A stretch of DNA of 64,000 nt. Origin: Rhodoligotrophos appendicifer. GTDB lineage: Bacteria; Pseudomonadota; Alphaproteobacteria; Rhizobiales; Im1. Every line of letters starts with the position of its first letter. Position 1 is the first letter of the stretch. The stretch lies in contig NZ_VHKL01000003.1 of NCBI RefSeq assembly GCF_007474605.1, forward strand, positions 161,156-225,155, written 5' to 3'. Below are positions 1 through 64,000 of the stretch, piece after piece. The translations under genes and the position numbers were made by a program. The notes beneath the pieces are model-generated. The model saw only the letters and a list, made by a program, of their open reading frames with translations. It made no database searches and was not told the origin of the DNA.

Positions 1-158
1 CGCAAAGCATGCTCGCCGCGAAAGCGTGGCGACAGTCTGCCCTTCTCGAAAGGATAGTTGATCGTCGGCTTCGGCTTGAAGAAATAGCGCATGGCGAGGA
101 AGAACGCCGAAACGAATTCGGTGAGAAAGATCGACCGTGCTGTCTGGCTCAGTGTCAT
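1..158 (-). CDS. nuoI: NADH-quinone oxidoreductase subunit I (5' part only)
   Basis: This is the N-terminal 52 codons of NuoI, the 8Fe-8S ferredoxin-like subunit that carries electrons through the peripheral arm of complex I. The visible protein starts [11 protein letters not shown] and includes the stretch YPFEKG followed by [10 protein letters not shown], which is typical of the NuoI N-terminus before its first cysteine cluster. The gene runs off the left edge, so the iron-sulfur motifs are not visible. It lies 36 bases downstream of the small membrane ORF that follows nuoH, in the same orientation, and belongs to the nuo operon. Identity is secure from both position and sequence. Confidence 0.93.
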
Positions 159-194
159 CGTTTCAACTCGATTGTCGCTGGGGCAGGCGCCGAA

Positions 195-425
195 TCAGGC
201 GCGGCTCCCCAGGTAGAACCCTAAGACCGGCAACAGGATGAAGCCGACCACCTTGGCAAGTCCCAGCAGCATGTTGGGGTCGATCCCCTGCTGCTGTGTC
301 ATCTTCGCTTTCTCGTAGCGCCACCTGAGGCGCGGATAGACCAGACGGTTGACCGCCGCAAACTCGAAAAGCCCGATCCACAGAAACAGGAACGCAAACA
401 GGAAGCTGTAGACCGTGACGTTCAT
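195..425 (-). CDS. 76-aa membrane protein between nuoH and nuoI
   Basis: This short protein starts [10 protein letters not shown]. It has an N-terminal hydrophobic segment (about residues 3-25), a basic middle ([10 protein letters not shown]), and a second hydrophobic segment near the C-terminus (about 55-73). Its ATG overlaps the nuoH stop as ATGA, which implies translational coupling to nuoH. A longer reading of the frame, starting inside nuoH, is possible but unlikely. I do not recognise a named family. Position and two membrane spans suggest a small accessory or assembly protein for the membrane arm of complex I; that is inference from context only. Confidence 0.75.
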
Positions 426-1474
426 GCGGGTGCCCAGCCGAAGGTCACCAACACCCCCGCGACGAGCACCACGTAAAACAGGGAGAACGGCAGGAACACC
501 TTCCAACCCAACCGCATCAGCTGGTCGTAGCGATAGCGCGGCACTATGGCCTTCACCATGGCGAACAGGAAGAAGAAGAAGCACACCTTGAGCGTGAACC
601 AGATCACCCCCGGCACCCAGGTAAAGGGCACGAAATCGAAGGGTGGCAGCCATCCGCCAAGGAACATGATTGTCATCAGCGCGCACATCATGACCATGGC
701 GACATACTCGCCGAGCATATAGAGCAGGAACGGCGTCGAGGAATATTCAACCATATAGCCTGCCACCAGCTCCGACTCCGCCTCAGGCAGGTCGAAGGGC
801 GGCCGGTTTGTCTCCGCCAGTGCCGAGATGAAGAACACCACGAACATCGGGAACAGCGGAATCCAATACCAGTTCAGGATGCTGAGCCAGGGGACCCCCA
901 GGGCGGTCGCGATGCCGACCTGCTGCGAGCGCACGATCTCTGTCAGGTTCAGGGAGCCGGCGCAGAGCAGCACGGTGACGATGACAAAGCCGATCGACAC
1001 TTCATAGGAGACCATCTGCGCCGCCGAGCGCAAGGCCCCGAGAAACGGATATTTCGAGTTGGACGACCAGCCGCCCATGATCACGCCATAGACCCCCAGC
1101 GAGGAGATGGCGAAGATGAACAGCACACCCACATTGATGTCGGCGATCGCCCAGCCATCGGCCAGGGGCACCACCGCCCAGGCCGACAGGGCCAGCACGC
1201 AGGTCACGAGAGGCGCGAGTAAGAACACGCCCTTATTCGCCCCGGCTGGGATCACCACCTCCTTGAACACGAATTTAAGGAGGTCGGCAAAGGACTGCAG
1301 CAATCCCCAGGGACCCACGACGTTGGGTCCTTTGCGCAGTTGCACGGCTGCCCAGATCTTGCGGTCGGCATAGAGCAGATAGGCGATGAAGACGAGCAGG
1401 CAGATCAGCAAGGCCAGGCTCTGGATCACGATGATCCCGACCGGGAGCCCATAGGTGTAGAGGAAATCGCTCAT
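422..1474 (-). CDS. nuoH: NADH-quinone oxidoreductase subunit H
   Basis: NuoH (350 aa) is the membrane subunit that forms the quinone-binding chamber with NuoB and NuoD at the junction of the two arms of complex I. It has eight or so hydrophobic segments and the conserved blocks [11 protein letters not shown] (about residues 47-57) and [20 protein letters not shown] (about 220-240), the acidic quinone-site loop of the family. Its length is normal. The start lies 3 bases after the nuoG stop, and its own stop overlaps the next small ORF. Inner-membrane location. Confidence 0.97.
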
Positions 1475-1477
1475 CGT

Positions 1478-3571
1478 CTATTCCGCCGCGTCGAGCTTGA
1501 CAGCACCAACCCTGAGGGCGCTGCATTCCGCCATGACCTTCGAGGCCCTCGCAATCGGGTTCGTCAAATAGAAGTCCTTGATCCGATTGACGAGGGGAGC
1601 CTTGTCCAACGCTCCCCCGGCGGCGATCACATCGTCCAATCCCGCAGGATCGGCGGCTGTGACCCGACCGTCTTCGGCCAGATAGGGCGCGATTTCGAAC
1701 AGTCGGGCGCGCAGCTGGTTGAGATTGTCATAGGCGAGCGTCTGCCCCAGCACCGCCGAAAGCGCGCGTAGAATGGACCAATCCTCGCGCGCGTCGCCGG
1801 GCGGGAAAGCTGCACGTTCCGCTCTTTGCGGCCGTCCCTCGAGATTGACGTAAGTGCCCGATTTCTCTGTATAGGCTGCTCCCGGCAGGATGACATCCGC
1901 CCGGTGCGCGCCATTATCTCCATGGGTGCCGATATAGACAACGAAGGCCTGACCGAGTTTGTCGGTATCGATCTCGTCCGCCCCCAGCAGGAACAGCACG
2001 TCCAGCGCGCCTGTGTTCGCAGCCTCCAGAATGCCTTGGGTCGGTAAGCCGCCCTCGCCCGGCAGGCACCCCACATCGAGACCGCCCACCCTTGAGGCCG
2101 CATCCTGCAAGACGCAGAAGCCGTTCCAGCCTTCGCCGACGGCGCCGACGTCTTTGGCCAGACCCGCAGCCTTGGCCAGGATCGCCATTCCGTCGCGTCG
2201 CGTCAGCGCTGAGGCCCCGACAATGATCAGCGGCGCCTTGGCGGCCTTCAGCGTCTCCAGGAAGGAATGCTCCCCACTGCTCAGCGCCGTCAGACTTTCG
2301 GGAGCCGCGCCCAAATAGTCATAGTCATAGGTGAGATCGGCCCGCTCTCCGATGACGGCGATCTTGGCCTTGTTCTGCCATGCCTTGCGCAGCCTGGCAT
2401 TGAGCACCGGCGCCTCGATGCGCGGATTGCTGCCGATGATCAGGATTGCATCCGCCTTGCCTATGCCGGCGACGGTCGCATTGAACAGATAGCTCGCCCG
2501 GCCGCCCGTCTCCCCCAGCCGAGACCCGTCCTGTCGGCAATCGACGCTGGCCACGTTGAGCTGCGTCATCAGGTCCTTCAATGCGTAAAGCTCTTCGACG
2601 GATGCGAGGTCACCGGCAATGGCGCCGATCCTGTCGGGGCTCGCCGCCGCGACCTTCTCGGCAATCCGCGCGAAGGCCTCTGGCCAGGTTGCCGGCCTCA
2701 GCTTGCCATTCTCACGCAGATAGGGCTGGTCGAGCCTTTGCGTTCGGAGCCCGTCCCAGATAAAACGGCTCTTATCAGACATCCACTCTTCGTTGATGTC
2801 TTCGTTCAGCCGCGGCATGATTCGCATCACTTCGCGTCCGCGGCAGTCGACGCGGATATTCGTGCCCAGCGCATCCATGACGTCGATGGACTCGATCTTG
2901 CGCAGCTCCCACGGCCTGGCCTTGAAGGCATAGGGTCTGGAGGTCAGGGCGCCCACCGGGCAAAGATCGATCACATTCCCCTGCAGTTCGGAGCGCATGG
3001 CATGTTCGAGATAGGTGGTGATCTCCATGTCCTCACCACGGCCGATGGCGCCGAGATCTTCGACGCCGGCGACCTCCGATACGAAACGGACGCAGCGCGT
3101 GCAATGGATGCACCGGTTCATGATCGTCTTGACCAAGGGGCCGATATACTTGTCCTCGACCGCGCGCTTGTTCTCGTGATAGCGGCTCGAATCCACGCCA
3201 TAACCCATGGCCTGGTCCTGCAGGTCGCACTCACCGCCCTGATCGCAGATCGGACAGTCCAGCGGATGGTTGATGAGCAGGAACTCCATCACCCCTTCGC
3301 GCGCCTTTTTCACCGTCTTGGACTTGGTGAACACCTCCGGTGGCTCGCCATTGGGCCCCGGCCGCAGGTCGTTTACCGATAGCGCGCAGGAGGCCTGCGG
3401 CTTCGGCATGCCCTTGACCTCGACCAGGCACATGCGGCAGTTCCCGGCAATTGTCAGCCGGTCATGATAGCAGAAGCGCGGAATCTCGGCGCCCGCGATT
3501 TCGCAGGCCTGCAGTACCGTGAGGCCGTTTTCGACTTCGATCTCTTTTGCATCGACGATAAGTTTCGGCAT
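1478..3571 (-). CDS. nuoG: NADH-quinone oxidoreductase subunit G
   Basis: NuoG (697 aa) is the large iron-sulfur subunit of the NADH module. The N-terminal [2Fe-2S] domain has Cys34, 45, 48 and 62. It is followed by the His/Cys cluster His102-Cys106-Cys109-Cys115 and a [4Fe-4S] site with Cys154, 157, 160 and 204. The remainder is a molybdopterin-oxidoreductase-like domain that no longer binds a cofactor in this family. Length is typical of alphaproteobacteria. It begins 9 bases after nuoF and is followed at 3 bases by nuoH. Confidence 0.97.
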   Translation of the reverse strand: MPKLIVDAKEIEVENGLTVLQACEIAGAEIPRFCYHDRLTIAGNCRMCLVEVKGMPKPQASCALSVNDLRPGPNGEPPEVFTKSKTVKKAREGVMEFLLINHPLDCPICDQGGECDLQDQAMGYGVDSSRYHENKRAVEDKYIGPLVKTIMNRCIHCTRCVRFVSEVAGVEDLGAIGRGEDMEITTYLEHAMRSELQGNVIDLCPVGALTSRPYAFKARPWELRKIESIDVMDALGTNIRVDCRGREVMRIMPRLNEDINEEWMSDKSRFIWDGLRTQRLDQPYLRENGKLRPATWPEAFARIAEKVAAASPDRIGAIAGDLASVEELYALKDLMTQLNVASVDCRQDGSRLGETGGRASYLFNATVAGIGKADAILIIGSNPRIEAPVLNARLRKAWQNKAKIAVIGERADLTYDYDYLGAAPESLTALSSGEHSFLETLKAAKAPLIIVGASALTRRDGMAILAKAAGLAKDVGAVGEGWNGFCVLQDAASRVGGLDVGCLPGEGGLPTQGILEAANTGALDVLFLLGADEIDTDKLGQAFVVYIGTHGDNGAHRADVILPGAAYTEKSGTYVNLEGRPQRAERAAFPPGDAREDWSILRALSAVLGQTLAYDNLNQLRARLFEIAPYLAEDGRVTAADPAGLDDVIAAGGALDKAPLVNRIKDFYLTNPIARASKVMAECSALRVGAVKLDAAE

Positions 3572-3580
3572 CTGCCCGCC

Positions 3581-4882
3581 CTACTCCGCCGCGACCAGAG
3601 CCGGCTCATGGCTCGGGTTTGCGCTGTATTCATCGATCCGGCGCTCGATTTCCGGCCGGAAATGCCGGATCAATCCTTGCACCGGCCAGGCGGCTGCGTC
3701 GCCGAGAGCGCAGATTGTGTGCCCCTCGATTTGGAAGCTGACGTCCAGCAACTGATCGATCTCGCGTTTCTGAGCCTGACCGCGGGCCATGCGCTCCAGC
3801 ACCCGCCACATCCAGCCTGTGCCCTCGCGGCAGGGTGTGCACTGGCCGCAAGACTCATGCTTGTAGAAATACGAAATCCGCGCGATTGCCCGCACGATGT
3901 CGGTGGACTTGTCCATCACGATCACCGCCGCCGTGCCCAATCCGGATTTGAGGTTGCGGAGGCTGTCGAAATCCATCGGCAGGTCGCGGCATTGTTCTGC
4001 CGGGATGCAGGGCACCGACGACCCGCCCGGGATCACCGCCAGCAGATTGTCCCAGCCACCGCGCACGCCGCCGGCATGCTTGTCGATGAGTTCCCGGAAG
4101 GGGATGCCCATTTCCTCTTCCACATTGCACGGCTTGTTCACATGCCCCGACAGGCAGAACAGCTTGGTGCCCGTGTTGTTCGGCCGTCCCAGAGCAGCGA
4201 ACCAGGCCCCGCCGCGGCGCAGGATGGTCCCCGAGACCGCGATGGATTCGACGTTGTTGACCGTGGTCGGCGCACCGTAGAGGCCCACATTGGCTGGAAA
4301 GGGCGGCTTCATCCGCGGCATGCCCTTCTTGCCCTCGAGGCTTTCGAGCATCGCCGTCTCTTCGCCGCAGATATAGGCCCCTGCCCCATGGTGGACATAG
4401 AGGTCGAAATCCCAGCCATGCTTGTTGTTCTTGCCGATGAGCTTGGCCTCATAGGCCTCGTCCACCGCCCGCTGCAGCGCCTCGCGCTCACGAATGAACT
4501 CGCCGCGCACATAGATGTAGCCCACATGCGCCCGCATGGAGAAGCCGGCGATGAGGCAGCCTTCGACCAGGAGATGCGGATCATGCCGCAGGATCTCGCG
4601 GTCTTTGCAGGTGCCGGGCTCCGATTCGTCCGCATTCACGACCAGATAATGCGGACGCTCTCCCACCTGCTTGGGCATGAACGACCATTTCAAGCCAGTG
4701 GGAAAGCCCGCCCCGCCGCGGCCGCGCAGGCCAGAGGCCTTCATCTGTTCGATGATCCAGTCCTGGCCCTGTTCAAGGAACCCTTTTGTCCCGTCCCAGG
4801 CGCCACGTATCATGGCCGCCTTCAGCCCGGGGCTGTGGATCCCGTAGAGATTGGTGAAGATGCGGTCTTTGTCAGAGAGCAT
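3581..4882 (-). CDS. nuoF: NADH-quinone oxidoreductase subunit F
   Basis: NuoF (433 aa) oxidises NADH with FMN and passes electrons to its [4Fe-4S] cluster N3. The glycine-rich FMN/NADH site reads [16 protein letters not shown] near residues 51-66. The cluster ligands are Cys345, Cys348, Cys351 (CGQCTPC) and Cys391. The protein begins MLSDKDRIF, the usual start for rhizobial NuoF, and its length matches the family. It lies 12 bases downstream of nuoE within the operon. Cytoplasmic face of complex I. Confidence 0.97.
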
Positions 4883-4894
4883 GGGACCTGATCC

Positions 4895-5758
4895 TCATTC
4901 CTTGCCGCCGTCGCTTTGCGGTGCCGCACCGGGGGGGACGGCCTCGCCTGGAGCGGTGGACGCATGCGTCGCCGCCTCGTCTGCGGAATCCGCATCCGCC
5001 CCGCGCGGCGTGCCCTTGGGCTTGCGCTCGCCCGTCTGAACGGATTTTGGCTTGCCTTTCTTGATCGGCTCTTGCGCGTCTGCCCCACCGCCGGCAGTGG
5101 CCGTTTCGCCGGCAGCAAAAGCCTCACCGGCCCAGACCTTGCGGTAGTTGCCGTCGTAGAGATGAACGTCCGTCAGCGTCGTCGGCCCTCCGGCAGGCGC
5201 CGAATTGATGCGGTCGTCCTGCGGCCCGGGCTTGGGCGTTCCGCCTGCCCTGAACTCCGCAAGCACTTTGGTCAGGCTCTCCGCATCGAGATCTTCGAAG
5301 AAATCGAAGTTGATCTGGACCATGGGTGCATTCACGCAGGCCCCCAGGCACTCGACTTCCTGCCACGAGAACATTCCGTCCGCCGAGACATGTCCCGGCT
5401 CGCCGATCTCGCGGCGGCAGACCTCCTTCAGAGCATCCGCCCCGCGCAGCCAGCACGGGGTCGTCCCGCACAGCTGCACATAATGTTTGCCGACCGGCGA
5501 GAGGTTGAACATCGTGTAGAACGTGGCGACTTCCAGCACCCTGATATAAGCCATATCAAGCATCTGAGCGACGTAACGGATCGCCGGTTCCGGCAGCCAG
5601 CCGCCCGACTGCTCCTGGGCGCGCCAAAGTAGGGAGATGACTGCGGAGGCCTGCCGTCCCTCCGGATACTTAGAGATCGTCATGGTGGCCCAGTCGAGAT
5701 TGTCCGCCGTGAAGACGAAGCTCTCGGGCTGGATGGGATCGAGTCGTCTCACCGACAT
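4895..5758 (-). CDS. nuoE: NADH-quinone oxidoreductase subunit E
   Basis: NuoE binds the [2Fe-2S] cluster N1a of the NADH module. With the chosen ATG (MSVRRLDP) the protein has 287 residues. Ligands are Cys97, Cys102, Cys137 and Cys141. A longer frame exists upstream but overlaps nuoD, and an AAGGG lies 8 bases before this ATG. Residues from about 180 on form a low-complexity extension rich in Gly, Ala, Glu and Lys, not found in the short E. coli type; long NuoE tails are known from Rhizobiales. The extension's role is unknown. Confidence 0.95.
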   Translation of the reverse strand: MSVRRLDPIQPESFVFTADNLDWATMTISKYPEGRQASAVISLLWRAQEQSGGWLPEPAIRYVAQMLDMAYIRVLEVATFYTMFNLSPVGKHYVQLCGTTPCWLRGADALKEVCRREIGEPGHVSADGMFSWQEVECLGACVNAPMVQINFDFFEDLDAESLTKVLAEFRAGGTPKPGPQDDRINSAPAGGPTTLTDVHLYDGNYRKVWAGEAFAAGETATAGGGADAQEPIKKGKPKSVQTGERKPKGTPRGADADSADEAATHASTAPGEAVPPGAAPQSDGGKE

Positions 5759-5792
5759 GGCGCAGCGCCCTTGTGAATGTGCAGAACTGCGC

Positions 5793-6983
5793 TCACCGGT
5801 CCACCTCACCGAAAACAATGTCCAGAGAGCCGAGCACGGCGGAGACATCCGCCAGCATGTGGCCGCGGCTCATGAAATCCATGCCCTGAAGATGCGCGAA
5901 CCCAGGTGCTCTGATCTTGCACCGATAGGGTTTGTTGGTACCATCCGAGACGAGATAGACGCCGAACTCGCCCTTCGGCGCCTCGACGGCCGCATAGACC
6001 TCGCCCTCGGGCACGTGGTATCCCTCGGTGTAAAGTTTGAAATGATGGATCAGCGCCTCCATCGACTTCTTCATCTGCGGCCGCTTTGGCGGAACCACCT
6101 TGCGGTTGTCCGACGAGATCGGACCTGCTCCTTCGGTCGAGCGCAGCTTTTCCAGGCACTGCTTCATGATCTTGACCGACTGCCGCATCTCTTCCATGCG
6201 GATCAGGTAGCGATCATAGCAGTCGCCGTTCTTGCCGATTGGAATCTCGAAGTCGAACGCGTTGTAGCACTCATAGGGTTGCGACTTGCGCAAGTCCCAG
6301 GCAGCCCCAGAACCGCGCACCATCACGCCTGAAAAACCCCACGCAAAACAATCTTCGAGAGAGATGACGCCGATATCGACGTTCCGCTGCTTGAAAATGC
6401 GGTTGCCGGTGAGGAGCACCTCCAGATGGTCCAGCGCCGTCGGATGGTATTCGCAGAAGTCCCAGATATCGTCGAGCAGCTGGTTTGGCAGGTCCTGATG
6501 CACACCGCCGGGGCGGATATAGGCTGCATGCATCCGCGATCCCGAGGCCCGCTCATAGAACAGCATCAGTTTCTCGCGTTCCTCGAAGCCCCAAACCGGT
6601 GGCGTCAAGGCGCCCACATCCATCGCTTGGGTTGTCACATTCAGGAGATGCGAGAGAAGTCGCCCGATCTCGGAATAGAGCACGCGGATCAGCTGTCCTC
6701 TCATCGGCACTTCGAGGCCGAGAAGCTTTTCCGTCGCCAGGGCAAAGGCATGCTCCTGGTTCATCGGCGCCACATAGTCCAGCCGGTCGAAATAGGGGAC
6801 GGCCTGGAGATAAGTCTTGTGCTCGATCAGCTTCTCTGTGCCGCGATGCAGCAAGCCGATATGCGGGTCGACCCGCTCGACGACCTCCCCATCGAGCTCC
6901 AGAACCAGCCGGAGGACGCCATGCGCCGCCGGATGCTGAGGCCCGAAATTGATGGTGAAATTGCGCAGATCGTGTTCGGCCAT
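5793..6983 (-). CDS. nuoD: NADH-quinone oxidoreductase subunit D
   Basis: NuoD (396 aa) is the 49-kDa-type subunit that lines the quinone pocket with NuoB and NuoH. The start [14 protein letters not shown] is followed directly by the family block [13 protein letters not shown] and later by [12 protein letters not shown], both diagnostic. The open frame extends further upstream, but this ATG sits 2 bases after the nuoC stop, as expected for a separate NuoD rather than a fused NuoCD. The C-terminus ends [10 protein letters not shown], the usual NuoD terminus. Confidence 0.97.
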
Positions 6984-6985
6984 GA

Positions 6986-7615
6986 TCAGTTCGATGCCTT
7001 GGCTTTCTCGTCCCCGGGCAGCAAGTAATCGGCGCCTTCCCATGGGCTGAGGAAATCGAAATTGCGGAATTCCTGCTGCAGCTTGACCGGCTCGTAGACG
7101 ACCCGTTTCTGGTCCTCGTCGTAGCGCAGCTCGACATAGCCGGTCAGCGGAAAGTCCTTGCGTAATGGATGTCCCTCGAAACCGTAATCCGTGAGGATCC
7201 GCCGCAGGTCCGGATGCCCGGTGAACAGCACACCATAAAGGTCGTAGGCTTCGCGTTCATACCAGTTTGCAGTCGGAAAAAGCCCGACGGCACTGGGCAC
7301 GGCGGTGTCTTCGTCAGTCTCGAATTTCACGCGGACACGGGCGTTCTGGTAGGGGCTGAGCAGGTGATAGACCACATCGAAGCGGCGTGCGCGCTCGGGG
7401 TAATCCACGCCGCAAATGTCCAGGAGAACCACGAAGCGCAGACGCGGTTCATCGCGCAGCACCTTCAGCACCTTCAGAATTTGATCGAGCTCCACGATCA
7501 GTGTCAACTCGCCAAAACTGATTTTGACCGCCAGCAGCATGTCCCCGAGTTCGCGCGTGATGACCTCGGCGATCTCGGCATGGGTCTCGTCCAGCGGATG
7601 GACTGGGTCTGCCAT
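6986..7615 (-). CDS. nuoC: NADH-quinone oxidoreductase subunit C
   Basis: NuoC (209 aa) is the 30-kDa-type subunit of the connecting module. It contains the family signature [21 protein letters not shown] followed by [18 protein letters not shown], near residues 120-160. It is a separate gene, not fused to nuoD as in enterobacteria, and lies 8 bases after nuoB. No odd features; length is usual for alphaproteobacteria. Confidence 0.97.
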
Positions 7616-7623
7616 GAAGCCTC

Positions 7624-8166
7624 CTACCGCTCGATCGTGCCGGTTCGCCGCATTTTTCGCTGCAGCTGCAGGATCCCGTAGAGCAGTGCCTCCGCCGAGG
7701 GCGGGCAGCCCGGCACATAGATGTCAACAGGCACGATTCGATCGCAGCCGCGCACGACGGAATAGGAGTAGTGATAATAGCCGCCGCCATTGGCGCAGGA
7801 GCCCATGGAGATGACGTAGCGCGGCTCCGGCATCTGGTCATAGACCTTGCGCAGCGCAGGCGCCATCTTGTTGCACAGCGTGCCGGCGACGATCATGACG
7901 TCTGACTGCCGCGGCGTCGCCCGCGGCGCGAAGCCGAAGCGCTCGCAGTCATAGCGCGGCATGGCGACCTGCATCATTTCCACGGCACAGCAGGCAAGCC
8001 CGAAGGTCATCCAATGCAGGGACCCGGTGCGCGCCCAATTGATCAGGTCATGGGACGCAGTCACCAGAAAGCCGCGGTCGGCGAGCTCATTGGAGATGCC
8101 GCCGAAGAACGGATCCGGCGTGTCGGCTGTCCCCACGGCGGCAGGGGTGGTCTCGATCAATCCCAT
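7624..8166 (-). CDS. nuoB: NADH-quinone oxidoreductase subunit B
   Basis: NuoB (180 aa) carries the terminal [4Fe-4S] cluster N2 that reduces quinone. Its ligands are the adjacent Cys59-Cys60 pair ([10 protein letters not shown]), Cys124 ([10 protein letters not shown]) and Cys154 (VPGCPPSAE). Its start overlaps the end of nuoA by 10 bases, which suggests coupled translation. All expected residues are present and the length is normal. Confidence 0.97.
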
Positions 8167-8522
8167 TCAAGCGCTCCCTTGCGCCACTCATAGATGAACC
8201 CGATCGTCAGCACACCGAGAAACACCATCATCGACCAGAACCCCACCACCCCGTTTTCCCGCAGGGTGATCGCCCAGGGAAACAGGAATGTGACCTCGAG
8301 ATCGAAGATGATGAAGAGGATGGCGACCAGGTAGAATCGCACGTCAAACTTCATGCGCGCATCGTCGAAGGGTTCAAACCCGCATTCATAAGGGGACACC
8401 TTCTCCGGGTCAGGCTTGCGCACCGCGATGATGAAGGCGGACAGCATGAGAGCGAGCCCGATCGCCAGGCACAGCCCCATGAAGATCACAATTGGCAGAT
8501 AGTTCTGCACGAGTTCGAGCAT
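8157..8522 (-). CDS. nuoA: NADH-quinone oxidoreductase subunit A
   Basis: NuoA (121 aa) is a small three-helix membrane subunit. It shows the cytoplasmic-loop signature [20 protein letters not shown] (about residues 46-65) and then [12 protein letters not shown] in the second helix. It is the first gene of the nuo operon; a 263-base gap separates it from the next upstream gene, so the operon promoter probably lies in 8523-8785. I could not identify convincing -35/-10 boxes there. Confidence 0.97.
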
Positions 8523-8785
8523 CTGCGCGCTACCCTGACGGTCTAGAGGTCGCCGAATGGCGGGTTGTAAGCCGTCCTAGCGCAGGCTCAGAGGGGCTGC
8601 AACCCCTCCTCGGAACAACGCTTAAGCATTTCAACCCCAGGATTTCGGCTGATCTTGAAGGACCCGGCAAACGCTGCATGAGTCCCTCCGTCATCCGTTG
8701 CTCGTTACGTAGCCTCACTCGCCGCAGATTGGAAGGGTTTCAAACTGCTGCAAAGCGATTATTAGCATGCGTCAGGAGCAACCCT

Positions 8786-9097
8786 CTATTGCTTTGACGA
8801 AAAGTTGGTCGTCGTGGGCTTGGCCTCGGGTGCCGTTTCGGTCGAGTCGCCCTTCGCCTCGCGCATTTCCTTGGCCTTCAACAGCGCCGACTGGCACTTG
8901 TTCGAAACCTTCTTGCGATTGTCGAGGAGGCATTGCAGTGCCTTCATTCCATTGCCGGTCGGCGGCACCGCGGCACAGAACTTCATGTAATCTGTCCCGC
9001 ATCCGGCCTTCACGACGGAACGGACGTCCTCCGCCGCCTGGGCGTGGCCGACGGTCGCGGCAATGAGGCAGGAAGCGAAAAGCAGGCGAAATGTCAT
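8786..9097 (-). CDS. small secreted Cys-rich protein
   Basis: This 103-aa protein starts MTFRLLFASCLIAA and has a signal peptide that probably ends at HAQA (about residue 21). The mature part has four cysteines (33, 41, 56 and 68) in a pattern resembling the Cys-rich GLG1-type repeat of small bacterial periplasmic proteins. The C-terminal third is Lys/Glu/Thr-rich and likely disordered. I chose the ATG with AGGA 9 bases upstream; another ATG lies three codons earlier. Function unknown. It shares orientation with nuoA but is 263 bases away, so a shared transcript is uncertain. Confidence 0.75.
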   Translation of the reverse strand: MTFRLLFASCLIAATVGHAQAAEDVRSVVKAGCGTDYMKFCAAVPPTGNGMKALQCLLDNRKKVSNKCQSALLKAKEMREAKGDSTETAPEAKPTTTNFSSKQ

Positions 9098-9267
9098 GGA
9101 AAGCATGTCCTGATCTGTAGGGACCCCGCAATCGGGGTTGATGGCGCCACCTTAACGCCGGCCGGCCTTTTAAGAAAGCATTGGCGTCGCATCGGTCAAT
9201 TCGCTTTGCTGGACGTGGTTGCCGAGCTAGCGTGCGCGAATTCTTGCACTTTCGAAGAGGAACGAGC

Positions 9268-9822
9268 GTGGCCGACATTGTCGAGACGAGCGATAATCTG
9301 CATGCCGACGAGGTGAGCAAACTCCACTGGCTGCGCCGCCGGCGCCGTCAGCAGCGCCGCAAGCCCGCCGATCCTTCGGCCCATGTAAAATTCACCATCG
9401 GCCAGCAGATCGCCGACAAGGTCGCCTCCACCATGGGTTCTTGGCGATTCATCATCATCCAGAGCATAATCCTCCTCGCCTGGATCGTCTTGAATGTCAC
9501 GGCCTATGTCCAGCGCTGGGACCCTTACCCCTTCATTCTCCTGAATCTCGGCCTCTCTTTCCAGGCCGCCTACGCAGCACCCTTCATCATGATGAGCCAG
9601 AACCGCCAGCAGGAAATTGATCGCGCTGAAGCGACCCATGATCATGACATCAACATCAAGGCGGAACTCGAAATCGAGCTGCTGCACCAGAAAATCGACG
9701 AGCTGCGTGAGAAGGAGGTCTATGCCCTGACGCTCGCGGTCCAGAGCCTGACCGCTGCCCTCTCCCGCGCGCAGGGGGAGAACGACAAGCTCCAGCCAAC
9801 CGGTAGCCGACCGGTCACCTGA
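9268..9822 (+). CDS. DUF1003 family membrane protein
   Basis: With a GTG start preceded by AGAGGAA, the protein has 184 residues (VADIVETSDN). The frame is open upstream to 9181. After a very basic stretch of about ten Arg residues come two membrane segments: WRFIIIQSIILLAWIVLNV and a second around FILLNLGLSFQAAYAAPF. The family-typical loop MMSQNRQ and a charged, probably coiled-coil C-terminus rich in Glu and Lys follow. DUF1003 proteins have no established function. The gene converges with the cupin gene, 11 bases away. Confidence 0.85.
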   Translation: MADIVETSDNLHADEVSKLHWLRRRRRQQRRKPADPSAHVKFTIGQQIADKVASTMGSWRFIIIQSIILLAWIVLNVTAYVQRWDPYPFILLNLGLSFQAAYAAPFIMMSQNRQQEIDRAEATHDHDINIKAELEIELLHQKIDELREKEVYALTLAVQSLTAALSRAQGENDKLQPTGSRPVT

Positions 9823-9833
9823 GCGGGGTCACG

Positions 9834-10241
9834 CTATCGCTGCTTTTGGGCAAACCAATCGACGATCATTGGCATGGACCGTTCGAACCCCCCGGGCAGG
9901 AACACGTTGAGGAGCCCTGCCTGCGCCCCTGTGCTGTTCTTGAAATCGTGGAGCACCCCGCAGGGAACCCGAAGGAAGCTCCCGGCCGCGGCATCGATCC
10001 ACTGCTCACCCACCAGGAATCGAATGGTCCCCTGCAGCACGTAGAAGAGCTCCTCATTAGCCGCATGTGAATGGGCGCCCGGTCCCTCGCAGCCAGGCTC
10101 CAGCCACCATTCCGAGACTGCATAGCGCTGGCCTGTCTCTGCCTCGTCCGCCTTGAAGATCGCGCGCATGGTACCGAGCTCGTAAACTCGCCCCTGCCCC
10201 GCTCCCAGCAGGAGGACATCGTCGTCAGATCGATCACTCAT
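9834..10241 (-). CDS. cupin-domain protein
   Basis: This 135-aa single-domain protein has the two conserved cupin motifs. The first is GPGAHSHAANEELFYVLQG, with two His and a Glu for a metal. The second is around GSFLRVPCGVLHDFKN, with the final His. It is a small beta-barrel that may bind a metal ion. Such proteins range from enzymes to sensors, and nothing here identifies a substrate. It is a lone gene convergent with the DUF1003 gene, with tRNA-Asp upstream. Confidence 0.85.
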   Translation of the reverse strand: MSDRSDDDVLLLGAGQGRVYELGTMRAIFKADEAETGQRYAVSEWWLEPGCEGPGAHSHAANEELFYVLQGTIRFLVGEQWIDAAAGSFLRVPCGVLHDFKNSTGAQAGLLNVFLPGGFERSMPMIVDWFAQKQR

Positions 10242-10344
10242 GCTGTGCCCTCCTCGGCAGCGGCGTCAGGACAATTTTAGGCCGCTGCGCTGAGGGATCA
10301 ACCGCCTTCGGGGCGGGAGGGAGGGAATATTCACAATGGGGGGA

Positions 10345-10421
<77 letters not shown>

Positions 10422-10547
10422 ATCTCGTCGAGACGGGCTCGGGCTGGACCACTACTGCGGCGTCCGAGGTGCCGTCATGTAGGCGATAGCTACGACCCAA
10501 GTCAAGCGAGGAACGACACTTAATTCTGGGGGGCCGCACGGTGGCTA

Positions 10548-10623
10548 TGGTGGGCGGTGAGAGACTCGAACTCCCGACATCCTCGGTGTAAACGAGGCGC
10601 TCTACCAACTGAGCTAACCGCCC
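10548..10623 (-). tRNA. tRNA-Val (TAC)
   Basis: The reverse strand folds as a 76-base tRNA. The acceptor stem is GGGCGGT with ACCGCCC, the anticodon loop is TTTACAC with anticodon TAC, the T-loop is GTTCGAGTC, and the encoded CCA follows A73. It lies 126 bases upstream of tRNA-Asp on the same strand, and the tandem hairpin repeat sits immediately on its 5' side. Confidence 0.97.
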
Positions 10624-10626
10624 CCA

Positions 10627-10740
10627 GCGGAACCGGAAGGTTCCGCCAGCCAGACGCGGAACCGGAAGATTCCGCCAAGCCAGAAGCGGAACCGGAAGAT
10701 TCCGCAAAACCGAAGACGGAACCTGCCACGTTCCGCCAAG
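10627..10740. repeat. four tandem 30-bp palindromic units
   Basis: Four near-identical units begin at 10627, 10656, 10686 and 10716 (spacing 29, 30 and 30 bases). Each has the core GCGGAACC-GGAA-GATTCCGC, an 8-bp stem with a 4-base loop, followed by a spacer like CAAGCCAGAA. The fourth copy is degenerate in its loop but keeps both arms. It starts 4 bases from the 5' end of tRNA-Val and ends in the gap before hupB. In either direction it would form a row of short hairpins. No spacer diversity, so it is not CRISPR. Confidence 0.85.
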
Positions 10741-10964
10741 TCAAGAAGCAGATCCGGCCTCAGGCTCCGCCAAACCGGTTCGGCACCCTCCGGACCGCCT
10801 GGTGTTCGGGATCCTCAGAGGAGGCACCCCGAAGCTTTCGGCATTCTCTAGCCACCGATCGCAACAATCGCAAGTCTCGGCGTTGAGGGACGCGGCCACG
10901 ACCGGTTGGAACGCCCCACGTCGCGAACCGGACGCAGGGCGGAGGCGTCTAAGAAGCGCGTCGC
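10741..10964. other. non-coding gap between hairpin repeats and hupB
   Basis: Apart from the repeats, the 340-base gap between tRNA-Val and hupB shows no gene on either strand that I can support. The frames that cross it have no ribosome-binding site and no recognisable domain. The promoter for the tRNA pair should lie here or within the repeats. Confidence 0.5.
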
Positions 10965-11237
10965 TCAGTTCACAGCGTCTTTGAAAGCCTTGCCGGCCTT
11001 GAACTTTGGCGCTTTGGAGGCCGGGATCTTGATGGTCTCGCCGGTGCGCGGGTTGCGGCCTTCCGTAGCTGAGCGCGAAGCGACCGCGAAGGTGCCGAAG
11101 CCCACCAGCCGCACCTCGTCGCCCTTGCCGAGCGAGGCGATGATGGCGTTCAGGGTCGCCTCGACGGCGGCGCTGGCATCGTTCTTCGACAGATTGGTAT
11201 CCTTGGCCACCTGGGCGATCAGTTCGTTCTTGTTCAC
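10965..11237 (-). CDS. hupB: DNA-binding protein HU
   Basis: HU (90 aa) is a dimeric nucleoid protein that bends DNA. The GTG start gives VNKNELIAQVAKD and is preceded by AGAGGA 9 bases upstream; the longer upstream frame is not the normal HU length. The beta-arm signature GRNPRTGETIKIPA with the intercalating proline is present near residues 54-68, and the C-terminus KFKAGKAFKDAVN is standard. It sits downstream of lon, as in many proteobacteria. Confidence 0.96.
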   Translation of the reverse strand: MNKNELIAQVAKDTNLSKNDASAAVEATLNAIIASLGKGDEVRLVGFGTFAVASRSATEGRNPRTGETIKIPASKAPKFKAGKAFKDAVN

Positions 11238-11394
11238 TGATAGAGTCCTCTCTTGCTGTAAATCCTGCAACCGGGCGACGTCTTTCCATCCCGCGGCGGC
11301 TGAACGTCAAGCGAAAATCCGCAGAAACGCAAGGGTTTTCACGTTCTGGGCGCCTTCTATCATAAATTTCAGAGGCTTACACCGTGGAAACGGC

Positions 11395-11425
11395 GCGGGG
11401 CCGATGTTGTCCACACCGGCCCCGC
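11395..11425 (-). terminator. possible hairpin terminator after lon
   Basis: A perfect 9-bp stem (GCGGGGCCG with CGGCCCCGC) and a 13-base loop lie about 70 bases beyond the lon stop. The flank on the lon strand is only moderately T-rich (GTTTCC). It may equally be a shared regulatory hairpin between lon and hupB, so the terminator call is weak. Confidence 0.35.
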
Positions 11426-11493
11426 AGTTTTCCGCCAAAGTTCGAATCAACCAGGCGTTGATTCGCGCGTCCGTCAGTCCATCCGTCGCGGCC

Positions 11494-13935
11494 TCAATGC
11501 GCCCGCACATTATGGGTCTTGGCGGCCAGCGCGGAGGCGCGAGCGGCCTCTTCCAGGGCTTCGGCCTCTTCATCCCATTCGATGGGTTCCGGCATCCTGA
11601 CCAGGATATGCTTCAGCACGTCGTCGATCCGTGCCACCGGCACGATGTCGAGGCCGTTCTTCACATTCTCCGGGATGTCCGCCAGATCCTTGGCATTGTC
11701 CTCGGGGATGAGCACCTTTTTGAGACCCCCACGCAGGGCGGCGAGCAGCTTTTCCTTCAGTCCTCCGATTGGCAGCACACGGCCCCGCAACGTGATCTCG
11801 CCGGTCATGGCGACTTCGCGTCGGATCGGAATGCCGGTCATCACCGAGACAATGGCCGTCACCATGGCTACGCCTGCGGAGGGACCATCCTTCGGCGTCG
11901 CACCCTCCGGCACGTGCACGTGGATGTCCCGTTTTTCGAACACCGGCGGCTTGATGCCGAAATCGATGGCCCGCGAGCGCACATAGGAATTTGCCGCGGA
12001 GATGGATTCCTTCATCACGTCCCGCAGATTGCCGGTGACCGTCATCTTGCCCTTGCCAGGCATCATGACCGCTTCGATGGTCAGCAATTCGCCGCCCACT
12101 TCCGTCCAGGCAAGCCCGGTGACGACGCCCACCTGATCTTCGAGCTCCGCCTCGCCATAACGGTATTTCGGCACACCGAGATAATCCTCGAGATTCTTGG
12201 CGACGACCTTCACCTTCTTCTTTTTGGAGGTGATCAGCTCCTTCACCGACTTGCGGGCGATGGTCGACATCTCCCTCTCGAGATTGCGCACCCCGGCTTC
12301 CCTGGTATAGCGCCGGATCGTCTCGGTCAGGGCGTCTCCGCCGATCTCCAACTCCTTCGGATCGAGGCCGTGGCTCTTGTAGATTTTCGGGATCAGGTGG
12401 CGCCGTGCGATCTCGACCTTCTCATCCTCCGTATAGCCGGCGATGCGGATGATTTCCATCCGGTCCATCAGCGGCGCGGGGATGTTCAGCGTGTTGGCGG
12501 TGGTCACGAACATCACGTCCGAGAGATCGTATTCGACCTCCAGATAATGATCCATGAACGCACCGTTCTGCGCCGGGTCGAGCACTTCCAGCAAGGCAGC
12601 CGAAGGGTCGCCGCGGAAATCCATGCCCATCTTGTCCACCTCGTCGAGAAGGAACAGCGGGTTGGACTTCTTGGCCTTTCGCATCGACTGGATGATCTTG
12701 CCGGGCATGGAGCCGATATAGGTCCGCCGATGCCCGCGGATCTCCGCTTCGTCGCGCACGCCGCCCAGTGACAGGCGCACGAATTCGCGTCCCGTGGCCC
12801 GGGCGATCGACTGGCCAAGCGAGGTCTTGCCTACGCCGGGAGGTCCAACGAGGCACAGGATCGGACCCTTCAGCTTGTTGGTCCGCTGCTGAACGGCGAG
12901 ATACTCGACGATCCGGTCCTTGACCTTGTCGAGACCGAAATGGTCCTCGTCCAGGATGCGCTGAGCAAAGCTCAGATCCTTCTTGATCCGGCTCCTGTTC
13001 TGCCAGGGAATACCGAGCAGCCAGTCGAGATAATTGCGAACGACCGTGGCCTCGGCGGACATTGGGCTCATCTGGCGCAGCTTCTTGACCTCGGCCTCCG
13101 CCTTTTCGCGGGCTTCCTTGGTCAGCTTTGCCTTTTTGATCCGGTCTTCGAGCTCGCTCATTTCGTCGCGCTCGTCTCCGTCGCCAAGTTCCTTCTGAAT
13201 GGCCTTCATCTGCTCGTTCAGATAATACTCGCGCTGCGTCTTCTCCATCTGCCTTTTCACGCGGCTGCGGATACGCTTCTCCACCTGCAGGACGGAGATC
13301 TCGCCCTCCATCATGCCGAAGACGCGCTCCAACCGCTGGCTCACAGAGGCGATTTCAAGCAATTGCTGCTTGTCCGGAATCTTGATGGCGAGATGGGCGG
13401 CCACCGTGTCGGCGAGCTTGGAGTAATCCTCCAACTGGCTGACCGTCGAAATGACCTCCGGCGGCACCTTCTTGTTCAGCTTCACATAGGTTTCGAACTG
13501 GGTGACGACGGAGCGGGCAAGGGCCTCGGTCTCGCGTGCATCGCCCGCTTCTTCCGGCAGCGTCTCGGCCACGGCCTCGTGAAAATCATCGCGCCCCGTA
13601 TAGCTCACGATGCGTGCGCGCTCGGCGCCCTCCACCAGCACCTTGACGGTGCCGTCGGGCAGCTTCAGGAGCTGCAGCACGGAGGCGACCGTGCCGACGG
13701 GATAGATGTTCTCTGGCGCTGGATCGTCGTCTGTCGCGTTCTTCTGGGCCACCAGAAGGATGCGCTTGTCTTCGCGCATCACCTCTTCAAGCGCCCGGAT
13801 CGACTTCTCGCGGCCGACGAAAAGCGGCACGATCATATGCGGGAACACGACGATGTCGCGCAGCGGCAACACCGCGAATTTTTCAGGTTTGCCGCCGAGC
13901 GGGGCCTGGGAGACTGTGGTGTCGTTGTCACTCAT
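11494..13935 (-). CDS. lon: ATP-dependent protease Lon
   Basis: Lon (813 aa from the chosen ATG, MSDNDTTV) is a cytoplasmic hexameric AAA+ serine protease that degrades misfolded and regulatory proteins. The order is an N-terminal LON substrate-binding domain, then Walker A GPPGVGKT (about 364-371), Walker B LFLLDEVD, and the protease domain with Ser686 in KDGPSAG and Lys727 in GGLKEK. AAGGG lies 10 bases upstream of this ATG; an alternative ATG six codons earlier has a poorer site. It lies in the conserved clpX-lon-hupB order. Confidence 0.97.
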   Translation of the reverse strand: MSDNDTTVSQAPLGGKPEKFAVLPLRDIVVFPHMIVPLFVGREKSIRALEEVMREDKRILLVAQKNATDDDPAPENIYPVGTVASVLQLLKLPDGTVKVLVEGAERARIVSYTGRDDFHEAVAETLPEEAGDARETEALARSVVTQFETYVKLNKKVPPEVISTVSQLEDYSKLADTVAAHLAIKIPDKQQLLEIASVSQRLERVFGMMEGEISVLQVEKRIRSRVKRQMEKTQREYYLNEQMKAIQKELGDGDERDEMSELEDRIKKAKLTKEAREKAEAEVKKLRQMSPMSAEATVVRNYLDWLLGIPWQNRSRIKKDLSFAQRILDEDHFGLDKVKDRIVEYLAVQQRTNKLKGPILCLVGPPGVGKTSLGQSIARATGREFVRLSLGGVRDEAEIRGHRRTYIGSMPGKIIQSMRKAKKSNPLFLLDEVDKMGMDFRGDPSAALLEVLDPAQNGAFMDHYLEVEYDLSDVMFVTTANTLNIPAPLMDRMEIIRIAGYTEDEKVEIARRHLIPKIYKSHGLDPKELEIGGDALTETIRRYTREAGVRNLEREMSTIARKSVKELITSKKKKVKVVAKNLEDYLGVPKYRYGEAELEDQVGVVTGLAWTEVGGELLTIEAVMMPGKGKMTVTGNLRDVMKESISAANSYVRSRAIDFGIKPPVFEKRDIHVHVPEGATPKDGPSAGVAMVTAIVSVMTGIPIRREVAMTGEITLRGRVLPIGGLKEKLLAALRGGLKKVLIPEDNAKDLADIPENVKNGLDIVPVARIDDVLKHILVRMPEPIEWDEEAEALEEAARASALAAKTHNVRAH

Positions 13936-14354
13936 GGGACGGATGCCCTTCATTGCTCTGCGAGCGCTGTATTGGACCGACGGACCCTGCTGGCATCCGC
14001 TGGTGACATTCGCGATGGCGGGGACATTTGGCCTTGAGTTCCCTGCCCGCTGTGCTCCGGTCTGAGGATGACCCGGAACCTAGCGTCATGATAGGCCTGA
14101 TTCGCGAGGTAAGCAGCTCTTTGTGGTCGAAGTTGTAAGTGGCCACGGGAGTTATCCCCGTCAAGATCTTGACATGCGCATCCTGTGATCGATCCGTCGC
14201 AAGATGCCGCAGGTGGGAGAGTGCGACTGGCTCCGTCGTGGTTGCGACCGCAGTGCCCACCGGGTGATCCCGGCCGCTGCATCGGAGGCACCAAGTTGCA
14301 TCTCGAAGCCATCCTGAGGAGCAGCCGTCAGGCTGCGTCTCGAAGGACGAAACA
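13936..14354. other. clpX-lon intergenic region
   Basis: This gap of over 400 bases has no supported gene. On the lon strand a CTTGAC (14165 to 14160) with a ACTTAC-like box about 18 bases later could be the lon promoter; the match to either the vegetative or heat-shock consensus is only partial. The sequence also contains the small palindromes AAGATCTT and CGGGGATAACTCCCG around it. A palindromic element lies at 14311-14347. Confidence 0.35.
14311..14347. repeat. intergenic palindromic element
   Basis: The core GCAGCC-GTCA-GGCTGC is a perfect 6-bp stem, flanked by ATCCTGAGGA on the left and GTCTCGAAGGA on the right, which pair imperfectly. The flanks CCTGAGGA and TCGAAGGA resemble the intergenic palindromic repeats common in Bradyrhizobium-type genomes. 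I saw no second clear copy in this window, so its status as a dispersed repeat is inference. Confidence 0.45.
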
Positions 14355-14385
14355 TGAAAAAGGCCGGCGGATGAGGCCGGCCTTC
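14355..14385 (-). terminator. rho-independent terminator of clpX
   Basis: On the clpX strand a 9-bp stem AAGGCCGGC / GCCGGCCTT with a 7-base loop is followed by TTTTTC, starting about 25 bases after the clpX stop. Stem, spacing and T-run fit an intrinsic terminator. Confidence 0.75.
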
Positions 14386-14408
14386 TTTGTCTTGTTGTGA
14401 CCAGCGGC

Positions 14409-15674
14409 CTAGGCTGAACTGTTCATCTCTTCGGCCCGATCGGAATAGATCAGCAGCGGCTTGGCGTCGCCCTCGAGCACTTCCTTCGAGATCACCACCT
14501 CCTCGACGCCGTCGAGGCCGGGAAGTTCGAACATCGTCTCGAGCAGGATCGCCTCCAGGATCGAACGCAGGCCGCGTGCGCCGGTCTTGCGTTCGATGGC
14601 CTTGCGAGCCACCCCCTTCAAGGCCTCTTCCGCGAAGGTGAGGCGCACATCCTCCATCTCGAACAGGCGCTGATACTGTTTCACCAGCGCGTTCTTCGGA
14701 TCCGACAGGATCTTCATCAGCGCCGCTTCGTCGAGGTCTTCCAGCGTGGCGATGACAGGCAGGCGGCCGATGAACTCCGGGATCAGCCCGAATTTCAGCA
14801 GGTCCTCAGGCTCCACCTCGCGCAGGATCTCCCCCATGCGGCGGTCGTCATTGGCCTTAACATCGGCGCCGAAGCCGATGGAGGTGCCCCGGCCGCGTGA
14901 CGAGATGATCCGCTCAAGCCCGGCAAAGGCGCCGCCGCAGATGAACAGGATGTTCGTCGTGTCCACCTGCAGAAACTCCTGCTGCGGATGCTTGCGCCCG
15001 CCCTGGGGCGGTACGGAAGCGACGGTGCCTTCCATGATCTTGAGCAGGGCCTGCTGCACGCCCTCACCCGAAACGTCCCTGGTGATTGAGGGATTGTCGG
15101 ATTTGCGGCTGATCTTGTCGACCTCGTCGATATAGACGATGCCGCGCTGGGCGCGTTCCACATTGTAGTCTGCAGCCTGCAGGAGCTTGAGGATGATGTT
15201 TTCCACATCCTCCCCCACATAGCCCGCTTCGGTCAGCGTGGTGGCATCCGCCATGGTGAATGGCACGTCCAGGATGCGGGCCAGCGTCTGTGCCAGCAGC
15301 GTCTTGCCGCAGCCGGTCGGTCCCACAAGCAGGATGTTGGACTTCGCCAGCTCCACGTCATTGCTTTTCGACGCATGATTGAGCCGCTTGTAATGGTTGT
15401 GCACGGCGACCGAGAGCACCCGCTTGGCGTGGATCTGGCCGATCACGTAATCGTCCAGCACCTTGCAGATCTCTTGCGGCGTTGGCACCCCGTCGCGCGA
15501 CTTCACGAGCGAACTCTTGTTCTCCTCGCGGATAATATCCATGCAGAGTTCGACGCATTCATCGCAGATGAATACGGTCGGCCCGGCGATCAGCTTGCGC
15601 ACCTCGTGCTGGCTCTTTCCGCAGAATGAGCAGTAGAGAGTGTTTTTAGAGTCGCTCCGGTTTCGATCGCTCAT
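14409..15674 (-). CDS. clpX: ATP-dependent Clp protease ATP-binding subunit ClpX
   Basis: ClpX (421 aa from MSDRNRSD) unfolds substrates and feeds them to ClpP. The N-terminal zinc-binding domain has Cys15, Cys18, Cys37 and Cys40. Walker A is GPTGCGKT (118-125) and Walker B ends VYIDEVDK. The ATG has AGGGA 6 bases upstream, and the usual ClpX length supports it; the open frame extends 24 codons upstream without a better site. It lies 292 bases after clpP with a strong terminator after it. Confidence 0.97.
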
Positions 15675-15966
15675 TAGATGTCCCTGACCAAGCCCTCTGG
15701 CCCCCGTTGGGCGACATGTTCCCCAGTTGGAAGATGTCGAAGTCACTATGTTCCGCCGCGAACGGCATCAAGATCCGTATCCGAAAAGCAGGGCTTGAGC
15801 CCTGTCTTCGGCTGGTTTCCTCAGTATCTCAGCATGGTATGGGCGGGCGGATCAACAATAGATTAACCTGCCTGCCTGCACCCTCGGCTTTTCTCTATCC
15901 CGTGGCATTTACGCCATTGGGTCGAAAATACCACTCTACAGCCTCGATAAACCGTAAAGCCAAAGC

Positions 15967-16596
15967 TTACTTGTCGGTTGCGACATCGAGCCGCTTGTCG
16001 ATCACTTTATCGATAAGCCCGAACTCTTTAGCGGATTCTGCTGTCATGAAATAATCGCGGTCGAGCGCCTTCTCGATCGCCTCTACCGGCTGCCCGGTAT
16101 GGCGAGAATAGATCCTGTTCAGACGAGCACGGACTTCGAGAATTTCTTTGGCATGTAATTCGATGTCCGAGGCCTGACCCTGGAAACCGCCCGAGGGCTG
16201 ATGCACCATGATTCGCGCGTGTCGCAACGCAAAGCGCATGTCCTTCTCCCCGGCGCATAGCAGCAGCGAGCCCATGGACGCCGCTTGGCCGATGCAGGTC
16301 GTTGAGACTGCCGGTCGGATGAACTGCATGGTGTCGTAGATCGCCAGCCCCGATGTCACCACTCCGCCGGGCGAATTGATGTACATCGAGATTTCCTTTT
16401 TCGGATTCTCCGACTCCAGGAAGAGGAGCTGTGCCGTGACCAGCGTCGACATATGATCTTCGACGCCGCCGGTGACGAAGATGATCCGCTCCTTCAACAG
16501 GCGCGAATAAATGTCATAGGCGCGTTCGCCGCGGTTGGTCTGCTCGACCACCATCGGCACGAGCGTGTTCATGTAGATATCGTGCGGATCGCGCAT
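15967..16596 (-). CDS. clpP: ATP-dependent Clp protease proteolytic subunit ClpP
   Basis: ClpP (209 aa from MRDPHDIY) forms the tetradecameric serine protease chamber used by ClpX. The catalytic triad is visible as Ser107 (GQAASMG), His132 (MVHQPSGG) and Asp181 (DRDYFM). The start could be the ATG at MNTLVPMV eight codons later; neither has a strong ribosome-binding site, but the protein is cleaved at its N-terminus anyway in this family. It lies 278 bases from tig. Confidence 0.97.
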
Positions 16597-16874
16597 AGGG
16601 CTTAAGGCCTCGCAGGAAAGGGGACCCGGAGCGAGAAGCCGATCTCGACCGGGGTCAGGCCGCCGGAGAGCGGCCTCGACTAATATGGTGGTCCGAACGC
16701 CGCCCGCAAGTTCCGAGCACCGACGAGTGAGGCTTCGCTCCACTCCCTGCTGATAAGTGCTTCGCGGCTGGGGCGCAAGGGCCACGACCGCTTAGGGACG
16801 AGTGGGTCATTCCGGCGGCGCGGCGGCGCATCCGCGATACCGCGCCGGATCGTTGAAAAGGGTCAGCCCCGCGC

Positions 16875-18497
16875 CTATTCAGCGTCCTTGGACTTGGCCT
16901 TCTTGGCGGCGGGCTTCTTTGCTGGCTTGTCGTCGCTGGCGGCCTCGGCAGCCTTCTTCTTCGGCGCAGCCTTCTTCTTGGCCTTGGGTTCGCCCTCGTG
17001 ATCATGATCGTGGTCGTGGTCGTGGTCGTGCCCATGGTCGTGATCATGCCCATGGTCGTGATCGTGCCCATGGTCGTGATCGTGCCCATGATCGTGGTCG
17101 TGATCATGATGATGATGGGTGTGATCATGACCGTGATGGTCGTGATCGTGCTCGGCATCCGGATCCGTAAACAGCTCTTCACGGCTGACGGGCTTTTCCG
17201 TGACCTTGGTCTGCTCGACGATGTGATCGACCACCTTCTGCTCGAAGATTGGCCCGCGCAGCTCCAGCATCGCATTGGGATTGTTGCGATAGAACTCGAA
17301 CACCTGCCGCTCCTGGCCGGGGAACTGCCGGGCTCGGTTGATCATCGCCGCCTGCAGCTCCTGATCGGCGATCTGGACATTCGCCTGTTCCCCGATCCGC
17401 CCCAGCAGGAGGCCCAACCGAACGCGCCGTTCGGCGATCTTGCGATATTCGGTCCGCGCTTCTTCCTCGGTGGAATTCTCGTCTTCGAAGCTCTTGCCCT
17501 CGCGCTCCATTTCCGAAGACAGCGCGCGCCAGATCTGGTTGAACTCGTTCTCGACCAGCTTTTCCGGCAATGTGAAGCTGTACCGCTCGTCGAGCCGGTC
17601 CAGCAGCTGCCGTTTCAGCTTGGTCTTCGACATCTGTTCGAATTCGCCGCCGATCTGCTCGCGGATCTTCTCCTTGAGGGCATCCGCGCTGTCGAGGCCA
17701 AGCTTCTTGGCGAACTCGTCGTCGATCACGAGTTCCTTGGGCGCGGCCACTTCCTTTACCGTGACGTCGAACGTCGCAGGCTTGCCGGCCAGCGTCGCCA
17801 CGCTGTAATCCTCGGGGAAATTCACATGGACCTTCGTGATCTCGCCGGCCTTGAGCCCGATCAGCTGATCCTCGAAGCCGGGAATGAACGTATTCGACCC
17901 GAGCTCGAGTTTCGCGTCGGTACCCGTGCCGCCCTCAAAGGCCACCCCGTCGATCTTGCCGACGAAATCGATCGTCACCTGGTCCCCGCTCTTCGCGGTG
18001 GCACCCTCTTCGCGTGGCTCGAATTCGCGGTAGTTGCGCGACAGCGTGCCCAGGGCTTCCTCCACATGGGCATCTTCGATCGCCGCGACTTCCTTCTCGA
18101 GCTCGACCGTCGACAGATCGCCGATCTCGAAGGCCGGGACGATCTCGAAGCTCATGGTGAAGGCAAGGTCGGCCTTGCCTTCCATCACCTCTTCGATCGC
18201 GTCCTTTTCTTCAGGCAGCGCGATCTGCGGCTGGTAGGCGGGCTTCTCCTCGCGCTCGGCGATCGCCTTCTGGCTCGAATCGTCCACGCTCTTCTGGACC
18301 ACTTCCGCCATCAGTGACCGGCCATAGAGGCGCTTCAGATGCGGCACCGGGACCTTGCCGGGCCGAAATCCGCGCACCCGCACCTGGTCCTTGATTTCGT
18401 GCAGCTTGGCCTGGAGCTGCTGTTCCAGCTCGCTTGCGCCAATAATCACCTTAAGCTCGCGCTTCAGGCCCTCGTTAAGGGTCTCGGTCACCTGCAC
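16875..18497 (-). CDS. tig: trigger factor with His/Asp-rich C-terminal tail
   Basis: Trigger factor is the ribosome-bound chaperone and prolyl isomerase. Residues 1 to about 150 are the ribosome-binding domain with GFRPGKVP, the signature that contacts protein L23. An FKBP-type domain follows (about 160-250), then the helical chaperone arms up to about 445. The GTG start (VQVTETLN) is preceded by GAAGGA. From about residue 450 comes an unusual tail: about 50 residues with 28 His, mostly HD and HG alternation, then a 40-residue Lys/Ala-rich end. At 540 aa it is about 100 longer than the E. coli form. The tail should bind Ni, Zn or similar ions; its role is unknown. Confidence 0.95.
   Translation of the reverse strand: MQVTETLNEGLKRELKVIIGASELEQQLQAKLHEIKDQVRVRGFRPGKVPVPHLKRLYGRSLMAEVVQKSVDDSSQKAIAEREEKPAYQPQIALPEEKDAIEEVMEGKADLAFTMSFEIVPAFEIGDLSTVELEKEVAAIEDAHVEEALGTLSRNYREFEPREEGATAKSGDQVTIDFVGKIDGVAFEGGTGTDAKLELGSNTFIPGFEDQLIGLKAGEITKVHVNFPEDYSVATLAGKPATFDVTVKEVAAPKELVIDDEFAKKLGLDSADALKEKIREQIGGEFEQMSKTKLKRQLLDRLDERYSFTLPEKLVENEFNQIWRALSSEMEREGKSFEDENSTEEEARTEYRKIAERRVRLGLLLGRIGEQANVQIADQELQAAMINRARQFPGQERQVFEFYRNNPNAMLELRGPIFEQKVVDHIVEQTKVTEKPVSREELFTDPDAEHDHDHHGHDHTHHHHDHDHDHGHDHDHGHDHDHGHDHDHGHDHDHDHDHDHEGEPKAKKKAAPKKKAAEAASDDKPAKKPAAKKAKSKDAE
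17031..17102. repeat. 18-bp coding microrepeat in tig
   Basis: Four tandem 18-base units (17031, 17049, 17067 and 17085) of the type CCCATGGTCGTGATCGTG encode six-residue repeats of His, Asp and Gly in the trigger factor tail. The in-frame period suggests slippage expansion, and the number of units may vary between strains. Confidence 0.85.
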
Positions 18498-18603
18498 GTC
18501 GCAAATCCTTCTTGTTCCAAATGGGGCGCCCAGCACTCAGGGTCCGGCGCGGCCTGCCGTTTTCGCGCGGTCGCATAACGCCGCATCCGGATCGAGCCTT
18601 GCA

Positions 18604-18689
18604 TGGTGCGGGCGGAGGGACTTGAACCCCCACGGGCTAAGCCCACGAGGACCTAAACCTCGCGTGTCTGCCAATTCCACCACGCCCGC
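18604..18689 (-). tRNA. tRNA-Leu (TAG)
   Basis: An 86-base class II tRNA on the reverse strand has acceptor stem GCGGGCG with CGCCCGC and the D-arm TGGTGGAATTGGCAGACAC. The anticodon loop is TTTAGGT with anticodon TAG. The variable arm is long (TCGTGGGCTTAGCCCGTG), the T-loop is GTTCAAGTC, and the CCA is encoded. It sits upstream of tig. Confidence 0.97.
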
Positions 18690-18816
18690 GGGTCGCGCAA
18701 GGCGTCCGGTCCGGCTGCTGCATAAGTCGGGCGCCTCTATAACACAATGACTTTCACGCGCGCCAGCGCTGAAAATCATCTGCAGCCATTCGAAACTGGG
18801 ACGGCGATCCTCCTCT

Positions 18817-18960
18817 CTATCGGTTCAACAGCCAAGCCAGGCTGGCGATATAGCCGCTGAGGAACAGCGCGATGATCAGAGCATGCAGTGACGGCGCGCC
18901 ATTGTTGTAAATCATCAACGCAAGCCAGCCCCCCATCACCGGAAGGACGAATTTTGCCAT
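18817..18960 (-). CDS. 47-aa hydrophobic protein
   Basis: This short gene encodes MAKFVLPVMGGW and then a mostly hydrophobic protein with two possible membrane spans (about 4-18 and 26-44), ending AWLLNR. A good ribosome-binding site, GGGAG, lies 9 bases before the ATG. I do not recognise a family. The hydrophobic pattern and clean initiation signal support a real small membrane protein. It is the first gene downstream of the divergent metallopeptidase-like pair and lies close to tRNA-Leu. Confidence 0.55.
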   Translation of the reverse strand: MAKFVLPVMGGWLALMIYNNGAPSLHALIIALFLSGYIASLAWLLNR

Positions 18961-19110
18961 CTTTGGAGTTCTCCCTGCCCCCTGTTCCGTTTCGGAACAA
19001 GGCGGCCTCTTCGGCTCTTGATGCGGGATCGGGGAGCAAGCCGCCTGCCAACATGGCCCTTTCGTGGCGACATCAAGTTTTGGTGAGGCCCAACCGCGTC
19101 GCCAATCTCG

Positions 19111-19934
19111 CTACATCCACGTCTCCGGCGGTAAGGTTAGGTTGGTAAACGGCCCTCCCCACTCCTCCAGAACCGGGAAGGTTCCGGCCGCTACCCCTCG
19201 GATGAGATGCAAATTCTCCTGGTCGGCTCTTGGGCAATTATTGACATCGAGCGTCGGCTCCAGGATCGCGGGAAGCCCGTCCGCAGCCATCCGCGGATTG
19301 GCATATCCGATCCGCGCCATATGGGGCGCCGCTGCTTCGTGGTGGATCACATTGGTTCCGAGCACAGTCTCTCCGCCGACGAGGAAGGCGCGCCAGCCGA
19401 TCTTGAGATTTGGATCCTGAAAGCGGCTCAGGCTCGAGATCCCGGGGCTGCCCATGGCGTGCAGCATTTCATGGACCACGACGTCCGTCGATTGGAAGGG
19501 CACCTCCTTGTATTCGGCGGTGAAGTAGGAGTGTCCTTTTTGGTTTTGTCCGAACACGACCACCCCCAACCCCCATGAAAGACATTCCCCGCGTCGGCAT
19601 TGAAATGGACCTGCAGCTGTTGTGGTTCAGACATGAAGCGATTGACCACCGACTGGAAGGTCGGCGAGCTCTCGTAAAACTTGGTGAGTGTCGGGATCAG
19701 TCCCTGCGGCGTGATGGGGCCGTCCGCATAGCCATGCGCCGGCGCAAGGCTCGAGCTGTTCAACAGGTCAGCGCCGCCAAACTTCAGTGTCCTGCTGAAG
19801 AACGCCGCCACGTCCCCCACCACCCCGGGTTTTGCGGATGAGACGATCTGGGTCAATGTCTCGGCATCGGCGCGCAGGACCGGGTAGAGAACCCCGCTAT
19901 GCGAGGCTTGGACGTAGTTCGAACTGCTGTACAT
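19111..19934 (-). pseudogene. frameshifted HExxH metallopeptidase-like gene
   Basis: Two overlapping frames on the minus strand together match the intact divergent gene at 20170. The N-terminal part (MYSSSNYVQ to about DAGNVFHGG) and the C-terminal part (GVVVFGQNQ to the end) join if one G is added to a run of five (19570-19574 on the plus strand reads CCCCC). The zinc-site motif VVHEMLHAMG is in the second part. Both paralogues share the block FSRTLKFGGADLL / LSRHLTFSGAGLL. A sequencing error or phase variation in the homopolymer is as possible as true decay. No signal peptide is visible. Confidence 0.7.
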
Positions 19935-20169
19935 CGGAACCACCGTACTTTTAAAATACTTAGAAATACCAATGGGATGGGTTCCTGGTTTTGAGAATCC
20001 ACCCAGGCTGACGGCATCATGCGGATGTGGGCGACATTTAGGAAGCCGGTCGCATTGAAACATGCTGCCCCAGTCTCGCCTCGATTATGCGCGACATCAC
20101 CAGAGAATTCAATCCCAGGTTGTGTCTCCCCTGTGCTCAACGACCAGCCTGTCAGCTTCTGGTGGCGAC

Positions 20170-20979
20170 ATGCCTTTGCTCGATAGCGGGAACGTTAATT
20201 TTACCGACTATCCCAATTACCGTCAGGTTCAGCTCCCGAGCGGAAGCTTCATTGCCCATCTCGGCGACGTGTCGGCGATCGATACTGTCGTCGCCCTGTC
20301 GCGCCCCGTGCCCACCCAGAATCTTGGATATGCCCTGTCCCGGCATTTGACCTTCTCCGGTGCGGGCCTGTTGGAGGGAAGCAGCTCGAGACCCGCTGAC
20401 GGACGGCTCACACCGGGGACCGTCCTCGACATCGTCACGGAGGCGGGTCGCAATTCCATCCTCTTCGCCCATGTCGCCAACCTCTATTTCGATGAGGCGA
20501 AATACAAATCACTCCCGATCCAAATCGGCACAGAGAACAATTTCTACCGCCTTGGCCATAGCATTGGGCTTAAGGAGAGAGCCTCTGGTTTTGACTTCAC
20601 GGAGGACTTTGGTGTGGGGCGACCAGTTCACACGGATCCGGTCGTGCATGAGATGCTCCATGCGCTCGGGGGGCGCGTCTCCGCTCACCAGTTGAGGATA
20701 GCAGACCCTGCCCCTGCTTTCCACAGTGCGCCAATTTCGTTGGTGAAAGGCGGCGGGGCCGTAGCAGCGACGAATGTGGTCCAAAGTCAGATGGGCATCC
20801 CCTTCACTGTGCGCCAGGGCTATGCAGCGGCACCCGGGCCCGAGCCTATTCCCGGTCTTTGGCGCAAACAGATTTTCGAGGCCACAAGGGGGGCGGAGGA
20901 AGAGGGCTTGAAGCTTGTGCATGAAATTGCGGGCGGAACCACTCCCGATCTTTCGAAGTGGGATGCTTCCTGGCTGTGA
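20170..20979 (+). CDS. HExxH zinc metallopeptidase-like protein
   Basis: The protein (269 aa from MPLLDSGNV; the frame is open upstream to 20062) contains the zinc-binding motif VVHEMLHALGG near residues 158-168 and no signal peptide. GGTGG precedes this ATG, and the same element precedes the paralogue's ATG. HExxH proteins of this small, secretion-signal-free kind include the NleD/HopH1 (M91) type III effectors; I cannot confirm membership. The divergent neighbour is a frameshifted copy, so the pair arose by duplication. Confidence 0.6.
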   Translation: MPLLDSGNVNFTDYPNYRQVQLPSGSFIAHLGDVSAIDTVVALSRPVPTQNLGYALSRHLTFSGAGLLEGSSSRPADGRLTPGTVLDIVTEAGRNSILFAHVANLYFDEAKYKSLPIQIGTENNFYRLGHSIGLKERASGFDFTEDFGVGRPVHTDPVVHEMLHALGGRVSAHQLRIADPAPAFHSAPISLVKGGGAVAATNVVQSQMGIPFTVRQGYAAAPGPEPIPGLWRKQIFEATRGAEEEGLKLVHEIAGGTTPDLSKWDASWL

Positions 20980-21019
20980 CGGCTCTGGGGCGCTGCGGCG
21001 AAGAGGCTCCAGCCCGGGC

Positions 21020-22504
21020 TCAGACGAAACGCCTCAGCACGTTCGGTAGCATCTCCGGCAGGTCCTCGGCGATCAGTCCCGGGCCGAAGGCCGTTCCTGC
21101 CTCCCCATGCAGCCACACCCCGGCGCAGGCCGCCTCATATCCCGGCATCTTCTGGGCCAGCAGGCCCAGGATGATCCCGCCGAGCACGTCGCCACTGCCG
21201 GCCGTGGCCAGAATCGCGGGTGCGTTTGCTGCGATCGCCACGCGCCCATCGGGTGCGGCCACCACCGTATCCGGCCCCTTCAGCACTACGATCGCTCCAG
21301 AGGCCTTAGCCGCCTTCGCCGCAACCTTGCATTTCGAATCAGAAGATCCGGACAACCTGCCGAAAAGGCGTGAGAATTCGCCCTCATGGGGCGTCACCAC
21401 CACGGCCCGATCTGGTCGGGCCTTGATCGCAGTGAAAAGATCCTCTGGCCGGTCTGCAAAACTCGTGAGCGCATCCGCATCCAGCACCGTTGCAGCCCCG
21501 CTGGCGAGGCAGGCGATGACCTTGTCCGCAGTGCCCCTCCCGACCCCTGCCGCGGGCCCGATGAGCACGGCGTTGCGACGCTTGTCCCTGAGCTGCAGCT
21601 CGAGATCCTTGGCGTCATTGGCCTGCGTCACCATGATCGCGGTGAGATGGTGGGCGAGCACGCCGACGGCATCCTCGTCGCCCGCCATGGTAACCAGCCC
21701 GGCCCCCGCCCTCAACGCGGCCCTCGCAGCGAGCCGTGCGGCGCCCGTGTGCAGCCGCGGTCCGGAGACGACCAGCGCATGGCCGCGACTATATTTATGG
21801 CCGAGAGGGTCGAGCGTTGGCCATGAAGGGTGCCAAAGCGCCGGCACGTTTTCCCGGGCGCGGGGCTGGATGGTCTTCAGCACGGCAGCCTCAATACCGA
21901 TATCGACGACGCGGATCTCCCCGCACAAGCCGCGACCGGGATAAAGCAGATGCCCTGGTTTCTTGCGGAAGAAGGTGACCGTGGCGGCGGCTTTGACGGC
22001 GACCCCGCGAATTTGGCCGCTATCGCCGTCGATGCCGGAGGGCACATCGACCGCCACCACGGGTCGGCCGCTTGCATTGAGGGTCTCCACGACCCTGCGC
22101 GCCGCACCATCAAGGTCGCGCGCGAGGCCCGCGCCGAACAGCGCGTCGATGATCACCGACGCGGTTCCGAGATCGAGCTCCTCGGCCCCTGCGACCGGGT
22201 CGGTCCATAATGCAGCCATGGCGGCCGCATCGCCTCTCAGCGCCGCACGCGACCCCAGCAATCCGACGCGGACGACCCGACCGGCCGCCTTCAGAAGCCG
22301 CGCAGCGACGAAGCCGTCGCCACCATTATTGCCGGGCCCGCACAGGACTGCGACCGCTCCTTCGGGCCAGCCTTGCAAAACCGCCTCGGCGACAGCGCGC
22401 CCGGCTTCCTCCATGAGGGAAATGCCGCTCACGCCGCCGGCGATGGTGCGGGCGTCCGCCTCCCGCATTTCCGCATTCGTCAGAAGCTCTGAGCCCAGTC
22501 CCAC
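21020..22504 (-). CDS. nnr: bifunctional NAD(P)H-hydrate epimerase/dehydratase
   Basis: The enzyme repairs NADH and NADPH damaged by hydration. The N-terminal YjeF_N epimerase domain has the motif GPGNNGGDGFVAARLL near residues 55-71 (numbering from the GTG). The C-terminal ADP-dependent dehydratase, a ribokinase-like fold, has VVTPHEGEFSRLFG and AGSGDVLGG near residues 335-350 and 430-440. I chose the GTG (VGLGSELL) because GGAGG lies 7 bases upstream; an ATG five codons earlier is possible. It is divergent from glnB, an arrangement common in Hyphomicrobiales. Confidence 0.95.
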   Translation of the reverse strand: MGLGSELLTNAEMREADARTIAGGVSGISLMEEAGRAVAEAVLQGWPEGAVAVLCGPGNNGGDGFVAARLLKAAGRVVRVGLLGSRAALRGDAAAMAALWTDPVAGAEELDLGTASVIIDALFGAGLARDLDGAARRVVETLNASGRPVVAVDVPSGIDGDSGQIRGVAVKAAATVTFFRKKPGHLLYPGRGLCGEIRVVDIGIEAAVLKTIQPRARENVPALWHPSWPTLDPLGHKYSRGHALVVSGPRLHTGAARLAARAALRAGAGLVTMAGDEDAVGVLAHHLTAIMVTQANDAKDLELQLRDKRRNAVLIGPAAGVGRGTADKVIACLASGAATVLDADALTSFADRPEDLFTAIKARPDRAVVVTPHEGEFSRLFGRLSGSSDSKCKVAAKAAKASGAIVVLKGPDTVVAAPDGRVAIAANAPAILATAGSGDVLGGIILGLLAQKMPGYEAACAGVWLHGEAGTAFGPGLIAEDLPEMLPNVLRRFV

Positions 22505-22627
22505 AGCACACCCTCCCATCTGATTAATTTCGCCGCATTCGCCTAATTTTTAATCGTCCCTTCCTGCTGCTTTTTTCCTTCTGTTGCAGTCCTTCCTTTC
22601 AGTGATAGGCTAACCTCCTGAGGCTAA

Positions 22628-23101
<474 letters not shown>

Positions 23102-23188
23102 TCTCATCGGCCGGCTCGCTTCTTCCGCCGCGGGGAAGAGGGCCGGATGACTATACCTCTGCAAGACAAGTGAAAAAGGGGACTTTCT

Positions 23189-24607
23189 ATGACGACCGAA
23201 CACACGGCGGAGTCCGTGCTGAAGACCATGAAGGAAAAGGACATAAAGTTCGTTGACCTTCGCTTTACGGATCCCAAGGGCAAGCTGCAGCATGTGACCA
23301 TGGACGCCAGATTGGTAGACGAGGACATGTTCGCCGAGGGGGTGGCCTTTGACGGCTCGTCGATCACCGGCTGGAAAACGATCGACAAGTCCGACATGCT
23401 GCTCATGCTCGATCCCGCGACGGCGCATCTGGACCCCTTCTACGCCCAGGCGACGCTCGGCATCTTCTGCGACGTCCTGGAGCCGACCACCGGCGAGGCC
23501 TATGAACGCGACCCGCGCACCACGGCGAAGAATGCCGAGGCCTATCTGAAATCGACCGGGATCGGCGATGCGGTCTTCTTCGGACCCGAAGCCGAATTCT
23601 TTATCTTCGACGACGTGCGCTTCTCGAGCGATCCCTATCACAGCTCCTTCAAGCTGGATTCGATCGAGCTGCCGACCAACACCAATACGGAATATGAGGT
23701 CGGCAATCTCGGCCACCGTCCGCGTATGAAGGGCGGGTATTTTCCCGTAAACCCCATCGACAGCTGCCAGGACATCCGTTCCGAGATGATCTCCGTTCTT
23801 GCCGACATGGGCGTGAAGACCGAGAAGCACCATCACGAAGTGGCCGCCGCCCAGCACGAGCTCGGTATTTTCCGCGAGACGATGACGAAGATCGCGGACG
23901 GCATGCAGCTCTACAAATATGTCGTCCACAACGTCGCCCATGCCTATGGCAAGACGGCCACCTTCATGCCGAAGCCGATCTTCGGCGACAATGGTTCCGG
24001 CATGCATTGCCACCAGTCGATCTGGAAGGCGGGCAAGCCGGTCTTCGCCGGCAATCAATATGCCGATCTGTCCTTGGAGTGCCTCTACTACATCGGCGGC
24101 ATCATCAAGCACGCCAAGGCTCTGAACGCCTTCACCAACCCCACCACCAACTCCTATAAGCGGCTGGTGCCGGGGTATGAAGCGCCCGTCTTGCTGGCTT
24201 ATTCCTCCAGCAACCGCTCGGCCTCCTGCCGCATCCCGCATTCCGCTTCCCCCAAAGGCAAGCGCGTCGAGGTGCGGTTCCCTGATCCGGCGGCCAATCC
24301 CTATCTGGCCTTCTCGGCCATGCTGATGGCGGGGCTTGATGGCATCCTCAACAAGATCCATCCCGGCGATCCGATGGACAAGGATCTCTACGACCTGCCT
24401 CCTGAGGAGCTGAAGCAGATCCCCCATGTCGCATCGAGCCTCACCGAGGCCTTGGATGCCCTTGAGGCCGATCATGAGTTCCTGACCAAGGGGCGCGTAT
24501 TCACCGAAGGCCAGATTGAAGCCTATATCGCCATCCGCCGCGCCGAGCAGGAGCGCTTCCAAATGGCGCCCCACCCGGTCGAATATGACATGTATTACTC
24601 TGTCTGA
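23189..24607 (+). CDS. glnA: type I glutamine synthetase
   Basis: The protein (472 aa) joins glutamate and ammonia using ATP and forms a dodecamer. It has the N-terminal block [11 protein letters not shown], the active-site sequences FFGPEAEFF and [11 protein letters not shown], and the site NRSASCRIP. Tyr401 in DLYDLPPEE is the expected adenylylation residue. A ribosome-binding site (AAAAAGGGGAC) precedes the ATG. Two hairpins, one with a T-run, follow the stop. Cytoplasmic; central nitrogen assimilation. Confidence 0.97.
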
Positions 24608-24623
24608 GAGTGTAGCCCGTTGC

Positions 24624-24728
24624 TTTCCTTAGGTTCTAAGGAAATCAACCACTTACGTTGACGATTGGGTCAACAATGTGGTCGCCACGCTGGTCGAAAT
24701 CGGCCAGTGTGGGGGCCACTTTTTTTTA
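24624..24728 (+). terminator. terminator region of glnA
   Basis: The first hairpin (24624-24644) is a perfect 9-bp stem TTTCCTTAG/CTAAGGAAA without a T-run. A second, stronger one at about 24678-24719 pairs GTGG...CCACGCTGG with CCAGTGTGGGGGCCAC and is followed by eight Ts. The second is a classic intrinsic terminator. Confidence 0.8.
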
Positions 24729-25420
24729 TGACGCTCCTCCAAATTCATCGAATGTCGATGCACCCTCCCCGCTGTCTCGAACGTTTCAAGCAGCCCCCAT
24801 TCGAAACCGATCTTTACCGTCTCGAATATTACCGGACGCGAGCGGCAGCGCTAGTCGATCGCAAAATTGCCGGAGTCGAGAGCTATTAAATTCGCAGCAA
24901 TGCGCTGCACTGCAAAAAATGCACTTGCTTATGTTGCAGTTGCTAACGCATCATGCTGAGGAGTGCGGGGGAGTATCGTCATGGTCGAGTTTTTGGCCTT
25001 CGGGGCAATTCTGATTTTCTTCTTCATGGTGAAATCTTACCTCACTGATTAGCGCCATTACCGAACTGGCCTTTCTGAGCCAGACTGACGGTTTTGACGG
25101 GCCTACTGCGGGCCGCCACAGGTTGGATCAGAAGCCCGTCGCTTGCAGACATGAAAGGTGTGCGCCTCGCTTCTGCGAGATTGTCACCCCGACCGGCCGC
25201 CATCAGGACCGGGCCGTGTTTGTCAGTTGGCTATGGGATTGGTCTCGCCAGCGCGCGTCATCAAGGGCATATTTCGCTGCAAGGGGCTTTTACCTCGTCC
25301 GGCACTGTTCATCACCCAGGGTGAGAAAACAATCCCGGCATTTTACTTGCACACCTTTCCTCAACGTTCCCAGAACGAAGCAAAAAGCGGTCTTTAAGCC
25401 GCTGAAAGCAGTGAGGAAAC
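24729..25420. other. gap after glnA with only tiny ORFs
   Basis: This 690-base stretch has no recognised gene. A 53-codon frame from 24728 encodes a basic peptide ending YYRTRAAALVDRKIAGVESY, without a clear ribosome-binding site. A tiny membrane ORF lies at 24981. The remainder, 25053-25420, shows no structure I can name. Confidence 0.4.
24981..25052 (+). CDS. possible 23-aa membrane peptide
   Basis: The short frame encodes MVEFLAFGAILIFFFM then VKSYLTD. It has one membrane span and a good ribosome-binding site (GGGGGAG) 8 bases before the ATG. It is too short for homology reasoning, and chance cannot be excluded. The initiation signal and the clean hydrophobic helix make it worth recording as a candidate small membrane peptide. 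Confidence 0.3.
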   Translation: MVEFLAFGAILIFFFMVKSYLTD

Positions 25421-25690
25421 ATGCTCCGTGGTAATTATTTGCTGAATTTTGACGCCGTCGCCAGTCCAGCAATGGGGAGTGACGCGGCCGGAGAACGATC
25501 CAAATCCACTCTGAACGCAGCGGGTTACCTTGCCGGCTGCATCATTTGTCTGTTCGCCCTTGCGGGCTGGGTTACGCATATTGTGGTCTGCATCACCACC
25601 GCTGCTTGGTGGTTTCTGGCTCTCGGGCTTTTCGTGTTCCCGGTCGCCATACTGCATGGTTGGGTGTCCTGGTTTCTTCCCATCCTGTGA
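25421..25690 (+). CDS. small two-span membrane protein
   Basis: This 89-aa protein has a polar N-terminus and two membrane segments (about 35-52 and 62-80) with tryptophan-rich ends: GWVTHIVVCI, AAWWFLALG and HGWVSWFLP. This resembles small conserved membrane proteins that flank other genes in Hyphomicrobiales, though I cannot name the family. The real start may be the ATG at residue 18 (MGSDAAGE). It converges with the DMT transporter gene, 14 bases away. Confidence 0.6.
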   Translation: MLRGNYLLNFDAVASPAMGSDAAGERSKSTLNAAGYLAGCIICLFALAGWVTHIVVCITTAAWWFLALGLFVFPVAILHGWVSWFLPIL

Positions 25691-25704
25691 CAAAAACCCG
25701 ATGC

Positions 25705-26670
25705 CTAGGGTTCTAAATGCCGATGAGATCCTGATCGTTGTCCCTGCAGAAGCACGATCACACCTGCCAGAGCGATCAAAGCGATACCCGTCAAACGAAT
25801 GGCCGTCGGCACTTCGCCGAAGAACAGATACCCCCACAGAAACCCCCAGATGAGGGCGGTATATTCGAAGGGTGTCACAGCCTTGGGCTGGGCGACCGAA
25901 TAGGCCTTGGCCAGGCAGTAAAATCCGATCGTTGCGATGACGCCCAAACCGAGCATGAGCCCTGCGTCTGTCAGCGATGGCCATATCCACGGCCGAGTGA
26001 GGAAGGCAAGATTGGAAGGTGTCCCTGTGGCCATCCAGCCATTGCCGAAGAAGAGGCCGAGCAGACCGCTCGCAACCACATAAAACCCTGTCGTGAACAG
26101 CGCCATCGTTCCCGCCGAGTCCGTCGTCCCGAGCTTGCGAGCGGTGATTTGGCCCAGCGCGTAGGCGGCTGCGGAGAAGACGGCCAGCACAGCCGCTGTG
26201 TTGAGAATGCCCGCGGTCGGATCTGCAACAATGACCACGCCTGCAAAACCGACCAGGATCGTGAGCCACTGCACGGGGCGAACATGCTCCCTGAGGAAGG
26301 GCCCGGAGAAAATGGCGATGAAAATCGGGCCTGTGTAGAACAGGGAGACGGCATCGGCCATTGGAAGGACTGCGAGCGCCAAATAATAGGTGGTGTAGGA
26401 AATGAACATGAGCGCCGCTCGGACGCATTCCAAGCCGGTTCGCTTCGTTGCGAAGCCGGCTCGTCCGTCCAAGAAATAGAGCAGAGCGATGATGAGAGGC
26501 AGTGAAGCAACAGATCGAATGAACACGATCTGATGCACGGGGTAATCTCCGCTCATCCATTTGATGGCGATGTCCTGCAGCGAAAAAACGGCAATTCCGC
26601 CCACCAGGAAAGTGGCGCCGCTGGCCAATCCCTTTTGAGGAGCGGAAGCCGAAGGAAGCGCAATCGCCAT
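25705..26670 (-). CDS. EamA-type drug/metabolite exporter
   Basis: A 321-aa inner-membrane protein with about ten hydrophobic segments in two five-helix halves, each an EamA domain (around 20-145 and 165-295). This is the drug/metabolite transporter fold used for amino acid, nucleotide or metabolite export. The start MAIALPSASAP precedes the first helix. The C-terminus ends in a short polar tail. No substrate can be read from sequence. It probably has its own promoter, being 150 bases from the beta-lactamase gene. Confidence 0.88.
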   Translation of the reverse strand: MAIALPSASAPQKGLASGATFLVGGIAVFSLQDIAIKWMSGDYPVHQIVFIRSVASLPLIIALLYFLDGRAGFATKRTGLECVRAALMFISYTTYYLALAVLPMADAVSLFYTGPIFIAIFSGPFLREHVRPVQWLTILVGFAGVVIVADPTAGILNTAAVLAVFSAAAYALGQITARKLGTTDSAGTMALFTTGFYVVASGLLGLFFGNGWMATGTPSNLAFLTRPWIWPSLTDAGLMLGLGVIATIGFYCLAKAYSVAQPKAVTPFEYTALIWGFLWGYLFFGEVPTAIRLTGIALIALAGVIVLLQGQRSGSHRHLEP

Positions 26671-26822
26671 GGCCGAAGAGCCTTAACAGAATGAGGAAGA
26701 GCTTGGACGATAGTCAGGCTGCGCTTGGCGCGGCAGCGTCGCAGGTGCCTAGCACAGTTTCCGTCTGAAGGTCTCGCGCGCTTGGGGATGCGGGCCCAGA
26801 GCAAAACGCCCCTGCCCTGGGT

Positions 26823-27644
26823 CTAGCGGAGCAGTGTCTTCGACAGGCTCGGCAACTGCCTCAAGAAGCGCTCGCGAACGCGGAGTCCGCCACCGGTTCC
26901 CTGACCCTCAGCCTGTTCAAGTCGGGCAAAGACGATCGTCCGACTATTCTTTTCTCCCCATCCGACAAACCACCCATAGGCATGATCGCGATCGAAACTG
27001 CCGTCGACCCGCCTGGGAAACGCCGAGCCCGTCTTGCCATGGACGCGCATGCCATCGGGCAAGGGCATCATTTCGACGGTTTCATACACCTTGTCGAAAA
27101 CGCCTGGAGCAACGGGGAGCGTCCGGTTGACCAGTTTCCACAGGAACTGCACCTGCTCCTCGGGTGAGACCTTCAACGACGACGAGATCCAGGCCCGCTC
27201 CAAGCCATTCCTCTTGCCGGGGTCGCCGGAGAAATCCGCATTGCCAAATCCGAACGCGGACGCATAACGCTCCAGACGTTCTGTCCCGAGTTCACCTGCA
27301 AGAAGTCGGGAGTACCAAACGACTGAATATTCTAGCCACCGCTTCGGATCTGTTGGCTGCCTCCAGACACCCCCGAGCCAATCCGCATAGCCATCCTTGA
27401 AGGGCAGTTCCGGTGAATGAGGATCTTTGAGAAAGCCTGAGTCGAACCCCATGACGGCGAGGGCGATTTTGGTCGTGGAAGCGGGTGTCACTCTCGTTTT
27501 GCAATCGCCCTGCTCCATCAGGACTTTGCCATCGGCAGCGTCCGCCACGATCGTACAGATCTCCTTAGCCTGCGCTGGGATTGAGAGAGCAGCCAGCAGG
27601 ATGAGAAGGGCAGTCAGTTTGAGGGAAATCTTCCTCACAGGCAT
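26823..27644 (-). CDS. class D beta-lactamase-like protein
   Basis: This 273-aa protein starts with a signal peptide (cleavage near IPAQA, residue 26) and has the class D motifs in order: Ser56-Thr-Thr-Lys59 (nucleophile and carbamylable lysine), Ser107-Val-Val (SxV), Phe133-Gly-Asn (the YGN box with Phe for Tyr), Trp152 in the WISSSLKVS segment, and Lys204-Thr-Gly (KTG). All catalytic residues are present, so a periplasmic penicillin-hydrolysing activity is plausible. Chromosomal OXA-type enzymes in environmental bacteria are common and often of low activity. It is a single gene without flanking mobile elements. Confidence 0.88.
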   Translation of the reverse strand: MPVRKISLKLTALLILLAALSIPAQAKEICTIVADAADGKVLMEQGDCKTRVTPASTTKIALAVMGFDSGFLKDPHSPELPFKDGYADWLGGVWRQPTDPKRWLEYSVVWYSRLLAGELGTERLERYASAFGFGNADFSGDPGKRNGLERAWISSSLKVSPEEQVQFLWKLVNRTLPVAPGVFDKVYETVEMMPLPDGMRVHGKTGSAFPRRVDGSFDRDHAYGWFVGWGEKNSRTIVFARLEQAEGQGTGGGLRVRERFLRQLPSLSKTLLR

Positions 27645-27793
27645 CTTCGAGACGGCTGTGCGCAGGGGCTCAGTTGAACGGGGGGCTCAGAGTAATCTTT
27701 AGCCTTGCGGTCGTGGCGAAGCCCCGCATACCGAGAAGGCAATTCGCGAAAAAGAGACATGATGCGCGAGGAATTTGACGGCGGCATGAATGA

Positions 27794-27818
27794 GGCCGCC
27801 TTCGGGATGAAGGCGGCC
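27794..27818 (-). terminator. hairpin terminator after the small secreted protein gene
   Basis: A perfect 10-bp stem (GGCCGCCTTC with GAAGGCGGCC) with a 5-base loop lies 7 bases after the stop of the minus-strand gene at 27826. The T-run is short, so termination efficiency is uncertain. Confidence 0.55.
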
Positions 27819-27825
27819 AGGAAAC

Positions 27826-28158
27826 TTAGGGTCGGATGACGACAGTGGGTCCGCCCCCTGCCCACCAAGGTGTGCGGTACCAGTATCCCTGATAATAATG
27901 GCCGTACCCATTCCGCTTTGCCCGATAGCGTGGTCCGTAGCGATCTCGGCTGTAGACCACCTTACGCTTCGTTACGACTTTGCCGTTCCTGTATTTCTTT
28001 TTGGTCACGACCTTCTTCGTGGCGACCGGTTGTACGAGGTTCGACTCCACGGTGGAGAGGTTCACTGGGGCTGGTGTTAAGACTGCAGCCGATGCTGTTC
28101 CGCCGATGAGCGCGACTGAACCGCTCAAAAGTGATGCAACAAGAAGATGCTTGATCAT
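27826..28158 (-). CDS. small secreted Lys/Arg/Tyr-rich protein
   Basis: The protein has 110 residues from MIKHLLVASLL, preceded by GAGGAAG. A signal peptide ends near TASA. The mature part has a basic VVTKKKYRNGKVVTKRK stretch (two similar halves, KKVVTKKKYRNGK and KVVTKRKVVYSRD) and a Tyr/Trp/Gly-rich C-terminus (YGHYYQGYWYR). It resembles the RcnB-like or GYR-type small periplasmic proteins of Hyphomicrobiales, which are poorly characterised. No function is assigned. Confidence 0.7.
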   Translation of the reverse strand: MIKHLLVASLLSGSVALIGGTASAAVLTPAPVNLSTVESNLVQPVATKKVVTKKKYRNGKVVTKRKVVYSRDRYGPRYRAKRNGYGHYYQGYWYRTPWWAGGGPTVVIRP

Positions 28159-28283
28159 CCTATAACTTCCTCGTGATTGTCTCGATGAAAACGAACGACC
28201 GCAGCAATAGTTCCTCCCCAGAAGGCGCTCGCCGAGGCCCGGGGTTCCGAGCCACAGCAGGCGGAGCGGCCGAGGGGAAGACG

Positions 28284-28310
28284 CGGAGGTGGCGCGAGGC
28301 GCCACCTCCG
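28284..28310 (-). terminator. 12-bp hairpin after the Mn-catalase gene
   Basis: CGGAGGTGGCGC and GCGCCACCTCCG form a perfect 12-bp stem with a 3-base loop, 37 bases beyond the stop of the catalase gene. The flanking sequence lacks a clear T-run on either strand, so it may be a terminator or another RNA-stabilising element. Confidence 0.5.
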
Positions 28311-28346
28311 ACATCAAGTCGGACCCTGATGGGCCGATGGGCTGTC

Positions 28347-29327
28347 TCAAGTACGTTTTGCCCGACTCGTTTGCTTGTTTGCAGCGGCTTCGGCAAGGGC
28401 CGGGGCTTCTTGGATGTTTGCAGCACCGCCCATGTCGCCATTCTTGGTGCGGCCGGCGCCGGGGCCCGCGCCCAGGTCGGCACCGGTTGTCGGATCGGAT
28501 GAGGTGTCGGACATGGTCCGTTCCATCATCTGTGTGGCGACCTTCTTGTCTTTCGAGCTGAGCGTCACGGTCGCCATTCCGTCGCCGTCGTCAGCCGGCA
28601 TGACCTCTTCGAGATTGTCGACCCGGTCCCATTCGTCGCCGGAATTCCATGGTCCGGTGGCGTCCCCTTCCCCCTGGGAGGTATTGACATACATGCTGGC
28701 ATATTTCGCGATCCCCGGCAGCTTGCCCGTCGGGAAGTTGTTCTCGATGGCGTAGAGCGCCTTCTCGAATGACTTCTGATGCGCCACCTCGCGCGTCATG
28801 AGGAAGCCGAGGGCGTCCTTGATGCCGGGATCGTCGGTGATGTTGATGAGGCGCTCATAGACGATCTTGGCCCGCGCTTCGGCCGCGATGTTGGACCGCA
28901 GATCGACCGTGGGCTCGCCCCGGGAATCGACATAGGCGGCGGTCCAGGGGACGCCGGCGGAGTCGCACAAGGCCGGTCCGCCGCCGAAGAGGATCGATTG
29001 CTTGGCTGAGGCGCCGCTGGCACCGACCATCATGTAAAGGTCAGCCTCCTTCATCTGTCCTTCGGCAAGCTGTGCCTTCAGGCCTTTGTTGAGCATGGTG
29101 ACGATGGAGCCGATCACCTCGAGATGGCTCAGTTCCTCGGTTGCGATATCGAGCAGCATATCCTTGCGGCCCATATCGTCCTCAGCCAGCCCTTGGGTGA
29201 AATACCGCATGGCGGCAGCGAGCTCGCCGTCGGCGCCGCCGAACTGTTCCATGATCATGCAGGCCAAGCGCGGATCGGGCTCGGACACACGAACGGTGTA
29301 TTGCAGTCTTTTATTGTGCATGAACAT
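28347..29327 (-). CDS. manganese catalase
   Basis: The 326-aa protein decomposes hydrogen peroxide with a dimanganese centre. The ferritin-like bundle has the metal ligand motifs: Glu in MIMEQFGGADGELAAAMRY, the EELSHLE block, the ELAARA-type stretch IAAEARAKIVYERL, and a His-containing REVAHQKSF. The start MFMHNKRLQYTVRV has a consensus AAGGAGGT 7 bases upstream, which suggests high expression. A longer upstream frame lacks this. The C-terminus is a Gly/Thr/Ala-rich tail. Likely cytoplasmic; not a heme catalase. Confidence 0.93.
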   Translation of the reverse strand: MFMHNKRLQYTVRVSEPDPRLACMIMEQFGGADGELAAAMRYFTQGLAEDDMGRKDMLLDIATEELSHLEVIGSIVTMLNKGLKAQLAEGQMKEADLYMMVGASGASAKQSILFGGGPALCDSAGVPWTAAYVDSRGEPTVDLRSNIAAEARAKIVYERLINITDDPGIKDALGFLMTREVAHQKSFEKALYAIENNFPTGKLPGIAKYASMYVNTSQGEGDATGPWNSGDEWDRVDNLEEVMPADDGDGMATVTLSSKDKKVATQMMERTMSDTSSDPTTGADLGAGPGAGRTKNGDMGGAANIQEAPALAEAAANKQTSRAKRT

Positions 29328-29546
29328 TGAGGGACCTCCTTGATGATCCGCAAACTCACCCTGTGGGGACGAGTTCCACTTTGTAGAAACGGGAAGCCGC
29401 ATCGCACCGCTCACCAGCGTGAAAGCCCGAGTTCCTGCTGGCCGTTGTGAGACAACCCCGTCATCATGTAGAGAGATGCGCTTGGAGCAGATGCAGGGGG
29501 GCAGAATGCTCGCCCATGGTCACTGCCGCCCGAACCGAGGCCTGAA

Positions 29547-30212
29547 ATGACGGATCTATCCTCCTGGACCGGCGTCCCGCGTCCGCAACGACAGGTGCTG
29601 GAGGGACGATATGTCCGCCTCGAGCCGCTGGACCCGGCGCGCCATGGAGATAATTTGCTGGAATCTGCCCGGCAGCCCGGCGCAGATGATCGTTTCCGCT
29701 ACCTGTTCGAGGAAACCCCTGCGGATGGCGCCGCCTTCGACCCTTGGCTCATCAAGGCCTCGTCCTCAGAGGATCCTCTGTTCTTCGCCGTGATCGACCG
29801 GCGCACCAACCGCGCGGAGGGTCGCCAGTCGCTGATGCGGATCGACACCGTGCATGGCGTCATCGAAATCGGCAATATTCTTTGGGGCCCCGCCATCGCG
29901 CGCAGCCGCATCGCGACGGAAGCCCTCTATCTTTTTGCCGCCTATGCCTTCGACAGTCTGGGCTATCGGCGTTTCGAGTGGAAATGCAACGATCTCAACG
30001 AGCCGTCAAAGCGCGCCGCTCAACGCTTTGGCTTTGCCTTCGAGGGCGTCTTTCGTCAGCACATGGTCACCAAAGGCGGCAATCGTGACACGGCCTGGTT
30101 CGCGATGATCGACAGCGACTGGCCGCAGATCAGGGCAGGATACGAAGCATGGTTGCAGCCGGAGAATTTCGACGCCACCGGTGAACAGCGCAGTAAACTG
30201 GCTGTCTCATGA
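29547..30212 (+). CDS. GNAT N-acetyltransferase of the RimJ/RimL type
   Basis: The protein (221 aa) contains the GNAT fold with IGNILWGPAIARSRIATEAL (an N-acetyltransferase block, acetyl-CoA binding) and the C-terminal WKCNDLNEPSKRAAQRFGF stretch typical of the RimJ/RimL subgroup that acetylates protein N-termini or small amines. Substrate unknown. It stands alone between the catalase gene and the catabolic cluster, converging with the first SDR gene. Confidence 0.88.
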   Translation: MTDLSSWTGVPRPQRQVLEGRYVRLEPLDPARHGDNLLESARQPGADDRFRYLFEETPADGAAFDPWLIKASSSEDPLFFAVIDRRTNRAEGRQSLMRIDTVHGVIEIGNILWGPAIARSRIATEALYLFAAYAFDSLGYRRFEWKCNDLNEPSKRAAQRFGFAFEGVFRQHMVTKGGNRDTAWFAMIDSDWPQIRAGYEAWLQPENFDATGEQRSKLAVS

Positions 30213-30345
30213 CGCGGCCGAGAATAACACCATGGCTTCGAACAGATCGTTGGAACGCCGTTGGCCACCGGGTTCGAAGGCTATGCTGTCGACTGACGCC
30301 GGGTAAGAAGAGCCGGTGAATCGCATCGTAACCCGTCCTGAGCGC

Positions 30346-31077
30346 CTATATGCAGCGGCCGCCATCCACCGGGAGCGACATGCCTGTCACCATGGATGAG
30401 GCGTCGGAGGCAAGCCAAAGGGCGGCCGCAGCAACATCTGCGGGCTCGACCAGCCGTCCCAGGGGGATGCCCTGACGGATCTGTTCCCAGGTCTCGGCAT
30501 CGTCGTGATCGCCGATGAAGGCCTTGATCAGCGGAGTCCGCGAGATCGCAGGACAAATGCAGTTGACCCGGACCCTGTCCTCCGCCACTTCGAGGGCGAG
30601 CGCTCGGGTCATGGTGATGACCGCTCCTTTCGAGGCCGAATAGGCGACAGCGCCGGCCCGGGGACGTAGCGCGCTGCCGGATGCGATGTTGATGATGTTT
30701 CCCCGCGACCGTGATCGGAACAAGGGAAGCACGGCGCGGCAGCACAGGAATACGCCGGTGACATTCACCTGGAACAGGTCGTTGAATTCTGCCAGGGACG
30801 TGGACTCCAGGCGGCCGGCCGGACCAACGGTCCCGGCATTGTTGATCAGGATATCGACGGCGCCGAAGCGAGTCTTGGCAGCCTCGACTATCCGCTCAGC
30901 ATCCTCCTCTCGCGTGACATCCGCCAGGACAGGCAGCAGGCGATCGCCCTCTGGTTGCCGCCCGACTTGACGATCGACCGCGACGATCGCGGCTCCATGG
31001 GCCAGGAACTGCGAGACCATCTCAGCGCCAAAGCCCGAAGCGGCGCCCGTGATGATGGCGGTCTTTCCAGCAAGCAT
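30346..31077 (-). CDS. SDR family oxidoreductase (operon end)
   Basis: This 243-aa short-chain dehydrogenase has the Rossmann nucleotide motif TGAASGFGAEM at the N-terminus, NNAGTVGPAG, and the active-site YSASKGA (Tyr and Lys intact). Ser is in IASGSALRP. It is the last of the nine-gene minus-strand operon and starts 2 bases after the permease gene. It probably reduces or oxidises an alcohol/ketone made in the pathway; the substrate is unknown. Confidence 0.93.
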   Translation of the reverse strand: MLAGKTAIITGAASGFGAEMVSQFLAHGAAIVAVDRQVGRQPEGDRLLPVLADVTREEDAERIVEAAKTRFGAVDILINNAGTVGPAGRLESTSLAEFNDLFQVNVTGVFLCCRAVLPLFRSRSRGNIINIASGSALRPRAGAVAYSASKGAVITMTRALALEVAEDRVRVNCICPAISRTPLIKAFIGDHDDAETWEQIRQGIPLGRLVEPADVAAAALWLASDASSMVTGMSLPVDGGRCI

Positions 31078-31079
31078 GG

Positions 31080-31922
31080 TCAGCCCTGTTCGGTTTTGTC
31101 CTTGGTAGATTGCTGGGTGAGCCGGTCGAAGTTAATGAATCTGGCGCTGGCAAAGAGAACGATCAGGGTCACGATGACGAGACCCGAGGCCACTGCCGTG
31201 AGCTGCGGATCCAAGGGCGAGAAACGCAGCGCATCGAAGATGCGGACCGGCAGAGTGACGACCCTTGGCGTATTGAGGAAGATTGAGATCGACGCGTCGC
31301 TGAAGGAGACGAGAAAGGCCAGTCCCCAACCGACCACGAGACTCCAGGAGACCAGCGGCAGCGTGACATGGCGGAAAGTGCGCAAGCGGCTGGCTCCCAG
31401 ACTGCGAGCAGCCTCTTCCAGGGTCGGATTGACGAGACGAAGGCCGGCACCGATCAGGGTCACCGCATAGGGTGTGACCAGCACGATATGGCCGGCGATC
31501 AGCGCGAAGACCGTGCCGCCAATGCCAATCCGGGTATAAGTCTGGAGAAAACCAAAGCCGAGGACCACGGAAGGCATCATCATCGAGGAGACGACCAGAA
31601 GCCAGAGGACGACGTTCATCCGTGTTCGGTACCGGATGAGGGCGATGGAGACGGCAAGCCCCACGAGGCCCGCGACCGTCGAGGCAAGACCGGCAATTCC
31701 AAGGCTGAGACCGAAGGAATCGATCATCTCGGGTCGGTCGAAGACTTGCGAATACCACTGGAGGGTCAGTCCCACTGGCGGAAAGACCACATATTGGGTG
31801 GTGGTCAGCGAGCCCAGCGTGATCGCGGCGATGGGAGCCAGGAGGAGAATCTGTACGAGGCCGACATAGGCGTAGAGGGCGCCGCGGCTGAAGCGTCCTC
31901 CAAGACCTTCGGATCCGGACAT
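31080..31922 (-). CDS. ABC transporter permease, PotC-like
   Basis: A 280-aa inner-membrane permease with six predicted helices. The cytoplasmic EAA-like loop EEAARSLGASRLRTFRHVTLPL (about residues 180-200) couples it to the ATPase. The start MSGSEGLGG lies 1 base after the preceding permease stop. It pairs with the PotB-like permease to form the membrane channel of the importer. Confidence 0.93.
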   Translation of the reverse strand: MSGSEGLGGRFSRGALYAYVGLVQILLLAPIAAITLGSLTTTQYVVFPPVGLTLQWYSQVFDRPEMIDSFGLSLGIAGLASTVAGLVGLAVSIALIRYRTRMNVVLWLLVVSSMMMPSVVLGFGFLQTYTRIGIGGTVFALIAGHIVLVTPYAVTLIGAGLRLVNPTLEEAARSLGASRLRTFRHVTLPLVSWSLVVGWGLAFLVSFSDASISIFLNTPRVVTLPVRIFDALRFSPLDPQLTAVASGLVIVTLIVLFASARFINFDRLTQQSTKDKTEQG

Positions 31923-31923
31923 G

Positions 31924-32826
31924 TCAGTTCCCTCCGTCCGCGGCGATCGACCGCCTGCGCGCCAGGGCACCATTCAACATCTCAAGGCCACGCCAGCCAC
32001 TGAGAATTCCCGTGGTGCAGACCACGAGAATCACCGACATGCAGGCGGCAAACGGCCAGTTCAGGAGCGACATGCCCTGCTGATAGATGAGCACCGACAT
32101 GACCTTGACCTGCGGCCCGGCGACCAGGGCCGGAACGGCATAGGCGCTCATGCTCAGTGAGAAGACGATCAGACTTCCGGCAGCAAGCCCCGGCAGGCTC
32201 AGGGGCAGGACGATGGCCATGAACGCGCGGCGTCCGCTGGCTCCGAGACTGCGCGAGGCCAGGACGAGGTTCCAGTCGAGACTGCGCAGCGAGGCCGAGA
32301 CCGCGAAGATCATGAAGGCGCAATTGGCGTAGACGAGGCCCAGGACCAGTGTGAACTCACGGAAGACCAGCTTGACTGGGCTGTCGACGAGACCCAAGCC
32401 GATAAGGGTGTCGTTGACGATACCCTTTGTGCCGAGAATGATGAGCCAGCCATAGGCGATGACCACAGGGCTCGTCACCATCGGCACGATCAGGACGATG
32501 AGCATGAAGGTGCGGAACCGGCTTTCGGTTCGGGCAATGAAATAGCTGATGGGATAGCCGGCGACGGCGCAGATAACGGTGATCATCAGGGAAATCCTGA
32601 TCGTGCGCCAGAGAACGCCGAGGTAGAAGGAATCGGTCAGGAACTTCGTATAGAAGTCGAACTGGAAGGCTGAAGAGGCGCCCGTGATCGGATCGAAACG
32701 GTCGAGGCTGCCCCGGAAGAGTTGATAGACCGGCAGTCCGTAGAGGACGGCGAAGAGGATGATGGGGAGCAGGGCCAGCAACAGCCACTGCAGATGACCG
32801 GATGATCCCGATGACGGCTGGCTCAT
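31924..32826 (-). CDS. ABC transporter permease, PotB-like
   Basis: A 300-aa membrane protein with six helices, and an EAA-like loop, ASRSLGASGRRAFMAIVLPL, in the usual place. The ATG (MSQPSSGS) overlaps the stop of the ATPase gene as ATGA. Homologues are the first permease of spermidine/putrescine-type importers; the actual substrate is set by the binding protein and is not known here. Confidence 0.93.
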   Translation of the reverse strand: MSQPSSGSSGHLQWLLLALLPIILFAVLYGLPVYQLFRGSLDRFDPITGASSAFQFDFYTKFLTDSFYLGVLWRTIRISLMITVICAVAGYPISYFIARTESRFRTFMLIVLIVPMVTSPVVIAYGWLIILGTKGIVNDTLIGLGLVDSPVKLVFREFTLVLGLVYANCAFMIFAVSASLRSLDWNLVLASRSLGASGRRAFMAIVLPLSLPGLAAGSLIVFSLSMSAYAVPALVAGPQVKVMSVLIYQQGMSLLNWPFAACMSVILVVCTTGILSGWRGLEMLNGALARRRSIAADGGN

Positions 32827-33989
32827 CGCGCGCCACCGGAGAAGATCAGGGTATCCGCAATGTCCCACGCGACATGCACGCGGTCCCCTGCCCTAAAGGC
32901 AGAGTTGCGACCTCCTGTGGACCAGACGTGCAGTACCAGCGCCCCGACTCGAACCCGGTATTCCATCCTATGGCCGATATACTGGGAGCGCTCGACGACA
33001 CCCTCAAGATCGGTCGAGCTGGACGGCGCGTTGTGTGACGGCCCTTGAGCACTCAGTCTGACGCGTTCGGGGCGAATGAGAAACCGGACGGAAGAGGCAT
33101 CCGGCGTGCGGGGGCTGTCCTTGACACCGACAGAGCCAAGGCCCTCGATCTTCACTGAAGGATGGCCGCCGGCCGTGCTGTAAACGCCATCAAAGGCATT
33201 GGAACCGCCGACAAAGGTTGCCACAAACTCGTTGCTCGGAGCCTCGTAGATGTCGGAGGGTGACCCGACCTGCTCGATCCTGCCTGCACGCATCACGATG
33301 ATGCGGTCGGCGATCGCCATGGCTTCCTCTTGGTCATGGGTGACCATGATTGTAGAGATGCCCAGTCGCTCGAGGAGTTCCAGCAGCTCGCTGCGCATCT
33401 CCAGCCGCAGGCGGGCGTCGAGGTTGCTAAAGGGCTCGTCGAGAAGCAACAGGCTGGGCTGAATGATGACGGCACGCGCGAAGGCGATGCGCTGCTGCTC
33501 GCCGCCGGAGAGCATGGCAGGCTTCTTGGCCCCCGCGTTTGGGAGACGCACGAGCGTCAGCGCATCGCTCACGCGGGCGCGAATTTCGCTCTCGCTCTTC
33601 CCCCGCATCCGCAAGCCGAATGCGACGTTGTCATAGACCGTTAGGTGGGGGAACAAGGCGTAATTCTGGAACAGAATGCCGATGTTTCTGTGCTCGGGCT
33701 GGACGCCGAGCATGCTGCGGCCTTCGATGGAGAGCCGGCCGCTTGTCGGCGCCGTAAAGCCGGCAATGACCCTGAGGCAGGTGGTCTTGCCGCAGCCGGA
33801 GGGACCTAAGAGGCAAACCCGTTCCCCTGACGAGACCTGGAAGCTGACTGAATCCAGTGCGCGCTGCTCTCCAAATGTTACGACGAGTTCGTCGATTCTC
33901 AGGTAATCCGGCTTTTGAATAGGCCCTCCACTGAGTGATCCTGTCGATTTTTCCCCGCTGGCCCCGATGGGTTTGTAGATCGTCATCAC
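32823..33989 (-). CDS. ABC transporter ATP-binding protein, PotA-like
   Basis: The 388-aa ATPase energises the importer. Walker A GPSGCGKT is at residues 62-69, the signature LSGGEQQR around 160, and Walker B LLLDEPFSNLD follows. The C-terminal part is a TOBE-type regulatory domain typical of polyamine and iron importers. The start could be either of the first two Met codons. It is in an operon with both permeases. Confidence 0.95.
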   Translation of the reverse strand: MMTIYKPIGASGEKSTGSLSGGPIQKPDYLRIDELVVTFGEQRALDSVSFQVSSGERVCLLGPSGCGKTTCLRVIAGFTAPTSGRLSIEGRSMLGVQPEHRNIGILFQNYALFPHLTVYDNVAFGLRMRGKSESEIRARVSDALTLVRLPNAGAKKPAMLSGGEQQRIAFARAVIIQPSLLLLDEPFSNLDARLRLEMRSELLELLERLGISTIMVTHDQEEAMAIADRIIVMRAGRIEQVGSPSDIYEAPSNEFVATFVGGSNAFDGVYSTAGGHPSVKIEGLGSVGVKDSPRTPDASSVRFLIRPERVRLSAQGPSHNAPSSSTDLEGVVERSQYIGHRMEYRVRVGALVLHVWSTGGRNSAFRAGDRVHVAWDIADTLIFSGGAR

Positions 33990-34020
33990 CCCTGCGCCCC
34001 GCCGTCCATCACCAATCTCG

Positions 34021-35121
34021 TCATGACAGGCCGGCGGCGGCTGAGTGCCTGCCGGCAGCGACGGTCGGCGCGCTATGATGGGCGCTGGAGGACAGCATCG
34101 GCAAGACTTCCGTTCCGAACAGTTCCATCGATCGGAGGGCTGAGCGATGCGGCAGTGAACCGAATTGGAACATGAAGCTCACATGCGTTGGGTTTAGCAG
34201 CTGAAAGTCTTCCGCCAGGATCGAGGCGACCCGCTCGGGGCTGCCGATGGGGGAGAATTCGATGATCTCTTCCAATGACGGCTCGTCGCGGAAGGGAAGT
34301 TCACGCAGCATGGCGCCGTCTAGTTGCTCCGCATTGGCCCGAAGTCCTGCTCCGAGACGCAATGTGTAGCGAATATTCTCCGCCGCCTTGATCTCCTCGT
34401 TACGGTTCTTGGTGACATAGATGAAGCGCTGAGTGGCAAAGGCCATATCTTCGGGAGAGCGTCCGACCGACGTCCAGATTTTTGCGATCGCCTCCTTCGA
34501 TTTCAGAGTCGTGGAGGCGGGTCGGTGATGCTGGCCGATGAAGGGCACGTAATTGTTGCGGGCGATCCGCTCCTGAATTGAGATGTCCTGGGTCAAGCCA
34601 GCCACATAGACCTGCGGCATCGGCTTCTGCTGTGGCTGGAGGCCGATCGGTGTGTGGTCGATTTTGAAGTGCTTGCCCTGATAGTGGATCTCGCCGGTCC
34701 GATAGGCCATTTCGATCATATCGAGCAGCTCGCTGAACATGGCGGGGCCGTCCTTCAGATCGCGACCGAACTGCCTGAACTCATAGTTCTGGTATCCGCC
34801 GCCCACACCCAACTGCAGGCGCCCGTCACTGATCTGGTCGACAAAGGCGATCTCCTCGATCAGACGCACGGGCTCATAAAGTGGAAGAACGAGAACCGCA
34901 GGGCCGACATTGATCCGCTTCGTTCGTGCTGCGCAGTAGGCCGACATGATCAGAGGTGACGGGATCATGCAGTAATTTGAAAAATGATGCTCGGCGAACC
35001 ACACCGTATCGAAATCGAGCTGTTCCGCCATCTGGCAGAGTTCCATCGAGTCCAGGGCGAGCTGCTGGGGCGATTTGCTCGTGTCACGCCGCGGCATTAG
35101 GTTGAAGAGGCCGAAATTCAT
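34021..35121 (-). CDS. LLM class flavin-dependent monooxygenase 1
   Basis: This 366-aa protein is a luciferase-family TIM barrel that uses reduced flavin and O2. The motif TVWFAEHHFSNY (about residues 38-50) is the family's active-site region; the ISDGRLQLGVGGGYQ block follows. It is a paralogue of the gene at 39012, which begins in the same way (MVTLGLF). Start MNFGLFNL chosen; a Met five codons earlier is possible. The reduced flavin would come from the reductase at 41095. Substrate unknown. Confidence 0.9.
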   Translation of the reverse strand: MNFGLFNLMPRRDTSKSPQQLALDSMELCQMAEQLDFDTVWFAEHHFSNYCMIPSPLIMSAYCAARTKRINVGPAVLVLPLYEPVRLIEEIAFVDQISDGRLQLGVGGGYQNYEFRQFGRDLKDGPAMFSELLDMIEMAYRTGEIHYQGKHFKIDHTPIGLQPQQKPMPQVYVAGLTQDISIQERIARNNYVPFIGQHHRPASTTLKSKEAIAKIWTSVGRSPEDMAFATQRFIYVTKNRNEEIKAAENIRYTLRLGAGLRANAEQLDGAMLRELPFRDEPSLEEIIEFSPIGSPERVASILAEDFQLLNPTHVSFMFQFGSLPHRSALRSMELFGTEVLPMLSSSAHHSAPTVAAGRHSAAAGLS

Positions 35122-35153
35122 TGTGCTTGTTCCCATTGCGTGCTCGTGCGGGG

Positions 35154-35912
35154 TCAGACGCCCACGATCGTGTCGCCGCCATTCGGGCTTAGAACCTGGC
35201 CGGTGACGAAGCTGGCTTCCGAGGATGCGAGGAAGATCACCGGGTAGGACATTTCCTCCGGCTCCGCCAAGCGGCCGAGGGGGATTGCCTTGGCCTGCGC
35301 TTTCACGGCCTCGAGGCCGTCGACCTCCACCTGCATTTCGGTTTTCACAGCGCCGGGAGCCACGGCGTTGACGCAGATGTTGTGCGGCGCGAACTCCTTC
35401 GCCCAAGCCTTGGTGAGTCCGAGGATCGCTGCCTTGGCGGCACAGTAGGTCGCGCCGAAATGATGGCCGGTCATGCCCCAGATGGAGGAGATGTTGACAA
35501 TCCTGCCCGACCGGCGGGCAATCATGCCCGGTACCGCGGCCTGGGTCGTGAAGATCGTCCCTTTGACATGGACTCCGAACATGCGCTCGTAGAGGTCCTC
35601 GGTGATACCGTCCAGCCCTGCGCGCTCGGCGGAAATTCCGGCATTATTGATCAGGATGTCGATACCGCCGAACTCGGCTTCCCCTCGCCGGACCACGTCC
35701 TGCATGTCGCCGGGCTTGGAGACGTCGCCGCAGGCGACGAGGCACCGGCCACCCTTGTCCCGAATGCGCCTTGCAGTCTCCTCGGCCCAGGCCTCGTTGA
35801 TGTCATGGATGACGACGGCCGCCCCACGGGCTGCGAGAATTGCGGCGTGCGACCGTCCCATGCCGCGACCCGAGCCGGTGATCAACGCCGTCTTGCCGGT
35901 AAAGTCAGCCAC
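35154..35912 (-). CDS. SDR family oxidoreductase
   Basis: A 252-aa short-chain dehydrogenase. NAD(P)-binding TGSGRGMGRSH at the N-terminus, NNAGIS, catalytic Ser in ISSIWGM and Tyr-Lys in YCAAKAAI are all intact. It lies 32 bases upstream of the LLM gene and 37 after the aminotransferase. Likely acts on a hydroxyl or keto intermediate of the same pathway. Confidence 0.93.
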   Translation of the reverse strand: MADFTGKTALITGSGRGMGRSHAAILAARGAAVVIHDINEAWAEETARRIRDKGGRCLVACGDVSKPGDMQDVVRRGEAEFGGIDILINNAGISAERAGLDGITEDLYERMFGVHVKGTIFTTQAAVPGMIARRSGRIVNISSIWGMTGHHFGATYCAAKAAILGLTKAWAKEFAPHNICVNAVAPGAVKTEMQVEVDGLEAVKAQAKAIPLGRLAEPEEMSYPVIFLASSEASFVTGQVLSPNGGDTIVGV

Positions 35913-35949
35913 GTTTCGCTCCTGGTTACAAGGGTTCCGGACGCGACCG

Positions 35950-36873
35950 TCAAACGGCCGTCGACCATGTCGGGTCGCTGTGCTTCTGCCAGTAGAGATC
36001 GAGGATGGCGCTGGTCACGGTGCCGACCCCGCCATTGCCGACAGGCGCGCCATCGATCTCCGTGACCGGCATGACTCCGCCCGCCGTGGATGTGATGAAC
36101 ACCTCATGGGCACCGCGCAGGGCGTCCGCCGTGAGCGTCCCTTCGCGAAGGTTGATGCCGAGTTCCTTGGCCAAATCCTTTGTGATGCCGCGAGTGATGC
36201 CTTCAAGAACGCCGGCGGCAGGGGTCAGAAGGGCGCCATCGGCGACGGCGAAGATGTTGAAGCCGGGGCCCTCGGTGATATTGCCGTCGAGATCGACGAG
36301 CACCGCGTTCTCGGCGCCGCGGTCATAGGCTTCGAACATCCCGCTGACCAGATCGAGCCAATGATAGTTCTTGATGCGCGGATCCACTGATTGCGGAGCA
36401 ATGCGCGGAATCTTGCTGATGATCAGCTTCAGCCCGCGCCGGCGCTGCTCCTCGTTGGCGATCCAGCCGAAGGGAATGGCGAAGGCGATGAAATTGTTGC
36501 GGGCGTCGCGTGGATCGCGGCTGAAGGTGGGCGAGATGCCCCGGGTGCAGATCATCTCGACATAGGCGTCTTCGAGGCCGGAGCGGCGAACGCATTCATG
36601 GAGGATTTCGATCAGCCTCGCACGATCGAAGGGAAGGCTGAGCCGCATCCGCTCCAGATTCAACAGGAAGCGGTCGATATGCCGGTCTTCGCAAAAGAAC
36701 CGCCCTTTCCAGACATGGACCACGTCGTAGGTGGCGTCTGAGCGCAGGAATCCCCAATCAAGGACCGATAGCTTCGCCTCTGCGATCTCGCAGAACTCGC
36801 CATTGGCGTAAGCTGTGCCAGGCGGGTAGCGGAGTGTTCCCGCATTTGTGGAAGATTGCTGGTCCAAAATCAT
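35950..36873 (-). CDS. class IV PLP-dependent aminotransferase
   Basis: A 307-aa fold-type IV enzyme related to branched-chain and D-amino acid aminotransferases. Lys168 (RIKNYHW) is the pyridoxal-phosphate lysine, and the motif EGPGFNIFAV is the phosphate-binding loop. The start MILDQQSS is the only good candidate within the frame that avoids overlapping the SDR gene. It could add or remove an amino group from a pathway intermediate; the type of substrate is not readable. Confidence 0.9.
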   Translation of the reverse strand: MILDQQSSTNAGTLRYPPGTAYANGEFCEIAEAKLSVLDWGFLRSDATYDVVHVWKGRFFCEDRHIDRFLLNLERMRLSLPFDRARLIEILHECVRRSGLEDAYVEMICTRGISPTFSRDPRDARNNFIAFAIPFGWIANEEQRRRGLKLIISKIPRIAPQSVDPRIKNYHWLDLVSGMFEAYDRGAENAVLVDLDGNITEGPGFNIFAVADGALLTPAAGVLEGITRGITKDLAKELGINLREGTLTADALRGAHEVFITSTAGGVMPVTEIDGAPVGNGGVGTVTSAILDLYWQKHSDPTWSTAV

Positions 36874-36901
36874 AGCCGTCGCTCTCGCCTCAGTGGTTTT
36901 C

Positions 36902-37642
36902 TCAACGGACTGTGCCGCCGTCGACCATGATGTCTTGGCCGGTGATGTAGCTGCTGTCGCTGTCGGCGAGGAAGCCAACCGTACGGGCGACTTCCTCCAG
37001 GGTGCCAGCCCGTTGGAGCGGGATGTTCCCCACGAGCTCCGCAGGCCACGAGTGATTGTCCAGAAAGCCTGGCATGACGTTGGTCATGCGAATGCCGTCG
37101 CGGCCGTAGCGAGAGGCATATAGCTTCGCGAAGCCGGTGAGGGATCGTCGGACCGTCGCCCCGAAGGGATAGGCCACGCAGGGTGCCACGGCAAACGCAC
37201 TTGAGATATTGACGATCGACCCGCCCCCCGCAGCCTGCATGTGGGGCGTGACGATGCGCGCCATGCGCACCACCGGAAGGAACTGGAGGTCCATCATGGC
37301 GTGCCAGTCCTCGTCCGGGATCTCCAGCAAATATCCGTCGGGGGACAGCTCATAGGAACTGCGTTCCGGTGACGTCGACCATGTGGGATTGCCTGTGCTG
37401 TTCACCACCGCATCGATTCGTCCATGCTGCGTCATCGCAAGGTCGACGAGGGCCGCCAGGTCCTCGGTCTTCTCCACCGAGCCCGTAACAGCATGGCCGT
37501 CGAGCTCCGCGGCGACGGCGGCGGCCGAACCCGACAAGGACATGAGCACGACGCTGAACCCGCGCCTCGCCATCTCCCGGGCACAGGCGGCACCGATCCC
37601 CCGCCCCGCCCCCGTAAGGACCGCCACACGCCGATCACCCAC
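36902..37642 (-). CDS. SDR family protein with altered active site
   Basis: A 246-aa Rossmann-fold SDR with TGAGRGIGAAC and ISSAFAVAP. The usual YxxxK is not conserved: the candidate reads YPFGATVRR, so the fourth residue after Tyr is Ala rather than Lys. The remainder, including IRMTNVMPGF and ITGQDIMVDGG, looks like a typical SDR. It may have a different catalytic set or a non-oxidoreductase role. It sits second in the operon after the binding protein. Confidence 0.87.
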   Translation of the reverse strand: MGDRRVAVLTGAGRGIGAACAREMARRGFSVVLMSLSGSAAAVAAELDGHAVTGSVEKTEDLAALVDLAMTQHGRIDAVVNSTGNPTWSTSPERSSYELSPDGYLLEIPDEDWHAMMDLQFLPVVRMARIVTPHMQAAGGGSIVNISSAFAVAPCVAYPFGATVRRSLTGFAKLYASRYGRDGIRMTNVMPGFLDNHSWPAELVGNIPLQRAGTLEEVARTVGFLADSDSSYITGQDIMVDGGTVR

Positions 37643-37714
37643 TCTGATACTCCTGCCGCTGCCGAGCCATCCGATGCCGAGAAGATGCGGGGAACCCTGT
37701 GGTCCCCGCGCCGC

Positions 37715-38785
37715 TCACTGAACCTCGATTTCCTTGTTCCAACGCTCGGTCCATGCCGGGAGCTGCTTGTTCAGATAGGTCCAGTCGATCGGCACGATCT
37801 TGTCGCCATTGGCTGGGGGTGAGGTGATGACCGAGCTCATGTCTGGCGGCAACGTCGCCTTCTTGTTCACAGGCAGCCAGCCGAGCTTCTGGGCCATGAT
37901 CTCCTGCGCCTGTTGGCCCACCAGGAAGTTGACGAACTTGGTCGCCAATTCCGTGTTCTTTCCGTTCTTGACGACCGCGATGCCCGCCTGAATCGCCGCT
38001 GTCCCTTCCTTGGGGAAGACGAACTTGATCGGGAAGCCGGTACGATGCGCGTAGGAATAGGTCTCGCTGTCAGTCCAGACACCGACCCAGGCCTCGCCTT
38101 GCTGGAAATAGGATGTGAGGTCGGCGGTGGTGTCGAAGTTGAAGATGTTCGGCTTGATCTTGACCATCTCGGCGAAGCCGGGTTCGATATTCTCCTCCGA
38201 GCCGCCATTGGCACGAGCAAGCAGGATCAGCAGCATGTGCGTGTAGCTGATCGAGATCGAACTCACGATCACATGGTCCTTGAGATCCGCCCGCGCGAGA
38301 TCATTCCAGCTGGTCAGCTCTGGAAGGTTGTTCTTCTTGAATTCATCGGGATTGTAGGCGAGGCCGAGCCGAAACAGGCCCCAGCCGAGACCCATGCCAT
38401 TGGGCAAGTGCGAAACCTCCTGAATGTCGGCAGCATTGGGCATCTCCGCTGGTGTAAGGGTCTGAAGCAAGCCCATGCCCGCAGCCTGGATCATGGGGCC
38501 GTCATCGATGCAGGCCACGTCAATCTGTGGATCATCCTTCTGGGCCTGCAGCTTGGCAATGGTCGCCACTGAATTGCCCGTGAGATAGGTGACGGTGGCG
38601 CCTGTCTCCTTCTCGAAAAGGGGGATCAGTTCCTGGCGGATGAAGGTCTCTGGAGCTCCGGGGTAGCAGGCGAGGACGATGGACCCGGCAGCCATGGCGG
38701 GTGTCGGTGCGAGACCTTGGAAAAGCGACGTCGTCGCCAGGGCCGCAAGAGCGATATAGGCGCGGATTCTCAGTCGTTTCTTCAT
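37715..38785 (-). CDS. ABC transporter substrate-binding protein, PotD-like
   Basis: The 356-aa periplasmic protein is the first gene of the operon. It has a signal peptide (KKRLRIRAYIALAALA, cleavage near AMAA, about residue 33), then a bilobed family 1 binding-protein sequence with YNPDEFKKN and VWTDSETYSY. It would capture the substrate and deliver it to the PotBC-like permease. Polyamine-type ligands are only one possibility; nitrogen-bearing organic anions and others use the same family. Confidence 0.93.
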   Translation of the reverse strand: MKKRLRIRAYIALAALATTSLFQGLAPTPAMAAGSIVLACYPGAPETFIRQELIPLFEKETGATVTYLTGNSVATIAKLQAQKDDPQIDVACIDDGPMIQAAGMGLLQTLTPAEMPNAADIQEVSHLPNGMGLGWGLFRLGLAYNPDEFKKNNLPELTSWNDLARADLKDHVIVSSISISYTHMLLILLARANGGSEENIEPGFAEMVKIKPNIFNFDTTADLTSYFQQGEAWVGVWTDSETYSYAHRTGFPIKFVFPKEGTAAIQAGIAVVKNGKNTELATKFVNFLVGQQAQEIMAQKLGWLPVNKKATLPPDMSSVITSPPANGDKIVPIDWTYLNKQLPAWTERWNKEIEVQ

Positions 38786-39011
38786 GTCAGACCCCTCTCA
38801 ATCCCACAGATGCAGACATATCCAGTGCGTCATTTGCCTTGTTGCTCGCAGTCTTTGCAGTTCGCTGCTGGGCTTCAAACAATCGTTTCTAAAAGGCAGC
38901 ACTGCTGGTACCGCCGCTTATGGAAGTGTTAGCAGGACTAATTTGCCTGAGGCGGTCTTCTGAACTTAGCATTGCTGTCCTCAAGGACGCGCGATCCTCC
39001 TGCGGAGCGAC
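38786..39011. promoter_or_regulatory. divergent control region of the catabolic cluster
   Basis: The 226 bases between the binding-protein gene (minus) and the second LLM gene (plus) must contain both promoters. The LLM ATG has GGAG 5 bases upstream. I found no certain promoter boxes or operator; the LysR regulator encoded at 40096 is the obvious candidate to act here. Confidence 0.45.
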
Positions 39012-40088
39012 ATGGTCACTCTCGGACTGTTTAGCCTTATGGGTCTCTATGACCGGAACTCCTCTCCGGCTTCAGTCCTGAAGACGACCGTAGATGCTGT
39101 GCGAATGGCCGAGGATTTCGGCTTCGACGTGGCATGGTTCGCGGAGCATCACTTCACCAATCATTCCATCTGCCCATCATCTCTCATGATGGTGGCTCAT
39201 TGTGCGCCGGAGACGTCGAAGATCCGGCTCGGCTCGGCAGTCTTGGCGCTGCCGCTCTACCAGCCCCTCAAGGTGGTTCAGGAGATTGCCTTCGCCGACC
39301 TGCTGACTCGGGGCCGCCTCGTTCTGGGGATTGGTTCGGGCTACCAGCCCCATGAATTCGATCGCTACAGGGTCGATCGCTCGGAGAAGCATGCACGACT
39401 GCTGGAGGCGTGGACGATCATCGAACAGGGTCTGACGTCAGGGGTCGTGCGCTTCAAGGGTCGCCACTTCGACATTCCCCGCACGGAACTGTCGATGCGG
39501 CCCTTCGGACTTGCCATGCCCGAGGTCTTTTTAGCCACCAGCGATGCACAGGCCGTTGCGCGGGCCGCCCAAGGGGGCCACACTCCCTTCATGTCGTTCG
39601 GTCATCGCGGACTTGATCATGCTCTTGCGGTTCGAAGCGTCATCGCCGAGCATTGGTCCAAAACGCCGGGTGCAAGCCCGGAAATGCCGCTGGGTGTCAT
39701 GCGCTTCGTCTATGTGACGGATGATGAGGCGGATGCCCGCCATGCAGCGCAATGCGTGCGCGACCTGGCTCGCGCCGGCGAGACGCTGCGAACCGGAGAG
39801 GGCCGACGCATGGATGGTCCCTTCCTCAGGCTGATGCCGCTCAATGATGAACCGCCTTTGGAAGACTTTCGGGAGAAGGCGGTCATCGGACCTGCCTCCT
39901 ACTGCGTCGACAAGCTTGGCCAGGAGATCGAGGCCTTGCGCCCGACGCATCTCGCCTGTCTCATGGGATTTGCCGGAATTGGCAGGCGAGAGACCCTCGC
40001 ATCCATCGAGCGCTTCGGCTACAGCGTCATCCCTCAGCTCGCCGATGTCTTCAGCCTGCGCGACGGCGACCTCATGGGCGCGGCGTGA
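39012..40088 (+). CDS. LLM class flavin-dependent monooxygenase 2
   Basis: This 358-aa luciferase-family enzyme begins MVTLGLFSLM and has VAWFAEHHFTNHS (residues 38-50) and RGRLVLGIGSGYQ. It resembles the LLM protein at 34021 along its length. It is divergent from the minus-strand operon and is followed after 7 bases by the LysR gene, so both are likely cotranscribed. It should need FMNH2 or a similar reduced flavin; the substrate is unknown. Confidence 0.9.
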   Translation: MVTLGLFSLMGLYDRNSSPASVLKTTVDAVRMAEDFGFDVAWFAEHHFTNHSICPSSLMMVAHCAPETSKIRLGSAVLALPLYQPLKVVQEIAFADLLTRGRLVLGIGSGYQPHEFDRYRVDRSEKHARLLEAWTIIEQGLTSGVVRFKGRHFDIPRTELSMRPFGLAMPEVFLATSDAQAVARAAQGGHTPFMSFGHRGLDHALAVRSVIAEHWSKTPGASPEMPLGVMRFVYVTDDEADARHAAQCVRDLARAGETLRTGEGRRMDGPFLRLMPLNDEPPLEDFREKAVIGPASYCVDKLGQEIEALRPTHLACLMGFAGIGRRETLASIERFGYSVIPQLADVFSLRDGDLMGAA

Positions 40089-40095
40089 GGCGCGC

Positions 40096-41088
40096 ATGAA
40101 CAAGCATCAGCCAGTGCTTCACCCGGTGACCATCGCGGTCCCGGATCGTGGTGCCGGCGATGAGACCCAGGCACCACCCCAACTTCCGATCCAGGGAAAA
40201 CCGTTCCGCCTTCCCCCTCTGAATCTGTTCAGGGTCTTCGACGCTGCGGCGCGTCTGGGAAATTTCTCGGCTGCCGCCGAGGAGCTTTGCGTCACGCCCT
40301 CGGCCGTCAGTCAGCAAATCCGCCAGCTCGAAGACCTGCTGGAGGTCCGTCTTTTCCGCCGCCTGCCGCGCAAGATGGAACTGACGCGGGAGGGGACCGT
40401 GCTTGCAAGCGCGGTCTGCGAGGGCCTGTCGCTGTTTGTCGCCGCCTGCCAAAAGATCGTCGACCCCAACGAACCGGCGGTCCTGTGTATCAATGCTCCA
40501 GCGTCGATTGCATCGCGGTGGCTGGTCCCCCGCCTGAAGCGATTCATGCAGCTCAATCCACAGGTGAAGATCACATTGCTGGCCTCCAACGACGCCGTGG
40601 ATTTCGACCGCCAGGACATCGATGTGGCGCTACGGTGGGGGAACGGGCGCTGGCCCCATGCCAGGGTGGAGCGTCTCGGCCATGGCCGGCTGTTTCCAGT
40701 CTGCAGCCCGGCCCTGTTGCGCGAGGGGCCGCCCATCCATCATCCGCACGACCTTAGACATCACACGCTTCTTCAGGTGGTGGAAGGCAGTTTCTGGTCG
40801 GCCTGGTTTGCGGCGGCCGGCGCGGACCGGGGGGAGTCCAGCGACAAGCTCTATTTCAACGATGTGGGGTTGATGCTGGACGCGGCCGTCCAGGGGCAAG
40901 GACTGGCGCTGGCGAACCAGCCGCTGGTTGAGAGCGACCTGAAGTCCGGGCGGCTCATCAGACTCTTCGAGACCGAAATCGAGACCGGCGAGGGATATTA
41001 TGTTCTGACCAGCCCTGACTTTTCAGAGAAGCCTGCGGTCGCAACCTTCCGCCACTGGATCCAGACGGAGGGCGAAGAAGGTGCCTGA
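40096..41088 (+). CDS. LysR-family transcriptional regulator, GcvA-like
   Basis: A 330-aa regulator. After an unusual 40-residue N-terminal extension comes the helix-turn-helix (LNLFRVFDAAARLGNFSAAA to SAVSQQIRQLEDLL, about residues 43-82) and a C-terminal ligand-binding domain (about 130-315). GAGG CGCGC precedes the ATG. A GcvA-type regulator in this position probably controls the divergent operon in response to the pathway substrate. Confidence 0.92.
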   Translation: MNKHQPVLHPVTIAVPDRGAGDETQAPPQLPIQGKPFRLPPLNLFRVFDAAARLGNFSAAAEELCVTPSAVSQQIRQLEDLLEVRLFRRLPRKMELTREGTVLASAVCEGLSLFVAACQKIVDPNEPAVLCINAPASIASRWLVPRLKRFMQLNPQVKITLLASNDAVDFDRQDIDVALRWGNGRWPHARVERLGHGRLFPVCSPALLREGPPIHHPHDLRHHTLLQVVEGSFWSAWFAAAGADRGESSDKLYFNDVGLMLDAAVQGQGLALANQPLVESDLKSGRLIRLFETEIETGEGYYVLTSPDFSEKPAVATFRHWIQTEGEEGA

Positions 41089-41094
41089 GGACAA

Positions 41095-41682
41095 TCAGGA
41101 GAGGGCGAGGAAATTTCCTTGCCTATAGATGAGCCCCTGCTGGGTGCGGCCGATGTGAGTGCCGACCACAGAGCCCACGAAGATCGTATGAGTGGTGCAA
41201 ACGACCGAACTGACCACCCGGCAATCGAGCGCCGCCAGAGCATCTGCAAGCACAGGTGCACCAGTGACAAGGGAAATCCATTCGCCTCGGTCGAAGCGAT
41301 CGACACCATGGACGCCTGTTCTGCCGGCAAAATGCGCAGCAAGGTCGTCATGGTCAGCCGCGACGATGTTGACGCAGAAATGCCGGACCCTCTCGATGGC
41401 GCCATGGCTTTCGGAGGTTCGGTTGACGCAGATCAACAGCGTCGGCGGCTCCGCGGAAACCGAGCAGACGGCCGTAGCCGTCAGGCCGCGACGATCCTCT
41501 GCGGTTCCGGTGGTGATGATCGTCACCGAAGAGGCCAACTGGCGCATGGCAGCGATAAAGTCGACCGGCGGGGTCTTCGGGTCCGGCCGCCCGTGCAGGT
41601 CAGCACCGGTGAAGGAAGGCGATTGCACGAAGTGCTCCTGGGCGCGCAAGGGGATCGTGGCGTCGTCAGCAGACGATCCCAT
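41095..41682 (-). CDS. flavin reductase domain protein
   Basis: A 195-aa NADH:flavin oxidoreductase of the DIM6/NtaB type. The block DFIAAMRQLASSVTIITTG is the usual start of the fold, followed by GLTATAVCSVSAEPPTLLICVNR, a flavin-binding region. It supplies reduced FMN or FAD to partner monooxygenases. It converges with the LysR gene (6 bases) and is close to both LLM genes, forming the expected two-component monooxygenase system. Confidence 0.92.
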   Translation of the reverse strand: MGSSADDATIPLRAQEHFVQSPSFTGADLHGRPDPKTPPVDFIAAMRQLASSVTIITTGTAEDRRGLTATAVCSVSAEPPTLLICVNRTSESHGAIERVRHFCVNIVAADHDDLAAHFAGRTGVHGVDRFDRGEWISLVTGAPVLADALAALDCRVVSSVVCTTHTIFVGSVVGTHIGRTQQGLIYRQGNFLALS

Positions 41683-41820
41683 GAGGGTAACGCCCTCAAG
41701 GCGGCAGAGGTCAAACGAGGGCTTCTAATGATGGTTTAAGCAGGAAGCGGCGCCAAGCCGACCATTAGCACAGCTTTAAGCGCAGTCGAGTGTCAAGCAA
41801 TCGGGGCCAGGGAAACCATC

Positions 41821-42735
41821 ATGACTTTGCCAGAGGAACACACGGTAATCACCGCGGACCACGTGATCTATCATTTTCATCCCGACCTCGAGGCAAAGTG
41901 GCATGTGGCGCCGCACGAGCAGGTGGAAATCCGCTGTCCGGACGGGGTGCATGGGCAGATCCGCACCGAGCAGGATCGCTATGTTGCAGTTGACTATGAT
42001 CACATCAATGATGCCGTGGGACCGATCCATGTGGCGGGAGCCGAACCCGGTGACCGCCTGATTTTCGATATTCACGACATTCAGATTCCCCAGGACTGGG
42101 GTTACGTTCTCGTCATCCCGAATTTCGGGCTGCTGCAGGCGAAGGTCCAGGAGGCCCGCACGAAGATTGTCCCCATCAAGGACGGCTGCGTCCATTTCGA
42201 CGGCATGCGAATTCCCCTCGATCCTTGCATCGGCACAATCGGTGTGGCGACCCATGAAGGACGCTACAATACGGTTATCCCCTTCGACCACGGTGGCAAC
42301 ATGGACACGACTGCCATCCGCGCCGGGGCCCGGGTGCATTTCCCTGTGAATCAGCCGGGAGGGCTCATTGCCATGGGTGACGCAAAGGCAGTGATGGGCG
42401 ACGGCGAGGTCTGCGGGACGGGAGTGGGCGTTCCCATCAACATCTTCGCTCATTTCGAGGTTGTGAAGGGCGGCCGGCTGTCGAGGCCGGTGATCGAAAC
42501 AGCTGGCGAATGGCAGTTCATCGCCAGTGCGGAAACTCTCGAGCAGGCCTGCATCCTCGCAAATGAGGACCTGATCGGCGCCCTCATGCGCAGCAAGGGC
42601 CTGCCCTGGGCGGACGCCTACATGCTGACCAGCCTCGTCGGCCAGTTGCGGATCAGCCAAGTCGTCGACCCGCTCATGACGGTCAGGATGGCGATCTCGA
42701 AGGACTATCTGCCCACCCTCGACAAAATGGCTTAG
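41821..42735 (+). CDS. acetamidase/formamidase family protein
   Basis: The 304-aa protein has the family pattern: PDGVHGQIRTEQD, AGAEPGDRL, IGVATHEGRYNT, HGGNMDTTAI and GDAKAVMGDGEVCGTG, with conserved His and Asp residues. It hydrolyses short amides to ammonia and an acid in characterised members. AGGGAAACCATC precedes the ATG. It would release nitrogen from an amide formed by, or fed into, the LLM pathway. Whether it belongs to the same transcript as its neighbours is uncertain. Confidence 0.92.
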   Translation: MTLPEEHTVITADHVIYHFHPDLEAKWHVAPHEQVEIRCPDGVHGQIRTEQDRYVAVDYDHINDAVGPIHVAGAEPGDRLIFDIHDIQIPQDWGYVLVIPNFGLLQAKVQEARTKIVPIKDGCVHFDGMRIPLDPCIGTIGVATHEGRYNTVIPFDHGGNMDTTAIRAGARVHFPVNQPGGLIAMGDAKAVMGDGEVCGTGVGVPINIFAHFEVVKGGRLSRPVIETAGEWQFIASAETLEQACILANEDLIGALMRSKGLPWADAYMLTSLVGQLRISQVVDPLMTVRMAISKDYLPTLDKMA

Positions 42736-42814
42736 GCGATGTCCCGCAGCTCGGTCACAATGCTCCTGCCCCCTCCTCACCCATCCCCGGAGACCATAAC
42801 CGTGAATCCGATGC

Positions 42815-43176
42815 TCAGGTCCCGCTGCGATCCGCAGTCTTCGCCCGCGTGTCTCCTGATGCGAGAAGCTCAGCAATTTGCGCCTCGGAGAAATCCGCCC
42901 CTCGCAGGATTTCGATGCTGTGCTCGCCATAAAGCAGCGCCAGCCGGCAGCCACGGTCCTGCCGTCGTAAGGGCGGGAAGCGGATTGTTGCGGAACGGCG
43001 CCTCGCAGCCAAGGATTTTCGCGACTGCGCCCCTGCTTGTCATTGTAGATTAATGTGCAGACAGAGCCGTCACTGGTCTTGCACAGCCGCCGATACGGGG
43101 AAAGCTGTCGTCCATAACCGCCTTTGTCCAACCCCCGATCGAAGCTCGACCCGATGAACCTGACCAAAACGAAGAA
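42815..43176 (-). pseudogene. remnant of CaiB/BaiF CoA-transferase
   Basis: Two frames carry fragments of a class III CoA-transferase. Upstream, 43023-43176 reads GGYGRQLSPYRRLCKTSDG then CTLIYNDKQ, equal to the family's cofactor-domain block. Downstream, 42815-42931 reads YGEHSIEIL then SEAQIAELLASG, the typical C-terminus. The frames differ and most of the gene is missing, so it is a decayed remnant. It lies at the edge between the catabolic cluster and the low-GC island. Confidence 0.7.
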
Positions 43177-43200
43177 CGCTAGAGGCACCGGAACTATCCG

Positions 43201-43811
43201 GCGAGATCTCCTTTGCCGTATGTCTTGAACCGAAGGGTCCGGAAGATCAAACAACCCCCGACACGCGGATTATGATGCCCCGCTTACCTCAGGTGGTGCA
43301 AATGTTTAGAAGCTGAATTCCAGGCAAACCTAAACGTTTTCTCAATGACTTAGAACGGAATTGTCTAACCATTCACCGGATGAAGAGATCAAGAAAAGGG
43401 CACTAGAAAGAGCAGGCTGATCTGATTTTAGAGCCCTGTACGCCACGACATACGGCTGACGAAATTTCTCTATATGCACTCCCAAAACTCCTATAAGGAT
43501 TTTTTTATGCAGGCGCGAAGGAGCATCTCAATGATGTCGCTCAAATGGAGCCTTACAGACGTCACAATGGTATTTTTAAGAGTCTCGATTGTACCGAGCA
43601 TTCTCCCAGGGTACTAGATCTCGCTCATGGAAAATCTCAGAAGGCAGCTTACCAAGGAACTCCGTCCTTGCTCATCCAACGAGTCTATTACATCTTTCCC
43701 ATGAGATTGAACCCAAGGGAAAGGGCTAGTTAAAAATATACACGGAAATTTTAAATGCTCCTCTTCATTTGTTTGCGTCTTTATTTTCCAGTGTCAACAA
43801 ATGAGTAATTC
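43201..43811. other. AT-rich leader of the polysaccharide island
   Basis: Six hundred bases with no supported gene; base composition falls sharply here. A 62-codon frame at 43545-43733 has no recognised domain or ribosome-binding site. Runs of T occur at 43500-43506. Promoters for the first glycosyltransferase probably lie near 43700-43800. Confidence 0.4.
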
Positions 43812-44948
43812 ATGAAAAAGCACACGCCAGTCGTAATCTTATCGACTGCTGATTTCGACTCAAGGATATGGACAAATAAGCAACACATAGCGGTAAGATT
43901 ATCTAAGATATGCGATGTGTATTATATCGAGTCGCTTGGTCTACGAACCCCTAAAGTAAATTTTGAAGATGTCCGAAGAGTTGCAGGTCGTTTTTTTGCG
44001 GCAATCCCAGGGCATCGAACACAATCATCTAACAAAGATAAAATTCACAATCTGGTAGTTATTTCTCCCTTCGTTTTGCCGTGGCATAATTCTACCACTA
44101 TTCGCTCAATAAATAGATTATTGATTAGAATATTGATGAAAAGGAAGTTGCCAGATCGCTATATTCTTTGGACTTTTTCTCCCCTGACGTATGACTTGGA
44201 GCAATCTGCAGTCTCAGTAATTTACCATTCGGTTGATTTACTGCACAAATTGCCGGGGATTCCGAAAACAGTCTTGCTCAATCAGGAAAGGCGGCTAATC
44301 AGTCGGGCGGATGCTGTCATAGCATCAAGCAAAGGAGTAAAGGATCATATAAAAACGCAGGGAGGTGAAGCTCTTTTATGGGAGAATGTAGCTGACATTG
44401 AGTTATTTTCTTCTCATCAGTCATATGAACGCGAACGCCGAGCGATTTTTGTCGGTAATCTAACGCAGTCAAAAGTCGACTTCGCGATCCTAGAAAATTT
44501 GATTCGGTTAAATGTGCGGATTGCGCTAGCCGGACCTTGCTCAATAGACGGCACACAGCGCGACCCCTTACTGAATAGGATTCTGCAGTCTAAGAACGTT
44601 ACTTATTTGGGTGTACTTACACAAAAAGAAATGGCTGTAGAGCTTGGTCGTAGTTGGGTCGGAATTATACCGTACCACATTAATGACTATACCAATGGTG
44701 TTTTCCCGATGAAGATATACGAATACTTAGCGTCTGGGCTCCCCGTTATAGCTACGAAACTACGTAGTCTTAATTCACTGGCCATAGATGGTCTCGACTT
44801 GGTTTCTTCAGACGAGTTCGCTTCACGGGTGTTACATCTTTGCGAGTCCGAGCGCAGAGCGCCTGCTGGCATTTACGACAACAATAGCTGGGAAGCACGT
44901 TTGGCTCAGATACAGGATTTGCTCAGGCGTATAGGAGGAGCTGGCTGA
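43812..44948 (+). CDS. glycosyltransferase, family 1/4 type
   Basis: A 378-aa GT-B type enzyme beginning MKKHTPVVILSTADF. The pattern resembles TuaH-like transferases: ILWTFSPLTYDLE in the middle, then a Rossmann-like second half with AIFVGNLTQSKVDFAILE and the donor-binding YEYLASGLPVIATKL. It would add a sugar to a lipid-linked repeat unit. The gene has low GC. The flippase gene follows after 4 bases. Confidence 0.87.
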   Translation: MKKHTPVVILSTADFDSRIWTNKQHIAVRLSKICDVYYIESLGLRTPKVNFEDVRRVAGRFFAAIPGHRTQSSNKDKIHNLVVISPFVLPWHNSTTIRSINRLLIRILMKRKLPDRYILWTFSPLTYDLEQSAVSVIYHSVDLLHKLPGIPKTVLLNQERRLISRADAVIASSKGVKDHIKTQGGEALLWENVADIELFSSHQSYERERRAIFVGNLTQSKVDFAILENLIRLNVRIALAGPCSIDGTQRDPLLNRILQSKNVTYLGVLTQKEMAVELGRSWVGIIPYHINDYTNGVFPMKIYEYLASGLPVIATKLRSLNSLAIDGLDLVSSDEFASRVLHLCESERRAPAGIYDNNSWEARLAQIQDLLRRIGGAG

Positions 44949-44952
44949 AAAA

Positions 44953-46227
44953 ATGGTGCAATCTATCCGTCACTTTCTACCACTAGCACGGAGTTGGGCT
45001 GCATATGCAGTATTGCCAGCAGCAGGTCTGATCACTGCTCCAATCCTCGCGCATGCTCTAGGTCCTGAGGGAAGGGGTCAATTGGCGGGAATGCTTCAGC
45101 CACTAGTGCTCGCTAGCGCTATTGCCGCATTAGGAGTTCCGTCGGCAGTAACATTTTTCATCGGAAGGGGTGTTCAGGCCGGCAGAGTTTCTGAAATTGC
45201 AGTGAGAATTTCGGCTCTGTTAACACTATTCGTGGCAGTCGGACTTTTTTTTTATTCGTATACTGTGGCGCAGCAAATTGGAGTAGACCGTAATTTAATG
45301 CTTTTGGTATGGCTGGCGTTTCTTCCAAGTGCCTTCATCTCCATTAGCAGGGCGCGTCTACAAGGTATCCGAAGATATGGAGTGCTCGATTTGGAGCGAG
45401 TTTTAGCCTCCGTGTTGAGAGTGGGGCTAATTGCGATTTTGTGGGCAGGGGCAGTATCTAACGTTTTCATCTACTCGGCAGTTTATATGGCTTCTGGTCT
45501 CATTGCCTCCAGCGTTTTGCTCTTTTCGACGCAGGTAAGGGCGAAATCTGTTGCGCATTCTAGGGAAGTTGAGTTGCCGGCGAGTGAGATGGCCCGTTAT
45601 GCTCTGTTCGCAAGTTTCGGAACAGTGGCAACAGCAGTAAGCGCCCGGCTAGACCAAGCTATTATGCCAGCAGCGGTATCCCCTATTGAGCTTGGATATT
45701 TCTCCGTGGCCGTGGCTGTCGCTGAGGTTGCCAATATTATAACTACTGTTGCGATTAGAAACGTTCTTGCTGAAGTCAGTTCTAAAGTTAGTCTAAGATC
45801 AATATTAAGATCGGTACTCATTGGAGGTGCATGCCAATTTGTGCTAATTTTGATCATACTTTCGATTATTCCATTGGCCGTCCCTATTCTCTTCGGAAGC
45901 GATTTTTCTCCAGCTTCAGATCTTATTCGTGTATTGCTCATAGGCTCTTTCGTGGCTTATTGGTCGAATGTTACGTTTGCTTTTCTTTCTGGATTGGGAA
46001 GGCCGGGACTTTCCTCTATTGGGCCCGCCTCTGGTGTCGCAAGCACCATTTTTTTGTTTTGGTTTTTCTGGAATGATTTGACCGCCAATATCGCAGCGTG
46101 GATCAGCGTGGTCTCCCAATCAACCATGTTTATTGCCGGTATGTTTCTGACTGGTTGGGTCTTAGCAATGCGCCGGGATCTATGGGAGGATGATTGTTCA
46201 TCAACGAAAAATCGCGCGAGGAAGTGA
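44953..46227 (+). CDS. Wzx-like polysaccharide flippase
   Basis: A 424-aa inner-membrane protein with about 12 hydrophobic segments, of the oligosaccharide flippase (MOP) superfamily. The first helix and loop read PAAGLITAPILAHALGPEGRG, a family hallmark. It moves lipid-linked repeat units across the inner membrane. It starts 4 bases after the glycosyltransferase stop and is followed by the acyltransferase after 3 bases, indicating one transcript. Confidence 0.9.
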   Translation: MVQSIRHFLPLARSWAAYAVLPAAGLITAPILAHALGPEGRGQLAGMLQPLVLASAIAALGVPSAVTFFIGRGVQAGRVSEIAVRISALLTLFVAVGLFFYSYTVAQQIGVDRNLMLLVWLAFLPSAFISISRARLQGIRRYGVLDLERVLASVLRVGLIAILWAGAVSNVFIYSAVYMASGLIASSVLLFSTQVRAKSVAHSREVELPASEMARYALFASFGTVATAVSARLDQAIMPAAVSPIELGYFSVAVAVAEVANIITTVAIRNVLAEVSSKVSLRSILRSVLIGGACQFVLILIILSIIPLAVPILFGSDFSPASDLIRVLLIGSFVAYWSNVTFAFLSGLGRPGLSSIGPASGVASTIFLFWFFWNDLTANIAAWISVVSQSTMFIAGMFLTGWVLAMRRDLWEDDCSSTKNRARK

Positions 46228-46230
46228 TCA

Positions 46231-46689
46231 ATGTTGCTTGCTGATCCGGCGAAAATGTGGGCTCGCTCGTCGCGCCTTTGGCAAGCTGGGAAACATAGAC
46301 GCGCACGATTGATCAAGGCATACAATTTTATTATTTTTCGCTGTATATTGCCGCCTGAGGCAATTCTTAAAGGAGATGTAAGTCTAGGGCATTACGCAAT
46401 GAATATAGTTATACATCCTAACGTTACCTTAGGAAGAGATGTAATATTGTGGCACAATATAACTCTTTCAGTCAGCGATTCACCTGGCTCCAGTTCCCGC
46501 ATTACAATCGGCGACCGGGTCACAATTGGCACAGGGACTGTCGTAGTTACCCCACTGCGAGGCAGCATAGAAATCTGTAATGATGTGAAGATTGGGGCAA
46601 ATTCGGTCGTTAGCCGATCTATAACTGAACCGGGTACCTATGCCGGTTCGCCAGCTAAGCTCATCAAGATGCAAGAGGTGACGGAATAA
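46231..46689 (+). CDS. hexapeptide-repeat acyltransferase
   Basis: A 152-aa left-handed beta-helix protein of the serine acetyltransferase type. Repeats of the form I-G-D-x-V occur from about residue 50 (GDVSLGHYAMNIVIHPNVTLG, ITIGDRVTIGTGTVVV, CNDVKIGANSVVS), ending GTYAGSPAKLI. It would add an acetyl or similar group to the polysaccharide precursor. The stop overlaps the next ATG by 1 base. Confidence 0.88.
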   Translation: MLLADPAKMWARSSRLWQAGKHRRARLIKAYNFIIFRCILPPEAILKGDVSLGHYAMNIVIHPNVTLGRDVILWHNITLSVSDSPGSSSRITIGDRVTIGTGTVVVTPLRGSIEICNDVKIGANSVVSRSITEPGTYAGSPAKLIKMQEVTE

Positions 46690-47732
46690 TGCGTGTTCTG
46701 CTCGTTACTCTTGCGGTTTTTGGCGGAAACAAAAAGGGCGGCGGTGAGCGCTATGTGACTGAACTCGCTCGGGCTCTTCAATCACAAGGTACGACCGTAA
46801 AAATCGTAGTGGTGAATGGACTATGGAGTTTTGCTGAGCAGGTTAATATGCACATACCGCCTACATCAGTCCCTTATGCGCATTTTTTAAAAATGGTGCG
46901 TGAGGCAGATGTGATTCACGTTCATCAGCTTAATACTCCGGGATTTGATCACGCAGTGCTTGCATCACGTATGTATAAAAAACCGATAGTTCTCACTGAT
47001 CACGGCGGTGGGTCTCTTACCCCGGGTCGCCTCCTGGGCCGGGCGCGTTTAGGGCTCGTGGATGCCGCCGGGTTCGTAAGCGAGTGGAGCAAACGCGACG
47101 TTGATCCCCATGGAGTCATCAAGAAAAATACTATTATACTTGGTGGCGGCGATCACTTGCCTAGCTCACCTTCCCTTCCTGAACTTTATGATTTTGGCTT
47201 TATCGGCCGCTTTTTACCTCATAAAGGCGCGCATATAGCGATCGAAGCACTTCCAGCGGGTGCCAGCATTGTTTTAGCAGGTCAAGTTCGTGATGAGTTA
47301 TACTTTCAAAAACTCAAACAACTGGCTCGGGGAAAACGGGTTACCTTTGTAACCGATGCATCGGATGAGTTTGTTGCAAGTTTGCGGTTTTCCATTCGTT
47401 ATCTGCTCGTCCCCTCTGTTGAGACATACCAACATGAGAAATATTCCCGGCCGGAGCTGTTGGGCTTAGTCGCACTTGAGGCACTCGCTGCGGGAACGCC
47501 GGTAATTGGGTCTGATGTGGGGGGGCTTGCTGAGGTGCTTCGAGCTGCTGACCAGTTAATCTTACCACCAGGTGATGTGCCCGCATGGACAAGCGGACTG
47601 TCGAATGTCATGAACAGACCTGCCCCGTCCTTTGAGACAGTCGAGTTCAAGTGGGATGCGGTCGCATCTAAATGCATCGTCCTTTATCGAGCGGCACTGG
47701 CGGCGCGAACGCTAAAGAAGGACTGCCACTGA
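46689..47732 (+). CDS. glycosyltransferase, GT4-like (1)
   Basis: A 347-aa GT-B protein, MRVLLVTLAVFGGNKKGGGE at the start. The glycine-rich nucleotide-sugar loop and LVALEALAAGTPVIGSDVGG near residue 270 are typical of family 4. It overlaps the preceding acyltransferase by 1 base and the next gene by 1 base (TGATG), so the three are coupled. Sugar and linkage unknown. Confidence 0.88.
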   Translation: MRVLLVTLAVFGGNKKGGGERYVTELARALQSQGTTVKIVVVNGLWSFAEQVNMHIPPTSVPYAHFLKMVREADVIHVHQLNTPGFDHAVLASRMYKKPIVLTDHGGGSLTPGRLLGRARLGLVDAAGFVSEWSKRDVDPHGVIKKNTIILGGGDHLPSSPSLPELYDFGFIGRFLPHKGAHIAIEALPAGASIVLAGQVRDELYFQKLKQLARGKRVTFVTDASDEFVASLRFSIRYLLVPSVETYQHEKYSRPELLGLVALEALAAGTPVIGSDVGGLAEVLRAADQLILPPGDVPAWTSGLSNVMNRPAPSFETVEFKWDAVASKCIVLYRAALAARTLKKDCH

Positions 47733-48889
47733 TGCGACTATTATTCGTGTCTCGGTCACTCCCATTCCATCACCTAGGGGGTATGGAGGTTGTGGCATGG
47801 GACCTTGCGCGTGCGTTGTCAGATCGCGGACACGAAGTGGAGATTCTTACCACTAGCTGTGAAAAGTTACCGCCGAGAAGCATTCAAGAAGGTGTTTCAA
47901 TACACGCCATGGATGTTCCACCTGGTCGATACACAGGAGAATTCTGGAGAAAAACAACCCACCTGTTCGGGACCGAGTATAAGATGAGGACTGACCTGGT
48001 TCTCGGAATCGGCGCCGGAGCTTACGCTATTGCCAGGAACCGAGAGAGAGGCGATTGGCCGCCGATATTAATGCAATCTCATGGTCAAGCGTGGGGAGAA
48101 ATGGTATCGAAACTCTTAATTCCCAGTCCCACTTCCTGGTTGAAGGCATCCAAAAACGCTTATGGCGTTTTAGTCGACCGCGTTCTTCGGCGGTTCGATC
48201 GTGTCATAGCTGTTGGACCGGCAGTGGAGAACGTTCTAAAATCACGCCCCACGAAATGGATGCTTGGTTCAACACCGGTATCTGTAATATCTAATGGAAT
48301 AAATGAGACCCTGTTTGCCTTTAACCTGTCGGCGCGAAAAGAGATTCGTCGGTCCCTGTCAATTGGCGACCAAGATCAGGTGATAATTTCTGCCAGTCGC
48401 CTGCATATTCAGAAAGGTCTACATCAGGCGTTAGAGGGCTTCGCGCGTGCGAAATCCAGCGTATCGTCTCTTCGTTTCATTATAGCGGGATCCGGTCCCG
48501 CCGAATCACAGTTGAAAGAACACGCACAAAGTCTTGGTGTATCGCGGGACGTAATATTTTGTGGCGAAGTTAGCCGAGGTCGTCTTGCAAGCTTGCTTAG
48601 TGCAGCTGATCTGTTTCTCTTTACGTCAACTCGTCGAGAGGGGCTGGCGCTTGGACCGCTTGAAGCGGCCGCGGCAGGACTTCCATGCGTGTTGTCAGAG
48701 CATCTTTCAGTCCCGGCACTGTCCTCTGCTGCCGTAAACCCGCAAGATTTTGATGCTATTGCGCAGGCGATCTTAGTCAAATTATTTTCTACAGAGCCAT
48801 TCCGAAAGTCTATCCTGCCCCCGATGTATTCTCTGCAGCTCGTGACGGATCAGTATGAGAAAGTACTGAGGGAACATATAGTTGTGTAA
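47732..48889 (+). CDS. glycosyltransferase, GT4-like (2)
   Basis: A 385-aa GT-B enzyme from MRLLFVSRSLPFHHLGGMEV. The donor-site region GLALGPLEAAAAGLPCVLSE and IISASRLHIQKGL are conserved family 4 features. The frame is open upstream to 47672, but the TGATG overlap with the preceding gene fixes the start. Part of the polysaccharide assembly set. Confidence 0.88.
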   Translation: MRLLFVSRSLPFHHLGGMEVVAWDLARALSDRGHEVEILTTSCEKLPPRSIQEGVSIHAMDVPPGRYTGEFWRKTTHLFGTEYKMRTDLVLGIGAGAYAIARNRERGDWPPILMQSHGQAWGEMVSKLLIPSPTSWLKASKNAYGVLVDRVLRRFDRVIAVGPAVENVLKSRPTKWMLGSTPVSVISNGINETLFAFNLSARKEIRRSLSIGDQDQVIISASRLHIQKGLHQALEGFARAKSSVSSLRFIIAGSGPAESQLKEHAQSLGVSRDVIFCGEVSRGRLASLLSAADLFLFTSTRREGLALGPLEAAAAGLPCVLSEHLSVPALSSAAVNPQDFDAIAQAILVKLFSTEPFRKSILPPMYSLQLVTDQYEKVLREHIVV

Positions 48890-48938
48890 TGATAGGAATT
48901 ATCCAAAGCCCCCAATTATGATCCGTCGGGAGAGTTAA

Positions 48939-49754
48939 ATGGCCATTTTTCGAAAAATTGCTGGCAAGACAGTCAGAGCCCTTCGTAAACTCGGGCTCCA
49001 TGTCGATCCGTCCACAAATTCAAACGGCAGAGTTATTGGCCTTCGCATTCAATGGAAGGAGGATGAAAGCACGATTACTCGAGGCGCTATTGTAAAGTCG
49101 AGAATTAAAAATAGAGATGTGGCCTTTTTCGTCTCAAATGAACTGGATTCTATTCAAAAATTTCATCGAGCAGGAGTTTTTTACGAAATGGACGAACTTG
49201 AGCTTATATCTCAACATTTTAAAGGCGGAACATTTGTCGACGTAGGAGCCAATATTGGTAATCATACACTGTACGCCCTATTGGCCCTTGATGCTACTAA
49301 AGTTATAGCATTTGAGCCGCTTCCTCTAGCATTCTCTATTCTCGAAATTAATATAGCCACAAACCAGCTTGGCGACCGTGCAACCCTAAGACAGATGGGA
49401 CTTTCGAACACGGATACGTTAGCTTCTTTCACTTCACCTACAAACAATCTTGGAGGCTCTAGGTTATTGGAACGTCCCGATGCAGGAGGAATAAAAATTG
49501 GCAGAGGCGACGATTATTTGAAGGATGAAAAAGTGGACTTTATTAAGATCGATACCGAAGGTTTTGAAATTCAAGTTCTTGAGGGTCTGGTGCAAACTAT
49601 CAATAAAAATAAACCGGTAATATTTGTTGAGGTAGAGGATGAGAATATCTCCTCTTATGAAAGTTTCAGCAGAAAGATGGGATATCGTGTGGCGGAGAAA
49701 TTCGATCGCTACGCGGGTCGGGCTAACTATCTCAGCGTATTTGATCCGAGGTGA
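48939..49754 (+). CDS. FkbM family methyltransferase
   Basis: The 271-aa protein has the SAM-binding GGTFVDVGANIGNHTLYALL block (residues 88-108), AFEPLPLAFSILEINIATN, and the C-terminal VDFIKIDTEGFEIQVLEGL typical of FkbM proteins. Such enzymes methylate sugars or similar groups in polysaccharide clusters. It is in tandem with the transferases, with a 49-base gap, and converges on the minus-strand gene. Confidence 0.88.
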   Translation: MAIFRKIAGKTVRALRKLGLHVDPSTNSNGRVIGLRIQWKEDESTITRGAIVKSRIKNRDVAFFVSNELDSIQKFHRAGVFYEMDELELISQHFKGGTFVDVGANIGNHTLYALLALDATKVIAFEPLPLAFSILEINIATNQLGDRATLRQMGLSNTDTLASFTSPTNNLGGSRLLERPDAGGIKIGRGDDYLKDEKVDFIKIDTEGFEIQVLEGLVQTINKNKPVIFVEVEDENISSYESFSRKMGYRVAEKFDRYAGRANYLSVFDPR

Positions 49755-49784
49755 CGAGCATGACATCAGCTCGAAGCAATCTCT

Positions 49785-50828
49785 TTAGGAGCAACTTTGT
49801 CGGACTCCACTATCGGATTGTAGAACTAAGGGAACTGGGAGCTGCAAACCCATAGAGCTAGAAGCATTTATCCAAGCGGCAAGTCGCGCTTGTGCACCAT
49901 TTACGCGATCAATTTCCTCGACCACTGTTTCTGGAGCAACATAGGGTCGGAGAGAAAGATTTTCTAAATTTAACAGGTGAGCGAATGAGTATGTTTTCTT
50001 AAGGTGATCGAAAAAGTCACCGGGAGTGATTAAGACGTTTAGCCCAAAAGAAGCGGCGTGATAAAACGTTCCCGACACAATTGAGGTACCATCCTGGTGA
50101 GCCACCACTGCATATTTTGCTTTAGCAAGGCGCGCGTCAAGTTCGTGATCTGGAACAAATAAATTTTGCCATTCTACGTCCAGGCATCGTGTTTCGATTG
50201 TTTTGGTGAGTTCTTGGGTGAGTTCTGGATCGCTGCACTTTCCAAGAATGACTAAACGCCGATTAGGCGGCCACCAGCTGAGCAAAATGTCGTACCCTTT
50301 GTTTCGACGCACAGATCCAAACAGGATGTATTCGTCTCGTCGTTCACTCTCAGATAAAACGGACTGCTGCTGCTGGCGATATGTTGGATGCGGAATCACG
50401 TAGGTTGATAAACAGGAAGGCCGAAGAGTGACTGTTGCCGATGTTACGCGAGCCAATGCAAAAAGAAAAACACGATCTAACAGCGATCGATAGCTGGAGT
50501 CGTGAGGGAATAGATTGTGGCGCATCCAAATAACGTGCCGCACACGAAGTTTTAACAGCAACAAAACTAAGAGACTTCGAGTGAACTCAAAAATTGGCCG
50601 GTTGGATGCTGCAATTCGGTCTTCAAACCAATTTAAGACGAGCAATTTTGAAGACCGAGGGATAAACCAGTGTGATTTGAACGCCTCTTTGAGCGAGTAG
50701 ACACTCAGCCCTGTGCTTCGAAGGTCGTCAATCGTTATTTTAGTGTATCTATTAACGGAATTCGAATAAGGCGAAACATAGGCAACGGAGATTTTAAATA
50801 CTTTCCTGCGCATCACGAAATTTTGCAA
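49785..50828 (-). CDS. putative glycosyltransferase, opposite orientation
   Basis: A 347-aa GT-B-like protein that is on the opposite strand from the rest of the island. It has ILFGSVRRNKGYDILLSWW followed by LVILGKC, as in glycosyltransferase C-terminal halves, and SGTFYHAASFGLNVLIT. The start could be MQNFVMRRK or the Met at residue 6. The family assignment is from overall pattern, not a diagnostic signature. It may have been acquired or inverted separately. Confidence 0.65.
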   Translation of the reverse strand: MQNFVMRRKVFKISVAYVSPYSNSVNRYTKITIDDLRSTGLSVYSLKEAFKSHWFIPRSSKLLVLNWFEDRIAASNRPIFEFTRSLLVLLLLKLRVRHVIWMRHNLFPHDSSYRSLLDRVFLFALARVTSATVTLRPSCLSTYVIPHPTYRQQQQSVLSESERRDEYILFGSVRRNKGYDILLSWWPPNRRLVILGKCSDPELTQELTKTIETRCLDVEWQNLFVPDHELDARLAKAKYAVVAHQDGTSIVSGTFYHAASFGLNVLITPGDFFDHLKKTYSFAHLLNLENLSLRPYVAPETVVEEIDRVNGAQARLAAWINASSSMGLQLPVPLVLQSDSGVRQSCS

Positions 50829-51239
50829 TCCCTGATTGGTGATATTCTCGTTGAATGACTACTGTGATACAACGCGGTGTGGCTCCGAAGTTGAGGCCAA
50901 TTAGAGTATCCGAGATAGAAAATCATCTGTCAGCATCTCACCTCTGGCGATTGAAATTGGACATCACAGAAAAATTGTCAACGAAGTTCACGTGTCGTTG
51001 CTGATGGCGGGATGTTTGACAGCACTGGCCAAATCCCCCTTCCGACGTTTACGGACTGAGGATCCTCCCCTTAGCTGATGATATTGTTTCTGTTGATGCG
51101 TCAGACAAATGTTTGGGTATCCAAACGCTGCGATTTTTCCCGCCCAAAAAAACTCACATAAGGTATGTAATGCAGTAGTGCTCGATGCCGGATCGGAGGG
51201 GCAATCGGCCACCGTCAACGAGAGAGGCAACAGCAGGCA
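50829..51239. other. 411-base gap before the polymerase
   Basis: No gene is supported here. An 86-codon frame on the minus strand has no recognised domain, and a 27-codon plus-strand frame from 50994 ends abruptly. The region probably holds the divergent promoters for the minus-strand glycosyltransferase and the polymerase. Confidence 0.4.
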
Positions 51240-52538
51240 GTGACTCAACTGATTTTTTTGACTGTCGTAGGAGCGATTGTAGCACGCGCCCTGTTGATGT
51301 CTCGACAGGGAAAAGTTTCATGTGCTATCGTTTCTTGTATTTCCGCTGCAGTTTACTTAACTTGCCTCTGGATTCCGGCGATACTTCAGTCAGAGAATTT
51401 GATTATCAGCAAAATATATTTGGCTAGATTGGTCGCCTTACCCACACCGGATGAGGTGTCAAGTTTATCCTTGCGATGGGCACTGGAGCTTATGGTAATT
51501 TTGGCTGCTGAAGTGGCAAGTACAATTGCAGCAGGGTCAACACCTAAAACGAGACCGCCCAACTCAAAATTTGGACTCCGTTCCATGACGCCTTGGGATG
51601 CTCGGCGCATCGTTATTTTTTTGATGATTGTTGGAGTTATTTCTACAATTGTTCTTCCTGCATCTTCTATTGAGCAGAGAGCCGACGGAGGTCAGGGATT
51701 TGGCGTTTTGATGAGATCGTTTCTTATTGTTGGCCTGTCGATGTTGGCATTCTACAATTTCTTTAACAGCAATCGCTTTCGCTTGGCCGCCATAGCCGGG
51801 GTCCTCTTTCTAATTGGGGGGAGCGTTCGCAGCCCACTTTTGGTTGTGTTGTTTGGATATGTTGCGGGACTGATATCGCGAGGCGAGTTGTTACCCAAGC
51901 GCATGGCTCTGCTAGCTTTGATCGCGGTTACGCTAGGGATATTCGGAGCGTTTATGTCCAATCTGCGTGGCACGATCATTCGCGGCGAGCAGGTCTCAGT
52001 GATCGAGATTGCGACGCAGACTATGATGAGTCCCTATGTGTCCATTTATGAGTCCGGGATCGACACTCTTGATGGATATCGATTGTCGATGATGATCCAG
52101 CCCAATGAGGAGGCGCGGCCACTAAGTGTGTTTACCGTTTTTACGAATTTCATCCCTCGAGCTATCTGGCCCGATAAGCCGGCAGATCTTTCTGTTGAAA
52201 TTAGCGCTAAATATCTGAATTATGGGGCTGGTGGGCAGTTCCTATCCCCTATTGGATATATGAGCATAGCATTTGGAGGATACGCGTTTGCTCTTTTAGG
52301 ATTGTTCGTCTTTATTTTTGTTACTAGTAGACTTGCGATTTGTTTTCAAAATTCATTTGTGTTGGCTGTTGTAATATGCATTGTTGTTCGTTTTATGATG
52401 GGCGGAGCGGCATTTGATATTTATTATGGATTAACTCTTTTGATCCCCTTGGTCTGTGGGATAGTTTTCATCAGGCTTCTCAAGGGCCTTTCAGGTGGAG
52501 CGCGAATGCCTGGTGTTACGCCGGGCCGATCAGTTTAA
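51240..52538 (+). CDS. Wzy-like polysaccharide polymerase
   Basis: A 432-aa membrane protein with about 11 hydrophobic segments. A large periplasmic loop carries NFIPRAIWPDKPADLS, typical of O-antigen and exopolysaccharide polymerases such as Wzy and WzyE. It would link repeat units in the periplasm. The GTG start has AGG upstream. Such proteins share little sequence, so the call rests on topology, loop pattern and context. Confidence 0.75.
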   Translation: MTQLIFLTVVGAIVARALLMSRQGKVSCAIVSCISAAVYLTCLWIPAILQSENLIISKIYLARLVALPTPDEVSSLSLRWALELMVILAAEVASTIAAGSTPKTRPPNSKFGLRSMTPWDARRIVIFLMIVGVISTIVLPASSIEQRADGGQGFGVLMRSFLIVGLSMLAFYNFFNSNRFRLAAIAGVLFLIGGSVRSPLLVVLFGYVAGLISRGELLPKRMALLALIAVTLGIFGAFMSNLRGTIIRGEQVSVIEIATQTMMSPYVSIYESGIDTLDGYRLSMMIQPNEEARPLSVFTVFTNFIPRAIWPDKPADLSVEISAKYLNYGAGGQFLSPIGYMSIAFGGYAFALLGLFVFIFVTSRLAICFQNSFVLAVVICIVVRFMMGGAAFDIYYGLTLLIPLVCGIVFIRLLKGLSGGARMPGVTPGRSV

Positions 52539-52616
52539 AGGCTTGAGAAATACATCTAAAGTGAAATATTAAAGCGGTCTTTACAACTCCAATGAATTAA
52601 ATTTTATGTGAGATAG

Positions 52617-53714
52617 ATGTCTGCAAAGGGTTCAGCAAAGCGCATTGTTGCCGCTCATGACTACCTTACTCAACGGGGTGGAGCGGAACGAGTTACTCTC
52701 GAAGTCACTCGGGCCCTTAAGCCTTCCCACATTGTTACTTCCCTTTATTCTCCTGATAACACTTTTCCGGAATTTAAAGGAATTGAGATATGCGCAAGTT
52801 TTTTGAATTCAGTCCCACCGTTTCGACGTGATCCGCGTTTAGCTTTTCCTTTTCTGGCCGCTTCCTGGTCCAATCGTCGTCCAGTTGACGCAGACGCCGT
52901 GGTTTGCAGCTCGTCGGGTTGGGCTCATGCACTGCCGGTTACCCCAGGTACGCGGAAGATTGTATACTGCCATAATCCCGCGCGATGGCTCTACCAAACT
53001 GACGATTACTTCTTGGGTAGATCGAACTCTTTCAGACATATCTTCGAGCTTTTTAAGCCAAAGCTGATTGATTGGGATCGCCGAGCGGCTGCTTCTGCAG
53101 ACTTTTACATCGCTAATTCAACGTCTGTCGCTGAACGCATTCGCAGGGCGTACGGTAGGGAGCCGGAGATTCTTTTTCCTCCGGTAAGTGTCGATCCTCT
53201 TGGCTCAAGCGAGCCCATAAAGGGCTTAGAACCCCCCTTTTTCCTCACCGTTGGTAGGTCGCGAGGATACAAGGGCACAAAAGTACTAGCTGAAGCTTTT
53301 TCCCGAACTCCTGAGCACAAGCTGGTGGTGACCGGAGCGGACACCTTGGGTAATATCGCTCCAAATGTTCGCCCAGTTGGCCTAGTTTCAGATGCGCAGC
53401 TGCGCTGGCTCTATAAGAATGCACGCGCACTAGTTTCGGTTTCTCGGGAGGATTTTGGTTTAACCCCTATCGAAGCTAATGCGTTTGGAACTCCTGCCCT
53501 ATTATTACGCGCGGGAGGCTTTCTTGATTCAACTTTAGAGGGTGTGAGCGGGTTATTCATTGATGAGCCTACCTTAGAATGCATTGTACACGCGATTGCT
53601 TCGTTTCCGGACAAGTGGGACAAGACCGCTATTTTTCGTCATTCAAATACTTTCAGTCCCGAAAAATTCGCAGCTCGCCTTCGCGCGATTGTGGAACAGG
53701 TTACGGCCTCCTAG
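52617..53714 (+). CDS. glycosyltransferase, GT4-like (3)
   Basis: A 365-aa GT-B protein beginning MSAKGSAKRIVAAHDYLTQRGGAE, with the acceptor-domain glycine-rich loop, AEAFSRTPEHKLVVTG, and the family 4 donor site SREDFGLTPIEANAFGTP. The central YCHNPARWLYQTDD block is typical of mannosyl- or rhamnosyltransferases of this family; donor identity is not certain. Confidence 0.88.
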   Translation: MSAKGSAKRIVAAHDYLTQRGGAERVTLEVTRALKPSHIVTSLYSPDNTFPEFKGIEICASFLNSVPPFRRDPRLAFPFLAASWSNRRPVDADAVVCSSSGWAHALPVTPGTRKIVYCHNPARWLYQTDDYFLGRSNSFRHIFELFKPKLIDWDRRAAASADFYIANSTSVAERIRRAYGREPEILFPPVSVDPLGSSEPIKGLEPPFFLTVGRSRGYKGTKVLAEAFSRTPEHKLVVTGADTLGNIAPNVRPVGLVSDAQLRWLYKNARALVSVSREDFGLTPIEANAFGTPALLLRAGGFLDSTLEGVSGLFIDEPTLECIVHAIASFPDKWDKTAIFRHSNTFSPEKFAARLRAIVEQVTAS

Positions 53715-53792
53715 GCAAATAGGTTCTCGCTCTGCAACGCGCTGAGTGCGGTTTAAGGGTTGTAGGCGTGAGCTTGGTATGAGGAGCAGGGT

Positions 53793-55307
53793 ATGCCTAT
53801 TTACAATTGGATAAGCCGACGCCTCGCCCTCGCGTCGCTCTTGTCTGTCCCACTTATTAGAGATGCAGCAACACAGCAATCAGAGCAATCAGAGCAATCA
53901 TCGCCTGCGTTGAAGAAAAATCCAATTTCGAGAGAATGGTCTGTCAACGATTTTAATGCGAAAGGTGATTGGGATGGCATAAGCGGGACGGATAACACCG
54001 ACGCTATAAAACGGGCAATTCGGCGAATTGCTGAGGAGAAAGGCGGTTCGCTATTTTTTCCGCCAGGACGCTATCTGTATACTAATATTGACGCTGATAT
54101 TGATGACATCGAAGTGTACGGAGCGGGAGCGGTTCTAGTCAGCAATCTTCCAAAGAACACTGATGTCGCAGGCTGGTGGTTGCGGGGGGATAGGATTTAT
54201 TTGCACAACCTTACCTTCACATATGCCGAGAAAATTAATTTGTTGAATGCTTCAGATTTGGAATCCAGGGGGAAGAATGGCTACGGGGTCCGGATCGGTG
54301 GTCGAAGAGATCCAAGTATGAATTTGGCTGCTCCGTACGTTGCCAGCGATATACGCATCGAAAACGTTTCCGTTTACGACGCGCGCAATGGTGGCATCAG
54401 CATTTATAAGGCGAAACGAGCCTCTGTTAAAAATTGTATCGTGGTGAGGACACTCGGGAACGGTATCGGTTTTGACAGTTGTACTGAAAGCGTTATCGCA
54501 TCCGGCAACATATGCGAAGATACGGGAGACGATTTGTTGATTGTCGCGACCGACGGCTCGGTGCGAGAAGGTACTGCTTCGGCAGTATTTGTGGATAACA
54601 TCCTCAAAGGGGGTTATGCAAAAGGGTTAGCATGTTCCGGCGTTGATCGCCTTGTTGCGACAGGGAACGTTGTGGAGAATACTTGGGCCTCCGGGATTGG
54701 AATCATAGAAGATCAATTCTATCGCCTTGGAAGGTCTCACAATGTGATTTGTAGCAAGAATATTGTTTTTAATGCTGGGAAAAGATTCGGTGTTGGACAG
54801 TATAAAAAGGAACCCTCTGATGTGGGTTTCTCAATTTATGTATCAGCTGGAACTGAAAATATAAAAATCACAGATAACCTTTTGCTTGATGGACAAAGCA
54901 ATGGGGTATGTGTTTCGAAATCGTCTGGTGTTGATATTTCGGGTAATACAATTGTCAATCATCCGGGATCTGCAATTGTTGCGGGCGATGTCGATAGTCG
55001 TGACGGTCTTCGACTTGAGGGATTTCGCATATGCGAAAATACTGTAGAAAAATGCATTTCGGGAATATCCGTGGGCGGAGGTCGAAATGGTCGAGTATGT
55101 AACAATATAATGCGTGATTTTGAATTGAGCAATTCTGTAGGACACGGGATTTACTATGGTAACATCAGTAACTCTGTTATTTCAGGTAATCTTACGGTCG
55201 GCCATAAAGATAATATTGTATCTGTGAAAGAAAACAGAAAGCATGATAGTATTGGCTTATTAGTTTTCGATAATCACTTTGTGCTTGGAAATAGTTCCAG
55301 TGAATAA
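53793..55307 (+). CDS. parallel beta-helix protein, possible polysaccharide lyase
   Basis: A 504-aa protein with a twin-arginine-like signal (SRRLALASLL) followed by a short linker with SEQSEQ, encoded by a CAATCAGAG direct repeat. It then carries WSVNDFNAKGDWDGISGTDNT, the typical start of the pectate-lyase-3 beta-helix fold, and about eight N-terminal-strand coils through the remainder. It may trim, hydrolyse or bind the polymer at the cell surface or periplasm. Export through Tat is inference. Catalytic residues cannot be assigned. Confidence 0.7.
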   Translation: MPIYNWISRRLALASLLSVPLIRDAATQQSEQSEQSSPALKKNPISREWSVNDFNAKGDWDGISGTDNTDAIKRAIRRIAEEKGGSLFFPPGRYLYTNIDADIDDIEVYGAGAVLVSNLPKNTDVAGWWLRGDRIYLHNLTFTYAEKINLLNASDLESRGKNGYGVRIGGRRDPSMNLAAPYVASDIRIENVSVYDARNGGISIYKAKRASVKNCIVVRTLGNGIGFDSCTESVIASGNICEDTGDDLLIVATDGSVREGTASAVFVDNILKGGYAKGLACSGVDRLVATGNVVENTWASGIGIIEDQFYRLGRSHNVICSKNIVFNAGKRFGVGQYKKEPSDVGFSIYVSAGTENIKITDNLLLDGQSNGVCVSKSSGVDISGNTIVNHPGSAIVAGDVDSRDGLRLEGFRICENTVEKCISGISVGGGRNGRVCNNIMRDFELSNSVGHGIYYGNISNSVISGNLTVGHKDNIVSVKENRKHDSIGLLVFDNHFVLGNSSSE

Positions 55308-55478
55308 AATTTCGTATAAACTGATCACTTTCATTATTATAAAAATTATATGGCAAAATCCGTGTAAAAATATCGACCTCTAAGGTGCAGCGGCGCTCCC
55401 ATATTTAGACGCTGACTGACTCGATATCTTCAGTGATTATCCGCTAGGGGAAAATAATAAGCCAAAGAAGGCGTAACC
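55308..55478. other. AT-rich junction between island and prophage
   Basis: About 170 bases of AT-rich sequence separate the convergent beta-helix gene and the first phage gene. I see no gene, no clear terminator and no obvious attachment site; the other end of the prophage is outside this window. Confidence 0.4.
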
Positions 55479-55820
55479 TTATTTTTTTGCTGATCGTTTA
55501 TCCCGCTCTTTGTAATACCGAACCACAGTACGATGCTGCGCCTTGCAATGGATCAGCGCAATCCGGTCGAGCCCCCAATAGAATGAGATCTCCTTCGGAC
55601 TAAGGGTACGGGGAGGTGGCCTGGTCGGTATGTCGCATTCTTTCCTAACCGTCGCCGGTGCAGGTTCAAGCGTAAGATCACTTGGTCTCACCCGCGGCAC
55701 CGCTTCAATATCCTGGGAGGCGCAGGACACGGGTACGATCGAAACCAGGATCAGGCCTGTCGCGAGGAGTGGGAATTGCGTCTTGCCCCTTGGGCGTATG
55801 ATCGAGTATTTCATCGTCAT
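55479..55820 (-). CDS. Rz1-like outer-membrane spanin
   Basis: A 113-aa lipoprotein candidate starting MTMKYSIIRPRG. A hydrophobic stretch ends in the lipobox VPVSC, so a lipid-modified Cys is likely. The mature part is Pro-rich (TRPPPRTLSP), as in Rz1 proteins. It begins inside the Rz gene in another frame and extends past its end (116-base overlap), with GGAAGGA 5 bases before the ATG. It bridges the outer membrane to Rz for the last lysis step. Confidence 0.75.
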   Translation of the reverse strand: MTMKYSIIRPRGKTQFPLLATGLILVSIVPVSCASQDIEAVPRVRPSDLTLEPAPATVRKECDIPTRPPPRTLSPKEISFYWGLDRIALIHCKAQHRTVVRYYKERDKRSAKK

Positions 55821-56112
55821 CACGTTCCTTCCGAAGTTGTGCGCGCAATGCAGCGATCTCAGCGCTGTCCTTGGCCTCACGACGTTCGGCGCGTTCACGC
55901 ACGTCGCGGGTGATCGCCTGCTGCCGCGCCACCTCCTTGGCACGGAGCTTGGCATGGGCAATCTCGATGCGGGCCCGTTCGTCACGAGCGGCATCGCTGC
56001 GCTGATAGGCGATGAAGCCCAAGGCCCCTCCGGCAATCAGCACATAGAGGCCGTAAGCCGAGAGCAGGGCCAGTGCCTTGCCCCCGAGAAACCTCAGGAA
56101 TAGCATGGTCAA
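55705..56112 (-). CDS. Rz-like inner-membrane spanin
   Basis: A 135-aa protein with an N-terminal membrane anchor (about residues 11-37) and a long charged helix rich in Arg, Glu and Ala (likely coiled coil, about 40-105). This is the Rz plan. Its ATG overlaps the endolysin stop as ATGA. Partner Rz1 overlaps its 3' part in a different frame. Confidence 0.8.
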   Translation of the reverse strand: MTMLFLRFLGGKALALLSAYGLYVLIAGGALGFIAYQRSDAARDERARIEIAHAKLRAKEVARQQAITRDVRERAERREAKDSAEIAALRAQLRKERDDDEILDHTPKGQDAIPTPRDRPDPGFDRTRVLRLPGY

Positions 56113-57305
56113 GGCGATGGCTCCGCGGTCTGCTCATCACGCTCCGGCAGCTCGAGCAGCGGCCGATACTCGCCGGCTCTGACGCCCTCCTCGTATCGCC
56201 TGTAGAGCTTGTTCAGCACGAAGAAGAGGGCAATGCCGCTAAGCACCATCAGCACCCAGAGATTATTCACCAGCATCTGCCACAGGTCCTGCAGCTGAAA
56301 GGCCATGCTGACAGCATCGCTGCCCTGCTCAATGAGGGATCGTCCCTGCTCGATCGCGCTTGCAGGATCTGTGAGCGGGATGGGAGGGCCGGCAATGCCG
56401 CTCACCTCGGCACTGCCCGCCAAGGCTCCGCCTGCAGTGATCACTGCAGCGCCAGCCTTGCCATAATCCAGGTTCTGAATGACCTTCGATCCGGCAGCCT
56501 TCAAGTCGGCCCCAGTCATCGTTGCCCGTGTCGCCGAGACGTTTCGCTTGGCCTTGTTGGCGAATAGGATGCGAACCGTCACGTCATCAAGGATGCCATC
56601 TCCCTGAAGTCCGTTCTCAATCTCGAAGGCCTTCAGGGCTTTCGCGGAGTCGGCACCCCAATCACCATCGATGAAGCCAACTTCCGTGTAGCCGCGGCAG
56701 AACAGCTGGCGTTGGATCATGCGAATGTCGCAGATGACGGGGGAGCGCTCAGCGAAGTTCTGCTCGCCAGCCGTCTTATGAGTGGCGACACGCGTGATCT
56801 GGACATCGTGAGACCCGCTGAGCCAGAGAGTCTTTTCCGCCTCGCGCCGGTTGACCAAGCCGGTGCTGACGACTTTGACTTTCTTGCCATTTCTCTCAAT
56901 CGCGGTCTTGTTCCAGCGTGGCAGCTCGCGGGCAACGGCATCATAATCGCCAGCATTGAGGCGGCGCAGCAGCGTCGAGCTGGCGAAGCTTTCAATCCCG
57001 GCATTGAAGACGAAGGAGACGAGGGCTGAGAACTGGTTGACGGAAAGCGGCACCTTGACCTTGCTCGCAACCGCCTGCTCGGCCGCTGCGAGGTCTGCCC
57101 ACAGAAGGCGATCTGCCTCAGCCTCGGTGATGGTTTGCGCCGGCCGCACGCCTTGCGTATGGCCATAGCCGATGGTCAGCGTGCCCTTGGGGTTGCCCGA
57201 CCGGAACGGCTTGGGTGGATAGGCGCCATCGTCATAGGCAAAGAGCACAAGCCTCTCTGCGCCCTTAATTAGATCAAGGCCGGCACGATTGATTTTTCGG
57301 GTCAT
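56109..57305 (-). CDS. GH24 endolysin with C-terminal membrane segment
   Basis: A 398-aa modular lysis protein. Residues 1 to about 165 are a GH24 muramidase with Glu17, Asp26 and Thr44 (in TIGYGHT) as the expected catalytic set. A peptidoglycan-binding domain with a RGYTEVGFIDGDWG block follows (about 195-250). Near residues 345-370 is a hydrophobic segment, NLWVLMVLSGIALFFVL, then a charged tail. The C-terminal membrane anchor is unusual for a plain endolysin and may mean export regulation or a built-in holin-like role. Confidence 0.88.
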   Translation of the reverse strand: MTRKINRAGLDLIKGAERLVLFAYDDGAYPPKPFRSGNPKGTLTIGYGHTQGVRPAQTITEAEADRLLWADLAAAEQAVASKVKVPLSVNQFSALVSFVFNAGIESFASSTLLRRLNAGDYDAVARELPRWNKTAIERNGKKVKVVSTGLVNRREAEKTLWLSGSHDVQITRVATHKTAGEQNFAERSPVICDIRMIQRQLFCRGYTEVGFIDGDWGADSAKALKAFEIENGLQGDGILDDVTVRILFANKAKRNVSATRATMTGADLKAAGSKVIQNLDYGKAGAAVITAGGALAGSAEVSGIAGPPIPLTDPASAIEQGRSLIEQGSDAVSMAFQLQDLWQMLVNNLWVLMVLSGIALFFVLNKLYRRYEEGVRAGEYRPLLELPERDEQTAEPSP

Positions 57306-57313
57306 TTATATCC

Positions 57314-57496
57314 TCAGGCGTTGATGCAACGGGCGTAGATCACGTCCCGGCCCTTCGCTTGCCACTCCGGCGGAAGCGGGTAAGGTGGGCTCCAGATGAT
57401 CCGAGGCGGGGCTGCAGGCACAGGAACCACCAGCAGAGCCAGGCAAAAGAATTCCGGCACCGCCACCCCGAAGGCGGCAGCGCAGATGCACTTCAT
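57314..57496 (-). CDS. small phage membrane/secreted protein
   Basis: A 60-aa protein starting MKCICAAAFGVAV, with a hydrophobic N-terminus and Pro-rich middle (PAAPPRIIWSPPYPLPPEW). No family is recognised. It sits between the endolysin and the coiled-coil protein in the lysis region, 8 bases from the former, so a lysis-associated role is possible. Confidence 0.45.
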   Translation of the reverse strand: MKCICAAAFGVAVPEFFCLALLVVPVPAAPPRIIWSPPYPLPPEWQAKGRDVIYARCINA

Positions 57497-57521
57497 TATG
57501 ATGTGTGCTCCGGTTAAAAGC

Positions 57522-57890
57522 TCAGGCGTTGCTCTTCGGCGGCAGCCGGTCGCGCATGGTGTCGACCCGCACGCCCATCCGGTCCACCGACGTCTGCAGT
57601 CGCTCCACAGCGGCCACGATGCGGTCCTCTGTCTCCCGCAGCACCTCACGGGAAGCATATTTCTCGGCGTTCATCACCTGAAGCGTCGAGATCGTCGTGT
57701 TCATCAGACCGATGCGAGTGTCCATGTCCTTGCGGATCTCCTGCACGGCTCGTTGGGCGCTCTCGACCTCGCGTTTGGCAGTGATCTCAGTGCGGATGAT
57801 CCTCGCCTCGAGATACCGCCAGACCGCCGCCAGAACGCCGAGAACGCCGGCGATCGCAGTGACGAATTCCCACGTGATAGCTCCCGTCAC
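57522..57890 (-). CDS. phage membrane-anchored coiled-coil protein
   Basis: A 122-aa protein with one N-terminal membrane span (AIAGVLGVLAAVWRYL) and then a long helical region (Glu, Arg, Ala rich). Such proteins in lysis regions include holin or anti-holin-like proteins; I have no diagnostic sequence. It precedes the small secreted protein and the endolysin. Confidence 0.55.
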   Translation of the reverse strand: MTGAITWEFVTAIAGVLGVLAAVWRYLEARIIRTEITAKREVESAQRAVQEIRKDMDTRIGLMNTTISTLQVMNAEKYASREVLRETEDRIVAAVERLQTSVDRMGVRVDTMRDRLPPKSNA

Positions 57891-58145
57891 GACTGCTCCG
57901 ATTCATCACAAATCCGCGATGCGGCATCATTGGAAAACAAAAACTCAGCTTTGGCGCTCCAAAAACCTTGGTGCGCTCTTGTGGAATTACACGGAATAGG
58001 AGTAGCGTGAGGTGGATGCTGTGAGATGAGCCTCACCGGCATCAGCCGGCGGAGCTCGAAAAGGTGCCCCCACTCTCTCGCTGCTCCGCCGGCTCTTCAA
58101 GTAATCGTCGCTATCATCTGAAGCAGATCGCCCGGAGCGAAGCTC

Positions 58146-58388
58146 TCAAACCTGAGCACCTGCCCGATCGCTGGCAGCTACCAACTTCAAATCACCCAGC
58201 ACGCGGTCTTGTTCCTGCCAGCAGGATAGGCCGGCCAGACAAGAGAAGGTCCGGTCCCGGTCTCCTCTCCAGTTGTAGGATCGCAGACCAGGACCGTCTC
58301 GGGCGTGTCCGAGATAGGGGTCAAGAACACACTTGGCCTCTTCATATTCCTTCACCCAGATGACAGCCAAGTCGATCGCTGTACTCAT
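58146..58388 (-). CDS. uncharacterised phage ORF
   Basis: This 80-codon frame starts MSTAIDLAVIWVKEYEEAK and could be a small phage protein between tail fibre and lysis genes. There is no clear ribosome-binding site and no known domain. The rest of 57891-58483 has no other supported gene. Confidence 0.3.
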   Translation of the reverse strand: MSTAIDLAVIWVKEYEEAKCVLDPYLGHARDGPGLRSYNWRGDRDRTFSCLAGLSCWQEQDRVLGDLKLVAASDRAGAQV

Positions 58389-58483
58389 CACCAAGATTTC
58401 CACTCAGCGGGAAAGCTGGCGCGGAGAGAGCAGACCTGCGCCCGGCAAGGTCGCCGCAAGTCGGTTCAGGCAAGATGTCCCCG

Positions 58484-61400
58484 TCAGACCGCGATGCCCT
58501 CGGCCGCTTGCCACTCGATCCGAGACGACCACACCAGGCGTTTTGCGGCCACGCCCATGGCTTGGATGTCCAGCGTCTGCGCTATAGTGTCGGCGTTGGC
58601 AACGCAATCCATGGTGCCATTGCTCTCATAGATCATAGTCGCTGTGGCATTGACCGCGACATTGCCGCCCATCGCTCGTCGCGCAATGCCGCTGATCATG
58701 TAGCGTGCGGCCTCGCCGGTGGGGTTGCCATATTCATAAGCGGTCACCCAAGCCGTGAAACCTCTAGCCTCGCCCTCCGCGATAGGCACCTTCGCGATCT
58801 TCGTTGCCGTCGCGTCTGTCGTTACGGCTTGGGCGGAGATGATCTTTTCGTCATAGATCCCGACGCGCTGTTGTCTTCTGGTGAGGTTCTCTCGGAGGAC
58901 CACGGACGGTTGCCAGCTATCGACGCCGAGATTGGTCCCGATCATCCGGATCCCGGCCGCGAAGGCGACGACCTTGTCGTTGTCATTTGCCGAGAGTGAT
59001 GGCTCGTAGGAGTTAGCTATCGCACCAAGCTCCATCTGCGGTTCATAGACCCGGAAGGTGAAGTCGACTGCCACACCCGACGGACAACTTAAGAGCAGGG
59101 AAACCGCCGAATTTGTTGTCGTTCCGTTGTTTAGCATCCGCGTCCCTGATGAAGTTCTCATGGTCGAGTCGAATGCGGCTATTGCGGTCTCGGTTGCTTC
59201 GACACGAGAGTTCGATGCGTACCCTGCAATACGTACATAGGTTAACGCCGGTACGCTTCCCGAGATCAGTTTGTGCTTAAACTGTCCTGTCAAGGTCTGA
59301 CCAGATGCCGCCGGTAGGGCTGAATTTCTGCCAAATATGATCTCGGGAAATGTGTTTCCGGATGGCGTTCCGTGCACTCTGATCTCAGTGTAGGGCTTGC
59401 CTCCCTCGTTTCCAGTCCCTTTCACTTCGTAAGCCATTCCATTGGAGAACGTCACGGCAACCCAGCTGCTCGGAAGGATTCCGGGAGCCCCTACCTGCGC
59501 TCCCGAGCCTATGCTGTTAGCTACTCTATTCTTACCCAACGTGCTCTTGATCGTCTCGACGACCTGCAAGCCCTGGATGACGGCCGTTCCATTCGCGGTC
59601 CCGACGCCGAGTTGATCGGTGTCTTCGTCATAAGAAAGGTTGAGTACGTTTGCCGAAGGCAAGAGCGCCTTCGCGTTCGCGAAGAATAGCTTGCGCTCGT
59701 CTTCGTATGCTTGGGCTATTTGTTGGCGAGTTGCCGCTGTCTGAGAGATGCGAATTTGACCGATGCGGTTGTCATTATTGCGAATGCGCAAAGCCATCGT
59801 GTCGACCGTGTACATGCTCCCGATCGGTGTTACCGACCCAGCAAATACACCGTTGATGTAGTATGACCACACGGCACCGCTCTTGACCGCATCGATGCGG
59901 AACAACGTCCCGGCGCTAAGTGTCATGTTGGGCGCGTTGAAATTAGTCCCCCCAGTGTTACGAAGGCGCACGGAAACTTGCCCCACAACGCCGTTTCCGC
60001 CGACGGAGAATGCATAAGCGCCTCCGGACGTCACGCCTCCCCCTTGTGAAAACTGCAGGTAAGGTGCGGCGCTGATTCCAACTTTTCCCCAAAACGTTAC
60101 GGTGAAGTCGCCCGCTAATAGATTTGGAACTGTGACCGTCCCCTTGTCCGTCTCGTCATATGAGGGAGACATATAATACCAAGCAACGTCTGCCCCCGTA
60201 GCAACAACTTCGCGCCTGACTGTGGCTAGGACAGTCATATGGTTCCCGGCTACCGAGCGCTCTTCGGCGACAAGTTCGATTTGGATATTGTCAAAATCGA
60301 CAACACACGAGGCCGACTGCGCGCCGCCTGCCCCATAATAAAGTTGCTGAGTTGTACCGCCCGCAACGAACGTGCCTGTTAGCGTTCCCGATCCGGTCGT
60401 GCTCGAATTAAAAGCTTGCTCGGCTATAAAGCCAGATCCGGCCGTGTTTCCGGTGCCAATGCGCGGCGTGCACGATCCCGAATTAGTAACGACAGTATAA
60501 CCGATGCTGTAGCGGTATTGTCTATTCGCCACGAGCCCGGCGGCAAGCCACGTCGCGCGAGTGTTCACCGAAGATCCGGTGAGACGAGCGGCACCAGCGT
60601 TTAGCGTGAGCGTCCCTGTGCCGAGCGTATCATAAACCGCCTGCAGTGCCGCGTCGCTGCCATAGCTCGACATATCGTCCGCATGAATTAAACCCTCGCG
60701 CATGACAATGCTCGCGAGCGCGACCGTAGCCACACCCGCCGACGTCTTCACAAGTCGGATTGTGGTCGACGTTCCAATCGCTTTGAGCAACAGCGTCACG
60801 GTATTACCGGAGGTTACGACCCCGCTGCTAATCTGCGTCGTGTTATTATCGTAAGCCCCCGTTCCGACCGCAGCGCCTGCCGCCGCAAACGTAAACGCAT
60901 AGTATCGCCCGGAGACCGTGGCGAACGTTATGTTTCGTTGTGCAACGCCTGTTCCGGTCCCTGTCAAAGTTATGTTTGTTGCATCGACCGATGACGAGCC
61001 CGTTGCAACACTAGCGTCGGTTGACGCCGGAATGGTCATCAGTGTTTGACCTACCAAATCCGTCAGATCCGCGCTGCTTTCGGCAAGCGCAAGCTTCGTG
61101 TCGCCGACCATGTAGCCCGTGCTGAACTTATCGGTCACAGAGGCGAGGATTGATGCGCCGGGGAAGGGTTTGTTCTCCTTCAATATGGCAAGCCATCCCT
61201 GCGAGCCGCTTCCGCCGACCGCGCGTCCAGGCACAAGACCTCCGCTTCCGGCACTTGTTCCTGGCAAAGCCGGAGCACCCGACGCGGCATAAGCATTACT
61301 AAATCGTGACGACCCGGCGGTTATGCCGCCGGTCGATCCAAAGTTTCCAGCCGCAAATGCCGCCGGATTAGCGCGATCCATGACGTTGGAAATGCAGAAA

Positions 61401-63043
61401 ACTAAATCATTGTCCTTGTCGAACTCACATCGGGTGACAGCGCTTGTGCTATTGCCGTTCTTGATGACACCGTCGGCACGAACCACCGCAGCGCCGCCAT
61501 TTGTCCCAACAGCAATAGTCGGATTGGGCAAGCCGAAGCGCTGAGGATTGCAAGGTGTTCCGGGCAGAACGGCTGCGGTTACGTCATTTACGAATGCGCT
61601 TGGAAGACCTCCGGTCGCAATCGCCGTAATCGTCACAGTGTTAGATCTTTCGGCAATGTTTCCATTTTTAGAGAAAGTGTTGCTAAGATCTATATAGAAA
61701 CCTTTATCTAGCAGAAAATCAGCCCATGCCAAATACAATGGAGCCGCCGCGTTTCCGCCAACATATAAGTTGCCGTTTAGCATCCATACGCTGCTTATAG
61801 CCCGAGACCCGATGAGCAAAACTCCCTGTTGGTTAGCAGTAATGTTTGGGAATATCATCCACATCGGACAATATGGATCGTCTAGGTCATAAATTTCTAT
61901 CCGCGGGGTAACTGAAGGGTTGCGCGCTACCACCAACGCCCGCGACGGGAAGTCGGCCCTCGCCCCGCGCGTCGCTGTGTTCTTCGCTTCCGTCGCCCAT
62001 GAATGAGCCTTGCACTTGAGACGCCACGCGCCGCCGTCGCTGTCCTTCGTTGTGTCGTAGATAAAAGCATCCACCACGTCCGACGCGCTGACGATGGCCG
62101 CGGCGTAGCTCGACAGGTTTGCAAGACCGGTGATCGCGACGGCACTCTGCGAGGCGGCACCAGCAACACCGGCGTAGGTTGCTGAGATCGCCACATTCTC
62201 CTGTGCGGCAAGCCGATCAGCTTCGGCAGCCTCAACAGCAGCCTCAAGAGCAGTCGCACCGCCATACAGATCGAGAGCGTCCTGCAGCGCCTCGCCCACA
62301 GCGTTAGCATTAGTGATGGTGGCATCTCGCGCCGCTTCCGCGGTCTCAGCGGACCCCTCACTCTTGGCCGCCCAATGCTTGGCGGAGAACTTTCCTGCCT
62401 CAACCTCTACGTCTTCGTCTTCCTCGGCCCATCTCTCGGCGAGATCCTTGGAGACGGCCATGTCGCTGAGGGCACCGACACGAGCGGTGTCTATGTCCTG
62501 CAAAGCACCTGCGCGAGCAGTGCCGACAATTGCCAGGGCGGCAAGGCGGGTATCGTCGATTTGGCTCAGGCTGTCGTCACGCGCAGCGGTCACGCTGACA
62601 ACGGCTGAGCCGGCCGTACCCACGAAGTCGGCCGCGATCTGTGCCGCCGCCGCGCGGGCCTGTTCTGCCTTGAGTGCGTAGTGCTTAGCGGAGAACTGCC
62701 AGCTCTCCACCTCATCGTCCTCGTCGGCATCAGCCCACAACTCAGCCTTATCGCGGGCCGCCTCCGCAGCAGCGACAGCCTCCAAGAGCTCAGCCGCGGC
62801 AGCACCGTCCAGGAACAGGTACCAGACCTCATCGTCGGCCCCTGGTTCCACGCCCTCATTGCGGTCGAGCGAATACCAATACTTGTGATCATGCCGAACC
62901 AGGGTTTTTGCCTGGTACTCGACATCAACCACCCAATCAGAATCGAGCGGGTCGAACTGGAAGGGCATCGGCCCGACAGGCCCCGGGATGAGCCGCTCGA
63001 TGATCTCGACCCGAGTGGTGACGATATTGGTCTGCATTCTCAA
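58484..63043 (-). CDS. large phage tail fibre protein
   Basis: A 1519-aa structural protein. The N-terminus begins MRMQTNIVTTRVEII and has two copies of a fibre repeat, DEVESWQFSAKHYALKAEQA and DVEVEAGKFSAKHWAAKSEG (about 110-240), in Ala-rich helical stretches. A Gly/Ser/Thr-rich beta region follows. A concanavalin/LamG-like part lies around 950-1060 (DFTVTFWGKVGISAAPYLQF), and a receptor-like C-terminus ends in WQAAEGIAV. It probably decides host binding. Adjacent to small tail genes upstream. Confidence 0.85.
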   Translation of the reverse strand: MRMQTNIVTTRVEIIERLIPGPVGPMPFQFDPLDSDWVVDVEYQAKTLVRHDHKYWYSLDRNEGVEPGADDEVWYLFLDGAAAAELLEAVAAAEAARDKAELWADADEDDEVESWQFSAKHYALKAEQARAAAAQIAADFVGTAGSAVVSVTAARDDSLSQIDDTRLAALAIVGTARAGALQDIDTARVGALSDMAVSKDLAERWAEEDEDVEVEAGKFSAKHWAAKSEGSAETAEAARDATITNANAVGEALQDALDLYGGATALEAAVEAAEADRLAAQENVAISATYAGVAGAASQSAVAITGLANLSSYAAAIVSASDVVDAFIYDTTKDSDGGAWRLKCKAHSWATEAKNTATRGARADFPSRALVVARNPSVTPRIEIYDLDDPYCPMWMIFPNITANQQGVLLIGSRAISSVWMLNGNLYVGGNAAAPLYLAWADFLLDKGFYIDLSNTFSKNGNIAERSNTVTITAIATGGLPSAFVNDVTAAVLPGTPCNPQRFGLPNPTIAVGTNGGAAVVRADGVIKNGNSTSAVTRCEFDKDNDLVFCISNVMDRANPAAFAAGNFGSTGGITAGSSRFSNAYAASGAPALPGTSAGSGGLVPGRAVGGSGSQGWLAILKENKPFPGASILASVTDKFSTGYMVGDTKLALAESSADLTDLVGQTLMTIPASTDASVATGSSSVDATNITLTGTGTGVAQRNITFATVSGRYYAFTFAAAGAAVGTGAYDNNTTQISSGVVTSGNTVTLLLKAIGTSTTIRLVKTSAGVATVALASIVMREGLIHADDMSSYGSDAALQAVYDTLGTGTLTLNAGAARLTGSSVNTRATWLAAGLVANRQYRYSIGYTVVTNSGSCTPRIGTGNTAGSGFIAEQAFNSSTTGSGTLTGTFVAGGTTQQLYYGAGGAQSASCVVDFDNIQIELVAEERSVAGNHMTVLATVRREVVATGADVAWYYMSPSYDETDKGTVTVPNLLAGDFTVTFWGKVGISAAPYLQFSQGGGVTSGGAYAFSVGGNGVVGQVSVRLRNTGGTNFNAPNMTLSAGTLFRIDAVKSGAVWSYYINGVFAGSVTPIGSMYTVDTMALRIRNNDNRIGQIRISQTAATRQQIAQAYEDERKLFFANAKALLPSANVLNLSYDEDTDQLGVGTANGTAVIQGLQVVETIKSTLGKNRVANSIGSGAQVGAPGILPSSWVAVTFSNGMAYEVKGTGNEGGKPYTEIRVHGTPSGNTFPEIIFGRNSALPAASGQTLTGQFKHKLISGSVPALTYVRIAGYASNSRVEATETAIAAFDSTMRTSSGTRMLNNGTTTNSAVSLLLSCPSGVAVDFTFRVYEPQMELGAIANSYEPSLSANDNDKVVAFAAGIRMIGTNLGVDSWQPSVVLRENLTRRQQRVGIYDEKIISAQAVTTDATATKIAKVPIAEGEARGFTAWVTAYEYGNPTGEAARYMISGIARRAMGGNVAVNATATMIYESNGTMDCVANADTIAQTLDIQAMGVAAKRLVWSSRIEWQAAEGIAV

Positions 63044-63046
63044 CCC

Positions 63047-63394
63047 TCAGAACAGTGTGTCGGTGACGATCAGGAAGCCCTTCATCTTGGTGAAGGTCCC
63101 TCCCATGGGTCCGGTCAGGCGCAGCTCGTGCTGCGCTACCTTGCCGGGGGGCAGGTTGTAGGCCTGCACCTGGGTGAGTTGGATGGTGATGCGGCCCTCG
63201 AGGCGGACGATGTCCATTCCATCACCGGGCGTGAACACCAGATAACCGTCAGCCCAGCGGATTTTGAAGTCGGCGCCGTAGCCAGTCAGATCCATCGGAT
63301 CCTCGCCATTCGGCTTCCAGACGATGTCGAGCGGCGGGATCGTGTCGCCGCGCACGAGGTTCCAGTCGATCCTCGCGTATCCGCCTTCGGTCAT
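63047..63394 (-). CDS. small phage tail protein
   Basis: A 115-aa beta-rich protein (MTEGGYARIDWNLVRGDTIP) that resembles proteins with an immunoglobulin-like or BppU-type fold at the start of tail fibre operons (DIVWKPNGEDPMDLTGY). Function is inferred only from position. It stops 3 bases before the tail fibre gene; a longer upstream frame is possible. Confidence 0.6.
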   Translation of the reverse strand: MTEGGYARIDWNLVRGDTIPPLDIVWKPNGEDPMDLTGYGADFKIRWADGYLVFTPGDGMDIVRLEGRITIQLTQVQAYNLPPGKVAQHELRLTGPMGGTFTKMKGFLIVTDTLF

Positions 63395-63405
63395 GGCAAC
63401 CTCCC

Positions 63406-64000
63406 CTAAATCTCCAGGATTTTGAGCCAGGCGCCGGCATCCCTGACCCAAAGGTCGGTGACCGGCTTCCAGACGCCGGCATGCTTTGCGTGTGGCGCGG
63501 GTGTCTTCCAGGTGCCGGCATGGCGTACGCGCAGGGCGTTGAGGCCCGAGGCCTCAAAGTGGACCCGCATCCAGACGGTTGCGATGTTCGGCGCCGGCGA
63601 TCCGCTGCCGCGGGAGGCCGAGATCGAGATTCCGAAGTTCGAAGCCTTGATCTGAGCTGCGCTTGGGGTGAGCCCCCACAGGTCGGCGGCACTGCCATAA
63701 TCGGCATCGGTGAAGCCGGTCGGCCAGGACGTGCCCGAGGCTTTGCTGTTGCCTGCAGCCGAGCCTCCGAGGAGTGGCCGGACGGTGCCGTCGGCCACGC
63801 TCCCGGAGGAGCTGGAATTGCGCTGCCGGCGGATCCGCAGCTCGAGGCCGACGATCTCACCGCCGTCCGGGATGGAGGAGAAGTCGAAGCCGGTGACCTG
63901 CAGCGCTGCCGAAGAGGTATTGAACAAGCTTAGGGACGCTGAGGCAAATGATACATCCGATGCAGCGAGCACCGCCTCAGGCGTCGACCATGCGACCCCG
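63406..64000 (-). CDS. phage tail/baseplate-like protein (5' end missing)
   Basis: The frame is open to the right edge (WSTPEAVLAASDVSFAS), so at least 198 codons of a larger gene are present. The sequence is beta-rich with a ADLWGLTPSAAQIKAS block and repeated WKT/WKP segments near the C-terminus (GTWKTPAPHAKHAGVWKPV). No named family is recognised. It is upstream of the small tail protein. Confidence 0.6.
   Translation of the reverse strand, partial: GVAWSTPEAVLAASDVSFASASLSLFNTSSAALQVTGFDFSSIPDGGEIVGLELRIRRQRNSSSSGSVADGTVRPLLGGSAAGNSKASGTSWPTGFTDADYGSAADLWGLTPSAAQIKASNFGISISASRGSGSPAPNIATVWMRVHFEASGLNALRVRHAGTWKTPAPHAKHAGVWKPVTDLWVRDAGAWLKILEI

Follow-up and report, generated by a model that had tools for sequence, protein, structure and literature searches.

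The window, a 64,000-nucleotide stretch from Rhodoligotrophos appendicifer, contains between positions 30346 and 42735 a gene cluster for which we propose, at about an even chance, a role in the inducible catabolism of a polar amine or amino-alcohol. The cluster is a new variant of the known two-component luciferase-like monooxygenase (LLM) catabolic clusters in which the aminotransferase has been exchanged. In agreement with the preliminary description of this DNA, which did not recognise the pathway as a described one, literature searches covering open-licence PMC text turned up no paper on this gene set.

Gene content and transcriptional organization

The gene types originally named, an ABC importer, two LLMs, a flavin reductase, three SDRs, a class IV aminotransferase, an amidase and a LysR regulator, are all present as open reading frames, listed here in the order of the two sides of the divergent promoter.

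37715..38785, minus strand: SBP, substrate-binding protein of the ABC importer (SBP_bac_8; nearest NCBIfam model PhnS, PotD-like, far below cut-offs)
36902..37642, minus strand: SDR3, SDR-fold protein of a clade without the YxxxK catalytic pair
35950..36873, minus strand: AT4, class IV (fold type IV) aminotransferase, whose closest relatives of solved structure are (R)-selective amine transaminases
35154..35912, minus strand: SDR2, short-chain dehydrogenase (57% identical to the SDR that immediately precedes the LLM in one related locus, L013, of module A, below)
34021..35136, minus strand: LLM-A, luciferase-like FMN-type monooxygenase
32823..33989, minus strand: importer ATPase, PotA/PhnT type
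31924..32826, minus strand: importer permease 1, PotB-like
31080..31922, minus strand: importer permease 2, PotC-like
30346..31077, minus strand: SDR1, short-chain dehydrogenase (YxxxK read from the sequence)
39012..40088, plus strand: LLM-B, luciferase-like monooxygenase (module B orthologues, below, at 61-73%)
40096..41088, plus strand: LysR-family regulator (next to LLM-B at 12 of the 13 loci of module B)
41095..41682, minus strand: flavin reductase, RutF/HpaC-like
41821..42735, plus strand: FmdA/AmdA-family amidase

The nine genes from SBP to SDR1 form a minus-strand operon (SBP-SDR3-AT4-SDR2-LLM-A-ATPase-permease 1-permease 2-SDR1) with intergenic gaps of -4 to 72 bp, and LLM-B and LysR are transcribed divergently from it across a separation of 226 bp. 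The amidase and the flavin reductase are separate transcripts beyond LysR. Since the flavin reductase lies on the minus strand, reading towards LysR and away from the amidase, the cluster comprises four transcription units; the divergent arrangement first reported holds for the operon and the LLM-B/LysR pair, and the strand of the reductase is corrected. The source genome has 37 LLM genes, so LLM genes by themselves are unremarkable here. The grouping goes beyond chance: each of the two blocks turns up again in other bacteria, and LLM-B is conserved together with LysR and a promoter motif.

The nearest models for the transporter were PotABC/PotD and PhnS, all well under cut-off; the scores against the NCBIfam PotABCD equivalogs were 345 bits for PotA (cut-off 482), 168 for PotB (348), 132 for PotC (326) and 64 for PotD (582). 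The YxxxK motif is present in SDR1 and SDR2 but missing from SDR3 and from 11 of 11 aligned SDR3 relatives, and the view of all three SDRs as ordinary dehydrogenases is not supported.

Aminotransferase AT4

AT4 has the class IV aminotransferase fold (PF01063, 2.2e-45). Among solved chains it matched amine transaminases at 266 bits, compared with 111 bits for D-amino acid and 105 bits for E. coli branched-chain aminotransferases. The PLP lysine was aligned in the matches to amine transaminases, and this residue is catalytic in (R)-transaminases according to excerpts of PMC3907554 and PMC4255305. Motif 1 of the Nectria enzyme is H, Y, V, S in the latter excerpt; an alignment by eye placed R, Y, V, H at these positions of AT4, the R also occurring in 9k35, which is titled an (R)-selective transaminase. 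Motif 2 of (R)-selective amine transaminases is given in the same excerpt as F, V, E and V-R-G-A. In the alignment, the first part is kept or similar in AT4 (Y, V, E) and the V-R-G-A part is unconserved (T-F-S-R). The two arginines that mark a BCAT, Arg40 and Arg97, are absent from AT4, which has H and E there by alignment, with equivalences taken from the excerpt of PMC4255305.

The neighbourhoods of AT4 homologues in other genomes were diverse. Several candidate associations were rejected. A conserved AT4-SDR3 pair was dismissed because in Variovorax and Salipiger the SDRs next to AT4 resemble SDR3 at only 24-26%. Plasmid relatives of AT4 (n=9) often have a deformylase, aminoacylase, deacetylase or amidase close by, but an amide-hydrolase theme was not enriched (8/30 AT4 loci vs 7/37 LLM control loci, using a query set drawn from the nine plasmid regions and with some loci short). 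Likewise, a Pot-type ATPase was found in 17 of 30 AT4 loci and 18 of 37 controls, showing no enrichment. The AT4-KBL (glycine C-acetyltransferase) operon of rhizobia was discarded as a template, KBL being found in 2/30 loci and absent here.

Luciferase-like monooxygenases

LLM-A has the bacterial-luciferase fold of the FMN type. Its nearest folds were luciferases, RslO1 and the type II Baeyer-Villiger diketocamphane monooxygenase, followed by SsuD/MsuD, RutA and F420 enzymes, with one F420 entry scoring about equal to RutA; its top sequence matches were also luciferases. Scores against the NCBIfam LuxAB alpha and beta models were below the cut-offs of 600 and 500 bits for both LLM-A (109 and 84) and LLM-B (71 and 58). 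LLMs act in biosynthesis too, and RslO1 is among these close fold matches; a secondary-metabolite tailoring cluster is nonetheless extremely improbable in view of the dedicated importer, the LysR regulation and the lack of any scaffold-making enzyme in 30-43 kb.

A separate flavin reductase is present near the LLMs, as type II Baeyer-Villiger monooxygenases require. In the literature, an LLM catalyses Baeyer-Villiger oxidation of progesterone (excerpt of PMC12239570), and an excerpt of PMC5395668 describes SDRs proposed to prime alcohols for FMN-dependent Baeyer-Villiger enzymes as well as the oxidation of aldehydes by bacterial luciferases.

The last activity is the basis of a polyamine-like route, considered unlikely, in which a primary amine would be imported, converted by the aminotransferase to an aldehyde and oxidised by the LLMs to an acid, with the SDRs acting on side functions. 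It draws on the Pot- and PhnS-like transporter, the luciferase matches of LLM-A and the AT4 relatives at about 50% that in Variovorax and Salipiger neighbour genes resembling acetylpolyamine deacetylases. The same transporter models, however, all score far under cut-off, it is two to three SDRs that are conserved next to the LLM, with no evident need for an aldehyde dehydrogenase-like activity, and the nearest characterised relatives of AT4 presumably favour secondary amines, as passages on (R)-transaminases also imply.

LLM-A lies on a long branch. No orthologue of it turned up among 396 other genomes of the order at E <= 1e-110, nor among 375 others drawn from the class at E <= 1e-100. Given this absence the exact gene set may be young, and we infer its coherence from relatives at 35-45% sequence identity.

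Recurrence in other genomes

Two modules were recognised elsewhere. Module A, a Pot-type importer with SDRs and an LLM, was defined by a complete Pot-type transporter, found in 14 of 91 LLM loci scanned. At least two SDRs accompany all 14, a class III aminotransferase is present in seven, and homologues of AT4 and of FmdA were each found in 0/14. The preliminary description had made conservation of transporter, LLM and reductase together a test of the cluster. Queries from two reductase families matched a flavin/FMN reductase in 6/14 of these transporter-LLM loci, and several of the other eight loci are truncated (6.7-15.5 kb).

Module B (13 loci) has LysR beside LLM-B in 12, a flavin reductase in 11 and a second LLM in 12 (ten in the fetched piece plus two from L057 and L060). 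Modules A and B adjoin in L057/L171 and L060/L172 (Rhizobiales Y(2018) and Aestuariivirga); L171 and L172 count as one case because they are near-identical, at 97-100% in the query proteins. The source genome carries at least three module copies (the window, L016 and L025). The named-genome scan comprised the best 80 matches, a biased sample in which every count is a lower bound.

Promoter motifs

Three sites were considered.

38928..38947, plus strand: LysR-box-like site GTTAG-N5-CTAATTTGC, upstream of LLM-B within the divergent promoter (20.7 bits, best in the window)
38875..38896, plus strand: second promoter block CAAACAATCGTTTCT (10.8 bits; weak in the window and within chance)
41711..41732, plus strand: second-block-like site between the flavin reductase and the amidase (17.0 bits)

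The LysR-box-like site, scored with the window left out of training, exceeded the highest value in 20 simulated windows (16.2 bits), and the motif is present with <=2 mismatches in 10/13 orthologous LLM-B upstream regions. The second block was found with <=5 mismatches in nine of the 13. The site at 41711..41732 was barely above simulations (highest 16.9 bits in 40 windows), and a site at 49592 scores 18.4. An additional pattern, RTTAGNNNNNCTWWW, was picked after inspection of the sequence and excluded from the evidence.

The location of the conserved operator, exactly in the shared divergent promoter, argues against reading LLM-B with LysR, the operon and the amidase as functionally separate neighbours, as does the adjoining of modules A and B in the single L171/L172 case. 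Although the four transcripts, the pairing of LLM-B with a Liv-type transporter elsewhere (L174) and the absence of a conserved link to FmdA would suit such independence, it was judged distinctly improbable.

Flavin reductase and amidase

The flavin reductase is closest to RutF (TIGR03615, 145 bits; cut-off 254.75). The amidase is assigned to Pfam FmdA_AmdA and reached 72 bits against formamidase FmdA (NF045496; cut-off 500). RutA and RutF open the uracil ring, and an analogous opening of an N-heterocycle or cyclic amide by an LLM and the RutF-like reductase, with the amidase deformylating or deamidating the product, would account for the reductase, for an amidase of the acetamidase/formamidase family and for a 38% FmdA homologue near LLM-B in Ancylobacter tetraedralis (L168). 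It is quite unlikely, as the RutF score is well below cut-off, luciferase matches the fold of LLM-A more closely than RutA does and the 14 module A loci lack FmdA; moreover, the L168 homologue adjoins Liv-type ATPases and may belong to an unrelated amide-uptake unit. For the amine or amino-alcohol pathway itself, the previously suggested amidase step is not supported as stated: FmdA homologues are missing from the 14 comparable loci, and the only tie here is adjacency and a weak operator match.

Proposed pathway and significance

In the catabolic pathway that we propose, the Pot-type ABC importer would bring in the compound, and AT4 would deaminate it, probably at a carbon with a small substituent, to leave a ketone. 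SDR2 and SDR1 would then oxidise neighbouring alcohols to ketones. The RutF/HpaC-like reductase would supply FMNH2 to LLM-A and LLM-B, which would add oxygen beside the carbonyl in a type II Baeyer-Villiger-like reaction and so cut the skeleton, and the FmdA/AmdA-type amidase may act on a small amide or formamide, freeing ammonia. LysR would control the divergent promoter and perhaps also the reductase/amidase pair, and the units may be co-induced. The substrate class, this order of steps, the Baeyer-Villiger chemistry, the role of the amidase and co-induction are what we infer. No esterase or lactonase was found within the cluster, which counts against this explanation because a Baeyer-Villiger ester would require one. 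Further points against it are the missing LLM-A orthologues in the genomes sampled, the long LLM-A branch, the diverse AT4 neighbourhoods, the lack of AT4 and FmdA homologues in the 14 module A loci and the marginal operator match between reductase and amidase. Uptake, LLM oxidation and deamination, as first suggested, are best supported, by homology, recurrence of the parts and the shared operator; the amidase step and a dehydrogenase role for all three SDRs did not find such support.

The importer-SDR-LLM-aminotransferase module looks like a widespread, undescribed route of amine breakdown in alphaproteobacteria, and the exchanged aminotransferase is where the idea of a variant cluster can be put to the test. 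Class III transaminases are typically (S)-selective, and (R)-selective amine transaminases are used in industry. A stronger proposal, unlikely in our estimate, is that the cluster represents a stereo-swapped version of an amine-degradation pathway conserved in alphaproteobacteria, with an (R)-selective-type fold IV transaminase replacing class III for the mirror-image amine. If the exchange does reflect opposite substrate chirality, it hints at the natural role of (R)-selective amine transaminases, would give this family a physiological pathway and predicts paired growth substrates.

Comparison with known systems

The diketocamphane monooxygenases and the LLM of the progesterone pdc cluster likewise combine a luciferase-type oxygenase with a separate flavin reductase in catabolism. 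The cluster described here differs from these type II Baeyer-Villiger systems in having a pair of LLMs along with an importer and an aminotransferase, and LLM-A has a low identity of about 20% in the fold match (4uwm/5aec). The Rut pyrimidine pathway shares an LLM plus a RutF-like reductase, but the remaining Rut genes are absent from the cluster, RutF is under cut-off and RutA is a weaker fold match to LLM-A. The (R)-selective amine transaminases of fold type IV are the best solved matches of AT4 and share the active-site lysine region, whereas AT4 differs in part of motif 2 and is placed in a predicted catabolic operon, with its activity also predicted.

Module B loci (Ancylobacter, Rhizobium lusitanum and others) share LysR beside LLM-B, the second LLM, an SDR, the flavin reductase and the promoter motif. 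The one annotated fully, L174, has a LivKHMGF-type importer in contrast to the Pot type of the window, and AT4, present in the window, was not found in the scanned pieces. Module A loci, such as those of the Ochrobactrum sp. MT180101 plasmid (CP061774.1) and Bosea sp. Root483D1, share the Pot-type importer, SDRs, one of them directly upstream of the LLM, the LLM itself, an aminotransferase and often a flavin/FMN reductase. They differ in a class III aminotransferase (NCBIfam NF005685/PRK07483) and an RpiR regulator, where the window has class IV and LysR, and in gene order, and an FmdA homologue was not found in them. The window is most directly compared with the composite locus of Rhizobiales Y(2018) and Aestuariivirga, which it resembles, but with a class IV aminotransferase in place of class III and with the amidase added.

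Gene organization of the cluster

The preliminary description had placed an ABC importer, two luciferase-like monooxygenases (LLMs), a flavin reductase, three short-chain dehydrogenases/reductases (SDRs), a class IV aminotransferase, an amidase and a LysR regulator in divergent transcripts. All of these gene types were confirmed by reading frames and family scans, and are located as follows.

Features of the cluster
38785 down to 30346, minus strand: operon (intergenic gaps -4 to 72 bp) encoding, in order, a binding protein, SDR3 (36902-37642), the class IV aminotransferase AT4, SDR2, the monooxygenase LLM-A, a PotA/PhnT-type ATPase, two Pot-type permeases and SDR1
39012-40088, plus strand: monooxygenase LLM-B
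40096-41088, plus strand: LysR regulator
41095-41682, minus strand: flavin reductase, 6 bp from the LysR end
41821-42735, plus strand: FmdA/AmdA-family amidase (FmdA), starting 138 bp from the reductase

The operon is indeed divergent from LLM-B and LysR, with 226 bp between them, but two transcription units are not enough: with the reductase on the minus strand and the amidase separate on the plus strand, there are four. LLM-A and LLM-B share 37% identity. The organism's own 5.6 Mb genome contains 37 LLM genes, so the mere presence of LLMs is not notable.

Outside the cluster, GC content falls to about 46-50% across 43812-56000 (46-48% in most 2-kb steps) compared to about 60% around it, and a glycosyltransferase and a protein resembling flippases are encoded at its start, recalling a surface-polysaccharide island. 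A manganese catalase family protein (28347-29414) has its nearest matches, at only 33-34%, in two same-genus genomes and no match in a third family member genome.

Recurrence of two gene modules

A total of 91 LLM loci were scanned, comprising the best 80 named-genome matches listed, 10 loci from the window's family and one from Ochrobactrum sp. MT180101, the best plasmid match of LLM-A at only 45%. A same-strand SDR adjoins the focal LLM in 17 of the 80. A complete Pot-type transporter is present in at least 14 of the 91 loci (control: 2 of 30 AT4 loci), always accompanied by an LLM and two or more SDRs (module A). Among these 14 loci, several of which end early at contig ends, seven contain a class III aminotransferase and six a flavin or FMN reductase, while none contains an AT4 or FmdA homologue. 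The class III enzyme is a member of NCBIfam NF005685 (735 bits, cut-off 485). Copies of the module are found at L016 and L025 within the window's own genome, and at L017 and L021 within its family.

LLM-B orthologues (61-73%) were found in 9 of 13 named genomes queried and in six others among 397 of the order. Neighbourhoods were compared for 13 of these 15, the remaining two being covered by loci L075 and L095. LysR adjoins LLM-B in 12 of the 13 (50-74%), and 11 contain a homologue of the flavin reductase (44-58%). A second LLM lies within the compared stretch in 10, in one case 7 kb off, and copies just outside it at L171 and L172 (seen in L057 and L060) raise the total to 12. This LLM-B, LysR, reductase and second LLM block is referred to as module B; at L174 it is accompanied by a LivKHMGF-type importer, whereas the window has the Pot type. 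The two modules adjoin, as in the window, in Rhizobiales bacterium Y(2018) and Aestuariivirga sp. YIM B02566, which count as one case because the compared proteins are near-identical.

Protein family assignments

Both LLMs score far beneath the LuxA/LuxB NCBIfam cut-offs, and the transporter proteins likewise stay far beneath those for PotA-D. In a 52-row LLM tree, LLM-B groups with the module B LLM-Bs (support 98/85); LLM-A, whose branch is long, falls outside the main module A clade but within the half of the tree where 11 of 13 module A rows are placed. Fold matches to the predicted LLM-A structure (mean pLDDT 87.2) are led by luciferases (8cbb, 3fgc, 1luc), by RslO1 (7bip) and by 4uwm and 5aec, entries for the type II Baeyer-Villiger enzyme acting on diketocamphane; enzymes of the sulfonate, F420 and RutA types rank lower. 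SDR3 falls in a clade of proteins with an SDR fold; of 387 genomes of the order, 110 have a match at E <= 1e-40, and YxxxK is absent from all 12 aligned rows, SDR3 among them.

The best solved relatives of AT4 are titled amine transaminase, omega-transaminase or branched-chain aminotransferase (BCAT), with a top score of 266 bits, versus 111 bits for D-amino acid aminotransferase (1daa) and 105 bits for E. coli IlvE. Of the motifs described for the Nectria enzyme in passages of PMC4255305, AT4 retains most of motif 1 and half of motif 2, and neither of the two BCAT-marking arginines is present. Assignment of AT4 as an amine transaminase is therefore considered probable, not proven. Relatives of AT4 (about 58-61%) also occur in another setting, a recurring Lrp/AsnC, class IV aminotransferase and glycine C-acetyltransferase set on rhizobial and Ancylobacter plasmids (L179, L180, L181, L182, L185).

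Conserved promoter sites

A site, ATWAG-N5-CTAAT, occurs upstream of LLM-B with at most two mismatches in 10 of 13 orthologous regions, with three mismatches in one and not at all in two. Using a matrix trained on those 10 regions with the window left out, the best score in the window was obtained in the divergent promoter at 38928 (20.7 bits; highest in 20 simulated windows, 16.2). A conserved site in this LLM-B/operon promoter is thus well supported. A second block (matrix trained on 11 regions) scored 17.0 bits at 41711, between reductase and amidase. Its regulatory link to these two genes is only suggestive, since that score barely exceeds the highest of 40 simulations (16.9), a higher one (18.4) occurs at 49592 in the AT-rich stretch, and the expected position, 38875, reaches only 10.8.

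Proposed pathway and comparison with related systems

The encoded proteins would import a substrate, transaminate it, oxidize an alcohol and carry out FMNH2-dependent oxygenation, which together would form a coherent catabolic route. Precedent for Baeyer-Villiger catabolism by LLMs is described in passages on progesterone degradation (PMC12239570), and passages on SAR202 genomes (PMC5395668) contain the idea of SDRs priming alcohols for FMN-dependent Baeyer-Villiger enzymes. The chief point against this reading is that no conserved link of AT4 or FmdA with LLM clusters was found in the loci scanned, two exceptions aside: a same-genus genome (G003, L024) has an AT4 relative (46%) and an LLM-SDR-SDR group 5 kb apart, and Ancylobacter tetraedralis (L168) has an FmdA homologue (38%).

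The Y(2018)/Aestuariivirga composite encodes a class III aminotransferase where the window encodes class IV. Among amine transaminases, those of class III are mostly (S)-selective and those of fold type IV (R)-selective; we therefore propose that this exchange may reflect a substrate of opposite chirality, or just another amine. The Ochrobactrum sp. MT180101 locus strikingly resembles the cluster in its gene surroundings, combining a class III aminotransferase with RidA, SDRs, an LLM, an FMN reductase and a Pot-type importer.
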